From a virus, in the IMG/VR virus record IMGVR_UViG_3300046474_000061, positions 1 through 64,000 of that record: DNA of 64,000 nucleotides, one strand, 5' to 3'. Positions 1 through 64,000 of the stretch are shown here, in pieces. Within the stretch, counting starts at the first letter, position 1; the number at the start of each line of letters is the position of its first letter. The position numbers were made by a program, and so were the translations under genes. The notes below the pieces were generated by a model that was given only the letters and a program-made list of their open reading frames with translations, made no database searches and was not told where the DNA came from.

Positions 1-762
1 CGCGATCTTACCGTTAGAAAGCTGTTCGCCTTCCTGGAAGTCACGGTCAACAAACTTCGAATTTTCGTCCATCAGGATTTCGAGGAACACCGGATCAACA
101 ACAACCCAACGACCTTCCTTCTCAACATTCTGCTGGTCGAGCAGACGATTGAAGCGGTTGAGGATCTGAAGAGGAGTTGCATCATAGGTGCCCGAAACAC
201 CAACAGCAATCGAGTCAGAGGCAGAGCCACCCGAGACGAAGGAGTTACGTGCAAGCTTGTGGACTGCGAAGAGTTCGTCAGCATCAGCCGAAGATTCTGC
301 CTTCGTACCAACAGCAGCCGAACGAGCCGTCCAAACACCAGAGATCTTTTCGTAGCCCGTAAGGTAACCAAGAACGTCTTCGTCGTATTCCTGTGCGAGC
401 TTGTAGGCTGCACGATCAGTTGCGAGTTCGAGCCAGTTAACATGGGACTGCTTCTTTTCGATGTCGTCGATCTGGAACTGGAATGCATTCGCACGGTCAA
501 CGATCAGGGTGAAGTCCTGGTCTTCGAGGTCCTGCGAAGTCATCTGAGTACCACGAGCATACTTGCTGATCGCGATTTCAGGTTCCTTGATGATCTGTAC
601 CGAGTCACCATAGTTAGAGATTTCGCCGAAGTAGTCAGAGTTCGTGATGTCCTCAACGACCGAAGTCTTGCGGAACTGCTTCTGAACCTTCTGCGAGTAG
701 ATTACCGGGCTAAATTTGCCATTAGGCAGGTTGCCATAGCCGGTTGCGCTTTGAAATGCCAT
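1..762 (-). CDS. major capsid protein, partial (C-terminus beyond left edge)
   Basis: Reading leftward from ATG at 762-760, the frame stays open to the window edge and gives 254 residues starting MAFQSATGYGNLPNGKFSP. Composition and position fit a tailed-phage coat protein: no low-complexity sequence, many conserved-looking polar and aromatic residues, directly downstream of the scaffold gene in a late operon, and a good AGGAG Shine-Dalgarno sequence 9 bases before the ATG. It would form the icosahedral head shell. Identity rests on gene order and overall look rather than a catalytic motif. The stop codon lies outside the window. Confidence 0.85.
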   Translation of the reverse strand, partial: MAFQSATGYGNLPNGKFSPVIYSQKVQKQFRKTSVVEDITNSDYFGEISNYGDSVQIIKEPEIAISKYARGTQMTSQDLEDQDFTLIVDRANAFQFQIDDIEKKQSHVNWLELATDRAAYKLAQEYDEDVLGYLTGYEKISGVWTARSAAVGTKAESSADADELFAVHKLARNSFVSGGSASDSIAVGVSGTYDATPLQILNRFNRLLDQQNVEKEGRWVVVDPVFLEILMDENSKFVDRDFQEGEQLSNGKIA

Positions 763-847
763 TTTAATATTCTCCTAAATAAATTGATTGTTTCTTTGTG
801 AGATAGATCAAATCACTTAGTAGAGGTCATTCAGTCTAGGTTGTCCC

Positions 848-874
848 GTCCTACCAATGGTTAGTCAGTAGGAC
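848..874 (-). promoter_or_regulatory. hairpin between scaffold and capsid genes
   Basis: A 7-bp perfect inverted repeat (GTCCTAC at 848-854, GTAGGAC at 868-874) lies in the 172-bp gap between the scaffold and capsid genes. There is no U-tract on the minus-strand side, so it is not a classical terminator. An RNA processing or stability element before the highly expressed capsid gene is possible. The rest of the gap shows nothing else clear. Confidence 0.4.
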
Positions 875-934
875 AGGGGCTATTCTTTATGAGTGGTCTT
901 CTAAATTCTGTCTATGTTGCAAGACACTTATGGA

Positions 935-1735
935 TTAACGGGCACCACCCGAGATATCCATATGGATCTTACCTTTGCGATGAGCTTCCATAATCTTATC
1001 TTCATTCTGGTCAAACCAGCGAGGATTCTTACGGCTTTCGCGTTCGATCTGAGACTCAGAAAAATCGTAGTCTCCGTCACTATCAGGCTCTTCAACAGCA
1101 GCAGATTTGCGTACCACCTTGGCAGCATCTCTTGGATCAACATCATCATCCACCTTGGACTTAGATGCTTTGCCGTTAACAGCCTTATACTTGTCAATAA
1201 CAAAAGCAGCTTCATCGACATTCAGGCTCTTATAGATTGCGTCCTGATATCGAGTAGACTGAGATTGTAGCCAAGTATGGAAATCCGGAGAGCTAGTTAG
1301 CTTATCCAGATCGGGATGTAGTTTCTTGAGTTCAGCCAGAGCTTTCTCAAAATTCAAGTTGTCTTCTTTTTGTTCAAGGTCCTTAAGCTTCGCAGTAGTC
1401 TTTGCGGTAGCTTCTCCAATTCGCTTCTGGACGATCGTTTCCAGAATGTTAGCGAACTCAGGATATTCCTTAACCCAAGCTTCAATTTCTGCGTCAGACT
1501 TAGGTGCCTTGAGCTGGCCCCGGAGAGCCTGATCTAGCTTATGTTCGAGTTCAGCGACTCGATCAGATGCCTCTTTTACTTTAGCATCGGTGTGTCGCCT
1601 CAGATCCCCGTATCGATTCTTCCAGACAGTGTCCTCAACGGTCTTTGCTGGTTCCTTCATTTCGTTATCGAATGCTTCCATTGCCTCAACTTCAGCGGTT
1701 TCGAGTTCCTTACGGGGATTACGATATTTAGCCAT
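935..1735 (-). CDS. capsid assembly scaffolding protein
   Basis: The product is 266 aa, very charged and helical with heptad-like stretches, acidic in the centre (VDDDVDPRD) and basic at the C-terminus (about residues 245-266). Podovirus scaffolds have this composition, and the gene lies between the portal/lysin block and the coat gene. It would direct coat polymerisation and leave before packaging matures. The start ATG has an AGGAG-type ribosome site. Confidence 0.8.
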   Translation of the reverse strand: MAKYRNPRKELETAEVEAMEAFDNEMKEPAKTVEDTVWKNRYGDLRRHTDAKVKEASDRVAELEHKLDQALRGQLKAPKSDAEIEAWVKEYPEFANILETIVQKRIGEATAKTTAKLKDLEQKEDNLNFEKALAELKKLHPDLDKLTSSPDFHTWLQSQSTRYQDAIYKSLNVDEAAFVIDKYKAVNGKASKSKVDDDVDPRDAAKVVRKSAAVEEPDSDGDYDFSESQIERESRKNPRWFDQNEDKIMEAHRKGKIHMDISGGAR

Positions 1736-1803
1736 GTATTAGATTCTCCTTTTGGGGCCACAAGTAGTTCCATTATTGGAAGGTTATGGGTAGCCTTTAG
1801 TTG

Positions 1804-3918
1804 TTAATTTTCTCCATCAGAGCGATCTCTCGCACCCTTGGACTGTGTACCGGATGAAGACCTTTGGCCCCATCCACCTCCCGTTGATACCGTAGTAGTC
1901 TTCGTTGCCGAAGCTCCCATAGGAGAAGAAGCAAAACCAGATCTACTGGAATCGTTCGTACTCTTTGAAGTATCATTGGATGCTGGTCTGTTAGATCCCA
2001 TAGCTGTAGGTGAACTCATCAAACCCATACTCTGTCTCTGACTATCAATACTTGGAGTACTGACAGTACCGGTGACATTAGGAGTAAAAGAAGCTGATGT
2101 GTTAAATGCAGTCTTAGGACCAACAAGATTATCTGCGGTCTTTACCGTTCCGGCTGAGGCGTACTCAGGTAGGGAACCAAAGGTATGTGGACCGATTGTA
2201 GTAGCGTCCTTCATGGAAGAAGACCATTCGGGACTTACAGTATTTGCATGATACGAAGTGAACCCTGTATTATATTGTTCAGGGGCACCTGCATAAGTAG
2301 AAACAAGAGAGTCATATGCTCCTTTGTTTGCATTGTAATTTGCCTTAGCGGTTGCAGTAGAAGCTGCATTGTTCCAAGTAGAGTATTGCTTAGGTGCCTG
2401 AATGGCAGCACTAATAGAACCATACTTAGATGCTCGGTTATCCATCGTAGAGAGGATACCCATTGCTTCTTGTTTACCAATATCAGAATTAAGATCAGTC
2501 TTTGACAAATCAATTTCACCAGCCAAGGTCATAGCCATGTTGGTACGAGTATCGTTGTCAAAGCGACCGGGGTCCATCTGTCCAGGATTAGCAAAACCTC
2601 TCGCTAGAGAGTCGTCTAGCTGTCTACCGTTGGGACGAGTTTCAGGAGTTGGTGCACCATTCTCTACTGCACGGTCATAATAACAACCGGGCATTTCCTT
2701 GGTGGCACGAGCGTTATCAAGATCACCAGCCCACTGTTGACCAAGAGAAGCCCACTGAGGACCACCCGGATGTTCAGCATCAAGGGGCATAGTATCGATG
2801 TGCATCGTATTGGCACCCATATACTCTTTGCCCATACCGAAGTTGGCATCGTAACGAGCAGCCATACCTTGTGCTACATCATGGATCTGTTGTGCATCCT
2901 GTGGATTGTTAATATCTAGTTTACGTCCAGAGGGATCCCGTATGTCCAAGTCGGCGGCATATCCTTGTGGGTGTCTATGAGCTGTGCCGACTGCTTTGTG
3001 TCCTTCAGGCTCTTGCCCGGAAGTGACGTTAACAGAGTAGCCAGAGCCGAGAACGTCAGTAACAACATCAGATACCTTATTACCAATACCAGAGGTAGGA
3101 ACCTGTGATCGCCCTTTGTTCTCAAGGTCATAATTAACCTGAGCCATGTCTCTGGTAGGTAGGTCAGGATCATCAAAGGTATTAGCAAACTCACCAAGAC
3201 CAAGTCCGTGGAGAGCAACATGATTTGCACTAGGCTTAGTCCCCTGTTTGTCTTTAAGGTTGTAAACGTTCTGCTCTGGTTGATAAGGGCCAAGAGCTGA
3301 CTCTTCTTGCATACCCTTGAGATCTTGTTTGTATTCTTTGATATTCTGTTTACGCTCGTCGGGAGTAGCCTCAGTAAGACCACCTGCGAGAAGTCCACGC
3401 TTACGTGCTTCATCGGGGGTCATCTGAGTACGCTTATCTCTGTCGAGAGCACCAAGACCTACAGAGTAGACATTAGGATTTTCATTGAATTTCACATCTG
3501 CTACATAACCACGGTTATCTTTCACAAGACCCTTGATGTTCTTACCGACACCATTATCTTCGAGTCCGAGATATTCACGGGCCTTATTAACACCGTGTAC
3601 GTTACGAGCATTCATTGCCGTATTGACGCCCTTAGCTACCATGCCCGGAAGACCGGGGACCAAGGAAGCAAGTTCCATCACTTTTGGCTTATCGTAGAAC
3701 CCGAAGTTATTAGAAGCATCGGGATTATTATCTGCATTATAGTGGTCAGCCCAAGCATTACCTTCGCCACGAGGAAGGATCTTTTTGATTTCCTCAGCGT
3801 CAGCGTCTTGAACTTGAGCATCACTCTTAGCCACCTCACGCTGGCTGACCTCTTGGCCAGTCTCAGCGGAGATGAACTTTTCTTTTCCGTCCTCGATAAT
3901 TCTAAAGACCGTATCCAT
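1804..3918 (-). CDS. virion peptidoglycan hydrolase with M15-like peptidase and SleB-like domains
   Basis: A 704-aa protein. About residues 280-385 carry an M15/VanY-type zinc peptidase pattern: HRHPQGYAADLDI, with a later MHID supplying the third metal ligand. About residues 465-590 match the cell-wall hydrolase (SleB/Hydrolase_2) pattern: LAGEI near the start, an MDNR motif, QYSTW, then a YHANTVSPEW segment and GPHTFGS. The C-terminal 100 residues are Ser/Thr/Gly-rich. Lying in the structural operon beside the portal and scaffold, it is most likely a virion-carried lysin that opens peptidoglycan at entry rather than the lysis endolysin. Cleavage specificity cannot be read from sequence. Confidence 0.75.
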   Translation of the reverse strand: MDTVFRIIEDGKEKFISAETGQEVSQREVAKSDAQVQDADAEEIKKILPRGEGNAWADHYNADNNPDASNNFGFYDKPKVMELASLVPGLPGMVAKGVNTAMNARNVHGVNKAREYLGLEDNGVGKNIKGLVKDNRGYVADVKFNENPNVYSVGLGALDRDKRTQMTPDEARKRGLLAGGLTEATPDERKQNIKEYKQDLKGMQEESALGPYQPEQNVYNLKDKQGTKPSANHVALHGLGLGEFANTFDDPDLPTRDMAQVNYDLENKGRSQVPTSGIGNKVSDVVTDVLGSGYSVNVTSGQEPEGHKAVGTAHRHPQGYAADLDIRDPSGRKLDINNPQDAQQIHDVAQGMAARYDANFGMGKEYMGANTMHIDTMPLDAEHPGGPQWASLGQQWAGDLDNARATKEMPGCYYDRAVENGAPTPETRPNGRQLDDSLARGFANPGQMDPGRFDNDTRTNMAMTLAGEIDLSKTDLNSDIGKQEAMGILSTMDNRASKYGSISAAIQAPKQYSTWNNAASTATAKANYNANKGAYDSLVSTYAGAPEQYNTGFTSYHANTVSPEWSSSMKDATTIGPHTFGSLPEYASAGTVKTADNLVGPKTAFNTSASFTPNVTGTVSTPSIDSQRQSMGLMSSPTAMGSNRPASNDTSKSTNDSSRSGFASSPMGASATKTTTVSTGGGWGQRSSSGTQSKGARDRSDGEN

Positions 3919-3920
3919 AT

Positions 3921-4136
3921 TTAATCCTTCGAGTTGTTAACTTCCTCCCGAAGGTTTAGAAGTCTCTTGATCTCATTGACTGAACCCTGTAGATACTGAA
4001 CTCTATTGAAGTCTTGAGCAGCGAGGAGTTCGTTCTTTAGAAATTCAACCCGAAGGTTGACATAGTGCTCTAAGGCATCCATATCATTCTTCGAGTTTAC
4101 GAGTAGGTATAGTTTGTTAGCGTCTTCTCTTTTCAT
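3921..4136 (-). CDS. small charged helical protein, unknown function
   Basis: A 71-aa product with an almost wholly helical, charged composition. It is packed 2 bases from the downstream lysin gene and 3 bases from the portal stop, so it belongs to the same late operon. No family is recognised. A small head or connector accessory protein is possible from position only. Confidence 0.65.
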   Translation of the reverse strand: MKREDANKLYLLVNSKNDMDALEHYVNLRVEFLKNELLAAQDFNRVQYLQGSVNEIKRLLNLREEVNNSKD

Positions 4137-4139
4137 TTA

Positions 4140-6287
4140 TTACGCCTTTGGTACAGGAGCCTGATTACTGGAGAAACCTGCCTCACCCGGAGGAGGAGCA
4201 GCACCCGGTCCAATATTGCCACCACCATTCTGAGTTGGATCAGAAGGAGAAGGAGGACCACCGGCACCTGCAGCAGCAGGATCTTGTGGAGCCATACCAG
4301 ACAGAGCAGCCATCTTCTTCATTTGCATTGCTTGAATAGCAGCAGCTCTTGGGTCGTTGATTACTTTATCTTCATCGAGATCCAGACTGGAAGCATATTC
4401 GCGAAGGATGTAATCCCACTTAATGAATGGAGCCATCTGAGGATTAGGTGCAGCGAACTGTGCCAACTGGAGGAGTCTTTGTGAACGAATCTCGTTACGC
4501 ATGAGGCTTTCGGTACCCTTAGCCACGACAGTGAGATCTCCAATGAAATCCTCGGAGAAGTTAAACTGCATGTTAAAGGCGAAGAGAGCCTTACCAAGAG
4601 GCGCGAGAAGAAAGTCATCAATGTTCCTAACTACGGCTTTAATGTTCTGAGCGGCAGCACCCATAAGCATCGACATACCAGCAGCAGTTCTACCCATGCC
4701 ACCCTGAACACCTGTTTGACCATGTGCATAGGAAGGCATACCAGTTGCTTCATCTGATAGTTCACGAGCCTTATCGAAAGCCTGTAGAGCTTCGTTGGTG
4801 TGACTGTCGATCTTAATGTTATTAACTGCCTGTCCCGGAGGACCACCAGATCGTCTAAAGACTTTACCCGGAAAGAGTTCCATATTCTGGCCCGGTACGA
4901 GGTAGTCTTCATTGACTTCAAGAATGACGTTAGAGCTAAGAGCAGCATTGTCTACTGCCAGTCGCATAAAGCCATTCATGAGGAGCTGTGTATCCAGCAT
5001 GTTCTCAGCAACACCTACACCGAAGATCGAGTAAGGGTTAACTTCATAAGGGATAATGTTAAAAGGAATACGAGCAGGAGTGAATGGGTTGAAGACCAGA
5101 CGGAGGACATGAGAACCGGAGATCCAAGCATTAACTTGTACCTGATCCTGTCCCTTGAATTCCTTCGGGATCTTAATACCATTTTCCTTAGCTACCTCAG
5201 TGTCAACCAAACCCCAATACTCATAGACTTCCCAACGTTCAGTGACGGAGAGGTCATTCTGGTTGAGGGCTACGAGTGAAGTTTCCCAATCCTTCTGTTG
5301 ATAGGAAGGGCCTTCAGAGATGAGCTTTTCAATATTCTTGCCACGGAAGAAGGGACGCTTCTTGAGGGCACGAAGATCAGTCTTTGACATCCTATGACGC
5401 TGGATCATCTTTTCGACTTCAGACATGTTACGAGCATCTGCATCAGGATAAAGATCCCAACAGGATACATACTCTACATGAGGGATAGTCTTAATCTCAG
5501 GGGCATAAGAACCATCTTCATTCCACTTCGGATATTCACGATCAATTGCGAAAGGACCCTTAAAGCAACCAGTGCCGAGGAGGGCCATTTCAAAGATCGT
5601 AGAACGAAGGGACTTGGAAGCATTAGCCTCATCAAGCTGATCGAGGATTTTCTTTTCCATCTTCCGAGCTGCTTCTTTGGCAGGTTCGAAAGTGATGTCT
5701 GTAGGCAAGAAGCCAGGACCCGGTTTAACGTCATCCTTCACAGGCTCAAGCATGTTCCTCTTAGGACCAAACAGCTTAGCGATTTGCGGGGCCATCTGAG
5801 AGCTGTGAGAGGCATTCTGCGGTCCTTGGGGCTGTGGACCCTGTGGAGCAGTTTGTGGCTGTGAGGCTGCCTGTGTGTCAATGTGTACCGTTCCTTCTAC
5901 ACCCAAGGGAAGCAGAGGAGCATCGATACCAATTGGGAACTTATTGCCTGCAAATAGAACGTCACAGATCTGAGCTACAGCAGCTTGGACCTTAGTCTTC
6001 GTAATCTTGATGAATGCCTTAGACTTTTCAGTAGATGTGAACTGAGTCGTAGGACCATAGATACCACGATAATTCCTGTAGCACTCAAGCCAACGAGTTT
6101 CGTCAGATTTTCTCTTTCGCTCTGAACGGTGGAAATCTTCCATGATCGATTCAACAAGCTTAGAGAATTTAATATCATCTTGTGAGATATCGGTGGCTTC
6201 AGGAACAGAGACCGCAGCAGAAGGGTCTTGAGATGTCTCTACTGAGAGATCCTTATTAAGCGGTGGTTCATTCATAAATGAAGCCAT
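4140..6287 (-). CDS. portal (head-tail connector) protein
   Basis: A 715-aa protein with podovirus portal features: a charged N-terminal helical region (RKRKSDETRWLECYRNYRG, near residue 60), a long central wing/stem region, and a C-terminal region with GRTAAGMSMLMGAAAQNIK and a Pro/Gly-rich tail. It would form the dodecameric DNA channel at one head vertex, dock the terminase and hold the tail. Its place between terminase and scaffold genes fits. Pro/Gln-rich insertions around residues 140-160 are unlike compact portals. Confidence 0.85.
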   Translation of the reverse strand: MASFMNEPPLNKDLSVETSQDPSAAVSVPEATDISQDDIKFSKLVESIMEDFHRSERKRKSDETRWLECYRNYRGIYGPTTQFTSTEKSKAFIKITKTKVQAAVAQICDVLFAGNKFPIGIDAPLLPLGVEGTVHIDTQAASQPQTAPQGPQPQGPQNASHSSQMAPQIAKLFGPKRNMLEPVKDDVKPGPGFLPTDITFEPAKEAARKMEKKILDQLDEANASKSLRSTIFEMALLGTGCFKGPFAIDREYPKWNEDGSYAPEIKTIPHVEYVSCWDLYPDADARNMSEVEKMIQRHRMSKTDLRALKKRPFFRGKNIEKLISEGPSYQQKDWETSLVALNQNDLSVTERWEVYEYWGLVDTEVAKENGIKIPKEFKGQDQVQVNAWISGSHVLRLVFNPFTPARIPFNIIPYEVNPYSIFGVGVAENMLDTQLLMNGFMRLAVDNAALSSNVILEVNEDYLVPGQNMELFPGKVFRRSGGPPGQAVNNIKIDSHTNEALQAFDKARELSDEATGMPSYAHGQTGVQGGMGRTAAGMSMLMGAAAQNIKAVVRNIDDFLLAPLGKALFAFNMQFNFSEDFIGDLTVVAKGTESLMRNEIRSQRLLQLAQFAAPNPQMAPFIKWDYILREYASSLDLDEDKVINDPRAAAIQAMQMKKMAALSGMAPQDPAAAGAGGPPSPSDPTQNGGGNIGPGAAPPPGEAGFSSNQAPVPKA

Positions 6288-6301
6288 TTAAATCTCCTTA
6301 A

Positions 6302-7954
6302 TTATATTAGGGCAGCGTCTATCCACATGGTAGTTGCTGCATCGAGAATTGCTTGTCCACCCTTACTACCACTAGCTACACGAGGATGAGTACCATCGTC
6401 AGAGATGTACGAAATACCCGGTAGGGCAGAATAAGTATCTCCGACCTGCTGTGTGTTTGTCCATGCAGAGGACACAGTAATATCACCATTAGTGTTACTA
6501 CTACCACTTCGAAGAATACCAGCGTTTGCACCAGTGATTGCCTGAACAATACCGTTCTGAATCGTGTTAGTACCTCTGTTATAATCAGAGTTCCATCGAC
6601 TAGTAGAAATTACGGAGCTTACTGTGATAGTTTGGTTGGCTGCAAGCAATGCATCTTCGCCAGCGACTTTCCAACGACCTGCATCTCGACTTGGTTCCAT
6701 GGAGTCAGCCCATTCCATATAGCCATCAAATACTCCAGAGCGTACCCAAGTATTGAACAGTCCACGAGATGAGGCAGACCCGGCATCAAAAAATCCACTG
6801 TAAGAAGACATATGTCCAGGAGACATAGTTACCTTCCACGGAATAAGAGTAATCGTACCGGTGGCTGGAGTAGTACCAGAGCCTATAAACAAGAATGAAA
6901 CAGTGTTGGCACCAGTGTTAATCGATGTACAAATATGAGTACCGTTGTATTCAGCTTGGTTGGCACCAGAGAAAGTATAAGCCATACCTACCATGAACTG
7001 AGAAGCATCTGCAACAGTGGCAGTCATAGTAGTTCCAGATGAAGTCATCGTGGTAACGTTGATTGCCGTGATAGAAGCTTTTGTACGCGGAAGCATAGTG
7101 GTGTGAACCCACTTCATACTACTTGCACGAACCATATCTCTCATGGTTGTAATGTAACCCTGTAGAGTGGCAAGAGCCGTACCAGCACCAAAGTCATTAG
7201 TGCCCCAATTAGATACTACATGTGTGACACCAAGAGTTGCTGCCAGAGCAGTCTGTCTGGTGAAGTTAACTCCACTGCTAGCCCCGTAGGTTGCAGCAGT
7301 AGTTCCAGTGATAGAGGCATGATAGGCAGGGCATTTGCTAGCGGTGGCGTTATATACTGCACCACCATTGTTGGTCATGATACTGTCGCCGACAGCGAAT
7401 AGTGCTACCTTCTTCAGTAGGCTTTTCTTTGCCTTAGTTAATACACCAGCAAATCCAAGTCGAATAATATACTTCTGACCGTTAGGGACAGTAGAGGAGA
7501 GATTGATCTTAAAGCTTGCACCAGCAGGAATTACTGTGGCTAGGTCTACGTCATCAGTTTTGATATGAGAACCGTCTGGAACGGTGACGGTCGTGTTACC
7601 ACCAGATGCGATGTTTGTAGTAGTACCACCAATAGGGTATTCGACATTACCAGTCACGTCATAAGTATTTCCAGTAGAAATCGTACCAGATGTGGTAAGC
7701 CCCCAGCCTTGGAGTGCAACAGAAGCAGTGGTAATACTAGCACCACTCTCATTTACCAAAGTCGCTGAGTAAGTCTTGGTTGTACCATCTCCAGTCAACT
7801 GGCTAGTCTCACCGTTGTTACCTGGACCATAGAGTCTGGTAGCAAGACGAGAGATTACAACATCATTTACTTGGTTTGTACCCATATAAACAGAGAGGCT
7901 TGTAGATCCAAGGTAAATATTACCAGCCTGTGTCGAACCGATATAAATAGTCAT
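6302..7954 (-). CDS. SGNH/GDSL hydrolase-type tail fibre or spike protein
   Basis: A 550-aa protein. The N-terminal 60 residues hold short repeats (IYIGSTQ, IYLGSTS, VYMGTNQ) typical of virion attachment segments. About residues 180-290 show SGNH-family blocks: AVGDSIMTNN (block I Ser), then NWGTNDFG (block III Asn). DDGTHP near the C-terminus supplies the block V Asp-x-x-His. Such domains in phage fibres deacetylate or esterolyse surface polysaccharide. The substrate is not predictable. It overlaps the next small gene by 4 bases. Confidence 0.75.
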   Translation of the reverse strand: MTIYIGSTQAGNIYLGSTSLSVYMGTNQVNDVVISRLATRLYGPGNNGETSQLTGDGTTKTYSATLVNESGASITTASVALQGWGLTTSGTISTGNTYDVTGNVEYPIGGTTTNIASGGNTTVTVPDGSHIKTDDVDLATVIPAGASFKINLSSTVPNGQKYIIRLGFAGVLTKAKKSLLKKVALFAVGDSIMTNNGGAVYNATASKCPAYHASITGTTAATYGASSGVNFTRQTALAATLGVTHVVSNWGTNDFGAGTALATLQGYITTMRDMVRASSMKWVHTTMLPRTKASITAINVTTMTSSGTTMTATVADASQFMVGMAYTFSGANQAEYNGTHICTSINTGANTVSFLFIGSGTTPATGTITLIPWKVTMSPGHMSSYSGFFDAGSASSRGLFNTWVRSGVFDGYMEWADSMEPSRDAGRWKVAGEDALLAANQTITVSSVISTSRWNSDYNRGTNTIQNGIVQAITGANAGILRSGSSNTNGDITVSSAWTNTQQVGDTYSALPGISYISDDGTHPRVASGSKGGQAILDAATTMWIDAALI

Positions 7955-8136
7955 GGCGTGGTAATGTAAATGGTGTTTGCATCTTTAGGTGAAAGTGCAT
8001 CGTAAGCAGCCTGAGTCAATACTACAATCTTAGAACCACTACGAATTGCATTTGCCAGTGCATCACCATTTGCACCCGGTGCGATAACGTTAGCCAACTT
8101 ATCGGCAATTATACTACGTGACGTTTCGTTAGCCAT
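7951..8136 (-). CDS. small fibre-associated protein
   Basis: A 61-aa product ending VVLTQAAYDALSPKDANTIY, a short pattern often found in phage fibre and baseplate accessory proteins and at fibre trimerisation points. Its stop overlaps the start of the SGNH fibre gene, suggesting translational coupling and a role in that fibre's folding or attachment. Family assignment is from the motif alone. Confidence 0.6.
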   Translation of the reverse strand: MANETSRSIIADKLANVIAPGANGDALANAIRSGSKIVVLTQAAYDALSPKDANTIYITTP

Positions 8137-8145
8137 TGTTTACTC

Positions 8146-8433
8146 CTATTCGTCGTATGGATTCTCAGCAAAGCCCACGAAAGAATTCATGAGCAAAAAC
8201 TTCGACCTTTCCAAATCCCATATGATCTTTGCAGGATCACCAGAAGTTGTGGCAAAGTAAGTATTATCTTTGTCGTCATAAGTACCAATGATGATTACGT
8301 CATCAAAGTTCCTCTCAAGTGCAGCCTGAATAGCCTGTTCAACTTTTACCTTATCCTCTTCTACGAGAGCGGTTTCGAGTGCTTCAAAGTCAATCTCTTC
8401 AGCACCGGGGAACTTAATGACGTTATCATCCAT
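8146..8433 (-). CDS. hypothetical protein, acidic, 95 aa
   Basis: A 95-aa acidic protein beginning MDDNVIKFPGAEEIDFEAL. A FDDVIIIGTYDD strand segment suggests a compact alpha/beta fold. It is tightly packed in the late operon. The family resembles small phage proteins of unknown role; no motif allows a function call. Confidence 0.65.
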   Translation of the reverse strand: MDDNVIKFPGAEEIDFEALETALVEEDKVKVEQAIQAALERNFDDVIIIGTYDDKDNTYFATTSGDPAKIIWDLERSKFLLMNSFVGFAENPYDE

Positions 8434-8436
8434 GAA

Positions 8437-8625
8437 TTACTTACCCTTCGTGGTATGCGGGAAGAAGTCAAAATCCTTCATCGTATCGACCTGCTTGATT
8501 ACGCTATCGACTTGATCAGGACTCATTCCTCTGTCAGGAACTTTATGAGCCTGCTTAACTCTGTTGTTAATTCTTTCGGCATCACTATCGATAGCGTCTC
8601 GTCCTTGTTTTGGGAATTTGGCCAT
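8437..8625 (-). CDS. hypothetical protein with C-terminal FFPHTTK motif
   Basis: A 62-aa charged product whose last ten residues (DFFPHTTKGK) echo the C-terminal motif of its upstream neighbour (PFFQHTTKDLMK). Its ATG overlaps the neighbour's stop. The shared tail suggests duplication or a common binding partner. Function unknown. Confidence 0.65.
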   Translation of the reverse strand: MAKFPKQGRDAIDSDAERINNRVKQAHKVPDRGMSPDQVDSVIKQVDTMKDFDFFPHTTKGK

Positions 8626-8924
8626 TACTTCATCAAATCCTTTGTTGTATGTTGAAAGAACGGAAGGTCTCCGTAATTATCATTACTCTTAGTGAACTTA
8701 CCGGGAACAGGGTCCTTAATAGAAGCTGGTTTAGAAGCAGCACTCTTAGTACCGGGATTAGGACCACCCTTACCATCTACGGCATAAGCAATAGGCTCAC
8801 CCTCATTGACAGTCAGAGGTGAAGTCTTCTGTCGTTCCTGTAGAGCATAACCAGCTTCTGCAACCTTACGCTGCTTCTCTGTTTGAATCTCTACGTTATT
8901 CGACTGTCTTCCACCACGTTTCAT
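8625..8924 (-). CDS. hypothetical protein with C-terminal FFQHTTK motif
   Basis: A 99-aa hydrophilic, probably disordered protein, rich in Lys, Gly, Pro and Gln. It carries the FF(P/Q)HTTK tail shared with the next gene. It lies between the PhoH-like gene and small virion-type genes. No known domain seen. Confidence 0.65.
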   Translation of the reverse strand: MKRGGRQSNNVEIQTEKQRKVAEAGYALQERQKTSPLTVNEGEPIAYAVDGKGGPNPGTKSAASKPASIKDPVPGKFTKSNDNYGDLPFFQHTTKDLMK

Positions 8925-8943
8925 ATTCCAATCTCCGTACCAA

Positions 8944-9657
8944 TCACAGACCGTACTCCGCTATAATGAATTCTTTAATGAAGTCGGATCGGACAATGTC
9001 GTCCACACCGAACTCGATGAAATCAACAGACTTGATCTTATTAAGAATGCCCATGAGCTTCTTAAGACCAGTCTCTTCCCTGAAACGTTCACTGGAAAGA
9101 TCGTCCTGTTCGAGGTCTCCGTTTACAATGAAACGGGAGTTATCACCGATACGGGTGATGACAGAACGAACTTCCTGATAGCCCATGTTCTGAGCTTCTT
9201 CGATAATGATAACAGCATCGTCAATGGTAAGACCACGGATGAACGAAGTAGGCATGAATTCAATCAGCTTCTTCTGCTTCAGAATATCGTAAGCATCACC
9301 ACGTCCGAATAGCTGTGAACAAAGACCCACATAAGGGGCCTCATAGTTCTTCATCTTCTCGGAAACACTACCGGGCATGAAGCCGATATCACGGGTAGGG
9401 ACAGCAGAGCGGACAATAACGACCTTCTTCTGTTTCCCCAGCATGACCGACTTCAATGCCAAGTAAAGTGCTACAAATGATTTACCGGTACCGGGCAGCC
9501 CGTGAAGGAAGAGGTGCTGGCCATCTCCCCAACCCCTAAACGCTAAGTCTTGATTTTCAGTCTTAGGCTTGATTGGTGAGAGCGTCACTGAAGGAGCTAC
9601 AAACTCTTTAACAGTTAAACGACTTGCTTGGCGACGTTCCTTACGAGATGTTTTCAA
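8944..9657 (-). CDS. phoH: PhoH-like P-loop ATPase
   Basis: A 237-aa protein with Walker A GLPGTGKS (about residues 53-60), a Walker B-like IIEEAQN (151-157), and a sensor region FIVNGDLEQDD. This is the layout of PhoH-family proteins, related to helicase-type ATPases and common in phages. Its phage role is unproven; proposals include phosphate-starvation response and RNA metabolism. Unusually, it sits inside the late packaging operon just downstream of the large terminase. Confidence 0.85.
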   Translation of the reverse strand: MKTSRKERRQASRLTVKEFVAPSVTLSPIKPKTENQDLAFRGWGDGQHLFLHGLPGTGKSFVALYLALKSVMLGKQKKVVIVRSAVPTRDIGFMPGSVSEKMKNYEAPYVGLCSQLFGRGDAYDILKQKKLIEFMPTSFIRGLTIDDAVIIIEEAQNMGYQEVRSVITRIGDNSRFIVNGDLEQDDLSSERFREETGLKKLMGILNKIKSVDFIEFGVDDIVRSDFIKEFIIAEYGL

Positions 9658-9702
9658 TATCCTTGCTTCCTTTCTAGGAAAGAAGTAATAGCTTACTGAG
9701 AA

Positions 9703-11640
9703 TCAGTAACCGAATACCTCATCTGCTGGTTTCCATTTATATTGTGATTTGTTACCCCAGTCTAAAGCAGACTCAGCTCTCGGTCGTGACATGATGCCAT
9801 ACCTTAGAGCGTCATAGCTGTGGTCTGATGGGTAACGATCGTCGATGTCTTCTCCACCATCAGGGTCCGTAGGGATAGCCGGAAGGTCAGAGATTAGTTG
9901 GCGGCATGTATCAAAGAAGACGATACCAGATCTTTTCTCTCCGGTACGGATGTCTTCAGTTAGTTTGAGTAGTTCATGAAGTCTGTTCTTACCTGCAACA
10001 CGGGAACCTTGTCCACGGTCAGAAGGTCTCCAACGACAACCAGCAGCAACCATCTCTTCGGCTACTGATGGACCGTAGTGGCCTCTCTGGTGCCAGACTG
10101 AGGAGTCAAGCATACCGTAAGAAACACGTTCACCATCTTCTAGGCGGAGTACCTTTTGTGCCAAATCGACACCGGTCATTCCCGATCCATATAATTCCCT
10201 ATAGACATAAAGTGTATTATAAGCAGGATCAATCGCAAACCAAAGGACACAAGCTGGAGAAGAATAACCATAGTCAGCAGATCTAAACCTACGCCAATCA
10301 TGAGGTAGATCAAATGGCTTACAGACATGGTAGCGGGGATTAAATTCAGCAAAGGCGGCTCCTTCCACAATGGACCAGTCGCCTTCTAGAAGTTTACGTC
10401 TCTGATCTTCTGGTAGACCCAAGAGAGATCTTTCGTATGCTCCATCTGCATAAAGGTATGGGTTATCGACTAGCTTGGCAGGGATAAACCTCCTTTTAAA
10501 TAGAGGTTTGCCACGTTTGCTAATATCTTCATGATCGGCTGGATACGTCAACACGTCCCCTGTGTCTACGTCCTTAGCCCAAAATGCCTGACCCGCTGGG
10601 GCGGGATCAATGAACATCTTCTTAACCCAATGGTGACCGGGGCCACCGGGGTTAGTAGTAGCTCTCATACACAAAGTCTTCTTAAGTTCAGGATCAGCAG
10701 AACGCAAACGAGACTTAAGGTATGTATAAGCAAATGGTGTAGGGTACTGAGTTAACTCATCCATACCAATCCAAGTAAATGCCTGTCCCTGATAACGCAT
10801 AACGTCTTCGTCACGATCAAGGTAGGTAATCCAGAACTTAGCTCCAGAAGGAAAAACCCACATAGAGTCTTTCTCTTTCCAGTTAGCTCCGGGGAAGGCT
10901 TTAGGATAAATCTTCTGAGATTCCCATTTGAGTTCTCGGAGTTCGTCGTTTGTACGGCGAAGCAAAAGTCCCACGAAGTTGGGATTATGAAAGTATCTCA
11001 TAGGGTCGGCGAGCATCGCATAACTCTTCCCGCCTCCGGCGGAACCACCGTACAAAACTTCCTCTTCTGTAGCGGACAAAAAAGAAGTCTGAGGTCCCGG
11101 ATTAGGCTTAAACACCCAATTGACATCACTAGGGACTGGCGGTTTCGACTTGGGAGGTTCTTCACCAGCCGCTAGGGCCTTTAGGTGTTGTCCTCGCTGA
11201 TCGTCTTCCTTCTTAACTTTAGGAAGTCTTTTCTCTTCAAACTTATCGTATTTCTTTTTAGCTATCGTAACTGCCCTAGCAGCAGCTGCCTTCTCAAGAG
11301 ACTCTTTGGACCTCTTCATGTTAGGATTGAAGATCTTCCTATTTGTCTTCCTATTAAGGAAAGGTTTACGATGCTTCTTATAGAGGTTAGATGTAGTTTG
11401 ATGGACAAGACTTCTCAGGAGCTTTTGTGTCAACCAATCGGTGACTTCTCTCAGAGAGCTACCTGCATCGATGTAATCGAAGGCTTGTTCAATCCAAGCT
11501 ATCTGCTCAGGATCAGGGATGATGTGGAGAGGATCTTCTGGATCGACAATATAACCAACACCAATCTTACCATAAGGAAGCTTACGATACCAAGCCGGCC
11601 ATCTCTCAAGCTTAAGCTGATTACCTTCGTTATCTGACAA
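9703..11640 (-). CDS. terminase large subunit with N-terminal recombinase-like module
   Basis: A 645-aa protein. The ATPase half has Walker A GGSAGGGKS (198-206) and Walker B WIGMDE (290-295); the C-terminal half is the nuclease, with an acidic DRYPSDHSYDALRY segment. It would translocate and cut DNA at the portal. Residues about 22-90 are extra for a terminase. They follow the pattern of the helical Recombinase domain of large serine recombinases (GY.vDP...iiPD.eq...i.qaf.yi.aG.S...v...L), and a basic linker rich in Lys/Arg joins them to the motor. The N-terminal similarity is my reading of the pattern and needs a profile search. Confidence 0.9.
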   Translation of the reverse strand: MSDNEGNQLKLERWPAWYRKLPYGKIGVGYIVDPEDPLHIIPDPEQIAWIEQAFDYIDAGSSLREVTDWLTQKLLRSLVHQTTSNLYKKHRKPFLNRKTNRKIFNPNMKRSKESLEKAAAARAVTIAKKKYDKFEEKRLPKVKKEDDQRGQHLKALAAGEEPPKSKPPVPSDVNWVFKPNPGPQTSFLSATEEEVLYGGSAGGGKSYAMLADPMRYFHNPNFVGLLLRRTNDELRELKWESQKIYPKAFPGANWKEKDSMWVFPSGAKFWITYLDRDEDVMRYQGQAFTWIGMDELTQYPTPFAYTYLKSRLRSADPELKKTLCMRATTNPGGPGHHWVKKMFIDPAPAGQAFWAKDVDTGDVLTYPADHEDISKRGKPLFKRRFIPAKLVDNPYLYADGAYERSLLGLPEDQRRKLLEGDWSIVEGAAFAEFNPRYHVCKPFDLPHDWRRFRSADYGYSSPACVLWFAIDPAYNTLYVYRELYGSGMTGVDLAQKVLRLEDGERVSYGMLDSSVWHQRGHYGPSVAEEMVAAGCRWRPSDRGQGSRVAGKNRLHELLKLTEDIRTGEKRSGIVFFDTCRQLISDLPAIPTDPDGGEDIDDRYPSDHSYDALRYGIMSRPRAESALDWGNKSQYKWKPADEVFGY

Positions 11641-11642
11641 AA

Positions 11643-12053
11643 CTAATCCTCATGATCTATTGTGAGAGGTTCCTCATCCTTGGCAGGGAGGATAAACATA
11701 TTCCTAATCTCAGTGACCTGAGGGGCTTCTTCTTTAAAGACACCACCTCTATCCAGAACGTCTCTGGCGGCTGCGATGAGATTATTTGTCCCTGGCTTAT
11801 TTGGATCCATGAGGACATTAACTAGTTGGATAGCAGCAAAGCCAGAGGAAGCCTGAAGGTATTCCTTGGTTCTCTCTTTAATATGCTTGGCTAGCTTCTT
11901 GGTGACTGAGTTCATGGGGAATGACTTGGGGTAACCAACGGCATCCATAGCCGCCCGTACATTCCCGTTACATTCATCGAAGAGAACATCCAAGAAGGCT
12001 TCTTCTCTTTCATTCAGTCCGGTATCTGGATTAATAAGACTTAGATCATTCAT
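11643..12053 (-). CDS. terminase small subunit
   Basis: A 136-aa helical protein placed 2 bases upstream of the large terminase. Residues 15-70 hold a helix-turn-helix-like arrangement (EREEAFLDVLFDECNGNVR, then AMDAVGYPKS), followed by an oligomerisation region, as in small terminases that recognise packaging DNA. It is the first gene after the leftward promoter at 12.3 kb. Called from position and architecture. Confidence 0.8.
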   Translation of the reverse strand: MNDLSLINPDTGLNEREEAFLDVLFDECNGNVRAAMDAVGYPKSFPMNSVTKKLAKHIKERTKEYLQASSGFAAIQLVNVLMDPNKPGTNNLIAAARDVLDRGGVFKEEAPQVTEIRNMFILPAKDEEPLTIDHED

Positions 12054-12134
12054 TAGAATATCCCTTAAAGTATACTAGTAGTACTATCCACCGAGGACCT
12101 AGTTGAATCATTCAAGTTCTACTATAGATCCGGT

Positions 12135-12714
12135 GTTCTTCAAGTCCGTGTACTTCAACTACTTTATACTGAAGTCTTGAAAATCAAAGCCGTATGTTCG
12201 TGCTTGTGTTTAACTGAGTAAATTAATTCAAAACCAAGGAAAGTTACAAGCCGTAAGGCATAGCTTGTTTAAATCTTTTGTTCCTATAGTTTAATTATAC
12301 CATTTTCTTAAAACCTTGTCAAGTAAAAAGTGCAACCTTTAGCTGAAAAAGATTAACTTTCTACTATTGTGACAACAAATAATAAAAATAGAGTCTTGAG
12401 TACCCTAATCCAGAGTACTATGACCTAGACAGACCAACTATATTACATACTTAACTTGAAGAGTAGTTTAGACACCTAAATCATTGAAAAATATGTGGAA
12501 CTGGTATACAACTATAAGTATCCCTCCCTTGGTCCTGCCCGGATAGTACAAAAATTCTGATCAAAGTAATAGATTTTAAAGAGGAAGAGTGATTGAGTAC
12601 ACTCACAGAGTTACTGCTATACATAGACGTTGATATACTTGAAGTACTTACTTGAAGAACTATCATTGAAGTATAAGCAACTATAGTAATACTTGAAGAA
12701 CTGTACTTGAAGTA
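12135..12714. repeat. TACTT(G/C)AAGTA-type near-palindromic repeats
   Basis: TACTTGAAGTA occurs at 12636-12646 and 12704-12714. ACTTGAAGAAC occurs at 12650-12660 and 12691-12701, with its exact reverse complement GTTCTTCAAGT at 12135-12145. Looser copies sit near 12108, 12151 and 12453. The 11-mers are palindromic except for the central base, as expected for dimeric repressor operators or initiator iterons. A related perfect palindrome, TACTTAAGTA, is at 22442-22451 in another intergenic gap. Confidence 0.55.
12295..12323 (-). promoter_or_regulatory. consensus sigma70-type promoter for leftward late genes
   Basis: On the minus strand TTGACA (12323-12318) is followed by exactly 17 bases and TATAAT (12300-12295): a full-consensus host promoter about 240 bp upstream of the small terminase gene. 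It is the only strong leftward promoter I see for the packaging and head genes. Confidence 0.85.
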
Positions 12715-12916
12715 ATACGTAGTCTAATTGTACTGGCGATTATGGATTATTCTTGTCAATAAATTAGAGATTGAAAACCTGGGCGAGTTGCAACTTAGGG
12801 TACGCCAGGTCTGTAATATAATGTGATTAGCTTTTGTCCAGACTTTAGTTTACCATTCGCATCCTGATAGGAATACTTTCCTATGTTAGGACTATAGTCC
12901 TACAACTTCTAGTTAG

Positions 12917-12945
12917 TTGACACAACCTAAGGTATATGATATACT
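12917..12945 (+). promoter_or_regulatory. sigma70-type promoter, rightward
   Basis: TTGACA (12917-12922), 17-base spacer, TATACT (12940-12945). It points rightward into the structured region and the 14.9-22 kb genes. An 8-bp hairpin (CACTAGAT 12991-12998, ATCTAGTG 13012-13019) lies about 40 bases downstream of the expected start and would be in the 5' leader. Confidence 0.75.
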
Positions 12946-13195
12946 CTTAGTTGTAATGTAGAAATGTCAATAGGTTCTGAGTTGTAAATGCACTAGATCA
13001 AGAATTATTCAATCTAGTGGGTTCTTTGATAAGAAAATCTGATAAAACCTGGTGGCATATGCTGGCTTGTTCTATGGGAGCTAGGAACGCTCTTAGACCG
13101 TGGGATAGGCAATCGGCCATACTCCTATAGAGAACGCTTCTACGGGCTTCCTTGTGGCTTTTAGGGGCTGATCAACCGGAGAGAAGCTGGAAGCA
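12946..13195 (+). other. leader region, no clear gene
   Basis: Apart from the CACTAGAT/ATCTAGTG hairpin at 12991-13019 and a GAGC/GCTC hairpin near 13079, I see no gene here. It lies immediately downstream of the rightward promoter and is probably a transcribed leader. Confidence 0.5.
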
Positions 13196-13267
13196 ATGAG
13201 CAAACGTCTTTTATTGTTTGTTTTCAATGCAAAGGGCTTTCAGACTTGGCCGGTTTTGAGGAACTAA
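13196..13267 (+). CDS. possible 23-aa microprotein
   Basis: ATG at 13196 follows a GGAAG ribosome-site-like stretch and encodes MSKRLLLFVFNAKGFQTWPV then LRN. It overlaps the next TTG-started frame. The hydrophobic start fits a leader or tiny membrane peptide, but length gives no statistical support. Confidence 0.3.
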   Translation: MSKRLLLFVFNAKGFQTWPVLRN

Positions 13268-13410
13268 AAAGAGAAGCTCTAGAGAAGCTCAGAATACCTA
13301 AGTTGCCCATTTTGGTTGATTTCTATGCCATTTGCATAATTGTTCTAAAACTTGGAGCTTTGTTAGAATTATTTGTTATGAGTACGTCAATCTTTAGAAT
13401 GAGGTGCTAA
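13246..13410 (+). CDS. possible small membrane protein (TTG start)
   Basis: A frame of 54 codons from TTG at 13246, with AAGGG nine bases upstream. It encodes an amphipathic charged N-terminus (AGFEELKREALEKLRIPK) and then about 25 hydrophobic residues ending FVMSTSIFRMRC. The amphipathic-helix-plus-membrane-segment design looks like a real protein. TTG GCN starts recur in this phage at 40389, 42588, 46931 and 37450. No family recognised. Confidence 0.45.
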   Translation: MAGFEELKREALEKLRIPKLPILVDFYAICIIVLKLGALLELFVMSTSIFRMRC

Positions 13411-13419
13411 GAATTTCGA

Positions 13420-13449
13420 TTGACAGGGGTTCTCAGAAAATGCCATAAA
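13420..13449 (+). promoter_or_regulatory. candidate promoter in front of structured RNA region
   Basis: TTGACA (13420-13425), 18-base spacer, CATAAA (13444-13449). The -10 is weak. It lies directly upstream of the hairpin-dense region starting near 13452, so it could drive an independent noncoding transcript. Confidence 0.35.
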
Positions 13450-14408
13450 TTGGGCGTCGCAAATGACAACCGCCCGGAAATACCGGCTCCGGTTAAGCCC
13501 TAAGGCGGGCAAGGGTTCTAACCCCTTAAAGCCTTCTGAATTGCCTAGCCCTCTTGCTAGGTTCACTTATCCCCTTAGGGGATTTTATATGTGTAGCCTC
13601 TGATATGAGGTAGGCTTGAAGTCCGTCGTGAGACGCGCTTTAGGTTTGGTGGAAATCAGGATTAGCTGGAACGGTTTGAACCCCAATCGTAAATGATTGG
13701 TATGTGTTCCCTCAGTTTAGTTCGCAATTGACTATAGGCAACTATGCTATGGACAATGTGAGGGGCGAAACTGCGATCCTTGAACCGCAAGGGGATAGGT
13801 GAATTATAAACCTCACTATTCAATCGCTAGATACGATTGGAACAACGTTTCATGGCTAGGTGTTAGGTGAGGCAATGCAATTCGCAGCAAAGCCAAGAAC
13901 TACTAGGGACAGGCGCAAATGCTGATAACTCGCGAGGGCGAGAAACCACAATGGGAACCTAGAAAACCTAACTGAGAACACTTGCAAAGTCTAAGCTCAT
14001 GACATGGTGACGCGTGGAGTGGGTTTATTCAGGGGATGGCAAGCAACGGCTAAAATCGTTGTGATGAAAGCCCTCAGTTCGCCCGTAAGACGGCGGTAGC
14101 GCGAATGCTAGTTCAAAATGGCCACTCTCCCCTAGTGGGGCTTAACAAGCCTCATATTCAGATTGGGGGAGAAATTAAAAATAGAGAGAACTCAATAAAC
14201 TAGCATTGGTGGAATTGGTTGCTACTTTCGGAAGCTTTACCCGTTGAACGGTTTTGTGGAAAATAACAGCTTGCCACCCTAGACTTGAATGTCGGTCAGT
14301 GACGAAAACTAAAGGTTCTCTCAAAGTAAAATATAAAGATAAACATCCAAAGCGTTAAAGGCTTTAGGGTGATTTTTCCTGTTTGTAAATTTAAACAGGG
14401 GGCAAAAC

Positions 14409-14477
14409 ATGAACCTCGCCTTATCGATGCGGTATGCGGGGAACAAACTGAATTGTAATTGTGGTTGTTATGTCTAG
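14409..14477 (+). CDS. possible 22-aa Cys-rich micro-ORF
   Basis: ATG at 14409 follows AGGGGG at good spacing and encodes a peptide ending NCNCGCYV. It overlaps the 5' side of the long-range helix at 14450-14584, so translation and folding would compete. This could be a leader-peptide arrangement or a chance frame. Confidence 0.25.
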   Translation: MNLALSMRYAGNKLNCNCGCYV

Positions 14478-14697
14478 GCCAATAGTCATTTGGTAAATCC
14501 GAAACGTTCATAAGTGATGGATAATCACTAGGGCGATATGGTGCATTTGTGAGGCTAACGGCATAACAACTATAGGTACAATTCAATTGCGGCCCTTTAG
14601 GACGCTTAACCTTGCTTGCAACTGAAAACAGTTGTTTCCGGCTATGGTTGCTGAAGTATGAAGCCTTTACCCTTTGTTGCGTGTTTAGGTGGATAGT

Positions 14698-14793
14698 ATG
14701 CTTGCCTTGCCAATAGGGGGAAATAATTCAAATCAGCGAAAGGTTAAGAACCTTTTGGATATTCCGCCGTTTCTTCTTTCAAGCGATTGTTAG
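14698..14793 (+). CDS. possible 31-aa micro-ORF
   Basis: ATG at 14698 is preceded by AGGTGG with 5-base spacing. The product starts MLALPIGGNNSNQRK and ends LLSSDC. It lies at the 3' end of the structured region. No homology recognised and the length gives no coding statistics. Confidence 0.3.
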   Translation: MLALPIGGNNSNQRKVKNLLDIPPFLLSSDC

Positions 14794-14801
14794 GAGAAAT
14801 G

Positions 14802-14835
14802 GGGCAATATCGCCCGTAAGACTATGGGGATAGTC
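14802..14835 (+). promoter_or_regulatory. paired-hairpin leader element, copy 1
   Basis: Hairpin A is GGGC-AATATC-GCCC (14802-14815). Hairpin B is GACTAT-GGGG-ATAGTC (14820-14835), extended by one A-T pair. They lie 4 bases apart, 36 bases before the ATG at 14872. The same A-then-B order occurs before the genes at 15948 and 16313, and a B-type hairpin before 16741. Stem bases change in complementary pairs while the GGGG loop stays, which supports an RNA fold. Confidence 0.6.
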
Positions 14836-14871
14836 TCTCTAGTCTGGAAACCTTTGAAAGAGGATACCACA

Positions 14872-15615
14872 ATGGCTAACAAGTCCACTAATGCACCTGC
14901 TGCTGAACTCTCCATGTCACAGAAAATCGACAAGGCAATCGAAGGTATTGTAACGCGTGGCCAATCGCTTCGCACACATTGCCATGATACCCTTGTTATG
15001 GTCATGGATCATTACATTGGCGCTGGTAATGGCGACACCACCAAAATCAAGCCGTTGCTTGATGCAGTCAAGAACTCACTCGGTTCTTCGCTATCGGCTG
15101 CAATGGTGCAATGGATTGCGCTTTCCATGCCGTCTTTGACGTGGGTTAAGGATAAGCAGATGTTTGCGCATATCAAGGGTGCGAAGCGCGAGTACAAGAC
15201 GCTTGAGCGCGTGAAGCAGCGTTCGAAAATGCCCGGCACGGCAGATGCAATGTACTTCACGGGTGAACCGCGCGACCTTCCTTTCTATGAGCTGGAAAAG
15301 GAAGCCAATCAAAATCCGTTTGACTTGAAGGCTCGTATTGAGGCGCTTATCAAGTCTGCCGAAGCTGAATATAACAAGCGTTTGAAGGCCGGCGACAAGC
15401 CCACGTTCTCACACGCCGCTATCGACGAACTCGCCAAGTTTGCCGAAAATGTTAGCAAGCCCGAATGGAAATTCTCCGAAGCGGAATTGCAGGACATGAC
15501 TGAAGTCGAGGTAGAAGGCGTGACGCCTGAAGAAACCGAAGCTAAGGAAGGCAAAACCGGCCGTGTAGGTCGCCCGCGTAAACAGGAAAGTGAAGCTGCG
15601 GTAGCTCACCACTAA
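14872..15615 (+). CDS. hypothetical protein with C-terminal AT-hook-like tail
   Basis: A 247-aa protein. Start ATG 14872 is preferred over the upstream in-frame ATG 14824 because AAAGAGGAT lies just before it and 14824 sits in a hairpin loop. The C-terminus has GRVGRPRKQE, an AT-hook-like minor-groove motif, after an acidic linker; the rest is helical. Its codons are more GC-rich than in its neighbours. As the first sizeable rightward gene it could be an early DNA-binding or host-takeover protein; that is inference. Confidence 0.75.
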   Translation: MANKSTNAPAAELSMSQKIDKAIEGIVTRGQSLRTHCHDTLVMVMDHYIGAGNGDTTKIKPLLDAVKNSLGSSLSAAMVQWIALSMPSLTWVKDKQMFAHIKGAKREYKTLERVKQRSKMPGTADAMYFTGEPRDLPFYELEKEANQNPFDLKARIEALIKSAEAEYNKRLKAGDKPTFSHAAIDELAKFAENVSKPEWKFSEAELQDMTEVEVEGVTPEETEAKEGKTGRVGRPRKQESEAAVAHH

Positions 15616-15926
15616 TCGCGTCTAATCCCCCTATCAGGTTCCACCACCTGTAGAAGACGCGATAGCTCCCCCCGGATTAAGTTTCGGGGGGAGACCTTTG
15701 TACTCGAATATGCATTGATACGCCCACATAGGTTACACGTTCTATTCCACTCCCGGATGACGTGTGTAATCTTCCCGCCGCAACGGTCCTATGTGGGTTT
15801 ATGAGTGCATGTAACCGTTGCTGCAAATCAGGACGGCTAACAGACTGCTCTAAACCAGATGAATACTGATATTTCACTGTCAATCCCTTTGGAAACTTAG
15901 GGCTTGATAGGGTAATATCGCCTTTT
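15615..15926 (+). ncRNA. structured intergenic RNA
   Basis: Three nested structures fill this gap. ATCGCGTC (15615-15622) pairs with GACGCGAT (15656-15663) around an inner CAGGT/ACCTG hairpin. CTCCCCCCG (15666-15674) pairs with CGGGGGGAG (15685-15693), 9 bp, terminator-like but with no U-tract. CCCACATAGG (15723-15732) pairs with CCTATGTGGG (15788-15797) around an inner ACACGT/ACGTGT stem. No plus-strand gene is present, and a minus-strand frame at 15883-15677 lacks a ribosome site. It may be an attenuator plus a cis-acting or trans-acting RNA. Confidence 0.5.
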
Positions 15927-15954
15927 GTGTCATGTGAGGTTAAGGTTATGACAC
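15909..15954 (+). promoter_or_regulatory. paired-hairpin leader element, copy 2 (start codon in stem)
   Basis: Hairpin A is AGG-GTAATATCG-CCT (15909-15923). Hairpin B is GTGTCAT (15927-15933) paired with ATGACAC (15948-15954). The loop of hairpin B carries GAGG, and the start ATG (15948) is the first triplet of the 3' strand, so initiation would need stem opening. A translational switch is the natural reading. Confidence 0.6.
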
Positions 15955-16205
15955 GTTTTATCCAGCATCATACACTCTATGAACGAATACCAATGAAATC
16001 ATCTAGCGTCTTGCCGGATGAAGGATTTGGGGAAATGACACTTGAATTGTCAGATGGATTGACGTTCCAAGTGTATTGTAACCCACGTTCTGAGCAAACC
16101 TATGCACCTGTGAAACATCGGGTAATGGTGATTTGTTCTTGTGGCAAACATGTGCCGTTCGGTCGCATGGGACAACACTACCGTATAGGGAAGTGCAATG
16201 CATGA
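15948..16205 (+). CDS. small putative zinc-binding protein
   Basis: An 85-aa protein; ATG 15948 has GAGG and AAGG upstream. The C-terminus has CSCGKHVPFGRMGQHYRIGKC, a C-x-C...H...C spacing that could bind one zinc. The N-terminal part is plain alpha/beta. Similar small zinc-ribbon proteins are common in phage early regions. Function unknown; the start codon is predicted to be sequestered in a hairpin. Confidence 0.65.
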   Translation: MTRFIQHHTLYERIPMKSSSVLPDEGFGEMTLELSDGLTFQVYCNPRSEQTYAPVKHRVMVICSCGKHVPFGRMGQHYRIGKCNA

Positions 16206-16274
16206 TATTTCATAGTTAGTCCTATGGTTCGTTACGCTTGTGTAACACGAGTGCAACGATAGATAGGGCTAATT

Positions 16275-16310
16275 GGGTAATATCACCCGACGTATGCAAT
16301 GGGGATTGCA
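16275..16310 (+). promoter_or_regulatory. paired-hairpin leader element, copy 3
   Basis: Hairpin A is GGGT-AATATC-ACCC (16275-16288). Hairpin B is TGCAAT-GGGG-ATTGCA (16295-16310). The GGGG loop is the only Shine-Dalgarno-like sequence, 8 bases before the ATG at 16313, so the ribosome site is displayed in the loop. Confidence 0.6.
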
Positions 16311-16312
16311 GA

Positions 16313-16474
16313 ATGAGTGTAGAAGATTTCACATCTATCTATGTGTTCCTTATCCTTCCTTGCCTTATCATCAAGGTGACGAGTGACTATGGGGCTTTGT
16401 TGTATCAATTCCGTGGGCGTCGCAGTTATGAACGTGATTTGCGTCGTGCCGTTCATGGTGTACGGAAATGGTGA
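16313..16474 (+). CDS. small membrane protein
   Basis: A 53-aa product from ATG 16313, with one hydrophobic stretch at about residues 8-22 (IYVFLILPCLIIKV) followed by an Arg-rich C-terminus, so likely N-out/C-in. Translation would start from the SD shown in hairpin B of copy 3. Its end overlaps the next gene by 7 bases. Confidence 0.6.
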   Translation: MSVEDFTSIYVFLILPCLIIKVTSDYGALLYQFRGRRSYERDLRRAVHGVRKW

Positions 16475-16722
16475 GGTTGTCTCCGTTTCAACAAGTGGCG
16501 CTCATTAAGACCTGCTACGACTTAGCAGCGATAGCGCATGATGATGAAATGTTAGGTGAGTTGAATCTTGCCATACAAGCCGCGTGGACGTATTGCGCGA
16601 CTGATGTAGTAGAAGAGTTGCATAGGCATATCTTGTTTCGCTTCAAATGGCTTGTGCCCGACGGGAAACACTTCAAACTGTCAGACCGTTTCAATGAGTC
16701 TGATTCCCAATCCATCCATTAG
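16468..16722 (+). CDS. hypothetical protein, 84 aa
   Basis: Starts at ATG 16468, overlapping the previous stop (translational coupling), or at GTG 16471. Mostly helical, with the pattern LIKTCYDLAAIAHDDEML and one conserved-looking Trp/Cys pair. No motif recognised. Confidence 0.6.
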   Translation: MVRLSPFQQVALIKTCYDLAAIAHDDEMLGELNLAIQAAWTYCATDVVEELHRHILFRFKWLVPDGKHFKLSDRFNESDSQSIH

Positions 16723-16724
16723 AA

Positions 16725-16740
16725 AACTATGGGGATAGTT
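16725..16740 (+). promoter_or_regulatory. B-type hairpin displaying a ribosome site
   Basis: AACTAT-GGGG-ATAGTT is a perfect 6-bp hairpin whose GGGG loop is 6 bases before GTG 16741. Relative to the copy at 14820 the outer pair is A-T instead of G-C, a compensatory change. Confidence 0.55.
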
Positions 16741-16836
16741 GTGTCTAATTATACGTTGATTGTCGTTGTAGTCGTTGTCATCTTTGCAGGTGCATTGATG
16801 GCATTCTTTCAGTCTCAAGACAACATATGGAAGTGA
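16741..16836 (+). CDS. 31-aa single-pass membrane microprotein
   Basis: GTG start immediately after the B-type hairpin. It encodes MSNYTLIVVVVVVIFAGALM and then a short polar tail, an obvious transmembrane helix. The alternative in-frame ATG 16729 lies in the hairpin loop. Small membrane peptides are common in phage early regions; function unknown. Confidence 0.55.
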   Translation: MSNYTLIVVVVVVIFAGALMAFFQSQDNIWK

Positions 16837-16844
16837 GGTGGAAT

Positions 16845-17045
16845 ATGTCGATTCTATCACGCGACATTGTGAAGATTGGCAAAGAAGAGTTTGCTAAGGC
16901 GTGCGTACTTGATATCGCCTTGGAATTGGTATCGACAAGTCTTGATAGTGTTTTTGTGCGTGCCAATAGGTATGCACTCCGCGAGATGACACGTAACGGG
17001 TTGTCGTTCTCCTATGACTTGAGGGACAAGACTACCCGCTCCTAA
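16845..17045 (+). CDS. hypothetical protein, 66 aa
   Basis: ATG 16845 follows GAGGTGG. A helical protein with alternating charged and hydrophobic residues (DIVKIGKEEFAKACVLDIAL). An upstream in-frame ATG at 16827 has a poorer context. No family recognised. Confidence 0.6.
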   Translation: MSILSRDIVKIGKEEFAKACVLDIALELVSTSLDSVFVRANRYALREMTRNGLSFSYDLRDKTTRS

Positions 17046-17133
17046 GGCGGGTACACATGGGTACACCTATCATTGATAGTTTTCTCCCCCATTGCGCTTG
17101 ACGTGATGGGTGTATCCTTGTGTATCAACCTTT

Positions 17134-17156
17134 GCATCAATGGGGACAATCGATGC
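17134..17156 (+). promoter_or_regulatory. hairpin with SD in loop and start codon in stem
   Basis: GCATC (17134-17138) pairs with GATGC (17152-17156). The loop contains GGGGAC, and the ATG of the next gene is inside the 3' strand. This is a fourth case of a start site embedded in a hairpin within 2.3 kb. Confidence 0.45.
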
Positions 17157-17308
17157 TCTACTACATCATGCTTATCAGTGGCCTATTTGGCTATGGGACA
17201 ACTGCATTCTTTGCTGGCTTGTGGTTCATGGGCTCGCTGAAGCGTGTCTACGTCCGACCTATGTCAAGGGATATTACCCTTTGCCCTAACGAGTATAGGA
17301 GGGTGTAG
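17153..17308 (+). CDS. small membrane protein, two hydrophobic segments
   Basis: A 51-aa product from ATG 17153: MLYYIMLISGLFGYGTTAFF, then a second hydrophobic stretch to about residue 30, then a basic polar C-terminus. An upstream in-frame ATG at 17120 lacks a ribosome site. Function unknown. Confidence 0.55.
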   Translation: MLYYIMLISGLFGYGTTAFFAGLWFMGSLKRVYVRPMSRDITLCPNEYRRV

Positions 17309-17376
17309 AGGGCCAGGATTTTCAATCCCCGTCGTTTCTTCCGTGTCAACACTATTAAGTAAAGAGGATAATTCTA

Positions 17377-17538
17377 ATGGCGAAATTTGATTTCTGGAAA
17401 GTCTATCAGGGTCCCCGTGGGCCTCATCTATCACAGTTGACTAAGTATACCGTCTCGAAAGAGCGGAAAGAGACCGGCAGCATGAAACCTGGAAAACTTG
17501 CATCAGGTCGTACTCGCATCCAGCGAACTGCCGAATAG
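17377..17538 (+). CDS. small basic protein, 53 aa
   Basis: ATG 17377 is preceded by AAAGAGGAT. The product is basic (Lys/Arg about 25 percent), starts MAKFDFWKVYQGPRGPHLS, and ends in a flexible GRTRIQRTAE tail. A nucleic-acid-binding role is possible from composition only. Confidence 0.6.
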   Translation: MAKFDFWKVYQGPRGPHLSQLTKYTVSKERKETGSMKPGKLASGRTRIQRTAE

Positions 17539-17826
17539 AACCCCCTCCCCTAGTACTCGCGTATAGAAGGCGTGGTAACTCTTACCTTCTAATTGAGAGG
17601 AACATGCTAGGGGACACTTGTGGTGCCTTTACCTAATTCATGTAGGACCGCATTGATAAAGCGGAATCCATATGAAGGGATCAGTAAGGTAAACGAAAGG
17701 TCCATTTCGCTATGTCGAATGGATAAGCTTAAGGCCACTCTTTTATCAACCGTCTCTTAGGGTAGTACCCTACAGGGGCTAAACGCTTGTCAGTGGCCTT
17801 GTGTGGCCGAAATAGGAGGCATTGAA
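17539..17826 (+). ncRNA. structured leader of the 17.8 kb gene
   Basis: A 288-base gap with no gene. AAGGCCACT (17731-17739) pairs exactly with AGTGGCCTT (17792-17800), enclosing an AGGG-TAGTA-CCCT hairpin (17759-17771). A TCCATT/AATGGA hairpin lies just upstream. The structure ends 10 bases before a perfect AGGAGG ribosome site, the arrangement of a translational or riboswitch-like leader. It matches no riboswitch I can name. Confidence 0.4.
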
Positions 17827-18018
17827 ATGTTTATTCTTTATCTTGCCATCATCGGCAACATAAACACGACATCAGACGACCGTGTTTTCAAGGCTCGTGA
17901 GTATCAGTACTATGAGCAATGTGAGACTGCGGGTGAAGTGGCAGTGTCAGGCAAGGGTAACAAGCACAAGCACATCTCTTATGTTTGTGTTCCTACCGAA
18001 CCTCTAAAAGAAGACTGA
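17827..18018 (+). CDS. hypothetical small (exported or membrane) protein
   Basis: A 63-aa product from ATG 17827 behind AGGAGG. A hydrophobic start (MFILYLAIIGNIN) is followed by a polar segment with two Cys. The N-terminus could be a short signal or anchor. Function unknown. Confidence 0.6.
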   Translation: MFILYLAIIGNINTTSDDRVFKAREYQYYEQCETAGEVAVSGKGNKHKHISYVCVPTEPLKED

Positions 18019-18042
18019 GCATGTATCATCAACGAGGAAACC

Positions 18043-18318
18043 ATGACTGAGAAAATTGCTCCCAAATCTGCCCCACCTTCTGACTTCAAACCCTATGAAC
18101 GTAAGGGGGAGAAAATAGGAGGTGGGTTTTTTGTTGTCCGTCGTGGCCGATGGGCACATCGTATTAAGCCAAGTCAGAAGCCGTTTGAGCATCCGACATT
18201 GGAGAGTGCACTTGCACAACAGAAGAAGCTCTCAAAGGAACATCCTGATTGCATCTATAAAGTGCTCATCAGTGCTACTCAGGCACTTCTCATTACAGAA
18301 GCTGCTAAGCGTCGTTAA
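18043..18318 (+). CDS. hypothetical protein, 91 aa
   Basis: ATG 18043 behind GAGGAAA. A compact alpha/beta composition, with KIGGGFFVVRRGRWAHRIKP near residues 27-46 and a Lys-rich helix after it. No family recognised. Confidence 0.6.
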   Translation: MTEKIAPKSAPPSDFKPYERKGEKIGGGFFVVRRGRWAHRIKPSQKPFEHPTLESALAQQKKLSKEHPDCIYKVLISATQALLITEAAKRR

Positions 18319-18397
18319 CCCTTCCGGGTAGGTGCATACCACCTGATACCCAAACACCCACCATTGAGCCCCTATGGGGCGTTTAGAGGTACTTTAA

Positions 18398-18835
18398 ATG
18401 ATACGTAAGATCGTTCTTGCAGTATGCGCCATTGGTGCGTCTATTGCCTTGTCTGCATGTGAGCCGGCGGCTGATGTAGCCTCCAGGAATTTGTCAAAGG
18501 CGGCTGATAACTTTGAGGTTAATCGCCGTATCTCTGTCTTTGCCACTACGATGCAAGGCGTTGAGAACCTGATGACTATTCAGGGTAAGTGCTCATTGGG
18601 CAACAATGATCCAGTCAACGAACTAACTGTGACCTGTAAAGATGGTCCGGGTGAGTTCAAGAAACACTTCATTGGCCTTTCGTCCAACGTCTCGTACATC
18701 GTCGAGCAAGGCAATGCTGTTTCTGTCTCTGAGTTTCACACTCGTATCGTGTTCAGGCCACAGGCTATCCTGCCTGATCCAGACTTCATTGGCTCGACTG
18801 ATGAACTCCTGAATAATAAGAACACGGATGGTTGA
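18398..18835 (+). CDS. phage lipoprotein (beta-sandwich type)
   Basis: A 145-aa product whose signal peptide ends in lipobox LSAC (Cys 21), so it is probably lipid-anchored in the envelope after infection. The mature part is beta-rich with two more Cys (GKCSLG, VTCKDG) likely forming a disulfide. Small phage lipoproteins can block receptors and cause superinfection exclusion (T5 Llp is the classic case); that role is inferred. Upstream is a GCCCC-TAT-GGGGC hairpin, then AGAGG before the ATG. Confidence 0.7.
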   Translation: MIRKIVLAVCAIGASIALSACEPAADVASRNLSKAADNFEVNRRISVFATTMQGVENLMTIQGKCSLGNNDPVNELTVTCKDGPGEFKKHFIGLSSNVSYIVEQGNAVSVSEFHTRIVFRPQAILPDPDFIGSTDELLNNKNTDG

Positions 18836-19136
18836 TATGCCAGTCATTATTGGAACTCTCGTAGGTGCGGCTGTCTTGTTGGGCATGATTCCAATCCTTT
18901 TCGTTTGTGCGCTATACCATGCATGGGTTTTGTCCTATCTATGGGAGTGGTTCATGGTCCCATTGGGACTCCCTCAACTCACCATTGCTCAGTTGGTGGG
19001 TGTGATGTTTGTCAAGGCAATGGTCTTCTATAAGGTTGAAAATGGTGTTGACCTTAAGAAACATTGGCTGACTGCATTGATTGTACCACTGTTCGCCCTT
19101 CTTGTCGCGTATATCTGGCGCTTTTGGGTGATGTGA
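18828..19136 (+). CDS. integral membrane protein, about 3 TM segments
   Basis: Starts at ATG 18828 or 18837, overlapping the lipoprotein stop, so the two are translationally coupled. About 100 aa with hydrophobic segments at residues 6-30, 50-68 and 80-98. Pairing with a lipoprotein suggests an envelope function such as exclusion. No family recognised. Confidence 0.6.
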   Translation: MVDMPVIIGTLVGAAVLLGMIPILFVCALYHAWVLSYLWEWFMVPLGLPQLTIAQLVGVMFVKAMVFYKVENGVDLKKHWLTALIVPLFALLVAYIWRFWVM

Positions 19137-19243
19137 TGGATTATCTAGGTCTCTTCCTTATAGGCTTTGGCCTTGGCTTTGCCATTGGTCCGGTCTTCGC
19201 TGACAGGTTCAGCAAACAATGGGATAATGTCGATGAGGGATAG
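19136..19243 (+). CDS. 35-aa membrane microprotein
   Basis: ATG 19136 overlaps the previous stop (TGATG). It encodes MDYLGLFLIGFGLGFAIGPV and a polar C-terminus, a single transmembrane helix with GxxxG-like spacing. Part of the same overlapping run of membrane genes. Confidence 0.5.
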   Translation: MDYLGLFLIGFGLGFAIGPVFADRFSKQWDNVDEG

Positions 19244-19454
19244 TATCAAAGAGATTACCCTCACCATGCGCAAGATCATTCAGGATCATCCCCAGGGATT
19301 TCTGGTTGAACGCAATGAGTACCTCTATCAAGACAAGGTGGAGGCTTACAACTATAGGCATGACAAACAATTCGATGGGAACCGTGGGGCTCTCTTGGTT
19401 GCTGTCATGTTTATTCTTGTCGTAACCGTGGCTGTCGTTGCAGCCCTTAACTGA
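19227..19454 (+). CDS. tail-anchored small membrane protein
   Basis: A 75-aa product from ATG 19227: a soluble charged N-terminal 50 residues, then LLVAVMFILVVTVAVVAAL at the C-terminus, a tail anchor. It overlaps the preceding microprotein by 17 bases. Function unknown. Confidence 0.55.
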   Translation: MSMRDSIKEITLTMRKIIQDHPQGFLVERNEYLYQDKVEAYNYRHDKQFDGNRGALLVAVMFILVVTVAVVAALN

Positions 19455-19730
19455 TGGTGATGATATGCGTAGTAGAGACAGTCCGTAAGTTACCAGACTG
19501 AAAACCGGGAACCTATACATATGACCTGCTAGTAGGGGTCGATACACTAGCGCGCTGCGCAAGCCACTACTTCGCAGTACCGAAAGAAAGCATGGAACGA
19601 TGGAGGTTGTCATGACTTCGTAGGGTAATGCCTACATACAGTGCCTATCAACCTATACCCCTAGTACCCGAAGTTGGATAAGGTACTAGGGGTTTTCTAT
19701 ATTCCAACGTATGAAAGTGGGACAATAAAA
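19455..19730 (+). other. gap with terminator-like hairpin
   Basis: No convincing gene. A GTAGG-GTAATG-CCTAC hairpin (19619-19634) resembles hairpin A of the 14.8-16.3 kb leaders. It is followed by the terminator described at 19657. A 13-codon frame at 19464 is too short to call. Confidence 0.4.
19657..19697 (+). terminator. rho-independent-type terminator
   Basis: ACCCCTAGTACC (19657-19668) pairs perfectly with GGTACTAGGGGT (19682-19693), 12 bp around a 13-base loop, followed by TTTC. It ends the run of small membrane genes. The U-tract is short, so it may act as a partial terminator. Confidence 0.6.
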
Positions 19731-19922
19731 ATGTACGCAGACAGCTATGCAACTGGTGAAGCATCCCTCAATAACATCGATGCTCTCCCCCCACCAGTTG
19801 TTCACGAGGAAGAAGCTACTATTTGGTCGAAAGCGGCAAGCTATTTCGATAATTTATTGTCTGTACTCTACGAGAGCGGTCCCGTAGATAGGGTTCCTAA
19901 CGAGTTCACGCCTATCATCTAA
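19731..19922 (+). CDS. hypothetical acidic protein, 63 aa
   Basis: ATG 19731, with only a weak GGGAC ahead of it. Acidic N-terminal half with a proline cluster (DALPPPVVHEEEATIW), then a helix. No motif recognised. Confidence 0.5.
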   Translation: MYADSYATGEASLNNIDALPPPVVHEEEATIWSKAASYFDNLLSVLYESGPVDRVPNEFTPII

Positions 19923-19933
19923 TTGTTACCTGA

Positions 19934-20000
19934 TTCAATCTGTGGTGCCTAAGCTTAACTTGGGGTAAATGTTGGAGCACCAACAGCCACAGATTATGTG
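19934..20000 (+). promoter_or_regulatory. long hairpin upstream of microprotein gene
   Basis: AATCTGTGG (about 19936-19944) pairs with CCACAGATT (about 19987-19995), with a further TGC/GCA helix inside. It lies 24 bases before the 20019 gene. A leader or processing structure is likely. Confidence 0.4.
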
Positions 20001-20018
20001 ATGTAACGGGGAGGAGAC

Positions 20019-20096
20019 ATGAGTTGTGAAGTTAGGATAGTCCTTATTTGGCTATCAGTAGCATTCATATTGGGCCTCATCTTAGGGGTCTTTTGA
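20019..20096 (+). CDS. 25-aa membrane microprotein
   Basis: ATG 20019 behind a very strong GGGGAGGAGA ribosome site. It encodes MSCEVRIVLIWLSVAFILGL followed by a few hydrophobic residues: one transmembrane helix. The strong ribosome site argues for real expression. Confidence 0.55.
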   Translation: MSCEVRIVLIWLSVAFILGLILGVF

Positions 20097-20112
20097 TTAA
20101 AGGAATATTAGC

Positions 20113-20253
20113 ATGGGTAAGAGGACCAATAGACACGGGCTTATCTGGTCTCGTGTTGATAAAATTCAGACTACACCCGATATGAGGCGTGAGATTTTCA
20201 ATGAGAAACCTCCGAGATTGGAGAGGGAGCTAAAGAATGCCTACCGATTGTAG
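20113..20253 (+). CDS. small basic protein, 46 aa
   Basis: ATG 20113 behind AAGGAAT. The product (MGKRTNRHGLIWSRVDKIQT...) is strongly basic and overlaps the start of the next gene. Function unknown. Confidence 0.5.
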   Translation: MGKRTNRHGLIWSRVDKIQTTPDMRREIFNEKPPRLERELKNAYRL

Positions 20254-20578
20254 ACTTGAGGTTGGTAAGAAGTATAACCGTCTTGCTTATGGTGGCACTA
20301 AAGGTGTGGAAGTTATCACCAAACATGATGGTTCTTTCATTGGTTGTTTTGGATTTAATTCATATGCTGCAATGATCGATGATGGTAAATGGGAAGAATA
20401 CCATGAACCCGTTGTCGAAAAGTACAAAATGGTTGTACGTCAACAACCTACTAACAATAAATATGGAACATGGACTGTCCGTCCAGAATTTGCCAAGGCA
20501 TATAGTGACGGGTGGGACATTGGTGGGATCGAAGTCACCATTACCGATGGTAAGCTCACAGATGTGAGGGTAGTATGA
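20237..20578 (+). CDS. hypothetical protein, 113 aa
   Basis: ATG 20237 lies inside the end of the previous frame, behind GAGAGGGAG. The N-terminus (CRLEVGKKYNRLAYGGTKGV) follows the 'xVGxxY/V' beta-barrel start seen in the many small proteins further right, but this one lacks the acidic tail. The C-terminal half is alpha/beta. It overlaps the next gene by 4 bases. Confidence 0.65.
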   Translation: MPTDCRLEVGKKYNRLAYGGTKGVEVITKHDGSFIGCFGFNSYAAMIDDGKWEEYHEPVVEKYKMVVRQQPTNNKYGTWTVRPEFAKAYSDGWDIGGIEVTITDGKLTDVRVV

Positions 20579-21183
20579 CATTCAAGGTTGGCGATATCGT
20601 CTATGCCAAGCACAATGTGATCGACCCTATATATAAGGGCAGGAGTGTCTTCAAAGACTCTGAATACAGAGTTCGTATTGTCAATGGTACGACCCTTAGG
20701 CTTGATGGTAAAACATGTTGGTTCTCAGTGGATCACTTCCATACAAAGGAAAAAGCAATGAAGAAGTTGAAGTTTCAGACTGGTTGGTATCATCGGACGA
20801 ATACCGGAGTATATTCTGGCGTTATTGTTGAAGTAGTGTATGCCGGTGAGAAGACATGTATCGCCTATGTTCGTAAAAGTGGTATCGGGGCTGATCGTGA
20901 AGGAGAAGGTTCCGAAGTAACACTATCTCAGGACTACTGGAATGAGAATCAGTGGGAAAAGATTAACCCTCCTCGTATTGAGTACTTCGCTGCCTTCAAG
21001 GATGACAAGGGTGGGACTTCTTACCAAGGGCCTTTCACAGACCCACAGTTGGCACGAGATTATCTGACTATCTCTAATGGTGCTAGGAGTACAACATATG
21101 GTCTGCCATATGGTATCCTGAAGCTCACCCATTGGGATGACAAGGTTGATACCGTCTTCATTATTTGGAACAACGAGATCTAA
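20575..21183 (+). CDS. hypothetical protein with SH3-like start
   Basis: A 202-aa product from ATG 20575 (ATGA overlap). Residues 1-60 (MTFKVGDIVYAKHNV...) have the small beta-barrel KVGDxV opening shared by the tail-bearing family. A second copy-like barrel follows at about 65-130, and the last 70 residues form another domain. No enzyme motif. It ends just before the GGCT gene. Confidence 0.65.
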   Translation: MTFKVGDIVYAKHNVIDPIYKGRSVFKDSEYRVRIVNGTTLRLDGKTCWFSVDHFHTKEKAMKKLKFQTGWYHRTNTGVYSGVIVEVVYAGEKTCIAYVRKSGIGADREGEGSEVTLSQDYWNENQWEKINPPRIEYFAAFKDDKGGTSYQGPFTDPQLARDYLTISNGARSTTYGLPYGILKLTHWDDKVDTVFIIWNNEI

Positions 21184-21588
21184 ATGTATATTATCGTATA
21201 CGGGACCCTAAAGAAGGGTGAAAATAATAATCGTATACTCGAAACTGGTAAGGCTCGTCTTGTGGGTCCTTGTGAGGTTCGAGGGTATAAGCTTTATTGG
21301 AGTGGTTTTCCGGTGGCTGCCCCCTCAGCGGAAGACGTTATTACAGGTGAGGTATGGGATATCTCAGGTGATCACAGTGCGATGACACTCAACAGGCTTG
21401 ATAGTCTTGAGGGTGTTGATCATTCTGAACGTGATGACGGTATGTACCAACGTCGTGAAGTCACTGCCTATACTGACAATGGTACTATTCCATGCCAGAT
21501 GTATGTGGGTAATCCTCGCTTCTGGTGTAACTTCAATTCTATGAGGGAGTGCCCAAGTGAAGACCGTAAATATACCTGGAGTAGGTGA
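21184..21588 (+). CDS. gamma-glutamylcyclotransferase-like (GGCT/AIG2) protein 1
   Basis: A 134-aa protein with the GGCT signature IIVYGTLKKGENNNRIL at the N-terminus (substrate-binding YGTL loop) and LDSLEGVD near residue 78, supplying the catalytic Glu. GGCT-fold enzymes cleave gamma-glutamyl amides to pyroglutamate. In amide-ligase clusters they are predicted to edit or release isopeptide products. It begins the peptide-chemistry region together with a second copy at 32820. Confidence 0.85.
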   Translation: MYIIVYGTLKKGENNNRILETGKARLVGPCEVRGYKLYWSGFPVAAPSAEDVITGEVWDISGDHSAMTLNRLDSLEGVDHSERDDGMYQRREVTAYTDNGTIPCQMYVGNPRFWCNFNSMRECPSEDRKYTWSR

Positions 21589-21877
21589 CCTACCATTCGA
21601 GGTAATGACCAACGCTGATCAGTGGGATGTTGGTGACTACTTCATGTATTCTATGAATAATAGCATCTACAAGTGTGTCGGTAAGATAGTCCGTAATGGT
21701 GAGACGTTCTGGAAAAGCATCAGCTACTCTACCTACTACAAGAAGTGGGATGCCCTTGAGCATACTTACAAGAAATCTGATTGGTGGCTTGATCCTCATA
21801 GTCTCCGAATCCTCCTGATAAAGGGGGAACTCCAGTATGACCCTAATCAACAAGGAGATACTGATGAAGACATCTAG
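21557..21877 (+). CDS. small protein with conserved acidic C-terminal tail (copy 1)
   Basis: A 106-aa product ending ELQYDPNQQGDTDEDI. The start overlaps the GGCT frame. The head (AWDVGDYFMYSMN-like region near residue 22) resembles a small barrel. The tail codons carry an AAGGAG ribosome site and the ATG of the next gene, so the genes are coupled. Head function unknown. Confidence 0.75.
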   Translation: MKTVNIPGVGDLPFEVMTNADQWDVGDYFMYSMNNSIYKCVGKIVRNGETFWKSISYSTYYKKWDALEHTYKKSDWWLDPHSLRILLIKGELQYDPNQQGDTDEDI

Positions 21878-22007
21878 CATGACATACATTGATCGATTAG
21901 CTCAGTCCTATGTCGAAGGTAGGATTGCTTGTGCTCGTTCCCTTCGTCGTGTCCTTGAGAAGCGACGTAAGACCAAATGGGAGATCAGACGTGAAACTAA
22001 CGGGTAA
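21864..22007 (+). CDS. small basic protein, 47 aa
   Basis: ATG 21864 lies inside the tail codons of the previous gene behind AAGGAG. The product begins MKTSSMTYIDRLAQSYVEGR and is Arg/Lys-rich, likely helical. Function unknown. Confidence 0.55.
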   Translation: MKTSSMTYIDRLAQSYVEGRIACARSLRRVLEKRRKTKWEIRRETNG

Positions 22008-22191
22008 AATCCAATACCGACTACAAACCGGTTGTTTCAAGAAACCTAAGTTAATTCTTCAAGTTCAAGAAACTGGACATGAGGTAGAGTACTTTGGTGG
22101 ATACCTTGAAACACAACATGTCACTCGTTACCGTGATGCTACGGTTGAAGACCTACAGGTTTTGAATTATGCAAGTCCGTTGCCTAAGTGA
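21991..22191 (+). CDS. hypothetical beta-rich protein, 66 aa
   Basis: GTG 21991 behind GGGAG is the best start; the upstream in-frame ATG 21910 lies inside the previous gene. Alternating beta pattern (KIQYRLQTG, KLILQVQETG, EVEYFGGY). No family recognised. Confidence 0.55.
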   Translation: MKLTGKIQYRLQTGCFKKPKLILQVQETGHEVEYFGGYLETQHVTRYRDATVEDLQVLNYASPLPK

Positions 22192-22417
22192 TAAACGGAC
22201 ATCAGACGGTAAGCTCTATATGTATCTCAGGACCGGTAAGGTCTACGATGTAAGGTGGGAAACAGATAGATGTTTTGTCATCCATACAGTTCGAGGTGAC
22301 ACACATTACCCCAAAGGTAATTTCAAAGTTGTCCCTCCTGATAGAAACTGCCAGCGCAGCGGAGATTGGGAGGATTATTGTATTAATCAATTAGGTGATC
22401 GAGAGGATGACCTTTGA
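22169..22417 (+). CDS. small barrel protein with degenerate acidic tail
   Basis: An 82-aa product from ATG 22169, overlapping the previous gene. A beta-rich head and the ending NQLGDREDDL, which resembles the QQGDTDDDL tail. It may be a diverged member of the family. A poorly spaced TTGACA follows directly. Confidence 0.55.
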   Translation: MQVRCLSDKRTSDGKLYMYLRTGKVYDVRWETDRCFVIHTVRGDTHYPKGNFKVVPPDRNCQRSGDWEDYCINQLGDREDDL

Positions 22418-22627
22418 TTGACACAAAAACTGAATTGCTAGTACTTAAGTATAACTACTAGGACTTATCTAGTAGTACTGTTCTATTAGTTGTACTTATG
22501 ATTTAGATTTAAATCTTTAGGACTTACTAAGGTTAAGTCCCTATGTAGTACCTATGATTTAAGTTTATCATATTTCTTGTTTGGTTGTCAATACCAAAAT
22601 TTCATTGCTCAACAAAGGGGATTTCCA
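22418..22627 (+). promoter_or_regulatory. AT-rich intergenic region with palindrome and repeats
   Basis: A 210-base gap between blocks. It holds TTGACA (22418-22423) with only a poor TACTTA -10 at 18 bases, the palindrome TACTTAAGTA (22442-22451), and repeated GTAC(T/C)TATGATTTA units near 22493 and 22546. The palindrome relates it to the 12.1-12.7 kb repeats. A regulated promoter for the ligase cluster is likely here. Confidence 0.5.
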
Positions 22628-23278
22628 ATGAGCGTCATTCATTCTACCGTGTCTACCGTTTGCACTGCTTCTCACTTCGTTGGCTGGAATCATCCCGGTA
22701 TGGACAGTGAAGACGAGAAGGTTCGACTGAACACAAAGATTCGTGTTGTCGATGAACTGATGGCACTCGGTTACAAAGAGGACTTCTCCCTCCTCGAAAT
22801 CATCATCACTGACCACCAGCGTACCAAGTATCGTCTCGATGAATTCATTCCGAACATCGGCTTCCAGATGGTCTTCGAATCCAAGAAGGACGAAGCTGCT
22901 CAACGACAGAAGTCCACAGGTAATCTCACCGTATGGTGTGCTGAGCCTCTGGTCTACAAGAAGGCTATCGAGTCCTACAAGAAGGAGCTTGCTGTCCTCA
23001 AGGAGAAGATTGATCCTCCGAAGAAGCCTGACCCCAAGCGTCTTGCCATTGAGACACTGCTCCTCTCGAAGCTCCGTAAGGCTAAGATGGTTCAAGACAA
23101 TACGGCAGTGAACAACCCGATTGCCCAGGTTCTTCTTGTCGAAGCTGATGTGTTCCAGAAGCATATCAAGATCAAGTATGGCTTTGATGTGAACAAAGTG
23201 ATTGGTGCTACTTGGACTAAGGCAACCATTCGTCAGCTCAAAGAGGCTCATGTAAGATGGCAGAACGAACTTCTCTAA
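22628..23278 (+). CDS. hypothetical protein, 216 aa, first gene of ligase block
   Basis: ATG 22628 behind AAAGGGGAT; the longer upstream reading has no ribosome site. Helical, with a long coiled region (about residues 105-150, KAIESYKKELAVLKEKIDPP). A HFVGWNHP motif near residue 15 could be catalytic but is not one I recognise. It overlaps the next gene by 22 bases. Confidence 0.65.
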   Translation: MSVIHSTVSTVCTASHFVGWNHPGMDSEDEKVRLNTKIRVVDELMALGYKEDFSLLEIIITDHQRTKYRLDEFIPNIGFQMVFESKKDEAAQRQKSTGNLTVWCAEPLVYKKAIESYKKELAVLKEKIDPPKKPDPKRLAIETLLLSKLRKAKMVQDNTAVNNPIAQVLLVEADVFQKHIKIKYGFDVNKVIGATWTKATIRQLKEAHVRWQNELL

Positions 23279-23535
23279 GGATTGGTGATCGGGTAGAACA
23301 TTGGGCTGGTCCTAGTGGTACTGGTGGTAATCCTAACTGCTATGGAGCTACAGGAGTTATCTTGGAATTCTATCCCGGCACGAGGTGCGCTAGGGTCATG
23401 TTTGACGACCACTGTTTACAAGCGAATGGTGGTCCTATTAATACAAGGATAGGACCTTGGATTGTCGACCGCCTTCGCTTGATAGAGATTCCATATGATG
23501 CCTCTCAACAAGGTGACACCGATGAGGATATTTAG
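23257..23535 (+). CDS. SH3-like small protein with acidic tail (copy 2)
   Basis: A 92-aa product. N-terminus SLRIGDRVEHW is the barrel start typical of SH3/KOW-like folds, followed by GATGVILEFYPGTR and ending IPYDASQQGDTDEDI. The next gene starts inside the tail codons. A binding module rather than an enzyme is likely. Confidence 0.75.
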   Translation: MAERTSLRIGDRVEHWAGPSGTGGNPNCYGATGVILEFYPGTRCARVMFDDHCLQANGGPINTRIGPWIVDRLRLIEIPYDASQQGDTDEDI

Positions 23536-23791
23536 TGTAGGTCAGGAGGTCGAATACACTGCTGGCCATAGAACTGGTGAGAAGACTTGGAAAGGTTCTC
23601 GGGGTACTGTAGTCAACATAGATGGTGATGATGGGCATCCTCATGTCAATTGGCACTCAGGCCCATTAGTAGAATGGCTTGTTTCCAAGGGTATGATTCT
23701 TAGAACCATGAGTCATCATCCAAACAATCTTGGTCCTACTGAATACACATATGACCCAAATCAACAAGGAGATACTGACGATGACCTCTAA
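23522..23791 (+). CDS. SH3-like small protein with acidic tail (copy 3)
   Basis: ATG 23522 is inside the previous tail behind AAGGTG. An 89-aa product: MRIFSVGQEVEYTAGHRTGE..., GSRGTVVNIDGDDGHPHV, ending YTYDPNQQGDTDDDL. The MRIFSV start recurs at 33999 because the same tail codons are read in the +1 frame. Confidence 0.75.
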   Translation: MRIFSVGQEVEYTAGHRTGEKTWKGSRGTVVNIDGDDGHPHVNWHSGPLVEWLVSKGMILRTMSHHPNNLGPTEYTYDPNQQGDTDDDL

Positions 23792-24392
23792 GGGTAAGGT
23801 CTATATCGTTGGCACTGATAGGTTGGTAGCTTCCCTCTTCTTCGAGAGGAACTATACCATCTGTAACAATCAAGATGATGCAGATATCCTCTGCTTCCTT
23901 GGTGGTGCTGACATTCACCCACGATACTACAATCAGGAGATCAATCGGGATGCTCACGTTAATGTAAGCAACATCGATGACACCCGTGATGAACATGCTT
24001 GGCGTCGTAAACGAAAGGACCAGCTTGCGGTAGGTATCTGCCGTGGTGGTCAGTTCATCAATGTCATGTCTGGTGGCAAGATGCTCCAGCATGTCTCTGG
24101 TGGACACACCAGTCCACATATGGTTCGTGATGTGTACTGGCATTCAGACATTCTTGTATCCTCACATCATCACCAAATGATGGTTCCTGGAGAGGATGCA
24201 GAAATGATGGCTTACTCTCATGGTCTTCTCAATGAGGCTATGAATGACAAGGGTAAGTGCAATATCCCTGAGTTCGAACCAGAAGTTCTCTGGTATGAAC
24301 ACTCGAAGTCTTTGTGTGTCCAGAGCCATCCTGAATGGAACCCGAAGAGTGGTGCTGACTACTTCTTCAAACTTGTGGACCTCGTAAAATGA
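23781..24392 (+). CDS. class I glutamine amidotransferase-like protein
   Basis: A 203-aa protein from ATG 23781 within the previous tail. GATase I pattern: LCFLGGADIHP (oxyanion strand), nucleophile elbow VGICRGGQF (Cys near residue 82), and catalytic His-x-Glu in QSHPEWNP near the C-terminus. This fold (with gamma-Glu-GABA hydrolase, PuuD) cleaves amide or gamma-glutamyl bonds or supplies ammonia. Among the ligases it could deamidate, edit or feed NH3. Confidence 0.8.
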   Translation: MTSKGKVYIVGTDRLVASLFFERNYTICNNQDDADILCFLGGADIHPRYYNQEINRDAHVNVSNIDDTRDEHAWRRKRKDQLAVGICRGGQFINVMSGGKMLQHVSGGHTSPHMVRDVYWHSDILVSSHHHQMMVPGEDAEMMAYSHGLLNEAMNDKGKCNIPEFEPEVLWYEHSKSLCVQSHPEWNPKSGADYFFKLVDLVK

Positions 24393-24643
24393 GACTCAAG
24401 GTTGGCGACAGAGTTCGAGTTTGTACCCAAAAATGGGGTGAGAACCAATTTGGTTTAACTGGCGTTATCTCTTCTCGATACCAACCCAACAGTTCCATCT
24501 ACAGATTGGATTGGGAGATAAAATACGACACTCCTTGGGGAACTCTTCGGTACAACCAGTATGCTGAAGACGATCTAGAACTCCTTTATAAAGAACTTCA
24601 ATATGACCCTAATCAACAAGGTGATACAGACGATGACATCTAA
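24389..24643 (+). CDS. SH3-like small protein with acidic tail (copy 4)
   Basis: An 84-aa product whose ATGA start overlaps the previous stop. Barrel start RLKVGDRVRVCTQKWG, then LTGVISSRYQPNSS, ending ELQYDPNQQGDTDDDI. The next gene starts in the tail codons. Confidence 0.75.
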   Translation: MRLKVGDRVRVCTQKWGENQFGLTGVISSRYQPNSSIYRLDWEIKYDTPWGTLRYNQYAEDDLELLYKELQYDPNQQGDTDDDI

Positions 24644-25529
24644 GAAGACAGACTTCCTTTCCCTCTCTGGGATTTCATACATCATCTATACCGATGGTGA
24701 CATCCAGAACGTTCGTCAGCAACAGCCGTGCTATGGCGAACTCCGTAAGTACGAGAAGACCCATCCGGGTGAATGCACTCAGCCGAAGAATGGAAAACCG
24801 GGAGATCTTCACTCTCCGTTCCCTGCTGGTACTCCTACCTCTCTGGAAGTTCCATTTGGTCAGTTCGCTGGTCAGTATGGTGGTGCTCCTCTTTCGGAGG
24901 AAACAGACCGTCTGTTCCAAGCGATGTTCTCCACCAACTCTCCTTGGGTTGCTGGCTTCGGTGAGGTAGAGTTTGTTCGTAAGGACAAGTTCATCCATGG
25001 TATCCGTATTCCGGACCTGACGATTGACCCTACCGTTCTTGTCAACTGCTTCAAGAACTTCCGTGCTACCCTTCCCCGTGCTGCTGAGTTCGCTGAGCTG
25101 GTGGATGCTGGTCTTACGGAGAATGAAGCTCTCGTTGCCCTCACTCTAAACAATGGTGGCTCTCTGAAGAATGGTATTGGTGCCACTGGTGCCTACTCTG
25201 GTCCAGTCATCTTCTCTGCCAAGAGGTTCTTCCAGCAGAAGCCCAATGACCTGACTGGTGGTTATCTCAAGGATCGTATTGACTACAATCGTACGAACAT
25301 GGGAGACCCCTTCCTGTCCACCATTGAAGCCGGTGGTGTACGTTGGCAGGAGATTGCCACTAAGCATGGCCTGAAGAAGATGTACGAAGGTACTAATGAT
25401 ATCAAGTCGATTGTCAAGGCTACGAAGGATGCGTTTGCAGAAGCGATCCAGAATGAGCCGGAGCCAGTCATCAAGCCTTGGATCTGGACAACCACATCGG
25501 GGAAAACCAATGGACCAATCGCAGCCTAA
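24633..25529 (+). CDS. hypothetical protein, 298 aa
   Basis: Translation most likely starts at ATG 24633 inside the previous tail (MTSKKTDFLSLSG...). Well-formed protein composition with KNGIGATGAYSGPVIF near residue 180. No enzyme motif recognised. It is one of the main-body genes of the cluster, so a structural or substrate role in the same pathway is plausible. Its end overlaps an 18-aa tail-only peptide frame. Confidence 0.65.
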   Translation: MTSKKTDFLSLSGISYIIYTDGDIQNVRQQQPCYGELRKYEKTHPGECTQPKNGKPGDLHSPFPAGTPTSLEVPFGQFAGQYGGAPLSEETDRLFQAMFSTNSPWVAGFGEVEFVRKDKFIHGIRIPDLTIDPTVLVNCFKNFRATLPRAAEFAELVDAGLTENEALVALTLNNGGSLKNGIGATGAYSGPVIFSAKRFFQQKPNDLTGGYLKDRIDYNRTNMGDPFLSTIEAGGVRWQEIATKHGLKKMYEGTNDIKSIVKATKDAFAEAIQNEPEPVIKPWIWTTTSGKTNGPIAA

Positions 25530-25566
25530 CTCTGGTCAACAGGGGGATACTGAAGATGACATTTAA
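25510..25566 (+). CDS. 18-aa peptide consisting almost only of the acidic tail
   Basis: ATG 25510 encodes MDQSQPNSGQQGDTEDDI. This is the family tail with practically no head. It overlaps the end of the 298-aa gene, and the next gene starts at 25556 inside it behind CAGGGGGAT. It could be a minimal peptide substrate or only a surviving coupling element. Confidence 0.5.
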   Translation: MDQSQPNSGQQGDTEDDI

Positions 25567-25828
25567 TCCGGGTGATAGGGTGATGTACGAAGGCGACCCT
25601 ATTGAATTCTCTCTTTCCTATAAGGCATGGCATGGCTCCCTTGGCACTGTAATGGCAACGAACAACACATTTCCTGAGAGAACACTTGTAGTGTGGGACG
25701 AAGACTCTTTGTTTGCTAAAGATAAAGATAATCGTGCTCGAAAAGGGGATCATCGTACTCATCTCCTTCGTAGTGCAGAACTTCAATACGATCCGTCACA
25801 ACAAGGTGACACCGAAGAAGATATCTAA
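25556..25828 (+). CDS. SH3-like small protein with acidic tail (copy 6)
   Basis: A 90-aa product: MTFNPGDRVMYEGDP, GSLGTVMATNNTFPERT, ending AELQYDPSQQGDTEEDI. Here the tail has no overlapping ATG; the next gene starts 14 bases later with its own AAAGGA site. So the tail is conserved even when it does not carry the next start codon. Confidence 0.75.
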   Translation: MTFNPGDRVMYEGDPIEFSLSYKAWHGSLGTVMATNNTFPERTLVVWDEDSLFAKDKDNRARKGDHRTHLLRSAELQYDPSQQGDTEEDI

Positions 25829-25842
25829 CAAAGGATAATAAC

Positions 25843-27021
25843 ATGTGCGGTCACGCTGGCATGATTGGTACTGGAATGAGCCGGGACGACATTCATATCC
25901 TTCGGGAGTTGGGTATTGTCTCACAGCTTAGGGGATTGGATGGGGCTGGTATCTTCCAGGTTCGTTCAACAAAGCCTAACTATGTGTCGAGCAATTCGAC
26001 ATACCTCGATTGGGATTCGTTCTACAAGACGCCATATCCCTATTCGAACATGCTTCTCGAAGTAGAGGCAAGCAAGAATCCACAGGTACGAGACGTACTC
26101 AACAACACGATGGTTGACGTTGTGATGATGCATGTACGAGCCTCTACTCGTGGTGTCGTATCGATGGATAACGCTCACCCGTTTGAATTCGATAACCTTG
26201 TTGGTGCTCATAATGGTACTCTCAAGGATCAGAAGTACAATCAACATCCCACAAAGACAGATTCGGAAATGATGTTCCGTGATATCTCTCAGAATGGGTT
26301 GGGGAATATACTGAACAAGATGGATCGTGACAGTGCATATGCCATTGTCATGTACAATAAGGCTGATCGTTGTGTGTACTTTGCACGTAACGAACTTCGG
26401 ACGATGGCCTTTGCCTTCTTGAAAGATCGTTCGGTGATGTACTATGCGTCGGACTACAACATGCTCAAGTATGTTCTTGATCGTGCCAACGAAGAGTACA
26501 CCATCTATCACATGAAGCCACGTGTCATCATCAAGGTGAAGGCATCTGACATCAACAAAACTAAGTGGAATGCTCCTCTTGATACTCTTCAGGTTCATGA
26601 GAAGCTCACTCAGTCGCATCCTGTTGCTTGGAATAAGTTCTATGAGGCAGAAGCTCGTAAGCAGAAGGCTGAAAAGAAAGAAGAGCAAGTCAAGAAGGTG
26701 GATGAAAAGTTCAAGATCCCCATGGCCGCCCCTTCCCAACAGGCTCTCGTCACTGTCCCTGAAAAGAAGGAGGATACGAACAACATCGTAAATTTTCCGA
26801 AGGGGCAGACACCTCAGACCAAGGAGCCAGGGCTCAAGTTCTCACCGAAGGGTTCCTACGTAAAGTGTGTATGTGGTTGTTCAACACTTAACCTGTTTCA
26901 GGCTGATCTTGCAATGAGAGGTCAACACAAGTCCGTGACATACCATTCGGATGACCAATTCCGTTGCACCAATTGCCCTGAATATAAGCTTGGAAAGGCT
27001 GAGGAGAATGCGGTCGGATAA
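25843..27021 (+). CDS. class II glutamine amidotransferase 1
   Basis: A 392-aa protein starting MCGHAGMIG. Cys2 is the N-terminal nucleophile of Ntn GATase II enzymes (after Met removal), followed by LRGLDGAGI, HVRASTRG (His/Arg of the glutamine pocket) and GAHNGTL. The last 100 residues are a Lys-rich linker and a Cys-x-Cys...Cys-x-x-Cys zinc-ribbon-like end (CVCGCSTLNL ... CTNCPEY). It would release NH3 from glutamine for an amide-forming partner, probably one of the neighbouring ligases. Confidence 0.85.
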   Translation: MCGHAGMIGTGMSRDDIHILRELGIVSQLRGLDGAGIFQVRSTKPNYVSSNSTYLDWDSFYKTPYPYSNMLLEVEASKNPQVRDVLNNTMVDVVMMHVRASTRGVVSMDNAHPFEFDNLVGAHNGTLKDQKYNQHPTKTDSEMMFRDISQNGLGNILNKMDRDSAYAIVMYNKADRCVYFARNELRTMAFAFLKDRSVMYYASDYNMLKYVLDRANEEYTIYHMKPRVIIKVKASDINKTKWNAPLDTLQVHEKLTQSHPVAWNKFYEAEARKQKAEKKEEQVKKVDEKFKIPMAAPSQQALVTVPEKKEDTNNIVNFPKGQTPQTKEPGLKFSPKGSYVKCVCGCSTLNLFQADLAMRGQHKSVTYHSDDQFRCTNCPEYKLGKAEENAVG

Positions 27022-27235
27022 TCCTTGGAATGATGTGATGTTCCCTTGTATTCTGATCTCTAATGAGACTGGAAATAAGTACCTCTTTCAAGGTGTTGGA
27101 ACAGCACAAAGAGTGTATGATGACGGAACTCTAGGCCCTATGTCTGCCACATTGGCCAGGAGGCGTGCTCATTGGGAAATTGGTGAATTAAAATACGACC
27201 CTACTCAACAGGGCGACTTAGATGAGGATATTTAA
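27008..27235 (+). CDS. small protein with acidic tail (copy 7)
   Basis: A 75-aa product from ATG 27008 behind GAGGAGA, overlapping the amidotransferase end. The head differs from the SH3-like ones (MRSDNPWNDVMFPCILISNE...). It ends ELKYDPTQQGDLDEDI and its stop overlaps the next ATG (TAATG). Confidence 0.7.
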   Translation: MRSDNPWNDVMFPCILISNETGNKYLFQGVGTAQRVYDDGTLGPMSATLARRRAHWEIGELKYDPTQQGDLDEDI

Positions 27236-27444
27236 TGAAGATACGCATTTGGAAAGCAGTTACTGACAATGGTGATGGGAGTAATTCATCCCATATTTTC
27301 AAATCAAAGCAGGAAATGATTGAAGTCCTCGAATTGTTTGAAGTCGATGGCAACATGCAAGGCTCTGCTATTGATAGCGATGACTACACCGTCGAGTGGG
27401 CGTCGGAGATTTTTGATACAAAAGGTTTTGAGGTAATCGAATAA
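27235..27444 (+). CDS. hypothetical protein, 69 aa
   Basis: ATG 27235 overlaps the previous stop. A compact alpha/beta protein (MKIRIWKAVTDNGDGSNSSH...), acidic. No tail. Its stop overlaps the remnant frame at 27444. Confidence 0.6.
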   Translation: MKIRIWKAVTDNGDGSNSSHIFKSKQEMIEVLELFEVDGNMQGSAIDSDDYTVEWASEIFDTKGFEVIE

Positions 27445-27482
27445 TGACTACTATTAAGATTGGTGCTGATGGCCCAAGTTGA
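27444..27482 (+). pseudogene. orphan 5' end of an amidoligase gene
   Basis: ATG 27444 encodes only MTTIKIGADGPS. It matches the amidoligase start at 27909 (MTNIRIGCDPEGF) at Met, Thr, Ile, Ile, Gly and Asp, and has the TAATG overlap expected of the original gene start. The homing endonuclease gene begins inside it. It looks like the old first codons, displaced when the endonuclease inserted. Confidence 0.55.
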
Positions 27483-27912
27483 CTTCAATGGGTATACATA
27501 CGAAATTGATGAGTATGGTAACGTTTCAAAAAGAAGCGGCAAAGGTTTTGTAAAATGTTTTCCTGATAAGGATGGGTATTTAAAAATCACTATCAGAAAT
27601 AAAAAGACAGAGCCTACTTATAATGAATATATTCATCGGGCAGTATTTCGTACTTTCAATGGTGAAATACCAGAAGAGATGAGCGTTGACCATATAGATA
27701 AAGATCGTTTGAATAACCATAAAGACAATCTTCAACTTATGACAATGGAAGACAATGCTGTAAAAGGTAATGCAGAAAATTGGTTTGTTATGTCACCTGA
27801 TGGGAATGTTTTTGAAATCTATAATCTCAGAGCATTCTGTAGGGAGAATAATCTCCATTCATCACATCTTGTGACACACTCATATAAAGGTTGGAAGGCT
27901 ATTAAACAATGA
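27469..27912 (+). CDS. HNH homing endonuclease
   Basis: A 147-aa protein. An N-terminal NUMOD4-like GYTYEIDEYGNVSKRSGKG segment precedes HNH core residues: the IHRAVFRTF helix, VDHIDKDRLNNHKDNL (His and Asn of the beta-beta-alpha metal site), and a C-terminal NUMOD-like helix (LRAFCRENNL). Freestanding HNH genes make site-specific cuts to copy themselves into sister phages. AT-rich codons unlike both neighbours mark it as an insertion at the 5' end of the amidoligase gene. Confidence 0.85.
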   Translation: MAQVDFNGYTYEIDEYGNVSKRSGKGFVKCFPDKDGYLKITIRNKKTEPTYNEYIHRAVFRTFNGEIPEEMSVDHIDKDRLNNHKDNLQLMTMEDNAVKGNAENWFVMSPDGNVFEIYNLRAFCRENNLHSSHLVTHSYKGWKAIKQ

Positions 27913-28625
27913 CAAATATTCGTATAGGATGCGACCCTGAGGGCTTCCTTGTGGATGGCAATGGTGAGTTTGTTGCTGCATACGGTTACGTACCCGGTGA
28001 CAAAGAGAACCCACATAAGCTCGACGGTGGTGCTGTCCAAGTGGATGGCTTTGCTGTCGAGTTCAACATTGATCCTGTCGAGACTGCAGATCAGTTTCAT
28101 AAGAACATCAAGAAAGTCCTCTATCAGATCAATGAAATGATCCATTCGGTCGACAAGGGTATGAGCATTCGGTGGACTCCGATTGCAAAGTTCCGTTCGA
28201 CCATTTGGAATATGGCCCCCGAACAGTGCAAGGTTCTTGGTTGTGATCCTGACTTTAATGTCAGTGGTCAGATGAATGAAAACCCTACGCAGAAGTTGGA
28301 AAACAATCCCATTCGTACGGCAGCAGGTCATATCCATATCGGTTGGCTCGATGAATTGTTGGAAGATGCAACAATCAAGGACCATTTTGATATGTGCACT
28401 GACATTGCACGAGGGTTCTATCGTAGCAACCTGTCTTCCTATATTCCTCATACCAAGGAAGAAGTAGAACGTCTGAACTACTATGGTCACAGTGGTTCGT
28501 TCCGTCCCAAGAAGTATGGGATTGAACTTCGTTCTCCGAGTAACATTTGGGTTGCTCATGAGGAGTCGCAGAAGTTGATCTTCGATCAGACAAGGAAACG
28601 CTTCCATGAACTCACCGGTCTATAA
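27909..28625 (+). CDS. phiEco32-type carboxylate-amine (COOH-NH2) ligase
   Basis: A 238-aa protein of the glutamine-synthetase/gamma-glutamylcysteine-ligase fold seen in phiEco32-like phages. Seen: GCDPEGFLVDGNGEFV, DGGAVQVDGFAVEFNI (metal-binding Glu strand), RTAAGHIHIGW (nucleotide/metal His) and YGIELRSPSN. Such enzymes form amide bonds between carboxylates and amines using ATP. Its ATG lies just after the HNH gene. Relatives include the Pup ligase fold; the substrate here is unknown. Confidence 0.85.
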   Translation: MTNIRIGCDPEGFLVDGNGEFVAAYGYVPGDKENPHKLDGGAVQVDGFAVEFNIDPVETADQFHKNIKKVLYQINEMIHSVDKGMSIRWTPIAKFRSTIWNMAPEQCKVLGCDPDFNVSGQMNENPTQKLENNPIRTAAGHIHIGWLDELLEDATIKDHFDMCTDIARGFYRSNLSSYIPHTKEEVERLNYYGHSGSFRPKKYGIELRSPSNIWVAHEESQKLIFDQTRKRFHELTGL

Positions 28626-28881
28626 AGTTGGCAATAGAGTTAGTACTGGTACCCTCTTCAAACGACATGGATATAAAGTAGGGACTGTAGTTTATGTATC
28701 TCCATCTCTTACATACTATGTTCGTGTAGAAGGTTATCCCTACGATAGTAGAGAGTATCCGGGTTTTCCTAGTGGTGATGTTCATATGTGGAGTATCGAT
28801 TCTATGAATACCTATGGAATGTGTTTGGATGAATTAGAATATGATCCTACTCAGCAAGGTGATTTGGATGATGACATTTAA
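28606..28881 (+). CDS. SH3-like small protein with acidic tail (copy 8)
   Basis: A 91-aa product overlapping the ligase end. VYKVGNRVSTGTLFKRHG, YKVGTVVYVSPS, ending ELEYDPTQQGDLDDDI. Tail overlap with a short MTFNHHWF frame. Confidence 0.75.
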   Translation: MNSPVYKVGNRVSTGTLFKRHGYKVGTVVYVSPSLTYYVRVEGYPYDSREYPGFPSGDVHMWSIDSMNTYGMCLDELEYDPTQQGDLDDDI

Positions 28882-28923
28882 TCATCATTGGTTTTAGCAG
28901 AGCTAAAGAGGACGACATTTAAG
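28882..28923 (+). pseudogene. degenerate copy of the 34.6 kb tail-only peptide
   Basis: The frame reads IIGFSRAKEDDI before a stop and matches MIFDIIGFSGAKDDDL at 34595-34645, but it has no usable start codon. Both stretches sit right after a tail gene and directly before a longer gene, showing duplication of this spacer. Confidence 0.5.
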
Positions 28924-29553
28924 ATGAGACAGAAGTATAAAGGTGAAGATATCAAGGCTCGTCTTCATCACACGATCATTCGTTACGACAATGTGCCGTA
29001 TATGTGTGACGTGGACAGTGCTGGTTCGATTGGTCTGATGGACCTCGCAACCGGTTCGAGTGTTGGTCGCGTATTGTCAGACGACCCCAAGCTCGACATT
29101 TCCAGTATCAATATTGGGTTTGTCAATGTCATTCATCCTAATTACAAGTGCGCTGTATACCTAAAGCGTGAGCCTTTTCGGAAGTTCAAGCAGGGTATCG
29201 AGCTGCACTCGTTGACGCAGAAGGTTCTGCACAATGGGGTGACGACGGTCGATCATTCAGTACTCTCTTCGAAACAATTCGTTGATGCAGTATTGGGTAA
29301 GTTCCCATCGTACAAGGATGCCCTTGACCTTCTGACGAAGAAGGGTTTTCAGTCAGTTGCTATCTCTCGTGACGTAGCACTGAAGAAAGAGGATGAACTC
29401 CTCAAGGTTTACCTGAAGGATACAGAGGTTGGGTTCATTAAGCTCAGCCTTAATCTGACTAAGGTGTTTGTTCCCCGGACGGAACAGAGCTACTACCATA
29501 TGGTACTGCTCGAAGACATCAAGGGTTGGGACGTAGTTGAAGGTGTAAGGTAA
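28924..29553 (+). CDS. hypothetical protein, 209 aa
   Basis: ATG 28924 (MRQKYKGEDIKARL...) preceded by AAAGAGGA; the in-frame upstream GTT-rich extension is not protein-like. Well-mixed alpha/beta composition and no motif recognised. It sits between two carboxylate-amine ligases, which argues for a role in the same pathway. Confidence 0.6.
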   Translation: MRQKYKGEDIKARLHHTIIRYDNVPYMCDVDSAGSIGLMDLATGSSVGRVLSDDPKLDISSINIGFVNVIHPNYKCAVYLKREPFRKFKQGIELHSLTQKVLHNGVTTVDHSVLSSKQFVDAVLGKFPSYKDALDLLTKKGFQSVAISRDVALKKEDELLKVYLKDTEVGFIKLSLNLTKVFVPRTEQSYYHMVLLEDIKGWDVVEGVR

Positions 29554-29554
29554 C

Positions 29555-30601
29555 ATGGCACAGCAAGTTTCTACAATTTATGATATCATGAAGTCTCAGG
29601 GTCGCTTCACTGGCAACAAGGTTAAGGGTGCTGTCGGTGTTGAAATCGAGACTGAGACCAAAAAGAAATACGACTATCCATTGATGAAGTACTGGAACAC
29701 AGTCAAGGACAACTCCTTGCGTGACTTCGGTGTCGAGTATGTCCTCAAGGCCCCCATGGATATGCCCGAATTTGAGAAGGCTCTGGCAGAATTTGATCAG
29801 GCAGAGAAGAAATATAAGTTCGAGAAGGGTTCAATCTCGACTTCAGTGCATGTCCATGTAAATATGTTGGACGATACGTACTTGACATTGGCGAACTTTG
29901 CCACTGCGTATACTCTGGTGGAGAATCCTCTCATCAGATACTCAGGTCCAGATCGTCTCTCGAACCTGTTTTGTCTCCCGATCTGTGATGCAGAAGGTGT
30001 TAAGGACAATCTTGTTCACCTATTCCAGAATGTCAACAGGAATATGTGGAATCGTGTATCTGTTGATGCCAATAGGTGTAAGTATGGTGCCCTTAATCCG
30101 GCTCCTATCTCCACTCTTGGTACTTTTGAGATCCGTTCTTTCCGTGGTGAGACAGATGTCAAGGTAATTCAGAGTTGGGTTGACATCGTTTTGAAGCTGA
30201 AAGAGTTTGCCCGTCGTCCGGGACTGACACCTCCGGATATTCTTCTCATGTGGAAGAACAATAAGAGTGCCATCTTAGAGATTATCTTCCAAGAATATGC
30301 ATCTGAACTTCGCTTCAAGGACCCAAAGACAGGCAAGGATGCAACAGAGGATTTGATCTATCAGAACCTCAAATATGCTGCTGACATTGCTGCTGTCTCT
30401 AAGGATTGGACGAAGTTTGGTATCCTCAAGCTCAAGCCAGTCTATTTAGAGAAGTGCAAGGATGCCTTGGATGCTTTGTCACAGAAGCGTTTCCAGGTTC
30501 CCTTCGATAGTCTTCCCTACCATGAACGATTGGTTGTCCTTGAGCTTTATCATCGGAACAATCCCAATCAGAAGGTAGTGTCTATCAATGAAGACCTATG
30601 A
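29555..30601 (+). CDS. amidoligase (Amidoligase_2-type) enzyme
   Basis: A 348-aa protein with the phage amidoligase pattern: VGVEIETETKK (metal-binding Glu pair) near residue 29, TSVHVHVNM (His-x-His) near residue 96, and LGTFEIRSFRG near residue 190. It is in the carboxylate-amine ligase superfamily and predicted to make peptide or isopeptide bonds. The second ligase of this fold in the window. Its end overlaps the next tail gene by 14 bases. Confidence 0.85.
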   Translation: MAQQVSTIYDIMKSQGRFTGNKVKGAVGVEIETETKKKYDYPLMKYWNTVKDNSLRDFGVEYVLKAPMDMPEFEKALAEFDQAEKKYKFEKGSISTSVHVHVNMLDDTYLTLANFATAYTLVENPLIRYSGPDRLSNLFCLPICDAEGVKDNLVHLFQNVNRNMWNRVSVDANRCKYGALNPAPISTLGTFEIRSFRGETDVKVIQSWVDIVLKLKEFARRPGLTPPDILLMWKNNKSAILEIIFQEYASELRFKDPKTGKDATEDLIYQNLKYAADIAAVSKDWTKFGILKLKPVYLEKCKDALDALSQKRFQVPFDSLPYHERLVVLELYHRNNPNQKVVSINEDL

Positions 30602-30872
30602 ACCACTGACAAAGAAAATCTCTGAACTTCCTGATGGTACAGAGTTTGGTCCTATCAATTGGTTAAAAGGAAATAATCCCATCGGTCTATATTGGATTTC
30701 TCACAGGAAAAATAATCAGATGTTTCTAGGCCATAATGACTGGTCCGGAAGCCTCCTCGAATGGAATCTAGAAGCTTTCGATGGCTATGTTAATAAAATG
30801 GGATGGGTTATGTCCACCCAAGAACTTCAATATGATCCGACCCAACAGGGCGACACAGAAGAGGATATTTGA
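30588..30872 (+). CDS. small protein with acidic tail (copy 9)
   Basis: A 94-aa product: MKTYEPLTKKISELPDGTEF, a Trp-rich middle, ending ELQYDPTQQGDTEEDI. The head is not SH3-like, so the tail is carried by unrelated heads. The stop is 1 base from the next ATG. Confidence 0.75.
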   Translation: MKTYEPLTKKISELPDGTEFGPINWLKGNNPIGLYWISHRKNNQMFLGHNDWSGSLLEWNLEAFDGYVNKMGWVMSTQELQYDPTQQGDTEEDI

Positions 30873-30873
30873 A

Positions 30874-31674
30874 ATGTCTATTACCGCAATGTTCTCATAC
30901 AATCAGTTCTCCGAAGGTGGTAAGGAACTGGCTGATGCACTCTCTATTCCACGTATCAAGCATTCTGGTTCGAAGTTCAAGGCGACTTCCAGCAAGACCC
31001 TGTTGAATTGGGGTGCTACCTCTGACCGGTTCCCGAAGGAATATCTTTCGTGCCGAGTCCTGAACCCACCATCTGCTGTCGACAATGCAGTGGATAAGAT
31101 TCGTTCCTTTGATATCTTCAAGGCTGCGAAGGTTTCCATCCCTGAGTTCACGACAAATAGGCAACAGGCTATCGAGTGGCTGAATGCTGGTTCGATGGTG
31201 TTTGCTCGTACTCAGCTTCGTGCACACTCTGGTCGTGGTATTGTCATCATGGACCCTGAGTTCCCTGAAACTTGGGAAGTGACTGCCCCTCTCTTTGTCA
31301 AGTACGTACCGAAGAAGGATGAGTATCGTATCCATGTGATGCGTGGTCAGGTTGTGGACATCCAGCGTAAAGGTCTGAAGGCAGAGCTTCAGGGTACGGA
31401 AGGAGTCAACTTTAAGATCCGTAACCTTGCCAACGGCTTCATCTATACCCGTAATGACAATGCTGGTATGGCTCTGATCTTGTCTGCATCTGTCCCTCAG
31501 AATGTCAAGGAAGTAGCTGTTCAGGCAGTTGCTGCTCTTAGTCTCGACTTCGGTGCAGCAGACATCATCTGGAATGATAAACAGAAGAAGGCGTATTGCC
31601 TTGAAGTGAATACGGCTCCGGGTCTCTCGGGTTCTACCATCACCAACTATGCCGAAGCAATGGCCGGTTTCTAA
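30874..31674 (+). CDS. ATP-grasp ligase (RimK-like)
   Basis: A 266-aa protein from ATG 30874. ATP-grasp elements: KAAKVSIPEF, VFARTQLRAHSGRGIVIM (nucleotide-binding strand and Gly loop), FVKYVPKKDEYRIHVM, and C-terminal AADIIWNDKQKKAYCLEVNT then APGLSGST (Mg-binding Glu-x-Asn). RimK-type enzymes add glutamate or other amino acids to carboxyl groups. The third amide-forming enzyme of the cluster. Confidence 0.85.
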   Translation: MSITAMFSYNQFSEGGKELADALSIPRIKHSGSKFKATSSKTLLNWGATSDRFPKEYLSCRVLNPPSAVDNAVDKIRSFDIFKAAKVSIPEFTTNRQQAIEWLNAGSMVFARTQLRAHSGRGIVIMDPEFPETWEVTAPLFVKYVPKKDEYRIHVMRGQVVDIQRKGLKAELQGTEGVNFKIRNLANGFIYTRNDNAGMALILSASVPQNVKEVAVQAVAALSLDFGAADIIWNDKQKKAYCLEVNTAPGLSGSTITNYAEAMAGF

Positions 31675-31693
31675 TACAAGGTTTGATATTTAA

Positions 31694-32842
31694 ATGTGTG
31701 TGATTTTTCACTTTACTCCAGGCTCTAGTCTGAACAAGCAGCAGTTCATCAATGCTGTCCACAACAATTGGCATGGCTACGGTCTTGTCATGGTGGATGG
31801 TAACAAACAAATCCAAATGGTGAAGGGCTTCAATGAAGAGGGTACTGACCCTGAAGTCCTCTGGAAGTTGATTACCGACAACAATGATATCGATCGGTAT
31901 CTCCACATCCGTCATTCGACCAAGGGTGCAACAGATGAAACAAACGTACAACCGTTCCCGGTCTATTCATCTAATGATCGGATTGTGTATTTTATGCACA
32001 ATGGTACTCTTGGGTATGCTTTTGGTTCAAACAACACTGGCAAGTCTGACACCCTAGAGTTTTGTGAAAAGATCCTTCAGCCAGCACTCCTCCGTTGGAC
32101 TGGTGCAGAAGGTAAGGGTGATTACACGGATGAAGAGTTCTTTCGGCTAGTAGTGGACAAACAGTGGGTTGATAGCTCGACTGGTTTGTTCTGCTCGAAT
32201 GATCTTGCCCCTCGTCGTATCGGGAAGAACTGGTCCCAGTACAAACATCCTGACATCTCATCATCAGGTGAGGTTTGGGTGTCCAACACGCTATACTTTG
32301 AGAAGGTGTCGCGTGGTCCAATGTTTCAAAAGCTCGAAGCTGAACGCAAAGCAGCAGAGGCGGCAAGAGCGGCGCAAACGTCGAAGAAGGAGGTAGCTCC
32401 TGAACATGGTGGCCCTTTTTGGGAGGACCACATGGACGACCACTGGGGGTGGCCTCACCAGTATCCAGGCCACAACGGGCATCCGACTACGGGTGGGGCT
32501 CAGAGTGGTGTGGGGTCGAATATTAGGAAGTGGTCAGACTCCAACGCAGCAAAATCTCCTAAGCTCCTCAAGGCGATGTCAGAGGTTGTCAACACTTGGG
32601 ACTTCGAAGATGAGGAAGATATCAAAGAACTCATCAACCTGACTCAGGAAGAGTGGTATGATATCATCGAAGAGAATCATGGTGAATGGTTCGCTATCGC
32701 CATGCTCGGTCAGATCCTTGAACACTACAATCGTATGTTCATTCGAAACAAGTTCCTTGAGAACAAGCTGAAGAAGGCTGAAGCTCGTATTATTGCAATG
32801 AAGAAGGGAGAAGAACCTAATGCAAATTCGGAAGCCGCGTAG
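31694..32842 (+). CDS. class II glutamine amidotransferase 2
   Basis: A 382-aa protein starting MCVIFHFTPG with Cys2 as Ntn nucleophile; WHGYGLVMV, RYLHIRHSTKG and YFMHNGTLG are GATase II landmarks. A Lys/Ala-rich linker (about 220-240) and an acidic helical C-terminal half follow. Paralogous in design to the 25843 gene but without the zinc-ribbon end. It would supply ammonia or transfer glutamyl groups. Confidence 0.8.
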   Translation: MCVIFHFTPGSSLNKQQFINAVHNNWHGYGLVMVDGNKQIQMVKGFNEEGTDPEVLWKLITDNNDIDRYLHIRHSTKGATDETNVQPFPVYSSNDRIVYFMHNGTLGYAFGSNNTGKSDTLEFCEKILQPALLRWTGAEGKGDYTDEEFFRLVVDKQWVDSSTGLFCSNDLAPRRIGKNWSQYKHPDISSSGEVWVSNTLYFEKVSRGPMFQKLEAERKAAEAARAAQTSKKEVAPEHGGPFWEDHMDDHWGWPHQYPGHNGHPTTGGAQSGVGSNIRKWSDSNAAKSPKLLKAMSEVVNTWDFEDEEDIKELINLTQEEWYDIIEENHGEWFAIAMLGQILEHYNRMFIRNKFLENKLKKAEARIIAMKKGEEPNANSEAA

Positions 32843-33425
32843 TAATAGCTTCACTATGATGAAGGAGGCTAACTCGAACACTCCAGACTTCCGTGCTCTG
32901 AAAAGAGGAACGCATGATGAATTCCCCGTGCTAGTTACGGGGAACATGCGACACGGGAGGAACAAGAATGATATCCTTGAGGGCTGCCATTACTACGGGC
33001 CAGCTATGTCCTTCGATGATAACTATATCATGCAGAGGAACAAGAATGTCAAATCGGTCCACAATATCCCTGAGCCTTTTGTGTTCACCTTTGAGAAGGG
33101 TGAGATCCAGACATCTCATGGACTATTCAGAGATCAAGACCAGAAGCATATCGAAGGTGATGTGTATGGTGTACCCCTCCGTAAACTGACACAACTTGAC
33201 CGTATCGAAGGTAACGGAGATATGATTGAACGTCAGCAACGTTGGGTCACCTTCATGTCTCCAATTCAGAAGGAGAAGAGTATCCGTGCTTGGGTCTACG
33301 TGGTCGATCTTAAACAATACCTTGACGCCTTCTCGGGATCGAACAATCTGGAAATCTGCCGCAGTTATGGATGTAATAATCCAAGGGATGAGGAGTTTGT
33401 CGATGTCTACTACCATTCCTATTAA
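32820..33425 (+). CDS. gamma-glutamylcyclotransferase-like protein 2
   Basis: A 201-aa product from ATG 32820, overlapping the amidotransferase end. GGCT-like signature VLVTGNMRHGRNKNDIL (in place of YGTL) and GDVYGVPLRKLTQLDRIEG with the catalytic Glu. Diverged from the first copy at 21184; the altered first loop may mean changed specificity. Confidence 0.75.
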   Translation: MQIRKPRSNSFTMMKEANSNTPDFRALKRGTHDEFPVLVTGNMRHGRNKNDILEGCHYYGPAMSFDDNYIMQRNKNVKSVHNIPEPFVFTFEKGEIQTSHGLFRDQDQKHIEGDVYGVPLRKLTQLDRIEGNGDMIERQQRWVTFMSPIQKEKSIRAWVYVVDLKQYLDAFSGSNNLEICRSYGCNNPRDEEFVDVYYHSY

Positions 33426-33681
33426 TATAGGGGATGAAATTACTCACAATCAGTACAGTCACCTCAAAGGAGAAGTCCTTGAAGTGTTCTTGAATAGTAA
33501 AGGATATGGTCCAACTCCTAATAAAATGGAGCCATTCATCAGAGCAAGATGGGTAGCACACTATGAGGGTTCGGAAAAGACTGGATCCCCATACACCGCC
33601 ACTGAGCCTGCTGAAAATGTTCGTCCTGCACAACTTCAATACGATCCCACGCAGCAGGGAGATTTAGAGGAAGATATTTGA
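33403..33681 (+). CDS. SH3-like small protein with acidic tail (copy 10)
   Basis: A 92-aa product from ATG 33403: IPINIGDEITHNQYSHLKGE, ending AQLQYDPTQQGDLEEDI. It overlaps the GGCT end. The tail contains no ATG; the next gene starts 1 base after the stop. Confidence 0.75.
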   Translation: MSTTIPINIGDEITHNQYSHLKGEVLEVFLNSKGYGPTPNKMEPFIRARWVAHYEGSEKTGSPYTATEPAENVRPAQLQYDPTQQGDLEEDI

Positions 33682-33682
33682 A

Positions 33683-34012
33683 ATGAAATTTGCATTAGGT
33701 AGTTTTATTAAGTATACTAATAAGAATACTAAGACTGAGATCTTCGGCACCGTTATTGCTGGTGAACACGATATGCATCTCGTTCTTGTGGAAGGTGGGA
33801 AGACGAATTCACAACTAGGTCGAACTTCTTTCTATAAGAATTATGCCTCGACATTTCTCTCTCAGTATTTTAACAAAGACGCAACCTATAATACTCTTTA
33901 TAGAACCAAGAGTGATAAGGCTATCTGGATATCTGCTCGGAGTAAGAATCTTGTCTCAGGTGTCTTGACGTATGACGCCACACAACAAGGGGATACCGAT
34001 GAGGATATTTAG
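33683..34012 (+). CDS. small protein with acidic tail (copy 11)
   Basis: A 109-aa product: MKFALGSFIKYTNKNTKTEI, FGTVIAGEHDMHLVLVEGG, a barrel-like head, ending VLTYDATQQGDTDEDI. The next gene starts in the tail behind AAGGGG. Confidence 0.75.
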   Translation: MKFALGSFIKYTNKNTKTEIFGTVIAGEHDMHLVLVEGGKTNSQLGRTSFYKNYASTFLSQYFNKDATYNTLYRTKSDKAIWISARSKNLVSGVLTYDATQQGDTDEDI

Positions 34013-34307
34013 TGTAATCAAAGAGGTCTTGATATATCTCGGAATTATGACTGCCAAACCTAAATTTCAAATAGGGGATAAGGTAAGCTATAGAACGTTT
34101 GATGAGTTTTGTTTGTGGAAAGACGGAGAAATTGTTTCCATCGAATACTCTATTGGTAGCCACATATACTATGGTGTCATCTTTCATGACAGTCTTTCAT
34201 ACAAAGAGTTTGCGATATCAACATCAGAGCGATCTCTTATTTTGGTTGCCCCTAAGCAACTAGAGTATGATCCTAAGCAGCAAGGAGATCTAGATGAAGA
34301 CATTTAA
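33999..34307 (+). CDS. SH3-like small protein with acidic tail (copy 12)
   Basis: ATG 33999 gives MRIFSVIKEVLIYLGIMTAK (102 aa); an internal ATG near 34048 before FQIGDKVSYRTFDEF is an alternative. It ends QLEYDPKQQGDLDEDI. A barrel start and tail as in the other members. Confidence 0.7.
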   Translation: MRIFSVIKEVLIYLGIMTAKPKFQIGDKVSYRTFDEFCLWKDGEIVSIEYSIGSHIYYGVIFHDSLSYKEFAISTSERSLILVAPKQLEYDPKQQGDLDEDI

Positions 34308-34605
34308 TATAGGTGATATCGTCAACATAGATATCCCCGGTAGTTCCATGGGTATCAAAGCCGGTATCATTGAACAAGTGGATTCATGGACAGAAACCTA
34401 TGACGACTGGGATGAGGATGAAGATGGTGAACCACCAGAGCCTCAAGAATTCGTTGAGTACATAATCTACGTCACTGATCCGCCAGATCTCAAAGTAGGT
34501 CATGGTAGGGACAACAAGTGTTGGTATGTTGACCAATCTTACGTAACACTTGGTGAACTTCAATACGATCCAACAAAACAAGAGGATGGTGATGATGATC
34601 TTTGA
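34294..34605 (+). CDS. SH3-like small protein with acidic tail (copy 13, variant)
   Basis: A 103-aa product: MKTFNIGDIVNIDIPG, a very acidic insert (DDWDEDEDGEPPEPQE), and a variant tail ELQYDPTKQEDGDDDL. The start lies in the previous tail behind AAGGAG. Confidence 0.75.
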   Translation: MKTFNIGDIVNIDIPGSSMGIKAGIIEQVDSWTETYDDWDEDEDGEPPEPQEFVEYIIYVTDPPDLKVGHGRDNKCWYVDQSYVTLGELQYDPTKQEDGDDDL

Positions 34606-34645
34606 CATCATTGGATTTAGCGGAGCTAAAGATGACGACCTATAG
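34595..34645 (+). CDS. 16-aa tail-like peptide
   Basis: ATG 34595, overlapping the previous tail, encodes MIFDIIGFSGAKDDDL. It ends in the same acidic DDD(I/L) pattern, and a start-less copy is found at 28882-28923. The next gene's ATG (34632) is inside it. Confidence 0.4.
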   Translation: MIFDIIGFSGAKDDDL

Positions 34646-35129
34646 AGAAAGGACAAAGCCTTGGGAAAGTCGAACTGCTTTCAAGAAGGATGCTCCTCGT
34701 CAAGAACAGAAGAAGACTTATTCTACAAGGACTGAAAGGATTTCTGAATGGCGAGACTGGTTTGACAATAACAATGATTGGGGTTGGACTTCAATGACAA
34801 GTAATCCAGTGAAGGACCCACTGAAAATAGACGACAGTATTCCAACTGAACAGTTTTCATCATGGGATGATCTTCAGAAGGGTGATGAAATCATCTGGTA
34901 TGATGAAAAAGGTGTTGACAAAAAGTACCATCTGATCTTCGAGAAATATGGAAGTGTGGTGGAAGCTCGTGATAAGAATGGGGCACTAGGATGTTATTCT
35001 TCTTATATTTATCCTCATAAAGGTTGGGTTACTCTTGGTAATCCAGACAGAAAGATTGGGTGGAAAAAAGTAGTCACTGAACTACAGTACAACCCTGAAC
35101 AACAGGGTGATACGGAAGATGATCTCTAG
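34632..35129 (+). CDS. 165-aa protein with acidic tail (copy 14)
   Basis: From ATG 34632. A basic, probably disordered N-terminal 60 residues are followed by a barrel-like SWDDLQKGDEIIWYDEKGV region and the tail ELQYNPEQQGDTEDDL. The last tail gene, directly before a consensus promoter. Confidence 0.75.
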   Translation: MTTYRERTKPWESRTAFKKDAPRQEQKKTYSTRTERISEWRDWFDNNNDWGWTSMTSNPVKDPLKIDDSIPTEQFSSWDDLQKGDEIIWYDEKGVDKKYHLIFEKYGSVVEARDKNGALGCYSSYIYPHKGWVTLGNPDRKIGWKKVVTELQYNPEQQGDTEDDL

Positions 35130-35131
35130 TA

Positions 35132-35160
35132 TTGACAACCTCAAATAGAAATGGTATAAT
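35132..35160 (+). promoter_or_regulatory. consensus sigma70-type promoter
   Basis: TTGACA (35132-35137), 17-base spacer, TATAAT (35155-35160), a perfect match, immediately after the last tail gene and 9 bases before ATG 35169. The transcript start would then nearly coincide with the ATG. Either the 35169 gene is read leaderless or by upstream transcription, or the promoter mainly serves the primase. Confidence 0.8.
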
Positions 35161-35168
35161 TAAATTTC

Positions 35169-35408
35169 ATGAGTAAACTAGAAGAATTTCAGGACCTAAT
35201 CAAATACGACAATAAGAGTGGACACCATCGTTGCTCAATCTGCAACTGCGTGACAAATGAAAGTATCGCCACAGAGATTGGTGACTTCCGTTCACGTATG
35301 TCCTTCACCCCTGATCCCAAAGACCGAATGCATGATATCTGTATTGAATGTGCTGAGGTCATTCAAGAGCAGCGTGATGAGTATTCTTATTACGACGAAG
35401 AGGAATAA
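35169..35408 (+). CDS. small zinc-finger protein
   Basis: A 79-aa product with CSICNC (residues 22-27) and CIEC (about 58-61), a four-Cys zinc site as in DksA-like or ribbon proteins, and an acidic end YYDEEE. Its TAA is followed in the same frame, without any other stop, by the primase zinc domain. Confidence 0.7.
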   Translation: MSKLEEFQDLIKYDNKSGHHRCSICNCVTNESIATEIGDFRSRMSFTPDPKDRMHDICIECAEVIQEQRDEYSYYDEEE

Positions 35409-35411
35409 GAG

Positions 35412-36965
35412 ATAGGAAAGTGGGCTAAGACAGCACAGCCTTGTCCCTGCGGTAAGTCATCAGATGCCTATTCCATTGACACAGATGGCAAGGGTTTCTG
35501 CTTTGGCTCATGTGGGGGTAAATTCTTTAGAAACGAAAAAGAAGAGGATATGGATAATACACAATTTAAATTTGAATTCCATGAACACAGAGGACTAAAG
35601 AGACGTATCCTAGAATTGTATGGGGTACAGACTAAGTTCTATGAAGGTACACCAATCGAAGATGCTTTCTTCTATCCGAATGGAAGTATCAAGATTAGGA
35701 ACCTTGCAGAGAAGAAGTTCCGAACTCAGGGTAATTTTACTGAAGCCCACTTGTTCGGTAAGAACGTATTTGATGCTGGTTCACGTAGAGCCATCACCAT
35801 TACGGAAGGTGAATATGATACGATGTCTGTAGCACAGATGCTAGGCGAAGAGAGTGCAGTTGTCTCTGTTCGTAATGCAGCAAGTGCCAAGGCTGATTGT
35901 ATCGCAGAACATGAATATATTAATTCATTTGATCGTATTATTATTAATTTTGATAATGATGCCCCCGGACAAGACGCTGCGAAAAAGGTAGCAGCTCTAT
36001 TTGACTTTAAGAAGACGTACAATCTTTGCTTGTCAAAAGGCAAGGATGCCAACGGTTATCTGACCGATGGTTTAATGAAGGAGTACTACGATGCCTGGAA
36101 GGGTGTCCGACGTTACACTCCTGACAATCTCTTGAGTACACTCAGTGAGTTCAAGGAAGCCCTTAAGTCTAAGAGGGAAGAAAAGCTTGCTGACTATCCA
36201 TTCGAGAATCTACAACGAATGCTCTTCGGTCTACACCGAGGGGAAGTCATTGTGGTTAAGGCACCAGAAGGTGTTGGTAAATCGGAGTTCTTCCGAGCAC
36301 TCGAAAACCATGTGCTCAAGACAACCAAGCATCCTGTTGGATTGATCCACTTGGAAGAGGATAACGGCACAACTCTTAGAGCTATGGCCGGATACTTCTC
36401 TGAGAAACCAATCCTACATCCAGAAGAAAACTTTGAAGATGATGAAGTCCTCAAGATCCTCTCAGATATTATGGGAGAGCAAGAGAACCGATTTGTCCTT
36501 CACAGTTCCTTCGATGTTGAGGATGAAGATGCATTCATAGATAACGTAAGGTTTATGGTTGCAGCATGTGGAGCAGAGGTTATTTTCTTTGACCACATCT
36601 CTTGGTTGGCAACTGGTGGTGGAGACAAAGGTGACGACGAACGTAAGCGACTTGACCGTATCTCTCAGAGGCTGAAGCTTCTGGCAAAGGAACTAGGGTT
36701 CTGTCTGGTCATGATCTCTCACGTTAATGATGATGGACTCACCAGAGGGTCTAGAAACATCAGTAAGGTAGCAAACACTGTTATCTCACTGGCTCGTGAC
36801 AAAACGTCTACAGACGCACTAGAGAGGCTTAAAACACACATCCTTGTTGAGAAGGCACGACTGATTGGTTCGAAGGAAGGACCAGCCGGTTATGGCATAT
36901 ATGATGAGGAGCGTCTCATGTTGGTGGACCCTCATAAAATGGGACTGGAGTTACCTAATGAATAA
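35412..36965 (+). CDS. primase-helicase (T7 gp4-like), apparent ATA start
   Basis: From ATA 35412 the frame gives 517 aa. The zinc ribbon Cys11-x-Cys13...Cys30-x3-Cys34 comes first, then TOPRIM motifs ITEGEYD and FDNDAPG, then the helicase Walker A APEGVGKS and an FDHISWL Walker B. The first ATG (35550) would remove the whole zinc ribbon, like T7 gp4B. No ATG, GTG, TTG or CTG lies between the in-frame TAA (35406) and 35550; GAGGA sits 7 bases before ATA. Alternatives are readthrough of TAA from the zinc-finger gene, or use of only the 471-aa short form. It unwinds DNA and primes lagging strands at the fork. Confidence 0.85.
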   Translation: MGKWAKTAQPCPCGKSSDAYSIDTDGKGFCFGSCGGKFFRNEKEEDMDNTQFKFEFHEHRGLKRRILELYGVQTKFYEGTPIEDAFFYPNGSIKIRNLAEKKFRTQGNFTEAHLFGKNVFDAGSRRAITITEGEYDTMSVAQMLGEESAVVSVRNAASAKADCIAEHEYINSFDRIIINFDNDAPGQDAAKKVAALFDFKKTYNLCLSKGKDANGYLTDGLMKEYYDAWKGVRRYTPDNLLSTLSEFKEALKSKREEKLADYPFENLQRMLFGLHRGEVIVVKAPEGVGKSEFFRALENHVLKTTKHPVGLIHLEEDNGTTLRAMAGYFSEKPILHPEENFEDDEVLKILSDIMGEQENRFVLHSSFDVEDEDAFIDNVRFMVAACGAEVIFFDHISWLATGGGDKGDDERKRLDRISQRLKLLAKELGFCLVMISHVNDDGLTRGSRNISKVANTVISLARDKTSTDALERLKTHILVEKARLIGSKEGPAGYGIYDEERLMLVDPHKMGLELPNE

Positions 36966-37089
36966 GTTCATTCTTTTATTTGGTGTTGTAGTAGCTCTTG
37001 CACTCATACTTCATGGGTGTGGGGCATTGCAACAGTATCGACAAACACAAGAAGAAAATTCTTTGTATAAAACCCTCCCAAGGGGTTGA
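36958..37089 (+). CDS. 43-aa putative lipoprotein
   Basis: ATG 36958 overlaps the helicase stop. MNKFILLFGVVVALALILHG then Cys: a signal peptide with a lipobox-like LHGC, followed by a short polar tail. A small envelope lipoprotein; function unknown. Confidence 0.55.
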   Translation: MNKFILLFGVVVALALILHGCGALQQYRQTQEENSLYKTLPRG

Positions 37090-37114
37090 CAGTGTTTTGT
37101 ACTAATGCTATAAT
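37086..37114 (+). promoter_or_regulatory. consensus sigma70-type promoter
   Basis: TTGACA (37086-37091), 17-base spacer, TATAAT (37109-37114), a perfect match, 26 bases before ATG 37140. It overlaps the stop of the lipoprotein gene and would serve the DNA polymerase block. Confidence 0.85.
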
Positions 37115-37139
37115 TAAACTATAGGAACAAAAGAAGTAG

Positions 37140-37280
37140 ATGAAAACCTTAGATGAAATGAAAGAAGACTACCTAAAGACTAACCAAATTAAGTATATTG
37201 GTAGAAAGAAAAAACCTAAGTTTGAAACTTCTGATATCCTTACAGTATACTCTGGCCATACCATTGAGAAAGTACTTTAG
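37140..37280 (+). CDS. small basic protein, 46 aa
   Basis: First gene after the promoter. MKTLDEMKEDYLKTNQIKYI then GRKKKPKF: a helix and a basic patch. Function unknown. Confidence 0.55.
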   Translation: MKTLDEMKEDYLKTNQIKYIGRKKKPKFETSDILTVYSGHTIEKVL

Positions 37281-37282
37281 TT

Positions 37283-37447
37283 ATGGACTTCTTTTTTGTG
37301 TATATTATAGTAGGGCTTATTGTTGCCCTTTGTAATCTCTTCTATCGAAAGGAAAGCACCTCAAGGTTTTATTTTCTTTTGTGGATTGTTATGTGGCCAC
37401 TTGTGTTTGGCTACCTTGTATATGATTGGATTGAGGAAGAAGGTTAG
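37283..37447 (+). CDS. small membrane protein, two TM segments
   Basis: A 54-aa product: MDFFFVYIIVGLIVALCNLF, a basic turn (YRKESTSR), a second hydrophobic segment, and an acidic end. A hairpin membrane topology is likely. It ends 2 bases before the polymerase start. Confidence 0.55.
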   Translation: MDFFFVYIIVGLIVALCNLFYRKESTSRFYFLLWIVMWPLVFGYLVYDWIEEEG

Positions 37448-37449
37448 TA

Positions 37450-39530
37450 TTGGCGAATGGAATATGGGTATTTGATTGTGAAGGAGACGGTCTTAATCCG
37501 ACAAAACTATATTGTTTAGCTGCCTGTAGCCCCCAAGGCAAGAATGTATTTGTAACAAATGATTATGACAAGATGCGGAAGTTTTTATTGTCCGCAAAAG
37601 TTCTCATCGGACATAATATTAGGCGATGGGACATTCCCCACATAGAGCGTATCCTTGGTATTAAGATCACTGCTAAGTTGGTAGACACACTGTCTCTATC
37701 TTGGTATCTCTATCCTGAAAGGTTCAATCATGGACTTGACGGATGGGGTGAGGATCTTGGTGTCAAGAAACCGGTGATCACCGACTGGCTGAACCAGACA
37801 CAAGAAGAGTACGAGCATCGTTGTTCTGAAGACGTTAAGATTAACGTAATGCTTTGGAATAAGATGTATCGTTACCTCTTCGATATTTATGGATCATCTG
37901 ATGGAGTATGGAAACTCCTCAAGTATCTCGACTTCAAACTCTATTGTGCCATGCTTCAAGAGCGATCACAGTGGAAGCTAGATATCGAGAATGCTGAACA
38001 AGCTCTTGCTGAGTTGACAGAGTTGCAGTCCCAAAAGATTGACACTCTAGCGAGAAAGATGCCACCAGTTCCTGTGGTGACATTCAAACATAAGCCCAAA
38101 CGGTTCCTTAATAAAGATGGGTCATACTCGAAGATGGGTATGGACTGGATGGCTCTACTGTCAGAGAGAAAGCTTCCACCAAGTCATGAGGAACCAATCG
38201 AGATTACCAAGGGGTATGAACAAGGTAATCCGAACTCTACTTCGCAGATAAAAGATTGGCTTACTACTTTGGGGTGGGTCCCAAGGACATTCAAGGAAGT
38301 CAAAAACAAAACGACTGGTGAGGTCAAGAGTAACTCTCAGATCAATCTTGAGCACGGCAAAGGAATTTGTGGTAGCATCAAGGCTCTGTATCCTAAAGAA
38401 CCATCCCTAGAACTCCTAGATGGTTTGTCTGTCCTACAACATAGGATTGGCATCCTCAAAGGTTTCCTGAGAGATCAGGAGAATGGATGGATCAAGGCAC
38501 AGGTTGCTGGTCTGACAAACACTCTTCGTTTCAAACATACCACAATCGTTAATCTGCCAAAACCTGGAAAGCTATATGCAGATGGCATTCGTGCCTCTCT
38601 TGTTGCTGGAGAAGGTATGATTTTGTGTGGTGCTGATATGTCTTCTCTTGAGGATCGTATCAAACAACACTTCATCTATCCTTATGACCCTGACTTCGTC
38701 AAAGAAATGATGGAAGAAGGTTATGACCCACATCTGTCCCTAGCACTATCGGCATCCGCTGTAACTATTGAGCAAGTGCTGAAGTATAAGGATGGAACAG
38801 ATAAGGGCATCTCACCTACCCGTGATGTCTTCAAGAACGGTAATTATGCCTAAATTTGGGCATGTAAAATCGTGTGAACTCAGGGAAACTCCAGAACGGA
38901 CAATCCTGAGCCAAGCCCGAAAGGGAAGGTGCAACGACTATCTCGAAAGAGAGTACACAGAAGTCTGTGGAAGCGCACGACACTCACAAAGAGTGATGAT
39001 ATAGTCTGGTCTATATAGGAATATATAGCAGCGAAAGCGGGTAGAGATTAACGACCTCTATCGAACATAACGGTCAGTATGGTTCAGGTGTGGCTCGATT
39101 GGCCAAGACTGCTGGTATCGACTTAGAGACAGCGGCGATGGTCCATGCAGCTTATTGGAAGAAGAATTGGGCAATCAAGAAGATCGCTTCGGTTCAGATC
39201 ACAAAGGTCGTCAATGATCAGATGTGGTTGTACAATCCAGTAAGTCAGCTCTGGTACTCACTTCGATTTGAAAAGGACATCTTCAGTACACTGGTGCAGG
39301 GAACTGCAAGTTATGTGTTCGACAGATGGGTAGAGTTCATCCTCGAAGTCAGAGAGCAACTCACAGGACAGATGCATGACGAATTCATCTTGTGCATTCG
39401 TGAGGGTTTTGAAGACCAATGTACCGCCCTCGTTGAGGAGGCAATGACTAAACTAAATGAAGAACTGAAACTTAACAGAGAGCTTGCCTGTGGTATCGCC
39501 TACGGTAAGAAATATAGCGACATCCATTAA
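37450..39530 (+). CDS. family A DNA polymerase, split by a group I intron
   Basis: TTG start at 37450 behind AGAAGG. The exons 37450-38851 and 39073-39530 join into 619 codons. Exon 1 has the 3'-5' exonuclease (FDCEGDGL, with Asp/Glu metal ligands) and palm motif A (CGADMSSLEDR). Exon 2 has motif C (GQMHDEF). Finger motif B (RDVFK...QYGSG) is formed only after splicing: the spacing Lys-x7-Tyr-Gly is then as in T7 polymerase. Replicative enzyme. It lacks about 85 residues compared with T7 polymerase. Confidence 0.9.
38852..39072 (+). other. group I intron (IA2-like), no ORF
   Basis: A 221-nt intron. P1 is ATGCCT (exon end) pairing with GGGCAT inside the intron, with the terminal T-G wobble at the splice site. 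The P7/R region GCAACGACTATC, the S region GATATAGTC and the end GAGATTAACGACCT...GAACATAACG closely follow the 3' part of the T4 td intron. The last base is the conserved G. It is much shorter than td because no endonuclease ORF is present. Inserted in the codon after NGNYA, within polymerase motif B. Confidence 0.9.
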
Positions 39531-39542
39531 GGAAAAATTAAC

Positions 39543-40367
39543 GTGGATATCCTCGTAAAAAGCGTACTTAATTATGTACAAGCACAGAAGGGACACGCTA
39601 ACAGTGTCCTTGCCGGAGGAGCAGTCAGGGACATTATCCTTGGTCTTCCTCCAAAAGACTACGACATTGTTATTCCAAGTGACAATCACAGACAGATTGA
39701 TGACCTAGCTCAGTCCATTGTTGCTGAGTTCGGTGTCACTGATATGGTCCTCAAGACTAAGGAGTATGGTGGAGACAAAAAGAAGAGGTCCAAGGTAGGG
39801 CGTGAGAATCCTCAACGACTCACATCTGTATGGGGCTTTACCTTCGAAGGCAAGAGGATCGATCTGATCGGACATCGAGAGGTAGATGATGAGGACTTCC
39901 CTCAGATCGTTATCGACAAGTTCGACTTCGGTATCAACATGGCATACGACACTGGTTCGTATCTTCATGAGGAAGATGGTCGCTTTGTTGAGGACGTAGG
40001 TTGGCGCAAGATGACACTCTACAATCTCGATGGGATGGAGTTCCTTCCGAATGCCATTGGTCGATACAATACTCTGAATGCTCGATATCAGGGTGCTAAG
40101 GGTATTGGACTTAAGTTCGATGCTCGTTGCCTCAAGCTTGACCGTAAGGAAGAGCCAAAGGAATACTACGAGGCACCTAAGAAGAAGAACTATACTCTGA
40201 CTGGTCTTGCTGGTGCTGGTGGTGGTACTGGTGCTACACAGGCTGCGTGGAATCCTACTTCATTCACTGTCCCTGATTGGAACGCTGCACCTGCATGGGA
40301 TGCTCCTGTATTTCAACCTGCTGTCTTTGAGGACGAACCTCAAGAAACTATTAACAACGAATTCTAA
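39543..40367 (+). CDS. nucleotidyltransferase (poly(A)/CCA-type head domain)
   Basis: A 274-aa product, GTG start behind AAGGAAA. The motif LAGGAVRDIILGLPPKDYDI (residues 24-43) is the Gly-Gly/Arg-Asp/Asp-x-Asp signature of CCA-adding and poly(A) polymerase head domains; a third acidic motif appears in RIDLIGHRE. The C-terminal tRNA-binding domain of CCA enzymes is replaced by a Gly/Pro/Ala-rich tail. Role in phage: possible RNA 3'-end addition; unproven. Confidence 0.75.
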   Translation: MDILVKSVLNYVQAQKGHANSVLAGGAVRDIILGLPPKDYDIVIPSDNHRQIDDLAQSIVAEFGVTDMVLKTKEYGGDKKKRSKVGRENPQRLTSVWGFTFEGKRIDLIGHREVDDEDFPQIVIDKFDFGINMAYDTGSYLHEEDGRFVEDVGWRKMTLYNLDGMEFLPNAIGRYNTLNARYQGAKGIGLKFDARCLKLDRKEEPKEYYEAPKKKNYTLTGLAGAGGGTGATQAAWNPTSFTVPDWNAAPAWDAPVFQPAVFEDEPQETINNEF

Positions 40368-40388
40368 TAACTGAAAGGAATTACTAAT

Positions 40389-40961
40389 TTGGCAACTCGC
40401 TACCTCACCCTTCGCGGTTCGATTAAGTGGGCAAAGGTTTATGAACCGGATGCCTTTATGGGAGCAGAAAACTGGAAGGTAACCTTCTATCCCCGTGACG
40501 ATAAGGAATGGGATAAGTTTAAAGCCAGTGGCCTTCAGTTGAAGGTTAAGACTGATGAGAATGATGGTGCTGATTACTTCCAGCTTCGTCGTCCTGTCAA
40601 GAAGGTAATTAAGGATGACTTGGTTATTTTCTCTCCACCGGAAATCACCGGTAAGGTAAATGTATCCTATCAGGATGCAGAAGGTAACAAGGTTCGTCAG
40701 TACACAAAGGGTGATGGAACTGTTGTCACTCGTGTAGGTGACCCAGTCGAACTTGGTAATGGTACTGAGGTTCTGGTTAACCTGTCGTACTACGATACCA
40801 TCAAAGGTAAGGGTCATCGACTTGAAAACATCACCGTGCTCGATCTTGTTGAGTACATCAGTGGTGGGGCCGAACAATCTCAGGAACCAACGAAGGAAGC
40901 TTCGAAGGAAGATGTGGTTAAGGTCGATAAGAAAGAACTGAACGACGACATTCCTTGGTAA
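40389..40961 (+). CDS. single-stranded DNA-binding protein (T7 gp2.5-like)
   Basis: A 190-aa product, TTG start behind GAAAGG. An OB-fold-like beta-rich body (residues 1-150), a Glu/Lys linker, and an acidic end KKELNDDIPW with a terminal aromatic residue, the hallmark by which gp2.5-type and bacterial SSBs contact polymerase and helicase. Position after polymerase and before exonuclease agrees. Confidence 0.8.
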   Translation: MATRYLTLRGSIKWAKVYEPDAFMGAENWKVTFYPRDDKEWDKFKASGLQLKVKTDENDGADYFQLRRPVKKVIKDDLVIFSPPEITGKVNVSYQDAEGNKVRQYTKGDGTVVTRVGDPVELGNGTEVLVNLSYYDTIKGKGHRLENITVLDLVEYISGGAEQSQEPTKEASKEDVVKVDKKELNDDIPW

Positions 40962-40970
40962 TCAACAAAG

Positions 40971-41189
40971 TTGAGTGATATGAACCACCTAGAATACCAT
41001 ATTGAATACGACCTCGAACTCCTCATGGTGTATGTCTCCGGACTTACATCAGATGGGTTTTGGGACCATGTAGTTGACTTTGACGAGGTGAATGATCCTG
41101 AGAGTTTTGCTCAGGGTCTAGCTGAGGGCTACAAGCTTAACGGCAAGTTCGCCACAATAGAAAGTGTATTGATTGAAGCTGTGGAATGA
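40971..41189 (+). CDS. hypothetical acidic protein, 72 aa
   Basis: TTG 40971 or ATG 40980. Acidic, with YHIEYDLELLMVYVSG then DHVVDFDEVNDPES. No family recognised. Lies between SSB and exonuclease. Confidence 0.6.
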   Translation: MSDMNHLEYHIEYDLELLMVYVSGLTSDGFWDHVVDFDEVNDPESFAQGLAEGYKLNGKFATIESVLIEAVE

Positions 41190-41252
41190 ATTGAAGAAAT
41201 GTATAATGATTTGCTCAAATTGTCATCGAATTCGGCATCATGGGGAGACTGA

Positions 41253-41972
41253 ATGAAACTCCTCATCGACGCCGACATACTCCTGTATACATCAGCAGCA
41301 ACTCATGAAGAAGCTTTAGAAGTAGAGCCAGGATATTGGACATGGCATGTCAAGGAGTACTTGGTATGGAAAACCATTAAAGATAAGCTGGCATTCTACA
41401 TGGATCATCTGAAGGGCACAGAGTACATCCTGTGTCTTTCGGATACCACTAACTTCAGAAAGACTATTGTTGCTGACACATACAAAGGGAAACGTTCTAA
41501 CCTACGTCGCCCCATTCTCCTAAAGAAACTCAGACAAGATCTCATCGATCAGGGTGCAGTCATTTATCCAAACCTTGAAGCTGATGATGTCATGGGTATT
41601 ATCTCAACCTCAGAAGAGAATTGTATTGTTGTTTCCTCTGACAAGGATCTCAAGACAATCCCCGGTCTATATTTTAAGGACTCTGAAAGTGGATTACAAA
41701 CAATTACGACTGAAGATGCTGACTACTACCACCTCTATCAGACGCTCATTGGGGATGCCATCGACGGATATGGAGGCATCAAAGGTGTTGGACCGGTGGC
41801 TGCTCATAAACTCCTTAAACAACCTACTTGGGAAACGGTCCTCAATGCGTACCTAAAAGCAGGTTATACAGAAGACTATGCTCTCCAGCAAGCACGTATG
41901 GCACGTATCTTGAGGGCATCAGATTGGAACTCAGAAACACAGGAACCTATACTATGGGAACCGGGACAATAG
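41253..41972 (+). CDS. 5'-3' exonuclease (T7 gp6-like, FEN family)
   Basis: A 239-aa product. MKLLIDADILLY is the first metal-binding strand, YPNLEADDVMG and VSSDKDLKTIPG supply further Asp ligands, and GGIKGVGPVAAHKLL is the helix-hairpin-helix DNA-binding motif. It removes RNA primers and degrades host DNA. ATG with GGGGAGA upstream. Confidence 0.9.
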   Translation: MKLLIDADILLYTSAATHEEALEVEPGYWTWHVKEYLVWKTIKDKLAFYMDHLKGTEYILCLSDTTNFRKTIVADTYKGKRSNLRRPILLKKLRQDLIDQGAVIYPNLEADDVMGIISTSEENCIVVSSDKDLKTIPGLYFKDSESGLQTITTEDADYYHLYQTLIGDAIDGYGGIKGVGPVAAHKLLKQPTWETVLNAYLKAGYTEDYALQQARMARILRASDWNSETQEPILWEPGQ

Positions 41973-42124
41973 CGGGTGATCTAACAAAGATCTCTCAGAT
42001 CCTGAATGATATAAGGGTAGTCGATAAGAATCTAAACAGTTACTTGAACACTGCCATCTATGCACTTCATTGTGCAGTAAAGGAGTTAGACAATAGCAAA
42101 AAGGAAATTCAAGAACCCGAGTGA
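41954..42124 (+). CDS. small helical protein, 56 aa
   Basis: ATG 41954, inside the exonuclease end. MGTGTIAGDLTKISQILNDI, then a second helix with one Cys and an acidic end. Its end overlaps the endonuclease I start, and the AGGAG used by that gene lies within it. Function unknown. Confidence 0.55.
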   Translation: MGTGTIAGDLTKISQILNDIRVVDKNLNSYLNTAIYALHCAVKELDNSKKEIQEPE

Positions 42125-42488
42125 AGAGAAGTGCTTTAATGTACTTAAGGAAATGGTTCCAAAGGTAACATACGAGACTGTTAAACTCCCCTACATCATC
42201 AAGCATGACTACATACCAGACTATGTCGTGACAAAAGCTGATGGCTCCATTGTTTATGTGGAGTATAAAGGAAACGGTAGGGCTTTCGATGCTTCAGTTA
42301 AAAGGAAGATGATTGAAGTAAAGAAGCAACATCCAGAGATTACAATCTATATCGTATTTCATACCAATGGGAAGAGTGGTTCCAGACGTAAGGATGGGAC
42401 TTATATGAAACAAAGCGACTGGGCAGAGAAGCATGGCTTCGAGTATTGCATCGGTCGTGAGAACATTCCAACATCATGGTTTGAATAA
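42093..42488 (+). CDS. endonuclease I (T7 gp3-like Holliday junction resolvase), ATA start
   Basis: From ATA 42093, 131 aa beginning (M)AKRKFKNPSEEKCFNVL. The catalytic set of T7 endonuclease I is present: Glu in SEEK, Asp in YIPDY, Glu/Lys in YVEYKG. The first Glu lies upstream of the only ATG (42153), so the ATG form would be dead. In-frame TAG at 42087 limits the start to the 21 codons between; none is ATG, GTG, TTG or CTG. AAAGGAG stands exactly 7 bases before ATA. It resolves branched DNA before packaging and degrades host DNA. Confidence 0.85.
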   Translation: MAKRKFKNPSEEKCFNVLKEMVPKVTYETVKLPYIIKHDYIPDYVVTKADGSIVYVEYKGNGRAFDASVKRKMIEVKKQHPEITIYIVFHTNGKSGSRRKDGTYMKQSDWAEKHGFEYCIGRENIPTSWFE

Positions 42489-42586
42489 TGGATATTCTGA
42501 CACATCTTTCATTTATTCCATTTTACCTTTTTGTAGGTTCAATGGTTATTGTCATTGCATATAATTATTTTAAAAAAGGAAATTAA
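42488..42586 (+). CDS. 32-aa membrane microprotein
   Basis: ATG overlaps the endonuclease stop (TAATG). MDILTHLSFIPFYLFVGSMV then a short hydrophobic run and KKGN: a single TM helix. Function unknown. Confidence 0.45.
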   Translation: MDILTHLSFIPFYLFVGSMVIVIAYNYFKKGN

Positions 42587-42587
42587 T

Positions 42588-42755
42588 TTGGCTAAGTATC
42601 AGATCCAGAAACCTATGTCTTATGACCTTTATGTAGAAGCAGATTACTTTGAAATCGAAGGTCCGACTGTTGTATTTTATGTAGGTTCTAAAAAGGTAGC
42701 TGCATTTAAAGAGTGGGTGTCTGTGGATACCATTAAGGACCAGCCTGTTGAGTAA
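42588..42755 (+). CDS. hypothetical protein, 55 aa
   Basis: TTG 42588 with AAAAGGAAA upstream (MAKYQIQKPMSYDLYVEADY...). A small beta-rich domain. Overlaps the next start by 8 bases. Confidence 0.55.
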   Translation: MAKYQIQKPMSYDLYVEADYFEIEGPTVVFYVGSKKVAAFKEWVSVDTIKDQPVE

Positions 42756-43512
42756 GGTTCATTTGGTCCTCCCCGATCCCCACGCACACCCTGATCACAA
42801 TAATGATCGAGCAGAGTGGATTGGTAAACTGATCCTAGATCTCAAGCCTGATGTGGTAGTTAACCTTGGTGACATGTTCGACATGCCATCTATGGCTGAT
42901 TACGACAAGGGTAAGAAGTCCTTTTGGGGTCGTACCTTTAAACGAGACATTAATGCAGGACTAGACTTTGATGAGAAACTTTGGGATCCCATCCGTAAGG
43001 CAAAGAAGAAGAGACCTTATAGTATCTTCACGGAAGGCAACCATGAGTTCCGCGTTAAGCGGGCTGTTAATCTCCAACCCGAACTCGAAGGTACTATCGG
43101 ATTTAGTGACTTTGGTCTCGATCGAAACTATGATGAGGTTGTAGAATATGCTGGGAATACGCCAGGAATCGTGGAAGTTGATGGCATCCATTACGCTCAC
43201 TATTTTGTGTCTGGCGTTATGGGCCGCCCTGTCGGTGGGGAGCATCCGGCTTATAGCCTACTTACTAAGGAGTTTGTATCCTGTACATGTGGGCATATAC
43301 ACATCACTGATTATTCTGTACGGACTACTGTTAGCGGTCGTAGGATCATGGGTCTTGTCGCCGGTGTTGGACAAGATTACGAAAGTGGTTGGGCTGGAGA
43401 AGTCAACAAGCTCTGGTGGCGTGGAGTAGTAATCAAGCGTAATGTAGAAGATGGTTCTTATGACCCTGAGTGGGTATCACTTGAACGACTTCGTAAAGAA
43501 TATGGTAGTTAA
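42748..43512 (+). CDS. metallophosphoesterase
   Basis: A 254-aa product, TTG start. Calcineurin-like motifs: DPHAHPDH (Asp-x-His), VVNLGDMFDMP (Gly-Asp), FTEGNHEFR (Gly-Asn-His-Glu) and CGHIHITDY (Gly-His-x-His). A two-metal phosphatase or nuclease-like enzyme; the phage substrate is unknown. Confidence 0.85.
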   Translation: MSKVHLVLPDPHAHPDHNNDRAEWIGKLILDLKPDVVVNLGDMFDMPSMADYDKGKKSFWGRTFKRDINAGLDFDEKLWDPIRKAKKKRPYSIFTEGNHEFRVKRAVNLQPELEGTIGFSDFGLDRNYDEVVEYAGNTPGIVEVDGIHYAHYFVSGVMGRPVGGEHPAYSLLTKEFVSCTCGHIHITDYSVRTTVSGRRIMGLVAGVGQDYESGWAGEVNKLWWRGVVIKRNVEDGSYDPEWVSLERLRKEYGS

Positions 43513-43945
43513 GGAATGTAAAGCTTGTGGAGTTTCAAAAGAACTCCATGAGTTCCCTAAAGCTGCAACAAATAAATATGGTGTACACTCTTATTGTAAA
43601 CCTTGTTATAATGCAAAACGTAAAGCGGGTTATAAGAAGGGTGGTTTCGTATACTCAAAGGATAAACAACTTTGGGCTAGATACAAAATAAGATTGTCAG
43701 ATTTTGAAAAACTTTGGAAACAACAAAATGGTAAATGTGACATATGTAATATAGATTTAACAGATCATTCTGACAAATCAAAAAATAATAGAGTAGTTGT
43801 GGATCATTGTCACACTACAGATAAGGTTCGTGGATTGTTATGTAATGCATGTAATTCAGGAATAGGTTATTTCTTTGATAAAGTTGAAAATATCTTTAAA
43901 GCAGCGGCATATGTAAGCAAGCATAAGGAATTTGACAGTGAATGA
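43502..43945 (+). CDS. recombination endonuclease VII-like HNH protein
   Basis: A 147-aa product from ATG 43502. Zinc ribbon CKACGVSKEL...CKPCYNAKR, then KCDICNIDL, VVDHCHTTDKVRGLLCNACN then SGIG: the T4 endonuclease VII / HNH core with Cys ligands and catalytic His-Asn. It may resolve junctions or be a mobile endonuclease. Since endonuclease I is already present and this gene is strongly AT-rich, a mobile origin is likely. Confidence 0.85.
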   Translation: MVVKECKACGVSKELHEFPKAATNKYGVHSYCKPCYNAKRKAGYKKGGFVYSKDKQLWARYKIRLSDFEKLWKQQNGKCDICNIDLTDHSDKSKNNRVVVDHCHTTDKVRGLLCNACNSGIGYFFDKVENIFKAAAYVSKHKEFDSE

Positions 43946-44117
43946 TGACTTCGAAAAAACTCGAAGGGATTTTAAGAAGAGAAATAAATATGCTGCTGCT
44001 CTAAGAGAACAAGGCGAAATGCGTGGAGCCTTCTCCCTGAAGGTAGTTGACAGTAGGAAACAAGATTATAAACGATCAAAGATGAAAGTGACAGACATCT
44101 ACGATGAAGAAGAATAG
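43932..44117 (+). CDS. small charged protein, 61 aa
   Basis: TTG 43932 overlapping the endonuclease end (MTVNDDFEKTRRDFKKRNKY...). Lys/Arg-rich helix with an acidic end DIYDEEE. AT-rich like its neighbours. Function unknown. Confidence 0.55.
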   Translation: MTVNDDFEKTRRDFKKRNKYAAALREQGEMRGAFSLKVVDSRKQDYKRSKMKVTDIYDEEE

Positions 44118-44739
44118 TAGTAAAGAATACTATCGTAGACTTAGAGAAGATCCTGAAAAGTATGAAAAACTATTGGAAAGAAATCGGCAACGATATCACG
44201 AACGTTCAGAAATTCAAAAGAGTAAGGACGACGAAAGAAATAAACTTCGTTATAAAAACTTAGTTAACATTTGGGATGAAGATCCAAGAATATTTCTTTT
44301 CGGTCAAGCAAAGTATAGGTCCTCTAAATATAAAGAGGTCTTTGACTTGAAACTAGAAGATATAAAAATTCCTAAAGTTTGTCCAGTATTTAAAGTTCCT
44401 TTCCAAAGAAATACTCCTTATGCTTACTCAATAGATCGTATTGATAGTTCCAAAGGATATTTCAAAGGAAATGTTCAAGTAATTTCTAAGTTAGCAAATG
44501 CAATGAAACAAAATGCAACTCAAGAACAATTAAAAATGTTCGCTGACTGGATTAATGAAAAGGAAGATGAAATCATGAATGAAAAACAAATAGAGGATTA
44601 TATCTCTAATGAACTAGAAGAAAAGTCTTTTGAAGAAATCCTTGAAGAACATGACCTAAGTCCCTCAGATGTTTTTATTATTCTCTTCAATAATGGACAC
44701 ATTGATACGGAACTACTAGAAAATATGATGGGAGCTTAA
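44104..44739 (+). CDS. HNH-type homing endonuclease-like protein
   Basis: A 211-aa product. An N-terminal basic helical region with REDPEKYEKLLERNRQRYHE, then CPVFKVPFQ and YSIDRIDSSKGYFKGNVQVI then SKLAN, the pattern of a phage HNH endonuclease family (Asp-Arg-Ile-Asp, Gly-Asn-Val). The C-terminal 50 acidic residues are an extra module. Strongly AT-rich, so likely mobile. Confidence 0.7.
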   Translation: MKKNSSKEYYRRLREDPEKYEKLLERNRQRYHERSEIQKSKDDERNKLRYKNLVNIWDEDPRIFLFGQAKYRSSKYKEVFDLKLEDIKIPKVCPVFKVPFQRNTPYAYSIDRIDSSKGYFKGNVQVISKLANAMKQNATQEQLKMFADWINEKEDEIMNEKQIEDYISNELEEKSFEEILEEHDLSPSDVFIILFNNGHIDTELLENMMGA

Positions 44740-44742
44740 ATA

Positions 44743-44931
44743 TTGGATAACAAAAGTGACTTCACGGTACATTTTCCAATTGAACTAGTTGAAGAATGGG
44801 TTAAGCAGAACGGTGTTGACGACGGCCAGATGCTTGAATACCAAGATCTACTTATCAATGAAATTAAATTAGATGTTGACACCGGGTATATTACAATCGG
44901 TGGTAGTTTGGAGACAAAATTAGATGGTTAA
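44743..44931 (+). CDS. hypothetical protein, 62 aa
   Basis: TTG 44743 (MDNKSDFTVHFPIELVEEWV...). Acidic and compact, and overlaps the next microprotein gene. No family recognised. Confidence 0.55.
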   Translation: MDNKSDFTVHFPIELVEEWVKQNGVDDGQMLEYQDLLINEIKLDVDTGYITIGGSLETKLDG

Positions 44932-45025
44932 GTTTAAAGAATTCTTTAATCAGTATGGTAGTACAATTGATGTTCTATTGATTATCTCCCTTACGATTAA
45001 TACAGTGGTGATGTTTTGGAAGTAA
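44924..45025 (+). CDS. 33-aa membrane microprotein
   Basis: ATG 44924 overlaps the previous stop. A polar start, then IDVLLIISLTINTVVMFWK: one TM helix. Its end overlaps the thyX start by 10 bases, so translation is probably coupled. Confidence 0.5.
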   Translation: MVKFKEFFNQYGSTIDVLLIISLTINTVVMFWK

Positions 45026-45651
45026 CCCTCATCGATTCGATGGGAACTGACACCCTCGTAGTTAACGCTGCGAGGGTTTCTTTTTCTAAGGAAGCTAGTA
45101 ACTATACGGAAGAGCAAAATGTTAAGCTTATTCGTTATCTCGCTACTCATCAACATTTTACCCCTTTTACTCATCCACAAATTGTGCTCAGGGAAAAGGT
45201 TCCTATTTTTGTCGCTCGCCAGCGTTTCAAGCACACTGTTGGTTTTAGTTACAATGAAGAGTCTAGGCGCTATGTAAGTGATGACCCTGACTTCTTTATG
45301 CCAGATGGTTGGCGTAAGGCAGCAGAGAACAAGAAGCAAGGATCTTCAGAAGAACTCATCAAAGCCGAAGAAGTCGATCTCGATGGAATGTACGCGGAAT
45401 TAGTTACACATGCCTCCACTCTTTACAAAGCGATGATTACATACGGAGTCGCACCTGAACAAGCACGTATGGTGTTGCCTCAGAGTATGTTCACTGAGTA
45501 TTACGTAACGGGTAGTCTCGCTGCCTTTGCTCGTGCTTATCGATTGAGGAAAGATCCACATGCCCAAAGAGAAATCCAAGACCTCGCAGTCAGGTGGGAC
45601 GAAGTCATCCGACCTCTTTTCCCGGTATCCTGGTCTGCTCTTGTTGACTGA
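45016..45651 (+). CDS. thyX: flavin-dependent thymidylate synthase
   Basis: A 211-aa product, TTG start. The ThyX signature is present as RQRFKHTVGFSYNEESRRY (the usual first RHR is RQR here), with EQARMVLPQ and an Arg-rich C-terminal helix. It makes dTMP from dUMP using FAD, NADPH and methylene-THF. It goes with the nearby reductase and MazG genes in supplying dNTPs. Confidence 0.9.
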   Translation: MEVTLIDSMGTDTLVVNAARVSFSKEASNYTEEQNVKLIRYLATHQHFTPFTHPQIVLREKVPIFVARQRFKHTVGFSYNEESRRYVSDDPDFFMPDGWRKAAENKKQGSSEELIKAEEVDLDGMYAELVTHASTLYKAMITYGVAPEQARMVLPQSMFTEYYVTGSLAAFARAYRLRKDPHAQREIQDLAVRWDEVIRPLFPVSWSALVD

Positions 45652-45751
45652 GGAAGAAGAGGAAAAAGGTTTCTGTCAAGGACTCAAGATTTCTGACTAT
45701 GAGAAATTTATAAAGAGTATGGAACATTGGAAGGAATATATAAAGTGGTAA
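45560..45751 (+). CDS. possible 63-aa protein overlapping thyX end
   Basis: ATG 45560 has AGGAAAG upstream and the frame runs 100 bases beyond the thyX stop with protein-like content (KGFCQGLKISDYEKFIKSME). The first 30 codons are out of frame within thyX. The region between thyX and the glutaredoxin would otherwise be empty, so it may be real. Confidence 0.45.
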   Translation: MPKEKSKTSQSGGTKSSDLFSRYPGLLLLTEEEEEKGFCQGLKISDYEKFIKSMEHWKEYIKW

Positions 45752-46017
45752 CATGGTACACCATCTATACAAGAAGCGACCCTCCTTGCAAGTATTGTAT
45801 CGAGGCTAAAGAGTTGTTGCAAATTTATGGAATGGATTATTTCGAAAAGGATATTAGTACCAATGCTACAGCAAAAGAAGAATTTCTGGCAGCAGGTCAT
45901 CGAACGATACCTCAAGTCTATCGTGAAGGGGCGCTTATCGGAGGCTGCGACATGTTGAAGAACCACCTTCGTATCAATCATAATATCAAAGCAAGAAAAG
46001 AAAGTGAAGCACACTAA
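45745..46017 (+). CDS. glutaredoxin
   Basis: A 90-aa product from GTG 45745 behind GGAAGGA. TRSDPPCKYCIEAKELL holds the redox CxxC, with the TIPQVY cis-Pro motif and GGCDML. It reduces ribonucleotide reductase after each turnover; the reductase gene is 0.9 kb downstream. Confidence 0.85.
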   Translation: MVTWYTIYTRSDPPCKYCIEAKELLQIYGMDYFEKDISTNATAKEEFLAAGHRTIPQVYREGALIGGCDMLKNHLRINHNIKARKESEAH

Positions 46018-46289
46018 TGGGATTTAAGTCATACCAAGCATTTGTAGAGTCTATGCCAGACTTTGATGACGCAGCACTAGGACTTCCGGGAGAAGTAGGT
46101 GAAGTTCTTGAACTTGTAAAGAAGGATCGTCGAGTAGGTGATAGACGACAACCACTGGATCTTGAGAAGTTTAAGGCTGAATGTGGTGATGTTCTTTTCT
46201 ACCTCACTCGATTGGCATACAAGAATGGTGTCAGTCTGAAAGAGGTAGCCGAATATAACGAAGAGAAACTTTCTAAGAGGCATGGATGA
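46017..46289 (+). CDS. MazG-like nucleotide pyrophosphohydrolase
   Basis: A 90-aa product. GLPGEVGEVLELVKK and AECGDVLFYLTRLA are the Glu-x-x-Glu and Glu-x-x-Asp metal-binding helices of the all-alpha NTP-PPase family. It hydrolyses (d)NTPs or alarmone-related nucleotides. It starts directly at the glutaredoxin stop. Confidence 0.8.
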   Translation: MGFKSYQAFVESMPDFDDAALGLPGEVGEVLELVKKDRRVGDRRQPLDLEKFKAECGDVLFYLTRLAYKNGVSLKEVAEYNEEKLSKRHG

Positions 46290-46648
46290 AAATTCTTGTT
46301 TGTGGGTCAAGGGTATTCAATGACAAACGAAAGTTCAATGATGTCCTTGCTCCATATCTCAAAGAATATGGGAGTGACCTAGAGATCATCACAGGAATGG
46401 CCAAGGGAGCAGACCACTTTGCTTGGTTGTTCGCTTACCACTATGATCTCATCACTCATGAGTTTCCTGCTGATTGGGACAATAATGGTAAGGCTGCTGG
46501 ACCTATTCGTAATCAACAAATGATTGATGAGGGTAGACCAGACCTTGTGATTGCTTTTCCAGTAGGAGAGTCAAGAGGTACATACGACATGATTAAGAGA
46601 GCACGTAAACATAACATTGAGGTAATCGTCATTGAGCCAGACAATTAA
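46286..46648 (+). CDS. SLOG-family (YspA/DUF2493-like) protein
   Basis: A 120-aa product. MKILVCGSRVFND, IITGMAKGADHFAW and NQQMIDEGRPDLVIAFP are the nucleotide-binding landmarks of the SLOG/YspA Rossmann-like family. It may sense or bind a nucleotide-derived ligand. Function in phage unknown. Confidence 0.75.
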   Translation: MKILVCGSRVFNDKRKFNDVLAPYLKEYGSDLEIITGMAKGADHFAWLFAYHYDLITHEFPADWDNNGKAAGPIRNQQMIDEGRPDLVIAFPVGESRGTYDMIKRARKHNIEVIVIEPDN

Positions 46649-46811
46649 TTTTATCGACAATGAGGTCAATAAACTACAGGCCCTCATTAGTAAGACAGAA
46701 CGAGAGATCACAGACCTTGAGAAGATCATTCTTGCTAAGACACAGGCGATTGGTAAATGGAATGAGATGATTGATGCATTGAGTGCAGATAAGGACACAC
46801 TTAATGGATAA
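46632..46811 (+). CDS. coiled-coil protein, 59 aa
   Basis: TTG 46632, inside the previous gene's end. NKLQALISKTEREITDLEKI and the following residues form regular heptads for most of the length. Likely an oligomerising helix. Function unknown. Confidence 0.5.
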   Translation: MSQTINFIDNEVNKLQALISKTEREITDLEKIILAKTQAIGKWNEMIDALSADKDTLNG

Positions 46812-46938
46812 GGACTTAGAAGAGACTTTCAATAACCTTCTACAAGAACTAGACGCATACAGAGAAGAGTTTGGTCCTCCAGATGATGACGACGAGGACT
46901 TGTATATTTATGAAGAGGAAGAAGAAGATATTGGCTAA
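46804..46938 (+). CDS. very acidic 44-aa protein
   Basis: ATG 46804, overlapping both neighbours. MDKDLEETFNNLLQELDAYR, then Asp/Glu clusters to the end. Its last codons overlap the reductase TTG start. Possibly a DNA-mimic or regulatory peptide by composition only. Confidence 0.45.
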   Translation: MDKDLEETFNNLLQELDAYREEFGPPDDDDEDLYIYEEEEEDIG

Positions 46939-48859
46939 TCCATTTAATGCATACTACCAAGAATTTATTTATAAGTCACGCTACAGCCGTTGGATTGAAA
47001 GTGAAAAACGTCGTGAAAACTGGGATGAAACTGTTAATCGGTATCTTACCTTTATACGTGACCATCTCGCTGATAGCCATTCTTACAAGCTTAGCGACGA
47101 TCTTTATAATCGACTATATAAGGCTATCTATAATCTAGACGTTATGCCGTCCATGCGTTCTGTTATGACGGCAGGAAAGGCATTGGCTCGTGATAACACC
47201 GCTGGCTATAATTGCTCGTATCTTCCAATCGATGACCTCAAGTCATTCGACGAAGCAATGTACATTCTCCTCTGTGGAACCGGAGTCGGTTTCTCTGTCG
47301 AGCGACAATACATTAGTAAACTACCAGAAGTTCCGGACCAGCTTTTTGACTCTGATACTACAATCGTTGTCAAGGATAGCAAAGAGGGATGGGCTAAGTC
47401 CTATCGGCAACTTATCGCCCTCCTATATTCGGGTGAAATTCCCAAATGGGATACTTCTCTGGTTCGACCTGCGGGAGCTAGACTTAAAACATTTGGTGGA
47501 CGAGCCTCTGGTCCTGGACCTCTTGAAGATCTATTCAAATTCACTATCGCTAAGTTTAGAGGTGCAGTTGGAAGGCGACTTAATTCCCTCGAAGCACACG
47601 ACATTCTTTGTAAAATTGGAGAGGTCGTCGTTGTCGGAGGAGTACGTCGCAGTGCCATGATCTCCCTCAGTAATCTCACTGATGACCGTATGCGTAATGC
47701 TAAGGCGGGTAATTGGTGGGAGAATGAGGCTCAGCGAGCACTGGCAAACAACTCGGTATCCTACACAGAGACACCGGATGTTGGTGCCTTTATGAAAGAG
47801 TGGTTGTCCCTCTATCAATCTAAGTCTGGCGAACGAGGTATTTTCAATCGTGTTGCAGCAGTTAAGCAAGTTAAGTCTCTTAGCCGTCGTGATCCTAATT
47901 TTGAGTTCGGGACCAACCCTTGCTCAGAGATCATCCTACGACCATATCAATTCTGTAACCTTAGCGAAGTTGTGGTGCGAGCAACTGACACTGAAGCAGT
48001 ACTCCTTGAGAAAGTGGAACTCGCCACGATTCTTGGAACATTCCAAAGCACCCTTACGAATTTCCCGTATCTTAGAAAAATATGGCAACGAAATACAGAG
48101 GAGGAAAGACTCCTTGGGGTGTCCCTGACGGGTATTATGGACAACCAGTTTACCAATGGTAAGTCTGGTGATCTCAAGGAACTTCTCGAAGAACTCAAAA
48201 AGAGGACTGTCGAAGTAAATGCTAACCTTGCTAATGACATTGGCATTAATGCTAGCACCAGCATTACTTGTGTTAAGCCTTCCGGCACGGTTTCGCAACT
48301 TGTGGATTCTGCTTCCGGTATTCACGCTCGCCACTCTGCTTTCTACATTCGGAGTGTTCGAGGTGATAACAAGGACCCACTGACTCAGTTCCTTAAGGAC
48401 AGTGGTGTCCCGAATGAACCCGATGTCATGAAGCCTGACCAGACGACTGTCTTCTACTTCCCGATGAAAGCTCCTGATGGTGCTGTCACTCGTGATGATA
48501 TGACAGCTATCGAACAGCTTGAACTCTGGAAGACATACCAGTTGTATTGGTGTGAACACAAACCATCAGTAACAATCTCTGTACGTGAAAAGGAATGGCC
48601 AGCCGTAGGTGCTTGGGTCTATGACAACTTTGACCTCATTAGTGGTGTATCTTTCCTTCCTCATTCTGACCATAGTTATCGTCAGGCCCCGTATCAGGAA
48701 TGCTCTGAAGCCAAGTACAATGAGTTCAAGGAAAAGATGCCGAAGGGAATCAACTGGTCGGACCTGAGCTTCTATGAGGCTGAGGATACAACGACTGGTA
48801 TGCAAAGTTTGGCTTGCTCCTCTGATAGCGGCTGCGAGATCGTGGATATCGGTCAATGA
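46931..48859 (+). CDS. adenosylcobalamin-dependent (class II) ribonucleotide reductase
   Basis: A 642-aa product, TTG start (MANPFNAYYQEFIYKSRYSR). Seen: YNCSYLP (active-site Cys), LLCGTGVGFSVE, PNPCSEI-like NPCSEIIL (radical-chain Cys), SITCVKPSGTVSQL (phosphate-binding), and a C-terminal CSSDSGCE Cys pair re-reduced by glutaredoxin or thioredoxin. The single-chain layout matches monomeric class II enzymes, which need B12 and no oxygen. It supplies dNTPs. Confidence 0.9.
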   Translation: MANPFNAYYQEFIYKSRYSRWIESEKRRENWDETVNRYLTFIRDHLADSHSYKLSDDLYNRLYKAIYNLDVMPSMRSVMTAGKALARDNTAGYNCSYLPIDDLKSFDEAMYILLCGTGVGFSVERQYISKLPEVPDQLFDSDTTIVVKDSKEGWAKSYRQLIALLYSGEIPKWDTSLVRPAGARLKTFGGRASGPGPLEDLFKFTIAKFRGAVGRRLNSLEAHDILCKIGEVVVVGGVRRSAMISLSNLTDDRMRNAKAGNWWENEAQRALANNSVSYTETPDVGAFMKEWLSLYQSKSGERGIFNRVAAVKQVKSLSRRDPNFEFGTNPCSEIILRPYQFCNLSEVVVRATDTEAVLLEKVELATILGTFQSTLTNFPYLRKIWQRNTEEERLLGVSLTGIMDNQFTNGKSGDLKELLEELKKRTVEVNANLANDIGINASTSITCVKPSGTVSQLVDSASGIHARHSAFYIRSVRGDNKDPLTQFLKDSGVPNEPDVMKPDQTTVFYFPMKAPDGAVTRDDMTAIEQLELWKTYQLYWCEHKPSVTISVREKEWPAVGAWVYDNFDLISGVSFLPHSDHSYRQAPYQECSEAKYNEFKEKMPKGINWSDLSFYEAEDTTTGMQSLACSSDSGCEIVDIGQ

Positions 48860-48927
48860 CAAAACGTTCTGAATTAACAGGACGAGACTTTGGAGAGCTT
48901 CACGTTGTGGGGCTAGACATTGGATAA
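48856..48927 (+). pseudogene. remnant of an HNH homing endonuclease N-terminus
   Basis: ATG 48856 overlaps the reductase stop and encodes 23 residues, MTKRSELTGRDFGELHVVGL then DIG. The D/E-LTG-x-x-FG-x-L-x-V pattern is the usual N-terminal ribbon start of phage HNH endonucleases; here it stops at once. It looks like a decayed insertion after the reductase gene. Confidence 0.45.
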
Positions 48928-49108
48928 TGTAATGTATGTAGAACTAGGACTCTATATTGGTCCTTGGAAACTATATGCAGGAGAGGAAGGAAATCTTAGT
49001 AGATATACTAATGAAGGTCCTCAATATGCATCGGTTCCTAATCCTGACGATTTTATTGATACATTTAAGACTTATATCGACGTAGAGAAAGCTAATAGTA
49101 TAACATGA
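48920..49108 (+). CDS. hypothetical protein, 62 aa
   Basis: TTG 48920 (MDNVMYVELGLYIGPWKLYA...) overlapping the remnant. A small beta-rich domain. Overlaps the methylase-like start. No family recognised. Confidence 0.5.
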   Translation: MDNVMYVELGLYIGPWKLYAGEEGNLSRYTNEGPQYASVPNPDDFIDTFKTYIDVEKANSIT

Positions 49109-49692
49109 AAGTTCTTGTCGCTTGCGAAATGAGCGGCAGGGTTAGAGATGCATTTATCAAGAGGGGTCATGAGGCTATGTCTTGTGATCTCCTTGACACC
49201 CTAGTAGAGGGTCCACATTACACAGGTAGTGTCTTGGACATTCTCTATGATGGGTGGGATATGATGATCGCTCATCCTCCGTGTACAGATATTGCCATTT
49301 CAGGTAGTAGATATTTTAAAGAAAAGATAGCAGATGGAAGACAACAACGAGCCCTCGATTTTGTACGAACTCTCATGGACGCCCCCATCGATAGAATCTG
49401 TATTGAAAATCCCGTTTCCGTTATCAGCACAAAAATCAGAAAACCAGACCAGATTATTCAGCCTTACGAATACGGACATAACGCATCTAAGAGAACATGT
49501 CTCTGGCTCAAAAATCTCCCACTTCTCAGAGGTACTGAAAGGATTTCTGGAAGATTTGTCGATGGAAGAGAGAGATGGGATAATCAAACAGATACTGGAC
49601 AGAATAGACTTGGACCTAGCGAAGAACGAGCAGCAATTAGGAGTATGACATATGAAGGAATCGCAAGAGCAATGGCAGAACAGTGGGGTTAA
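49105..49692 (+). CDS. DNA cytosine methyltransferase-like protein
   Basis: A 195-aa product. VLVACEMSGRVRDAF (SAM-binding strand 1), GHEAMSCDL (acidic strand 2), AHPPCTDIA (catalytic Pro-Cys), CIENPVSV (Glu-Asn-Pro, motif VI). It is short: no recognisable target-recognition domain. It could methylate DNA or be a reduced base-modifying relative. A second long frame inside it (49334-49648) is a shadow. Confidence 0.75.
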   Translation: MKVLVACEMSGRVRDAFIKRGHEAMSCDLLDTLVEGPHYTGSVLDILYDGWDMMIAHPPCTDIAISGSRYFKEKIADGRQQRALDFVRTLMDAPIDRICIENPVSVISTKIRKPDQIIQPYEYGHNASKRTCLWLKNLPLLRGTERISGRFVDGRERWDNQTDTGQNRLGPSEERAAIRSMTYEGIARAMAEQWG

Positions 49693-49800
49693 ATGAATAA
49701 GGATGCACTATTATGGCTTGGAGGTATCCTACTAGGACTTCCAGTTGTCGCAGGACTTATGATTAAATGGTGTGATTTTGTATTTGGAGTAATGTTTTGA
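49693..49800 (+). CDS. 35-aa membrane microprotein
   Basis: ATG 49693 directly after the methylase stop. MNKDALLWLGGILLGLPVVA then a further hydrophobic stretch. One TM helix. Its stop overlaps the next TTG start (TTGA). Confidence 0.5.
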   Translation: MNKDALLWLGGILLGLPVVAGLMIKWCDFVFGVMF

Positions 49801-50024
49801 ATAACGATTGTGATTGTACCCATGATGTCCGTATCGCATATATGGGGGCCTTTTTGTCTCGTGATGAAGCAGAAGTATATCGAGAGGAATTCTTCTCTCA
49901 GTACGGTTCAGATGTGGAGGACGGTTTCCTTCATCTCATTCAAGATGACCTAGTGATGATTAATGCACATTGGGTTGTCCGTATTATGGCAGAGAATGCA
50001 CAAGGAGAATTGCCGCTTGAGTGA
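49797..50024 (+). CDS. hypothetical protein, 75 aa
   Basis: TTG 49797 overlapping the previous stop. CDCTHDVRIAYMGAFLSRDE: small, acidic, two close Cys. Overlaps the next gene by 8 bases. No family recognised. Confidence 0.55.
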   Translation: MNNDCDCTHDVRIAYMGAFLSRDEAEVYREEFFSQYGSDVEDGFLHLIQDDLVMINAHWVVRIMAENAQGELPLE

Positions 50025-50328
50025 TGAAAAAGTATTAGGTGGAGTATTGATGCCGGGAATGTACCACCATTATGATGCCTCCAAGTATCAACCTTGGAAG
50101 CCAAGTCCCGAAAAGGAAGTCCTCCAACGGGATCGACAGATTGGTGGTGATCATTACAAGAACCTAGCCATCCAGCCAGGTGAGTACATTACAAAGAATA
50201 ATCTCAATTGGTACGAGGGTAATGTAATCAAGTATGTTACTCGCCATCGTTACAAGAATGGTCGAGAAGATATCGAGAAGGCTATCCATTATCTACAACT
50301 ACTGCTCGAACAGGAGTATGGTGTTTGA
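50017..50328 (+). CDS. DUF3310-family protein (T7 gp1.7-like)
   Basis: A 103-aa product from TTG 50017, chosen because AAGGAG lies nine bases before it (ATG 50050 is a second choice). The C-terminal 65 residues have the DUF3310 pattern: QIGGDHYKNLAIQPGEYI, NWYEGNVIKYVTRHRYKNG, EDIEKAIHYLQLLL. In T7, gp1.7 is a nucleotide kinase involved in dideoxythymidine sensitivity. A role in dNTP supply is likely. Confidence 0.8.
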   Translation: MSDEKVLGGVLMPGMYHHYDASKYQPWKPSPEKEVLQRDRQIGGDHYKNLAIQPGEYITKNNLNWYEGNVIKYVTRHRYKNGREDIEKAIHYLQLLLEQEYGV

Positions 50329-50642
50329 AAATCGCACTGGACTATGACGGAACTTACGATCAAGATCCTTCTATTTGGCAAGCAATCATCTACCTGTTGA
50401 AACAGGCTAGTCATGATATCCGTGTTGTGACTCATCGACACTGGACGCTAGACAATATCGACAAGGAGTTTGATATCCCAATCATCTACACAGACGGTAT
50501 CGCTAAGAAATGGTACTGTGAGCATCGAGAACCTTATTGGGTTCCAGACATCTGGATCGATGACAAGCCCAAGGGTATCCTTGAGAATGGACCACTGACA
50601 CAGACTGAAATCGAAGAGTGGCGTAAGTCACAAGGAAGATAA
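50325..50642 (+). CDS. HAD-like phosphatase domain protein 1
   Basis: A 105-aa product from TTG 50325 (TTGA overlap). MKIALDYDGTYDQDP is HAD motif I, VVTHRHWT motif II and DIWIDDKPKG motif IV. Small HAD proteins in phages are probably nucleotide or polynucleotide phosphatases. Confidence 0.75.
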   Translation: MKIALDYDGTYDQDPSIWQAIIYLLKQASHDIRVVTHRHWTLDNIDKEFDIPIIYTDGIAKKWYCEHREPYWVPDIWIDDKPKGILENGPLTQTEIEEWRKSQGR

Positions 50643-50643
50643 T

Positions 50644-50922
50644 ATGAATATCATGATTGATTACGATAATACTTTCACAGCGGATGCTCCAATGTGGCAA
50701 GATGTTATTTTTGAATTTCTACAAAAGCATAGGGTGTTTCTCGTAACCAGTCGTGGGATGGACACTCCTGTAGAACATACCGAGTACTTCGTAGACATGG
50801 GTATTCCAATTGTCTATTGTGACTATTATGCCAAAAAAGATGTCTGTGAAAAACAAGGCATCAAAATAGATATTTGGATCGACGATGATCCTAAGTATAT
50901 CATAGAAGGTTTCCGAACCTAA
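50644..50922 (+). CDS. HAD-like phosphatase domain protein 2
   Basis: A 92-aa product. MIDYDNTFTADAPMWQD (motif I with DYDNT), FLVTSRG (motif II), DIWIDDDPKY (motif IV). A tandem paralogue of the previous gene; in both, motif I is followed by the same spacing to a Trp-Gln. Last rightward gene before the terminator. Confidence 0.7.
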   Translation: MNIMIDYDNTFTADAPMWQDVIFEFLQKHRVFLVTSRGMDTPVEHTEYFVDMGIPIVYCDYYAKKDVCEKQGIKIDIWIDDDPKYIIEGFRT

Positions 50923-50927
50923 AACGC

Positions 50928-50989
50928 AAAAAGCCCCGGAGGGGCCTTCCTTTGGTATTACCATTGGAGGGTCTCTGCCGGGGCTTTTT
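50928..50989. terminator. bidirectional rho-independent terminator
   Basis: AAAAAGCCCCGG (50928-50939) and CCGGGGCTTTTT (50978-50989) pair over 12 bp with U-tracts on both strands; the plus side continues as nine T. It lies between the convergent early/middle and late operons. Confidence 0.9.
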
Positions 50990-50995
50990 TTTTGT

Positions 50996-53900
50996 TTATG
51001 GTATGAATTTTCTACCAGTCTCAATTGCACCATTGAGTAACTTTTCAGTTTCATCAAGAGTGGGAATGAGTTCCATGTCACGATCGGAGAGAGCTTCACG
51101 ACCTATGGCACGAGTAACACTCCTTTTAAACCATGACTTGTCCTCATCCTTAAGAGTACTAGTCTTTACATCCTTAAGCATCTGTTCGACACGAGCAGGA
51201 TCTTCAGCCAGTTTCTGAAAGAAGTCATTACGGCGGGCAACAACTTCATCAAGATTGTCCACAGTCAATGGAGTAGTGAACCTACGGATCTTAGTAGCCC
51301 GTGGGTTAAGCTGCCCAAAGAGAATGGTGATAGCGTTAGACGTACCTACTTGTGGGTTCTGAGACTTCGGAACTTTACCGAGAGGGTTCTTTTCACCAGT
51401 CGTAGAAACCTTACGACCCAACTTCTCTAGAAGCTGACCGATATCATCAAACGCTTGGATAGTCTCTGGCTTATCCTTAAAGATCTCCCTAGCCACTTTC
51501 ATGTCATTACCGATTTCATCATTGAAGATTTCATCGATTTTACGATCATTAGGACGACGAGCGATATGACCTTCAGGCGGAACACTATCCATCTTAGCTC
51601 CACCTTTCATCTTGTTGGCAAGATACTGAGCGTAGTTACCCTCAAGAGCCTCACGGATAACTTTACCTTCCGGTAGAGTGTCAGCGTGTTTCACAAGGTT
51701 ACGGATATTAGTTACAGCCTCTCCACCAGAGAAGATCTGATAGAGTTTCTTTTGCATATCTTCACCAGCAACAGGAGCAAGTTTCCCACCTTCAGAGCTA
51801 ACAAAACGAGCAAGGATAGAATCCTTAGCGTTCTTCTCCATTTCAGCAGCTTGAGTCTTGATCTTTTCAAAAGCAGTAGCCTTATCAACACCAGTTTGTT
51901 CAAGCTGTTTGATTGTATCTTCCATGTCCGTAAACATTTTCAGATTAGGGTGGTTAGAGTCTTTCATATGGAGAACAACATCTCTTAGACTATTCCTCAG
52001 AGTGGCTACGTTTTGTTTACCACCCTTTGCAATATTGTCAGAGATTTTATTGATAGCTTTCGAGAGATAATAATCTCCAAGATCCTTAGAGATGGTTTCA
52101 CCACCACCAATAGCAGCCGCTTCTATTTCATCACGGAAGATTTTACCTTCGTTGGTTGAGAGGTTGTTGTTGATGAACTGAGAAACACTTTTGCGATAGT
52201 CACCAGCACCCTTAGTGATAGGAGCATTACGAGAGCCGATTACCTTCTCTCCGGTTCTAGAAACATTCTGAAACTCAGAAGTAGTATCACCATAGAAATT
52301 ATTTTGGTAATCGATATACTTCGTCTTAGCATCATTGACTAGGGTTTTGATATTCTCATCACCCTGTTGAGCAACAAAGTCAAGCTGATGATTGTTTAGA
52401 TTGTCTCGGAGTTCTTCAAGAGTCTGTAGTCGTCCTTGCGGATCGATGTTAGCCCTTTTGATTGCTCCGATCTCTTTGTTTACCTGATTACGAACATTGT
52501 TGTAGAGGTTACCAACAGAAGGATCAGACTCGATTTGTTCAGCCAAGTTTTTGAACAGATTGTCATTGAGGTCAACTCCACCCTTGTCATTCTTGACACC
52601 AGTTTGATGAATGATTTCCAACAGTGATACAGGATCACCATCAGCATCAATTGCACCAACCTTCTTATAGGCTTCATCAACATCAGCCTTCATCTTACCC
52701 TGCGACCTAAGAAGCTTAGGGGTAATCTGGCCTTCAACAATTTTCTGTTGTGTTTCAGGAGCACCAAGAGTGTCATTCTGTGATCTTACATAACCACCGA
52801 ACTCAGGGTCATTGAGCATTGCATTCTCTGCATTGAACTTAGCCTGATCTGCATCCAGTCCTGCCTGACGAACATCTTCATTCAGTCCAGTCCTTTGAGC
52901 AATGTTCTCTTTGCCCATAACTTGAGCAGCCTTCTCATTAGCAAAGCCAAGACCTTGAGGATTTACACTCTCGGAAGCCTCACCCAACAGACCACGAAGA
53001 TCTTCGATGGCAACAGAGGAAGTCTTTTCAGCACCCAAGGTAGCACGAAGTTTGTACAACTTCTGAGAACTGTCGAAAGACTGTTGTTCTACCCACTTAT
53101 CAAATGAACCGGGGCTTTCCCTGTCCATGCGGAACTTCATAGGAGCATAGGCCGAACGGTAGTAGTCCTCAAGGCCGAGATCAAGAGCAGTAGTCGTATC
53201 GAGCTTAGTGGTTTTCTCTGCACCCATAAGCTTAAGGTTTTTCTCACCATTACGATTGATGACATTCATCAGCATAGACATTCTGCCAGCAGCTTCTTCA
53301 GGGGAGACGTTGTTGACCATGTTAGGGTCCAACCAAGCAAGGAAAGAAATACCAGCTTCCTTATCCTTATAGTCAAGAGCCTTAGCAGTTTTAAGGTTAG
53401 TACCAGCGATGGTCATTTCACGAAGACCACCCAATGCAGGGACAGCAAGCTTATCGACAAGAAGTTTCTTTACTCCACCCATAGCAGCAAGACCACCAGA
53501 GAGGACAGGAGTATCTAGAAGGAACGACATATCATCTGCTCGTTCACGAGACATACCAAAAGTCTTCTGGAGATACTCAGATGATACCGCAGTACCAGTT
53601 GAGTCTGTAGGAGCCACAGCAGCCTCTACAACGCCTTTCGTTGCCATAGAGCCAATGGTCTTAGCACGATTAAGAGTAGCCTCTCCACGGACTCCTACGA
53701 GACCAGCAAGGACATTCTTAGATGCAGCATCAGCAGACATCTTAGCAAGCTTTGCATCACCAGTAGCAGCAAGAGTTTCTTGGTAGGCAGTACGTACAGC
53801 TTGACGAGCTTCTGGAGAAATCGTCCTTGCCGTCTTAGAGACAAGAGAGCTAATCCCACCAATAGCCTTTTCAGCACCAATACCACCAAGTAGAATTGAG

Positions 53901-54727
53901 CTAAGGCCAGTAGCAAAACCTTCACCAGTCTTATCAGGAACAGTTTCACCTGCACCCGGAAGGGAGTTAGTAAAGGAACCCTTACCAGTCAATTTGCCCT
54001 CTGTAAGATCGACAGTACCACCACCAACGTTCGAAAGGATCTGATATCCCATACGTTCGAGTGCTGTAGCATCCGGTGGGTCGAGCATATAGCGGTTAGT
54101 TACTTCGAGAGGGTTGTCCTCAGATGGAGGCCGTAACTTATCATAGTTCGGATTAGGAACTCGTCGTTCTTGTTCCATGACAGGAAAGCCACCAAGCATT
54201 TCTACACCCTCAGCAAGCCAAGAGTTAGACTTAGTACCACTGTCAACATATTTTTCAAGCTTAGCTTCTGTCTTGTCTCTACGTAGATTTTCAACAGCTT
54301 CAGGGGTCTTACCAGCAAAAGACCATTCACCACTAGGGACGTATGGAATGTTGTGATCAGGTAGTCGAACGTGACCAGCCTTGTAAGATAGTTGATTTTC
54401 AAAGTCATTAACTGGTTGGTACTTAGGATCAGCATCAATTTCTGAGTAAAGTTCAGAGTTAGATTGTAGCCCATCTTGAGCACCACCAGTCGGACTAGCT
54501 TCAAAGACACCACTCTCACGCATAGTATTGAGAGCATCCTGATCGTACATAGCCTGATTGGCATTAACAGTGCTATCAAAAGTCTCTACTTTCTTTGAAG
54601 GAGGAGTGAGAGGCAAAGGGTTTTCCTCTGCCACCACCGGTTCCTGAGCAGGAGCTTGGGCGTATTTCAAGAACGGGTTCTCGGGCTTAGCCGTCGGCCT
54701 CGCGTACTTCAGAAACGGATTATCCAT
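50996..54727 (-). CDS. large internal virion / DNA ejection protein
   Basis: A 1243-aa protein beginning with a duplicated NPFLKYA motif (residues 3-9 and 18-24). Long helical regions dominate, with Gly/Ala-rich hydrophobic stretches near residues 270-300 and 400-425 that could insert in membranes. Last gene of the late block, beside other virion proteins, as T7 gp16-type ejection proteins are. No transglycosylase motif was recognised, so assignment is by size, position and composition. Confidence 0.65.
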   Translation of the reverse strand: MDNPFLKYARPTAKPENPFLKYAQAPAQEPVVAEENPLPLTPPSKKVETFDSTVNANQAMYDQDALNTMRESGVFEASPTGGAQDGLQSNSELYSEIDADPKYQPVNDFENQLSYKAGHVRLPDHNIPYVPSGEWSFAGKTPEAVENLRRDKTEAKLEKYVDSGTKSNSWLAEGVEMLGGFPVMEQERRVPNPNYDKLRPPSEDNPLEVTNRYMLDPPDATALERMGYQILSNVGGGTVDLTEGKLTGKGSFTNSLPGAGETVPDKTGEGFATGLSSILLGGIGAEKAIGGISSLVSKTARTISPEARQAVRTAYQETLAATGDAKLAKMSADAASKNVLAGLVGVRGEATLNRAKTIGSMATKGVVEAAVAPTDSTGTAVSSEYLQKTFGMSRERADDMSFLLDTPVLSGGLAAMGGVKKLLVDKLAVPALGGLREMTIAGTNLKTAKALDYKDKEAGISFLAWLDPNMVNNVSPEEAAGRMSMLMNVINRNGEKNLKLMGAEKTTKLDTTTALDLGLEDYYRSAYAPMKFRMDRESPGSFDKWVEQQSFDSSQKLYKLRATLGAEKTSSVAIEDLRGLLGEASESVNPQGLGFANEKAAQVMGKENIAQRTGLNEDVRQAGLDADQAKFNAENAMLNDPEFGGYVRSQNDTLGAPETQQKIVEGQITPKLLRSQGKMKADVDEAYKKVGAIDADGDPVSLLEIIHQTGVKNDKGGVDLNDNLFKNLAEQIESDPSVGNLYNNVRNQVNKEIGAIKRANIDPQGRLQTLEELRDNLNNHQLDFVAQQGDENIKTLVNDAKTKYIDYQNNFYGDTTSEFQNVSRTGEKVIGSRNAPITKGAGDYRKSVSQFINNNLSTNEGKIFRDEIEAAAIGGGETISKDLGDYYLSKAINKISDNIAKGGKQNVATLRNSLRDVVLHMKDSNHPNLKMFTDMEDTIKQLEQTGVDKATAFEKIKTQAAEMEKNAKDSILARFVSSEGGKLAPVAGEDMQKKLYQIFSGGEAVTNIRNLVKHADTLPEGKVIREALEGNYAQYLANKMKGGAKMDSVPPEGHIARRPNDRKIDEIFNDEIGNDMKVAREIFKDKPETIQAFDDIGQLLEKLGRKVSTTGEKNPLGKVPKSQNPQVGTSNAITILFGQLNPRATKIRRFTTPLTVDNLDEVVARRNDFFQKLAEDPARVEQMLKDVKTSTLKDEDKSWFKRSVTRAIGREALSDRDMELIPTLDETEKLLNGAIETGRKFIP

Positions 54728-54729
54728 TA

Positions 54730-56718
54730 TTAAATGCCTCCTTTAAGAGCCTTATCGGCAGCCCCCGGACCAAAAGCTTCATCAAACATTTTCTTTGCCT
54801 CGGGCGTCGGGGAAGCCTTCAGCTCTTTAAGTGCACCTTCTTGCTGATCCTTTGGAATAGACGAGAAGTCTACATGCTGTATCTCTGGTGCAACAGGTTG
54901 AGCTACCGGAGTAGGCATACCCTGCGGCATACTTGCTTTAGCAATATTGTTGTTGAGATCTTTAAGGTAAGCAGTTTGAGGACTATTCTCACCATACAAA
55001 TCAACAATACTCTGTTCAACACGCTCAGGACGAAGGCCAGTTTTGATACCTTTACGAGTCTCAAATTCAGTTACAGCATCATTTTTGCTGAGCATGGTAT
55101 TTTCAGCCTTAAGTTTATTGTAACCATCAGCAACCATGATTTTCAGAGTAGGCAAAATTTGGTCATCAGTACGACCCTGACTAACAAGTTTCATAGCTTT
55201 ATCGTAATCTGCATTAGAAACTCGGTTATCAGTAGACATGGACTGAGCCAACTGGTTAGCAGTGGTCATCTTAAGGACATTGAACTTAGCAGCATTGATC
55301 GCAGACTGATCGTTCTCAGCGCCAATAGAGGTCGAACTGAAAAACTTCTCAGCAGCTTCCTTCTGTTGAAGAACAAGTTGTTCGTACTTACCCGGATCCT
55401 TTTCGGGATTCGTAGTAGCAATCTGTTTCTGGAAGTCATCAACAGCAGCAAACAAAGCCTGAGCTTCACCCTTCAGATCCTTGACAGTACCAAGGCCATT
55501 GTTGACCATGGAGGCAGCACGAGGATCGTCATGAAGAATCTGAGCCATCTGAGTTGCAGAGTTCAGAGCCTGAGAGAAGTTAACAACCTTAGCTCGGTAC
55601 AAAGTAGAGTCCTTAGAGTACTGAGTAACAAGACCCTGATAGTACTTAAGGTCTTCTTTGTCCATAGGAACAGGAGGTTTACCAGTGATATACTGTGGTC
55701 TACCGGCCGGATCAGAAGTAGTATCTCTAATACCATGTTCATCCCTAACACCAAAAAATTGCTTGACACCTTCTGGAGTCTCTTGGAAGTAGATCTGTCC
55801 ACCAGTACCTTCAGCTTCAGCCTTGATAGCAGCCTCTGTGACCTTAGCCGTGCGAATAGCTGCAATCTTTGTATCGGCCTTACGAAGTGCATCAGCATTT
55901 TTAGTATCGATTGCATTTTGTCTGTCAAAGTAAGCCTGACCCAAATCACCAACTTCAGTGACATTGGTAGGAACACGCTTGTATGCAAGGTTCATATTTG
56001 AAGTATCGACAGTAGGTTCTTCGTAGTCAGTGATACCACCACCAGCCAACTGATTGGCAGCAACAAGACGCTGCTTGATACCAGGCATAAGATCCATTCC
56101 AGAGAGAAGGTCAGTATGCTTAGGAGCCTGTTCAGCACGAGCAGGGGAAGCAGCATCGATAGCAGACTGAGGATTAGTGACAGCCATAGGCATAACTACT
56201 TTCTTTGTAGAAGGCTTGTAGTTAAGATCCTTCTGATAGTAGCCAGCGTCAAGTTCTTTGGCCACTGTGGCTACACCACGAACACGAATTTCTGGCAAAA
56301 GGGAATTAGCTAGTTCAGAATCACCCTTAGCCAATGTCTTAGCTTGGTTTGCCCATTCATTTTCTTGGTCTTGTTTTTCTTTACGCTTATCAGCATACTT
56401 ACCGAGGGCCTGCCAACCTACAGAGAACTGGTTGTTAGCGAGTTCTGCATCACGGGTAATCTTAGCCTGTTCATCAGAATGCTTCCAAGCGGCTGCTTGA
56501 TCTGACAAGGCAAAACCACGTTGTTTCTCATCACGAGCATCCTGAGCAGCTTGATTACGAGCATAGAGAGTCTCCTCGTGAGCATAGGCTTCCTTAGTCT
56601 TTTGAGCGTCGTACTCCCGAGCTTCTTTCAGCTTCTTATCTTCACGCTTGTTCTCTTCAGTACGTTCACGAGCACGATTAAAGGCTTCAGCAAAGCCTGT
56701 CATAAAGTTCTGAGCCAT
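54730..56718 (-). CDS. internal virion protein, helical
   Basis: A 662-aa protein. The N-terminal 120 residues are highly charged coiled-coil (AFNRARERTEENKREDKKLK), the rest Gln/Asp/Ala-rich helix. It lies between two other presumed ejection proteins, like T7 gp15. No enzymatic motif seen. Confidence 0.65.
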   Translation of the reverse strand: MAQNFMTGFAEAFNRARERTEENKREDKKLKEAREYDAQKTKEAYAHEETLYARNQAAQDARDEKQRGFALSDQAAAWKHSDEQAKITRDAELANNQFSVGWQALGKYADKRKEKQDQENEWANQAKTLAKGDSELANSLLPEIRVRGVATVAKELDAGYYQKDLNYKPSTKKVVMPMAVTNPQSAIDAASPARAEQAPKHTDLLSGMDLMPGIKQRLVAANQLAGGGITDYEEPTVDTSNMNLAYKRVPTNVTEVGDLGQAYFDRQNAIDTKNADALRKADTKIAAIRTAKVTEAAIKAEAEGTGGQIYFQETPEGVKQFFGVRDEHGIRDTTSDPAGRPQYITGKPPVPMDKEDLKYYQGLVTQYSKDSTLYRAKVVNFSQALNSATQMAQILHDDPRAASMVNNGLGTVKDLKGEAQALFAAVDDFQKQIATTNPEKDPGKYEQLVLQQKEAAEKFFSSTSIGAENDQSAINAAKFNVLKMTTANQLAQSMSTDNRVSNADYDKAMKLVSQGRTDDQILPTLKIMVADGYNKLKAENTMLSKNDAVTEFETRKGIKTGLRPERVEQSIVDLYGENSPQTAYLKDLNNNIAKASMPQGMPTPVAQPVAPEIQHVDFSSIPKDQQEGALKELKASPTPEAKKMFDEAFGPGAADKALKGGI

Positions 56719-57287
56719 TACTTAGCCTCTCCTTCTCCACCCGATGGGTCACCACCAGTCATAGCCATAAAGCCTTGCTGTTGTAGATCGTTGTTTTGTT
56801 CAGGTTCACCAGAGGCATCACCCTGCCCTTCAGAAGCAGCATCTTTAATCTCTGGAAGCTGTTCATCAAGAAGTTTAAAGCCACCCGGAGGAGTCTTAAA
56901 ATTCTGAACATTCTGAAGGTATGTACCAGTCGTGAAGTTATCTTCATCATCATCGATACCAAGATTGTATTCAATACCAAACTGCATACAAATGAGTTCG
57001 ACCATACGAGTAAGTGGACCTGCCATAAGCAATGTAAAGTCTACCGTCCACTTTCCTTCTCCCACACCCTGAGTAAGAAGCATATCAGCAATCTGCCAAA
57101 GAGGGACACCAATTTCAGCCATAGTGAGAAGACCATTGGCCACCTTGAACTGGGTGATCTTTTTTGCAAGGAAGTCTAGGGCATCATCCAAATCACTAAA
57201 TTCCGGAGGCTGTCTCCAAGGATAGTTCTTCGTATCAGACGTAAAGTTTTCACCCGGAATGGGTCCAGAATTAAATGTGGCTGCCAT
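56718..57287 (-). CDS. hypothetical virion protein, 189 aa
   Basis: A 189-aa product with a structured N-terminal 120 residues and a Gln/Gly/Pro-rich C-terminus. It has 1-base overlaps with both neighbours. It may be a small internal core protein (position like T7 gp14). No family recognised. Confidence 0.6.
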   Translation of the reverse strand: MAATFNSGPIPGENFTSDTKNYPWRQPPEFSDLDDALDFLAKKITQFKVANGLLTMAEIGVPLWQIADMLLTQGVGEGKWTVDFTLLMAGPLTRMVELICMQFGIEYNLGIDDDEDNFTTGTYLQNVQNFKTPPGGFKLLDEQLPEIKDAASEGQGDASGEPEQNNDLQQQGFMAMTGGDPSGGEGEAK

Positions 57288-57496
57288 TAGATCTCTCCAT
57301 CTTCCTCTGCAGGAATTTCTTTGTTTGCATAACGCTTAGCTGCACCAAGTTTACGACGAGCAGTCTTTCCCATATCATCAAAGAACTTATGATTATACTT
57401 CATTGGTTTACCAGTTGCCTTTTCATACTCATCGAAGTTGGCACCATCGTAAAACTTCTTAACTGCACGCCTAAAGATTTCATCATCCATAGCCAT
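57287..57496 (-). CDS. small basic virion-region protein, 69 aa
   Basis: A 69-aa product: MAMDDEIFRRAVKKFYDGAN, a Lys/Arg-rich middle, an acidic end. It overlaps neighbours by one base at each side. Function unknown. Confidence 0.6.
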   Translation of the reverse strand: MAMDDEIFRRAVKKFYDGANFDEYEKATGKPMKYNHKFFDDMGKTARRKLGAAKRYANKEIPAEEDGEI

Positions 57497-59112
57497 TAAA
57501 AGATACCTTTCATCATTTCACCAAAGCTGTCAGAACCAACAAACGAACCTACGATAGATCCGATTGCTGCACTAGTAGCACCCTTAGAATTGATCTTACC
57601 TTGGAGTTTAGTCATTGCAACAGCAGCCTGTCTGTCCTTTTCGGATTCAGAAGACTTCCATGCATAGTCAAGCAGAGCATCTGAACGATCCCAAAGCTGA
57701 TTAAGCTGGTTGACTGTAAGATCGAACTTGTTCTTAGCATCAGTCGTAGCAGCTTCGTACTTCTGTTGGTCATCTTGAAGCTGTACCTGCTGTCTCCAGT
57801 TGGCATTAGCTACAGCGATATTATACTGTTGTTCAGAGTAAAACTTCTGACGAGAGTCTTCCATATTAGCATTGAACTTATCAGCATCCAAAGTCTGTGA
57901 ACTGTTGAACTGAGAGATCTGAGTATTCAAAGAAGCATAGAACTTATCGAGATCATTCTGACTCTCAGCCATGAACTGATTCTTTACATTCTCAGCATTA
58001 GCATCAGTCAAGATACTCTGGATACGTGCTTGGTTGTTAATAACCTGAGCCTGTTGTTCATTGTCGAGGTTCTTAAGGTCCATAGCGAGAAATGCCTGAG
58101 CGTTAGTAACAGCAGCAGTCATTCGGTTGTCTAGATTAGTCTGTTCGAACTTAGCAAGAACGTTGGCAGCATTGATAGTTGCCTGTTGCTTGTTATCAAG
58201 GTTTTTGACAGTAAGTGTCTGGAAGAATGCAGCATCCTGTTGAGCAATCGGAAGTGATGCTTCAAGGAGAGCCTGAGACATAGCCGCTGTAGCAGCCGTA
58301 CCAGTCATACCACCAAAGGCAGCAATCTTAGATACGTTACGAGCAGTAGCAGCAGCCCAAGAAGGAATCTTAGGTTCACCTGTAGCTGGATCAACAAACT
58401 GATCCTGAAGGAGTGCTAGCTGTCCCTGAAGGGTTGCCTTGGAATCTACGTAGTTACCTTCACCAAGCTGTTGAGCAAGAAGCTTACCAGCACTAGTTGA
58501 GGTATCAATGATATTCGAGAGATCCTGTTTGGCATAGTCCTTAAGGGCTGCACCAAGCTCATTCTTCGTACCATCTTTATTAACACCAGTAGCGATACCA
58601 GTTGTATCAGCCTGTGGTACATCCTTAATTTGAGCATTGTCAGAGACAGTACCCTGAGCTGCTTCCATCTGGTTGTCAGCTACTTTATCTTCAGTCTTTG
58701 TTACATCGTAGCCATGAGCAGCGGTTGGATCCTGTTGATCTACCTGACCGGAAGTAACCGTAGGGCTATTACCAAGAGCTAGATTAGGATCATTAGGATT
58801 GATCTGAGCGGCTTGTCCAGTCTGACTTGGATTTGCAAGAGCGTCCGTTACAGACATTCCAGAAGTATTACCTGCAAGTTGTCCACCAGCAGAGGTTACA
58901 TTCTGAGGAGTGACTGTACCACCATTATAGGTAGAGGCAGCTTTATCAGCAGTAGCCTGATCGGCTGAGTTCAACCAAGTAGAACCTTTAGCCTGATAGT
59001 CAGCCCATGCTCTAGCGCCTTCATGTTCTTTATCGACATTATCGCCACCCTTTAGGTTAGGGTTAGCAGCTACGTAACCAGCCCAGTCGAAATTATCTTG
59101 TGTATATGCCAT
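57496..59112 (-). CDS. structural / internal virion protein, 538 aa
   Basis: Begins DNFDWAGYVAANPNLKGGDN, a short YVAANPDL-type repeat known from surface and virion proteins. Then comes a Thr/Gln/Asn-rich linker, a long coiled-coil (about residues 330-480, Gln/Asn/Asp-rich) and a C-terminal Gly-rich amphipathic segment (GSIVGSFVGSDSFGEM). Probably a core or ejection protein. Confidence 0.6.
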   Translation of the reverse strand: MAYTQDNFDWAGYVAANPNLKGGDNVDKEHEGARAWADYQAKGSTWLNSADQATADKAASTYNGGTVTPQNVTSAGGQLAGNTSGMSVTDALANPSQTGQAAQINPNDPNLALGNSPTVTSGQVDQQDPTAAHGYDVTKTEDKVADNQMEAAQGTVSDNAQIKDVPQADTTGIATGVNKDGTKNELGAALKDYAKQDLSNIIDTSTSAGKLLAQQLGEGNYVDSKATLQGQLALLQDQFVDPATGEPKIPSWAAATARNVSKIAAFGGMTGTAATAAMSQALLEASLPIAQQDAAFFQTLTVKNLDNKQQATINAANVLAKFEQTNLDNRMTAAVTNAQAFLAMDLKNLDNEQQAQVINNQARIQSILTDANAENVKNQFMAESQNDLDKFYASLNTQISQFNSSQTLDADKFNANMEDSRQKFYSEQQYNIAVANANWRQQVQLQDDQQKYEAATTDAKNKFDLTVNQLNQLWDRSDALLDYAWKSSESEKDRQAAVAMTKLQGKINSKGATSAAIGSIVGSFVGSDSFGEMMKGIF

Positions 59113-59408
59113 TATTTGTCCCCTTGAACTAGTCCATCCCGTAGGACGATGTAATCGACAAAAGCCTTATGTCTGTAATAACAATCAATCAATGATACCC
59201 TATCTGTGATCCAGAGCCTCTCAACCTGCTTCTGTGTCAAGGGGCCTTCCTTGAAGTCTACAGGGATGTTGCAGTCTTTCATCATTTCTTGTTCAGCGGG
59301 AGTCAGTCTTATTGGATTTGGGTATAGTGATTTGTTTGACACGCAGGCTGCTAGAAGCACTGAGAGCAGGCTCATTAGCACGAGGGTCTTTATCGGCTGC
59401 ATCTTCAA
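59112..59408 (-). CDS. o-spanin (Rz1-like outer-membrane lipoprotein)
   Basis: A 98-aa product. Signal peptide MKMQPIKTLVLMSLLSVLLA then ACVSN (lipobox LAAC). The first 39 codons overlap the i-spanin gene in a different frame, the classic Rz/Rz1 layout. With the i-spanin it fuses inner and outer membranes in the last step of lysis. Confidence 0.8.
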   Translation of the reverse strand: MKMQPIKTLVLMSLLSVLLAACVSNKSLYPNPIRLTPAEQEMMKDCNIPVDFKEGPLTQKQVERLWITDRVSLIDCYYRHKAFVDYIVLRDGLVQGDK

Positions 59409-59661
59409 ACTCCCTGATCTGTTGTCTGAGGTTATTCATTTTTGTATTGTATTCGGCGATCTGCTCTGCCTCTTTTTTCTTTGCATAGAGGTTAGCAGCA
59501 TCAAGCCTGTTTCTTTGTTCAGTTACCTGTTGAGCAACTTCTAGTTTGTAGGCATTCAGTTTAGAGATACCTAGCTTGTAACCAAGGTGGGCAGAGACTA
59601 AGATAGCCAGCACAGCGGCTAGTACAAAGTAAATCTCTTTCTTAAACAGGAGTTGAATCAT
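59293..59661 (-). CDS. i-spanin (Rz-like inner-membrane protein)
   Basis: A 122-aa product from ATG 59661. N-terminal TM IYFVLAAVLAILVSAHLGYK, then a long periplasmic coiled-coil (QQVTEQRNRLDAANLYAKKK, KMNNLRQQIREFEDAAD). The start overlaps the endolysin end by 20 bases and the gene overlaps the o-spanin. A longer upstream frame lies wholly inside the endolysin and is not used. Confidence 0.8.
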   Translation of the reverse strand: MIQLLFKKEIYFVLAAVLAILVSAHLGYKLGISKLNAYKLEVAQQVTEQRNRLDAANLYAKKKEAEQIAEYNTKMNNLRQQIREFEDAADKDPRANEPALSASSSLRVKQITIPKSNKTDSR

Positions 59662-60109
59662 TACAGAATCTCTCCTCTTTAGCTCTACGAATTTGAAGAC
59701 CCTTCCAGACCTTACCACCTGCCTTATTGAATGAAGCAAGTGTCTTACAAGCCTGAGAGTACATTTTGTCATTAAGTTTCTGAGGTAGGCTTGACTTACA
59801 GAAGCCACCAGTACCAATGTTAAACGTCAGAGATACCATTGAGATGTAAGTTCTGATCGGGATAGCATCAGGTTCCTTGAGACACTTTCTCATACCTTCT
59901 TCGTGTACCTGAATCTCCTTAATGAACTCTACGTCACATTCTGCCTTAGTCTTTACCATACCGGGCTTGACACCCTTCGTTAGACCTTGGCAGATAGTCC
60001 AGACACCAATAACATCTTTGTATGCTTTGGCAGAGTATCCTTCGAAACCACCAATCAGAGAGATTGCCACTGCGGCAGCAATGCTACCCTTCTGTAATCT
60101 ACTCGCCAT
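59642..60109 (-). CDS. endolysin, GH24 lysozyme-type with N-terminal membrane segment
   Basis: A 155-aa product from ATG 60109 behind AGGAG (an upstream ATG lacks a site). Residues 7-22 (GSIAAAVAISLIGGFEG) form a weakly hydrophobic, Ala/Gly-rich helix as in signal-arrest-release endolysins. It is followed by the catalytic Glu-x8-Asp/Cys-x5-Thr region FEGYSAKAYKDVIGVWTICQ then GLT. Cleaves glycan strands. A SAR type would need no large-pore holin. Confidence 0.85.
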   Translation of the reverse strand: MASRLQKGSIAAAVAISLIGGFEGYSAKAYKDVIGVWTICQGLTKGVKPGMVKTKAECDVEFIKEIQVHEEGMRKCLKEPDAIPIRTYISMVSLTFNIGTGGFCKSSLPQKLNDKMYSQACKTLASFNKAGGKVWKGLQIRRAKEERFCNDSTPV

Positions 60110-60329
60110 CTTTTTCTCCTGACAATTCCTTTTGTGAGATAATACGTGCAATGTTTGATCCGATGATAGTCAGGAGGGCACCCACAGCAAAGGTTCCCCT
60201 TGGTATGTCGTACCACTCCTGGATATACGGAAGCATGAACTCAGCAAAGCTAAGAGCACCAGCAAGGGTATTAAGCTTAACTGACCATGCATATTTGATA
60301 ATGTCTTTCCAATCGTCACGTAATGCCAT
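60099..60329 (-). CDS. holin
   Basis: A 76-aa product. DWKDIIKYAWSVKLNTLAGA is a common phage holin start, followed by two hydrophobic stretches (ALSFAEFMLPYI, TFAVGALLTIIGSNIARII) and a charged end. It overlaps the endolysin start, as holins often do. Controls lysis timing. Confidence 0.75.
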   Translation of the reverse strand: MALRDDWKDIIKYAWSVKLNTLAGALSFAEFMLPYIQEWYDIPRGTFAVGALLTIIGSNIARIISQKELSGEKDGE

Positions 60330-61783
60330 TAGTAATACACCTTTATCACATAAAAACCTTCAAAATTTTGTGTGCTAGATAGCTGTATAGCATTGATAGG
60401 ACCTTGACCTATCCACGAACTAACAATCCCGTGATATAGACTACTGGTTGCGTTTGCGTAATACGTCGCTGTCCCTAATGAGTTCGAGTATCCAGAACGC
60501 GTCGCAATCGAAAACTTAGCCTGTGCTCCAAATCCACTTGTACTCTTAGGTATTATTGAAGAAAACCATCCGAATGATCCGGCTGAAGAATTTGTCGAAC
60601 TGTCTGTACTTTGTGCAGTAGTCGTGGTGTGTCGTGTATAAAGAAAGTTATTTCCATAGTCAGCCGCACCAGAATAGTATGAAGACCCATTGTTCGTGCT
60701 GTATCGAAGAATAATTGTCGCTGCAACTGTCGAAGGGATTGCCCAAATGTCGCACTCAATTAGTTTAGGAGTACCCTGCACTCCAAGATCAGTAATGTTA
60801 ACAGGACCAGCACCAGAAAACGACGCTGCAAACACACGAGTATTAAGGCCCAAGGTCTGACGAGCTGTCGCATCATCTGCATCATCGATTAAGGTACGAC
60901 CATAAGCCGAAAGGTCAGTGATAGAAGCAGTTCCCGAACCAGTGAAGTACGGGAGTTTATTGGCAGCTGAAGTCAAACCAGCAATAGCCTGTAGTTCTGC
61001 ATCTTGTGCTTGGACATCTGTACCGATAACAAGACCGAGGTTCGTTCTGGCCCCTGATGCAGTAGAACTTCCAGTACCACCATCAGCTACAGCTAGATCA
61101 GTGATGCCAGTAATAGAGCCACCAGTAATGGTAGCAGAGGAAGATGTTACAGCACCATTGGTGTTACCCGTTACGTTACCTGTTATATTCCCCGTGAAAG
61201 TACCAGCGATAGTACCACCGGTGATCGTAACAGAAGAAGCATCCTGAGTGGCTATAGTGCCTAGACCTAGATTAGTCCTCGCAATAGAGGCTGTGCTTGC
61301 CCCCGTTCCACCATCAGCAATTGCCAGATCCGTGATCCCGGTGATACTACCACCAGTCACACTGACCGAGTTACTGTTTTGTGTCGCTATTGTGCCCAGT
61401 CCCAGGTTAGTTCGGGCAGCCGAAGCGGTAGAGGCACCAGTGCCCCCATCAGCAACTGCTAGGTCAGTAATACCAGTGATTGTACCACCGGTAATAGAAA
61501 CTGTACCTGAATTCTGTTCGGCCATCGTACCAAGACCGAGGTTGGTTTTAACACCTGCCACATCAGTAGCTCCAGTACCACCATTAGCGATGGGAAGAGT
61601 TCCTGTGACAGCGGAGGTGAGGAGAATCTTTTGACCCTCCCCAACTGTTCCGTCATGTGAGTGGCCAGAGTTACCATCAAAAGCAGCTTGAAGCTGGTTA
61701 TATTCATTGTTGAAATGTTCAGCCTGAATCCTGTTACCATTGATGATATCAGCGGCAGACTGTCTGACGTATCCCTGTCCCAT
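60329..61783 (-). CDS. tail fibre protein with tandem repeats
   Basis: A 484-aa product. The N-terminus (MGQGYVRQSAADIINGNRIQ, SGHSHDGTVGEGQ) is shared with the second fibre at 62328, so both attach to the same virion site. The middle is repeated units of roughly 43 residues (ADGGTGASTASAARTNLGLG, VTGGSITGITDLA), typical trimeric beta-helix shaft. The C-terminal 140 residues are a separate receptor-binding domain. Confidence 0.8.
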   Translation of the reverse strand: MGQGYVRQSAADIINGNRIQAEHFNNEYNQLQAAFDGNSGHSHDGTVGEGQKILLTSAVTGTLPIANGGTGATDVAGVKTNLGLGTMAEQNSGTVSITGGTITGITDLAVADGGTGASTASAARTNLGLGTIATQNSNSVSVTGGSITGITDLAIADGGTGASTASIARTNLGLGTIATQDASSVTITGGTIAGTFTGNITGNVTGNTNGAVTSSSATITGGSITGITDLAVADGGTGSSTASGARTNLGLVIGTDVQAQDAELQAIAGLTSAANKLPYFTGSGTASITDLSAYGRTLIDDADDATARQTLGLNTRVFAASFSGAGPVNITDLGVQGTPKLIECDIWAIPSTVAATIILRYSTNNGSSYYSGAADYGNNFLYTRHTTTTAQSTDSSTNSSAGSFGWFSSIIPKSTSGFGAQAKFSIATRSGYSNSLGTATYYANATSSLYHGIVSSWIGQGPINAIQLSSTQNFEGFYVIKVYY

Positions 61784-61793
61784 TATTTATTCC

Positions 61794-62315
61794 TTATTTA
61801 AATCTCCAAGGTCGTGTCTTAATCTGGTGATAGCCACCATAGTTCAGGTAGTTCCATCCTACCCAAGCCTTCTTCCCTCGATAACCAAAGAACTTCCAAC
61901 CTTTGTCAGACTGGATGACATACCAATAATGGTCTTCAGGGTAGGGAATACCGTCTTCGAAGATAATCTGGACTTTAGGTGTATCTTTGAAGCCAAGGAG
62001 GAAGGCATTAAAGCCATACCCCGGATTACGACAAATCCATTTCATTCTCTGTAAGAAGAGTTTCCCCTTGGAGAGTGTGGCAGGATCTTCGAACCCTCGG
62101 ACCTGATCATCCCAACCACCATCCAACGTGTTGTCATGAGTGTAGAAGTAGACCCACCAACCACCCGGTTTGTTATTGTCCGTCAGGACAGACCAAGCAG
62201 CTAGGAAAGGGCTTAGTATCCATGAGCCGAAAGTTCCTACGAACCATGACAGCAACGCAAGAACCGGATAAGCAAGCATAGAATACCAAGCCTGTTTAAA
62301 TACTTTCCAGAACAT
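61794..62315 (-). CDS. hypothetical phage protein, membrane segments, Trp-rich
   Basis: A 173-aa product. Two hydrophobic segments at the start (WYSMLAYPVLALLSWFVGTF, ILSPFLAAWSV), then a soluble Trp/Tyr/Gly-rich domain ending WVGWNYLNYGGYHQIKTRPW. Found between two fibre genes. Similar proteins occur widely in phages without known role; a virion or host-surface function is possible. Confidence 0.65.
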   Translation of the reverse strand: MFWKVFKQAWYSMLAYPVLALLSWFVGTFGSWILSPFLAAWSVLTDNNKPGGWWVYFYTHDNTLDGGWDDQVRGFEDPATLSKGKLFLQRMKWICRNPGYGFNAFLLGFKDTPKVQIIFEDGIPYPEDHYWYVIQSDKGWKFFGYRGKKAWVGWNYLNYGGYHQIKTRPWRFK

Positions 62316-62327
62316 TATGACTCCTTA

Positions 62328-63830
62328 TTAAGTTTTGATGATGTACATAAGAGCGATATTACGAGGACGAGCCTCGGTGCCACCATTGTTCTGGATAGAA
62401 ATACCAGTACCAGCAGCAGCGATAGTAATACCAACACCAACCGTAGTCGTTACTGCACCAGTACCAGACGCTGTAATATAACCACCGTTAGAACCAGTAC
62501 CAGAGCCGATGTACGAAGCACCGACTTGGTGGGCGTGACCAGGATCAGAGTAACCATGGGCGTGTCCCGGATCAGTAATAGCGTGATTGTGTGCAAGATT
62601 TTGAGAAGTTTGAGAGGTACCAATTGCACGACCAGAGTCAGTACCCTTACTATGATCCCAACCACGAATGAATTCACCACGGAGGTCAGGGATCTTAAAG
62701 GTCGTAGACCCATCACCTGCACCATAAGTCGTACCGATTGCAGCAAAGAGCGCAGCATAGGTTGTACGAGAGATAGTAGATCCGTCACACTCAAGCCAGT
62801 TACTAGGAGCAGTGGATCCACCAAAGGCGGCTACGATACCGGCAGGAGCAGCGTTAGCAATCGTCTCAGCCTTAGAGTAGACATCAAGATTGGTACGTGC
62901 ATTAGCGGCATCAGAGGCTCCAGTACCACCATCAGTCAGTGCGATATCAGTAATACCTGTGATAGTACCACCAGTAATCGTACCTCCCGTAATGGCGACA
63001 GAGTTAGCATTCTGTGTGCTCATTGTGCCTAGACCAAGATTGGTTCTAGCAGTAGCAGCATCGGAAGCTCCAGTACCACCATCAGCAACAGTGATATCCG
63101 TAATGCCTGAGACAGAGCCTCCAGTGATTGAAACAGAGTTACTATTCTGAGTAGCTATTGATCCAAGGCCAAGGGTCGTACGAGCAGTTCCTGCATCAGC
63201 GTCATCGAGTAGGGTTTTGATGTATGTAGAGACACCGAGAGTAGTCTGCGCTGTAGAGGCATCAGCATCGTCAAGGAGCGTCTTTATGTAAGTAGAGATA
63301 CCTAGAGTCGTCTGAGCCGTAGAAGCGTCTGCATCGTCCAGTATGGATCGAGCATAGGCTGTCAGAGGTGTGACTGCATAAGTGTCAGAAGCAGTCGTGT
63401 AGATCATCTTATCTGCTGAGGTTGTTTGTCCAGCAATGGAGTTCAGTGCAGTATTGTAAGGTTGAAACCTACGCCAGATAGCAGCACTAGGAGTCGAGTC
63501 TAGGCAGGTATACATGAGATCGCTAGTCGTATCGATCCATCGAGAACCTACTGCATAACCGTCATTAGCATCGTCATTGGCCGTAGGGGCAGTAGTGGCA
63601 TCAACCTTATCGATACCACCAGTACCACCATTCACAACAGGAAGAACACCAGTGATGGAGTTAGTAAGGTTGATCTTAGGACCTTCACCTACAGTACCAT
63701 CATGGGTGTGTCCAAGAGTTCCATCGAAGGCAGACTGAAGAGCGTTGAACTCGTTATTGATTGGAGTAGCTTCAACAATGTTACCATCGACGATTTCAGC
63801 AGAGCTTTGTCGAGTATAACTATTACCCAT
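62328..63830 (-). CDS. tail fibre protein with tail-collar domain
   Basis: A 500-aa product. The same N-terminal attachment region as the 60329 gene (SYTRQSSAEIVDGN, HTHDGTVGEGP), DADASTAQTTLG and GGTGASDAA shaft repeats, then a tail-collar-type domain: PAGIVAAFGGSTAPSNWLEC, YGAGDGSTTFKIPDLRGEFI, and a His-rich end with AHNHAITDPGHAHGY. Likely the main receptor-binding fibre. The stop of the next gene overlaps its ATG. Confidence 0.85.
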   Translation of the reverse strand: MGNSYTRQSSAEIVDGNIVEATPINNEFNALQSAFDGTLGHTHDGTVGEGPKINLTNSITGVLPVVNGGTGGIDKVDATTAPTANDDANDGYAVGSRWIDTTSDLMYTCLDSTPSAAIWRRFQPYNTALNSIAGQTTSADKMIYTTASDTYAVTPLTAYARSILDDADASTAQTTLGISTYIKTLLDDADASTAQTTLGVSTYIKTLLDDADAGTARTTLGLGSIATQNSNSVSITGGSVSGITDITVADGGTGASDAATARTNLGLGTMSTQNANSVAITGGTITGGTITGITDIALTDGGTGASDAANARTNLDVYSKAETIANAAPAGIVAAFGGSTAPSNWLECDGSTISRTTYAALFAAIGTTYGAGDGSTTFKIPDLRGEFIRGWDHSKGTDSGRAIGTSQTSQNLAHNHAITDPGHAHGYSDPGHAHQVGASYIGSGTGSNGGYITASGTGAVTTTVGVGITIAAAGTGISIQNNGGTEARPRNIALMYIIKT

Positions 63831-64000
63831 TATTTTCTTCCTTCTACATTAAAGTCATATAGAGCACCCTGAATTGTGTAGGAGGGGCCAGTATCATATG
63901 TCGAGTATTTCATCTGGACAGAGAACCCTGAGCCTTCTACGTTAGATAGCAGGACAGGAGTTGTAGCAACCGAGTAAGTAGCAACACCATAGATAGCATC
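63830..64000 (-). CDS. C-terminal end of another virion (tail) protein, partial
   Basis: Open at the right edge; 56 residues visible, ending TIQGALYDFNVEGRK. Beta-rich composition like tail tube or fibre-adapter ends. The stop overlaps the ATG of the collar-domain fibre gene. Too little to name. Confidence 0.6.
   Translation of the reverse strand, partial: DAIYGVATYSVATTPVLLSNVEGSGFSVQMKYSTYDTGPSYTIQGALYDFNVEGRK

Follow-up and report, generated by a model that had tools for sequence, protein, structure and literature searches.

The E. coli infC gene has a natural AUU start, an AUN codon discriminated against by IF3, with feedback exerted by IF3 itself. Endonuclease I is encoded by gene 3 of phage T7, and T7 gp4 is made in two forms, gp4A and gp4B, from a dual start. 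AUA starts are known from Staphylococcus aureus, where ribosome profiling and reporters placed them in infC, ccpN, and citZ, and where reporters for three genes with AUA or AUU starts, including ccpN and citZ, gave about 10 to 30% of the AUG level (PMC13009471). Counting against an AUA reading, initiation at this codon in E. coli is quoted at up to 1% of AUG in a passage of PMC12864459 that cites Hecht 2017. Here, we analyzed a 64,000-nucleotide stretch of viral DNA (positions 1 to 64,000 of IMG/VR record IMGVR_UViG_3300046474_000061, which comprises 69,935 bases; hereafter the window). We put at about 0.88 the probability that AUA 42093 is the genuine start of an endonuclease I gene and that these related phages use AUA as an accepted start codon in their replication genes, a reading drawn from genome comparison.

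Upstream, the endonuclease frame is bounded by an in-frame TAG, followed by ACA and then by the ATA (Table 1). The initial annotation had bracketed the start between this TAG and ATG 42153, and reading the window sequence bore this out to the base: ATG 42153 is the next ATG, GTG, or TTG in the frame, there is no CTG in between, and exactly 7 nt (TTAGACA) separate AAAGGAG from ATA 42093. From the ATA, the frame runs to a TAA at 42486 to 42488 and encodes 131 residues with the N terminus IAKRKFKNPSEEK. The protein matched Pfam PF05367 (Phage_endo_I; E 2e-14, 53.8 bits, cut-off 29.1) and PHROG 945 (3e-26), in both cases from residue 4, and its profile also matched T7-type endonuclease structures (the PDB 1m0d family and relatives). 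Since homology begins at residue 4, it already extends far upstream of ATG 42153. The catalytic-type Glu likewise precedes that ATG, as had been claimed; it is residue 11 and, with D43, E57, and K59, invariant in the clade alignment, and it is included in the protein only if translation starts before residue 11. The alignment with the T7 structure stopped short of this first Glu. Glu11 stands 16 residues ahead of a conserved Tyr, which we take to be the same spacing as from Glu20 of T7 endonuclease I, and the wider comparison with the T7 catalytic residues is presumed in the same way. Judged by profile matches and catalytic residues, the window protein belongs to the phage endonuclease I family (PF05367, T7 gp3). 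The small ORF that overlaps the ATA in another frame had no Pfam or PHROG match. Small ORFs between the exonuclease and endonuclease genes begin exactly 139 nt before the AUA or AUC in the window, G003, N3_19, and N3_13 (L002, L009, and L010), a start position shared despite little sequence similarity there between the window, G003, and the N3 pair.

Table 1. Replication genes and start-site elements of the window (window coordinates)
Feature	Position	Strand	Remarks
Primase-helicase (T7 gp4 type), ATA start at 35412-35414	35412..36965	+	PHROG 239, 1e-107
Internal ATG of primase-helicase	35550..35552	+	GAAGAGGA upstream
Family A DNA polymerase, first exon, TTG start	37450..38850	+	
gp2.5-like SSB, TTG start	40389..40961	+	Predicted structure matches T7 gp2.5
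5'-3' exonuclease (T7 gp6 type), canonical ATG start	41253..41972	+	PHROG 107, 2e-58; upstream of endonuclease
Small upstream ORF, 56 aa	41954..42124	+	Other frame, overlaps ATA; candidate for translational coupling
Shine-Dalgarno element AAAGGAG	42079..42085	+	7 nt before ATA; normalized spacing in relatives' endonuclease genes 5-9 nt, mostly 6
In-frame TAG	42087..42089	+	Upstream bound of endonuclease frame
ATA start codon of endonuclease I	42093..42095	+	Sole start-like codon between stop and catalytic Glu
Endonuclease I (T7 gp3 family), AUA start	42093..42488	+	131 aa plus stop; PF05367, PHROG 945, 1m0d family
Catalytic-type Glu codon (residue 11)	42123..42125	+	Invariant E11 in alignment

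Among named members of the phage collection, the window phage is closest to Sinorhizobium phage phiM6 and to RHph_N3_19, N3_13, and I3_11, which are Rhizobium phages. Several IMG/VR contigs group with these phages, and a search for relatives in bacterial genomes gave no match. Reading each endonuclease frame from its upstream stop, we found among 14 distinct phages, the window included, 10 with an ATA start (the window, G001, G002, G003, G004, G006, phiM6, N3_13, G013, and G016), two with ATC (N3_19 and G008), one with ATG (G015), and one ambiguous case (G010). The presence of ATA or ATC with a Shine-Dalgarno element at the equivalent position in 12 of the 14, phages whose sequences diverge at many other bases, supports initiation at ATA 42093. 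In G010 (L172), which reads AGGAGA-ATG-TAT-CTG, the ATG is too near the Shine-Dalgarno element and the CTG stands at the usual distance, suggesting a possible CTG start. The ATG of G015 shows that AUA is not obligatory, the start in the outgroup G007 is TTG, and most of the more distant relatives have ATG. Assignments are less certain for four of the phages, with in-frame ATGs lying upstream of the ATA or ATC by four codons in G003, two in G008, and about 14 in G016 (those of G003 and G016 without a good Shine-Dalgarno element), and with an ATG (18 codons) and a GTG upstream in G001, both within the exonuclease gene. In the endonuclease tree, ten AUA or AUC phages, none with ATG, formed one supported clade (95/94), and parsimony required at least two changes between AUN and canonical starts overall. 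Across the invariant Lys, Glu, and Gln columns of this ten-phage clade, the third base mixed A and G in 11 of 12 and was A throughout in none; these columns, only 12 in number, suggest that ATG has been selected against at the endonuclease start within the clade.

Conserved ORFs were also compared without regard to annotated starts. A second AUA gene was found in the window, encoding the primase-helicase, where the sequence from 35406 reads TAA GAG ATA GGA AAG TGG and the first canonical start, ATG 35550, lies downstream of the zinc-finger cysteines. This ATG possibly initiates a shorter product resembling T7 gp4B. At the aligned primase-helicase start, ATA occurred in three phages (the window, G002, and G013) and ATG, TTG, or GTG in the others; the G015 gene (L181) has one TGA codon inside its reading frame. 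ATA was also the SSB start in five phages (G002, G003, phiM6, G013, and G016), the remainder having ATG or TTG, and the DNA polymerase start in two (N3_19 and N3_13). The SSB sequence at 40389 had no Pfam or PHROG match; its AlphaFold model (mean pLDDT 82) had T7 gp2.5 as best PDB match (1je5; E 6e-6, TM about 0.5), and the product is predicted to have the gp2.5 fold. Just 6 to 27 nt separate the ATA from an in-frame stop upstream, with no canonical start between, in the primase, the polymerase, and most of the SSB genes concerned. In the G002 SSB gene, the next canonical codon is 86 codons on and all three frames are closed within 44 nt upstream; in phiM6, GTG and TTG are available upstream of the SSB ATA. 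Parsimony placed at least five changes at the SSB start codon and at least three at that of the primase, on trees in which several branches were weakly supported. The recurrence of ATA in the start columns of these three genes in the same phage group, at positions filled by ATG, TTG, or GTG in orthologues, lends further support to initiation at ATA 42093. The AUA start that the initial annotation had proposed therefore appears real, and what was described as a single oddity is instead recurrent across a phage group.

Normalized to GGAGG, the Shine-Dalgarno spacing was 5 to 9 nt, mostly 6, in most AUA cases. Exceptions were the window primase, which has only GAGG at 8 nt, and the polymerase cases, where the spacing is poor (13 nt) or the element is a weak AGGGA 6 nt from the ATA. 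The AAGGAG-N7-ATA pattern occurred twice in the window against 0.63 expected, a count uninformative by itself. Within 29 coding stretches of the window, ATA made up 6.7% of Ile codons and 0.35% of all codons, and since it is rare in coding sequence yet recurs at the endonuclease start in independent phages, chance is unlikely. AT pressure was considered as a cause of the AUA starts and rejected, the window having a GC content of 44.5% and ATA being a rare internal codon. Every AUA start examined precedes a purine, which creates an overlapping TAA or TAG in the +1 frame; the purine could reflect chance or aid a weak start.

The comparison of the phiM6-like set covered 494 conserved ORFs and raised 27 flags, 12 of which were AUA or AUC starts by inspection, the remainder being shadows, leader alignments, or fragments. 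In seven T7-like control phages, 191 conserved ORFs raised five flags, and inspection revealed no AUA start among them, only alignments into the leader, a frameshift extension, and a fragment. Flags were classed by eye with the source set known to the sorter, and the controls include one Rhizobium phage, I20, which says little about the host, as just 16 of its ORFs had homologues in at least two genomes and these included shadows. Many ORFs flagged in the first scans had been discarded: some were shadow ORFs or lay at window edges, and others were the second exon of the intron-split polymerase or alignments into the Shine-Dalgarno region. By sequence comparison, the endonuclease and primase genes of the window and several of their relatives have no canonical start between the in-frame stop and the conserved coding sequence, and either the codon is conserved together with its Shine-Dalgarno element or a canonical start replaces it in orthologues, though less clearly for the window primase and the two polymerases.

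An overlapping upstream ORF raises the alternative that the endonuclease is made by programmed +1 frameshifting as a fusion to that ORF, which is open across the ATA and in the same relative frame in the window and at all other endonuclease loci checked. We consider this very unlikely, as the loci share no slippery sequence, the overlaps range from 5 to 59 nt, and the upstream protein varies, being an exonuclease, a Cas4-like protein, or unrelated small ORFs. Moreover, the AUA-start SSB, primase, and polymerase genes have their other frames closed near the start and no gene-sized ORF across it, apart from a 40-codon frame in the G003 SSB gene and a 53-codon frame ending at the window primase start. 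Lacking a comparable overlapping gene, they face the same problem, which frameshifting cannot solve there; a conserved slippery site with an overlap in all members and genes was not found. Read-through of the TAG, another outcome envisaged for this locus, is superfluous, and the upstream in-frame stops of relatives vary in type and position, so it cannot explain them. Translation from ATG 42153 would use the first canonical start codon and yield a shortened protein of 111 residues. It would, however, forfeit the invariant Glu11 and the conserved N-terminal residues, homology of the relatives reaches back to the ATA, and their next canonical codons sit elsewhere, often much later; the initial annotation was right to disfavor this start, which we regard as scarcely credible.

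A single base change would turn the ATA into ATG, and an error of sequencing or assembly at 42093 to 42095 had been named as a possible refutation. ATA or ATC nevertheless stands at the same position in the independently sequenced isolates phiM6, N3_13, and N3_19 and in several metagenome contigs with many other differences, so that an error can be excluded for practical purposes. Adenosine-to-inosine editing or another RNA modification could make AUA resemble AUG after transcription, leaving initiation effectively canonical. This would be compatible with the DNA sequence and account for the interchange with ATG, yet it would leave the ATC starts unrepaired; no editing enzyme was recognized among the window proteins scanned, and no common sequence surrounds the codon apart from the following purine. 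Such editing is highly improbable.

If AUA is the start, the Shine-Dalgarno element would most likely position the 30S subunit, with assistance from ribosomes that terminate on the overlapping upstream gene. fMet-tRNA(CAU) would then pair with AUA through a C-A mismatch at the third position, where a mismatch is disfavored by IF3 (PMC10158994). As IF3 would normally reject this pairing, initiation at AUA would work with reduced yield, and attenuated initiation may be the role of the codon. A lower yield would fit an enzyme that cleaves branched DNA. The weak endonuclease start was probably kept by selection, holding down this junction-cutting nuclease. At the SSB, primase, and polymerase starts, AUA alternates with UUG and AUG and would be a tolerated weak-to-moderate start, a pattern that suggests tolerance rather than strict control. 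A broader proposal, which we hold to be unlikely, is that start-codon choice is relaxed in infected cells, through a feature of the rhizobial host or an unrecognized phage factor acting on IF3, the initiator tRNA, or the 30S subunit, making AUA a regular fourth start codon across the replication module. No tRNA reading AUA was detected in the window or the other relatives scanned, only tRNA-Arg and tRNA-Gln in G001 and one undefined call in N3_13. Pfam recognized no translation factor among roughly 40 window proteins, a scan that took in a minority of the small ORFs.

Existing annotations of these genes differ from the starts proposed here. The N3_13 endonuclease is annotated from an ATG at codon 41 of the open frame, that of phiM6 from a TTG lying five codons beyond the ATA, and that of N3_19 is absent, an opposite-strand ORF being annotated instead; both N3 polymerases are annotated from internal starts. 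If the AUA reading is correct, genes of this kind are cut short or overlooked by gene finders, and in several replication genes this lineage of phages repeatedly uses a start codon deemed nearly unusable. Orthologues with ATA, TTG, or ATG at one position would then provide a natural experiment in which to compare start-codon strength, IF3 discrimination, and the dosage of nuclease and replication proteins in rhizobia, and the group offers a natural test of bacterial start-site choice.

Other features of these genomes were recorded. In the window, the family A DNA polymerase gene is interrupted by a group I intron at 38842 to 39028 (Rfam RF00028, 91.6 bits), with a further exon from near 39045. 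A cluster at 21184 to 33422, common to phiM6 and the RHph phages, contains gamma-glutamyl cyclotransferase, peptidase C26, class II glutamine amidotransferase, amidoligase, and ATP-grasp-like genes and may encode a pathway that modifies DNA or a metabolite. In N3_13, no canonical start precedes the conserved part of the terminase frame (L097:30482-31846, minus strand), and the sequence ahead of this frame is unrelated; the gene may contain an intron or be interrupted. The ribonucleotide reductase of this phage (L097:2498-5129) is annotated as two pieces separated by an ORF that bears a sigma-factor decoy annotation, probably an intron or an insertion with its own gene.

Compared with T7 gene 3 endonuclease I and its relatives, the window gene belongs to the same protein family and lies in a similar replication-gene neighborhood; unlike the window, the T7-like controls and most of the more distant relatives start their endonuclease at ATG, GTG, or TTG. 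The window primase resembles T7 gp4A/gp4B in that an ATG within the gene closely follows the zinc finger, although its long form would start at AUA and its short form is putative. The phage genes and E. coli infC share natural AUN starts; the codon differs, and feedback through IF3 is a feature of infC. A literature search of open-licence papers found no report of AUA starts in phages or of their repeated use in a phage lineage; AUA starts as such are already known, and what appears new is that a group of phages uses them repeatedly in its replication genes. A further likeness is to infC and ccpN of S. aureus, where AUA is likewise directed by a strong Shine-Dalgarno element; yield is below that of AUG in the S. 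aureus reporters, and a reduced yield is also proposed for the phage starts. The S. aureus genes, however, are bacterial housekeeping or regulatory genes, whereas the phage case concerns replication genes and, as far as sequence evidence goes, a repeated gain of AUA in several of them.
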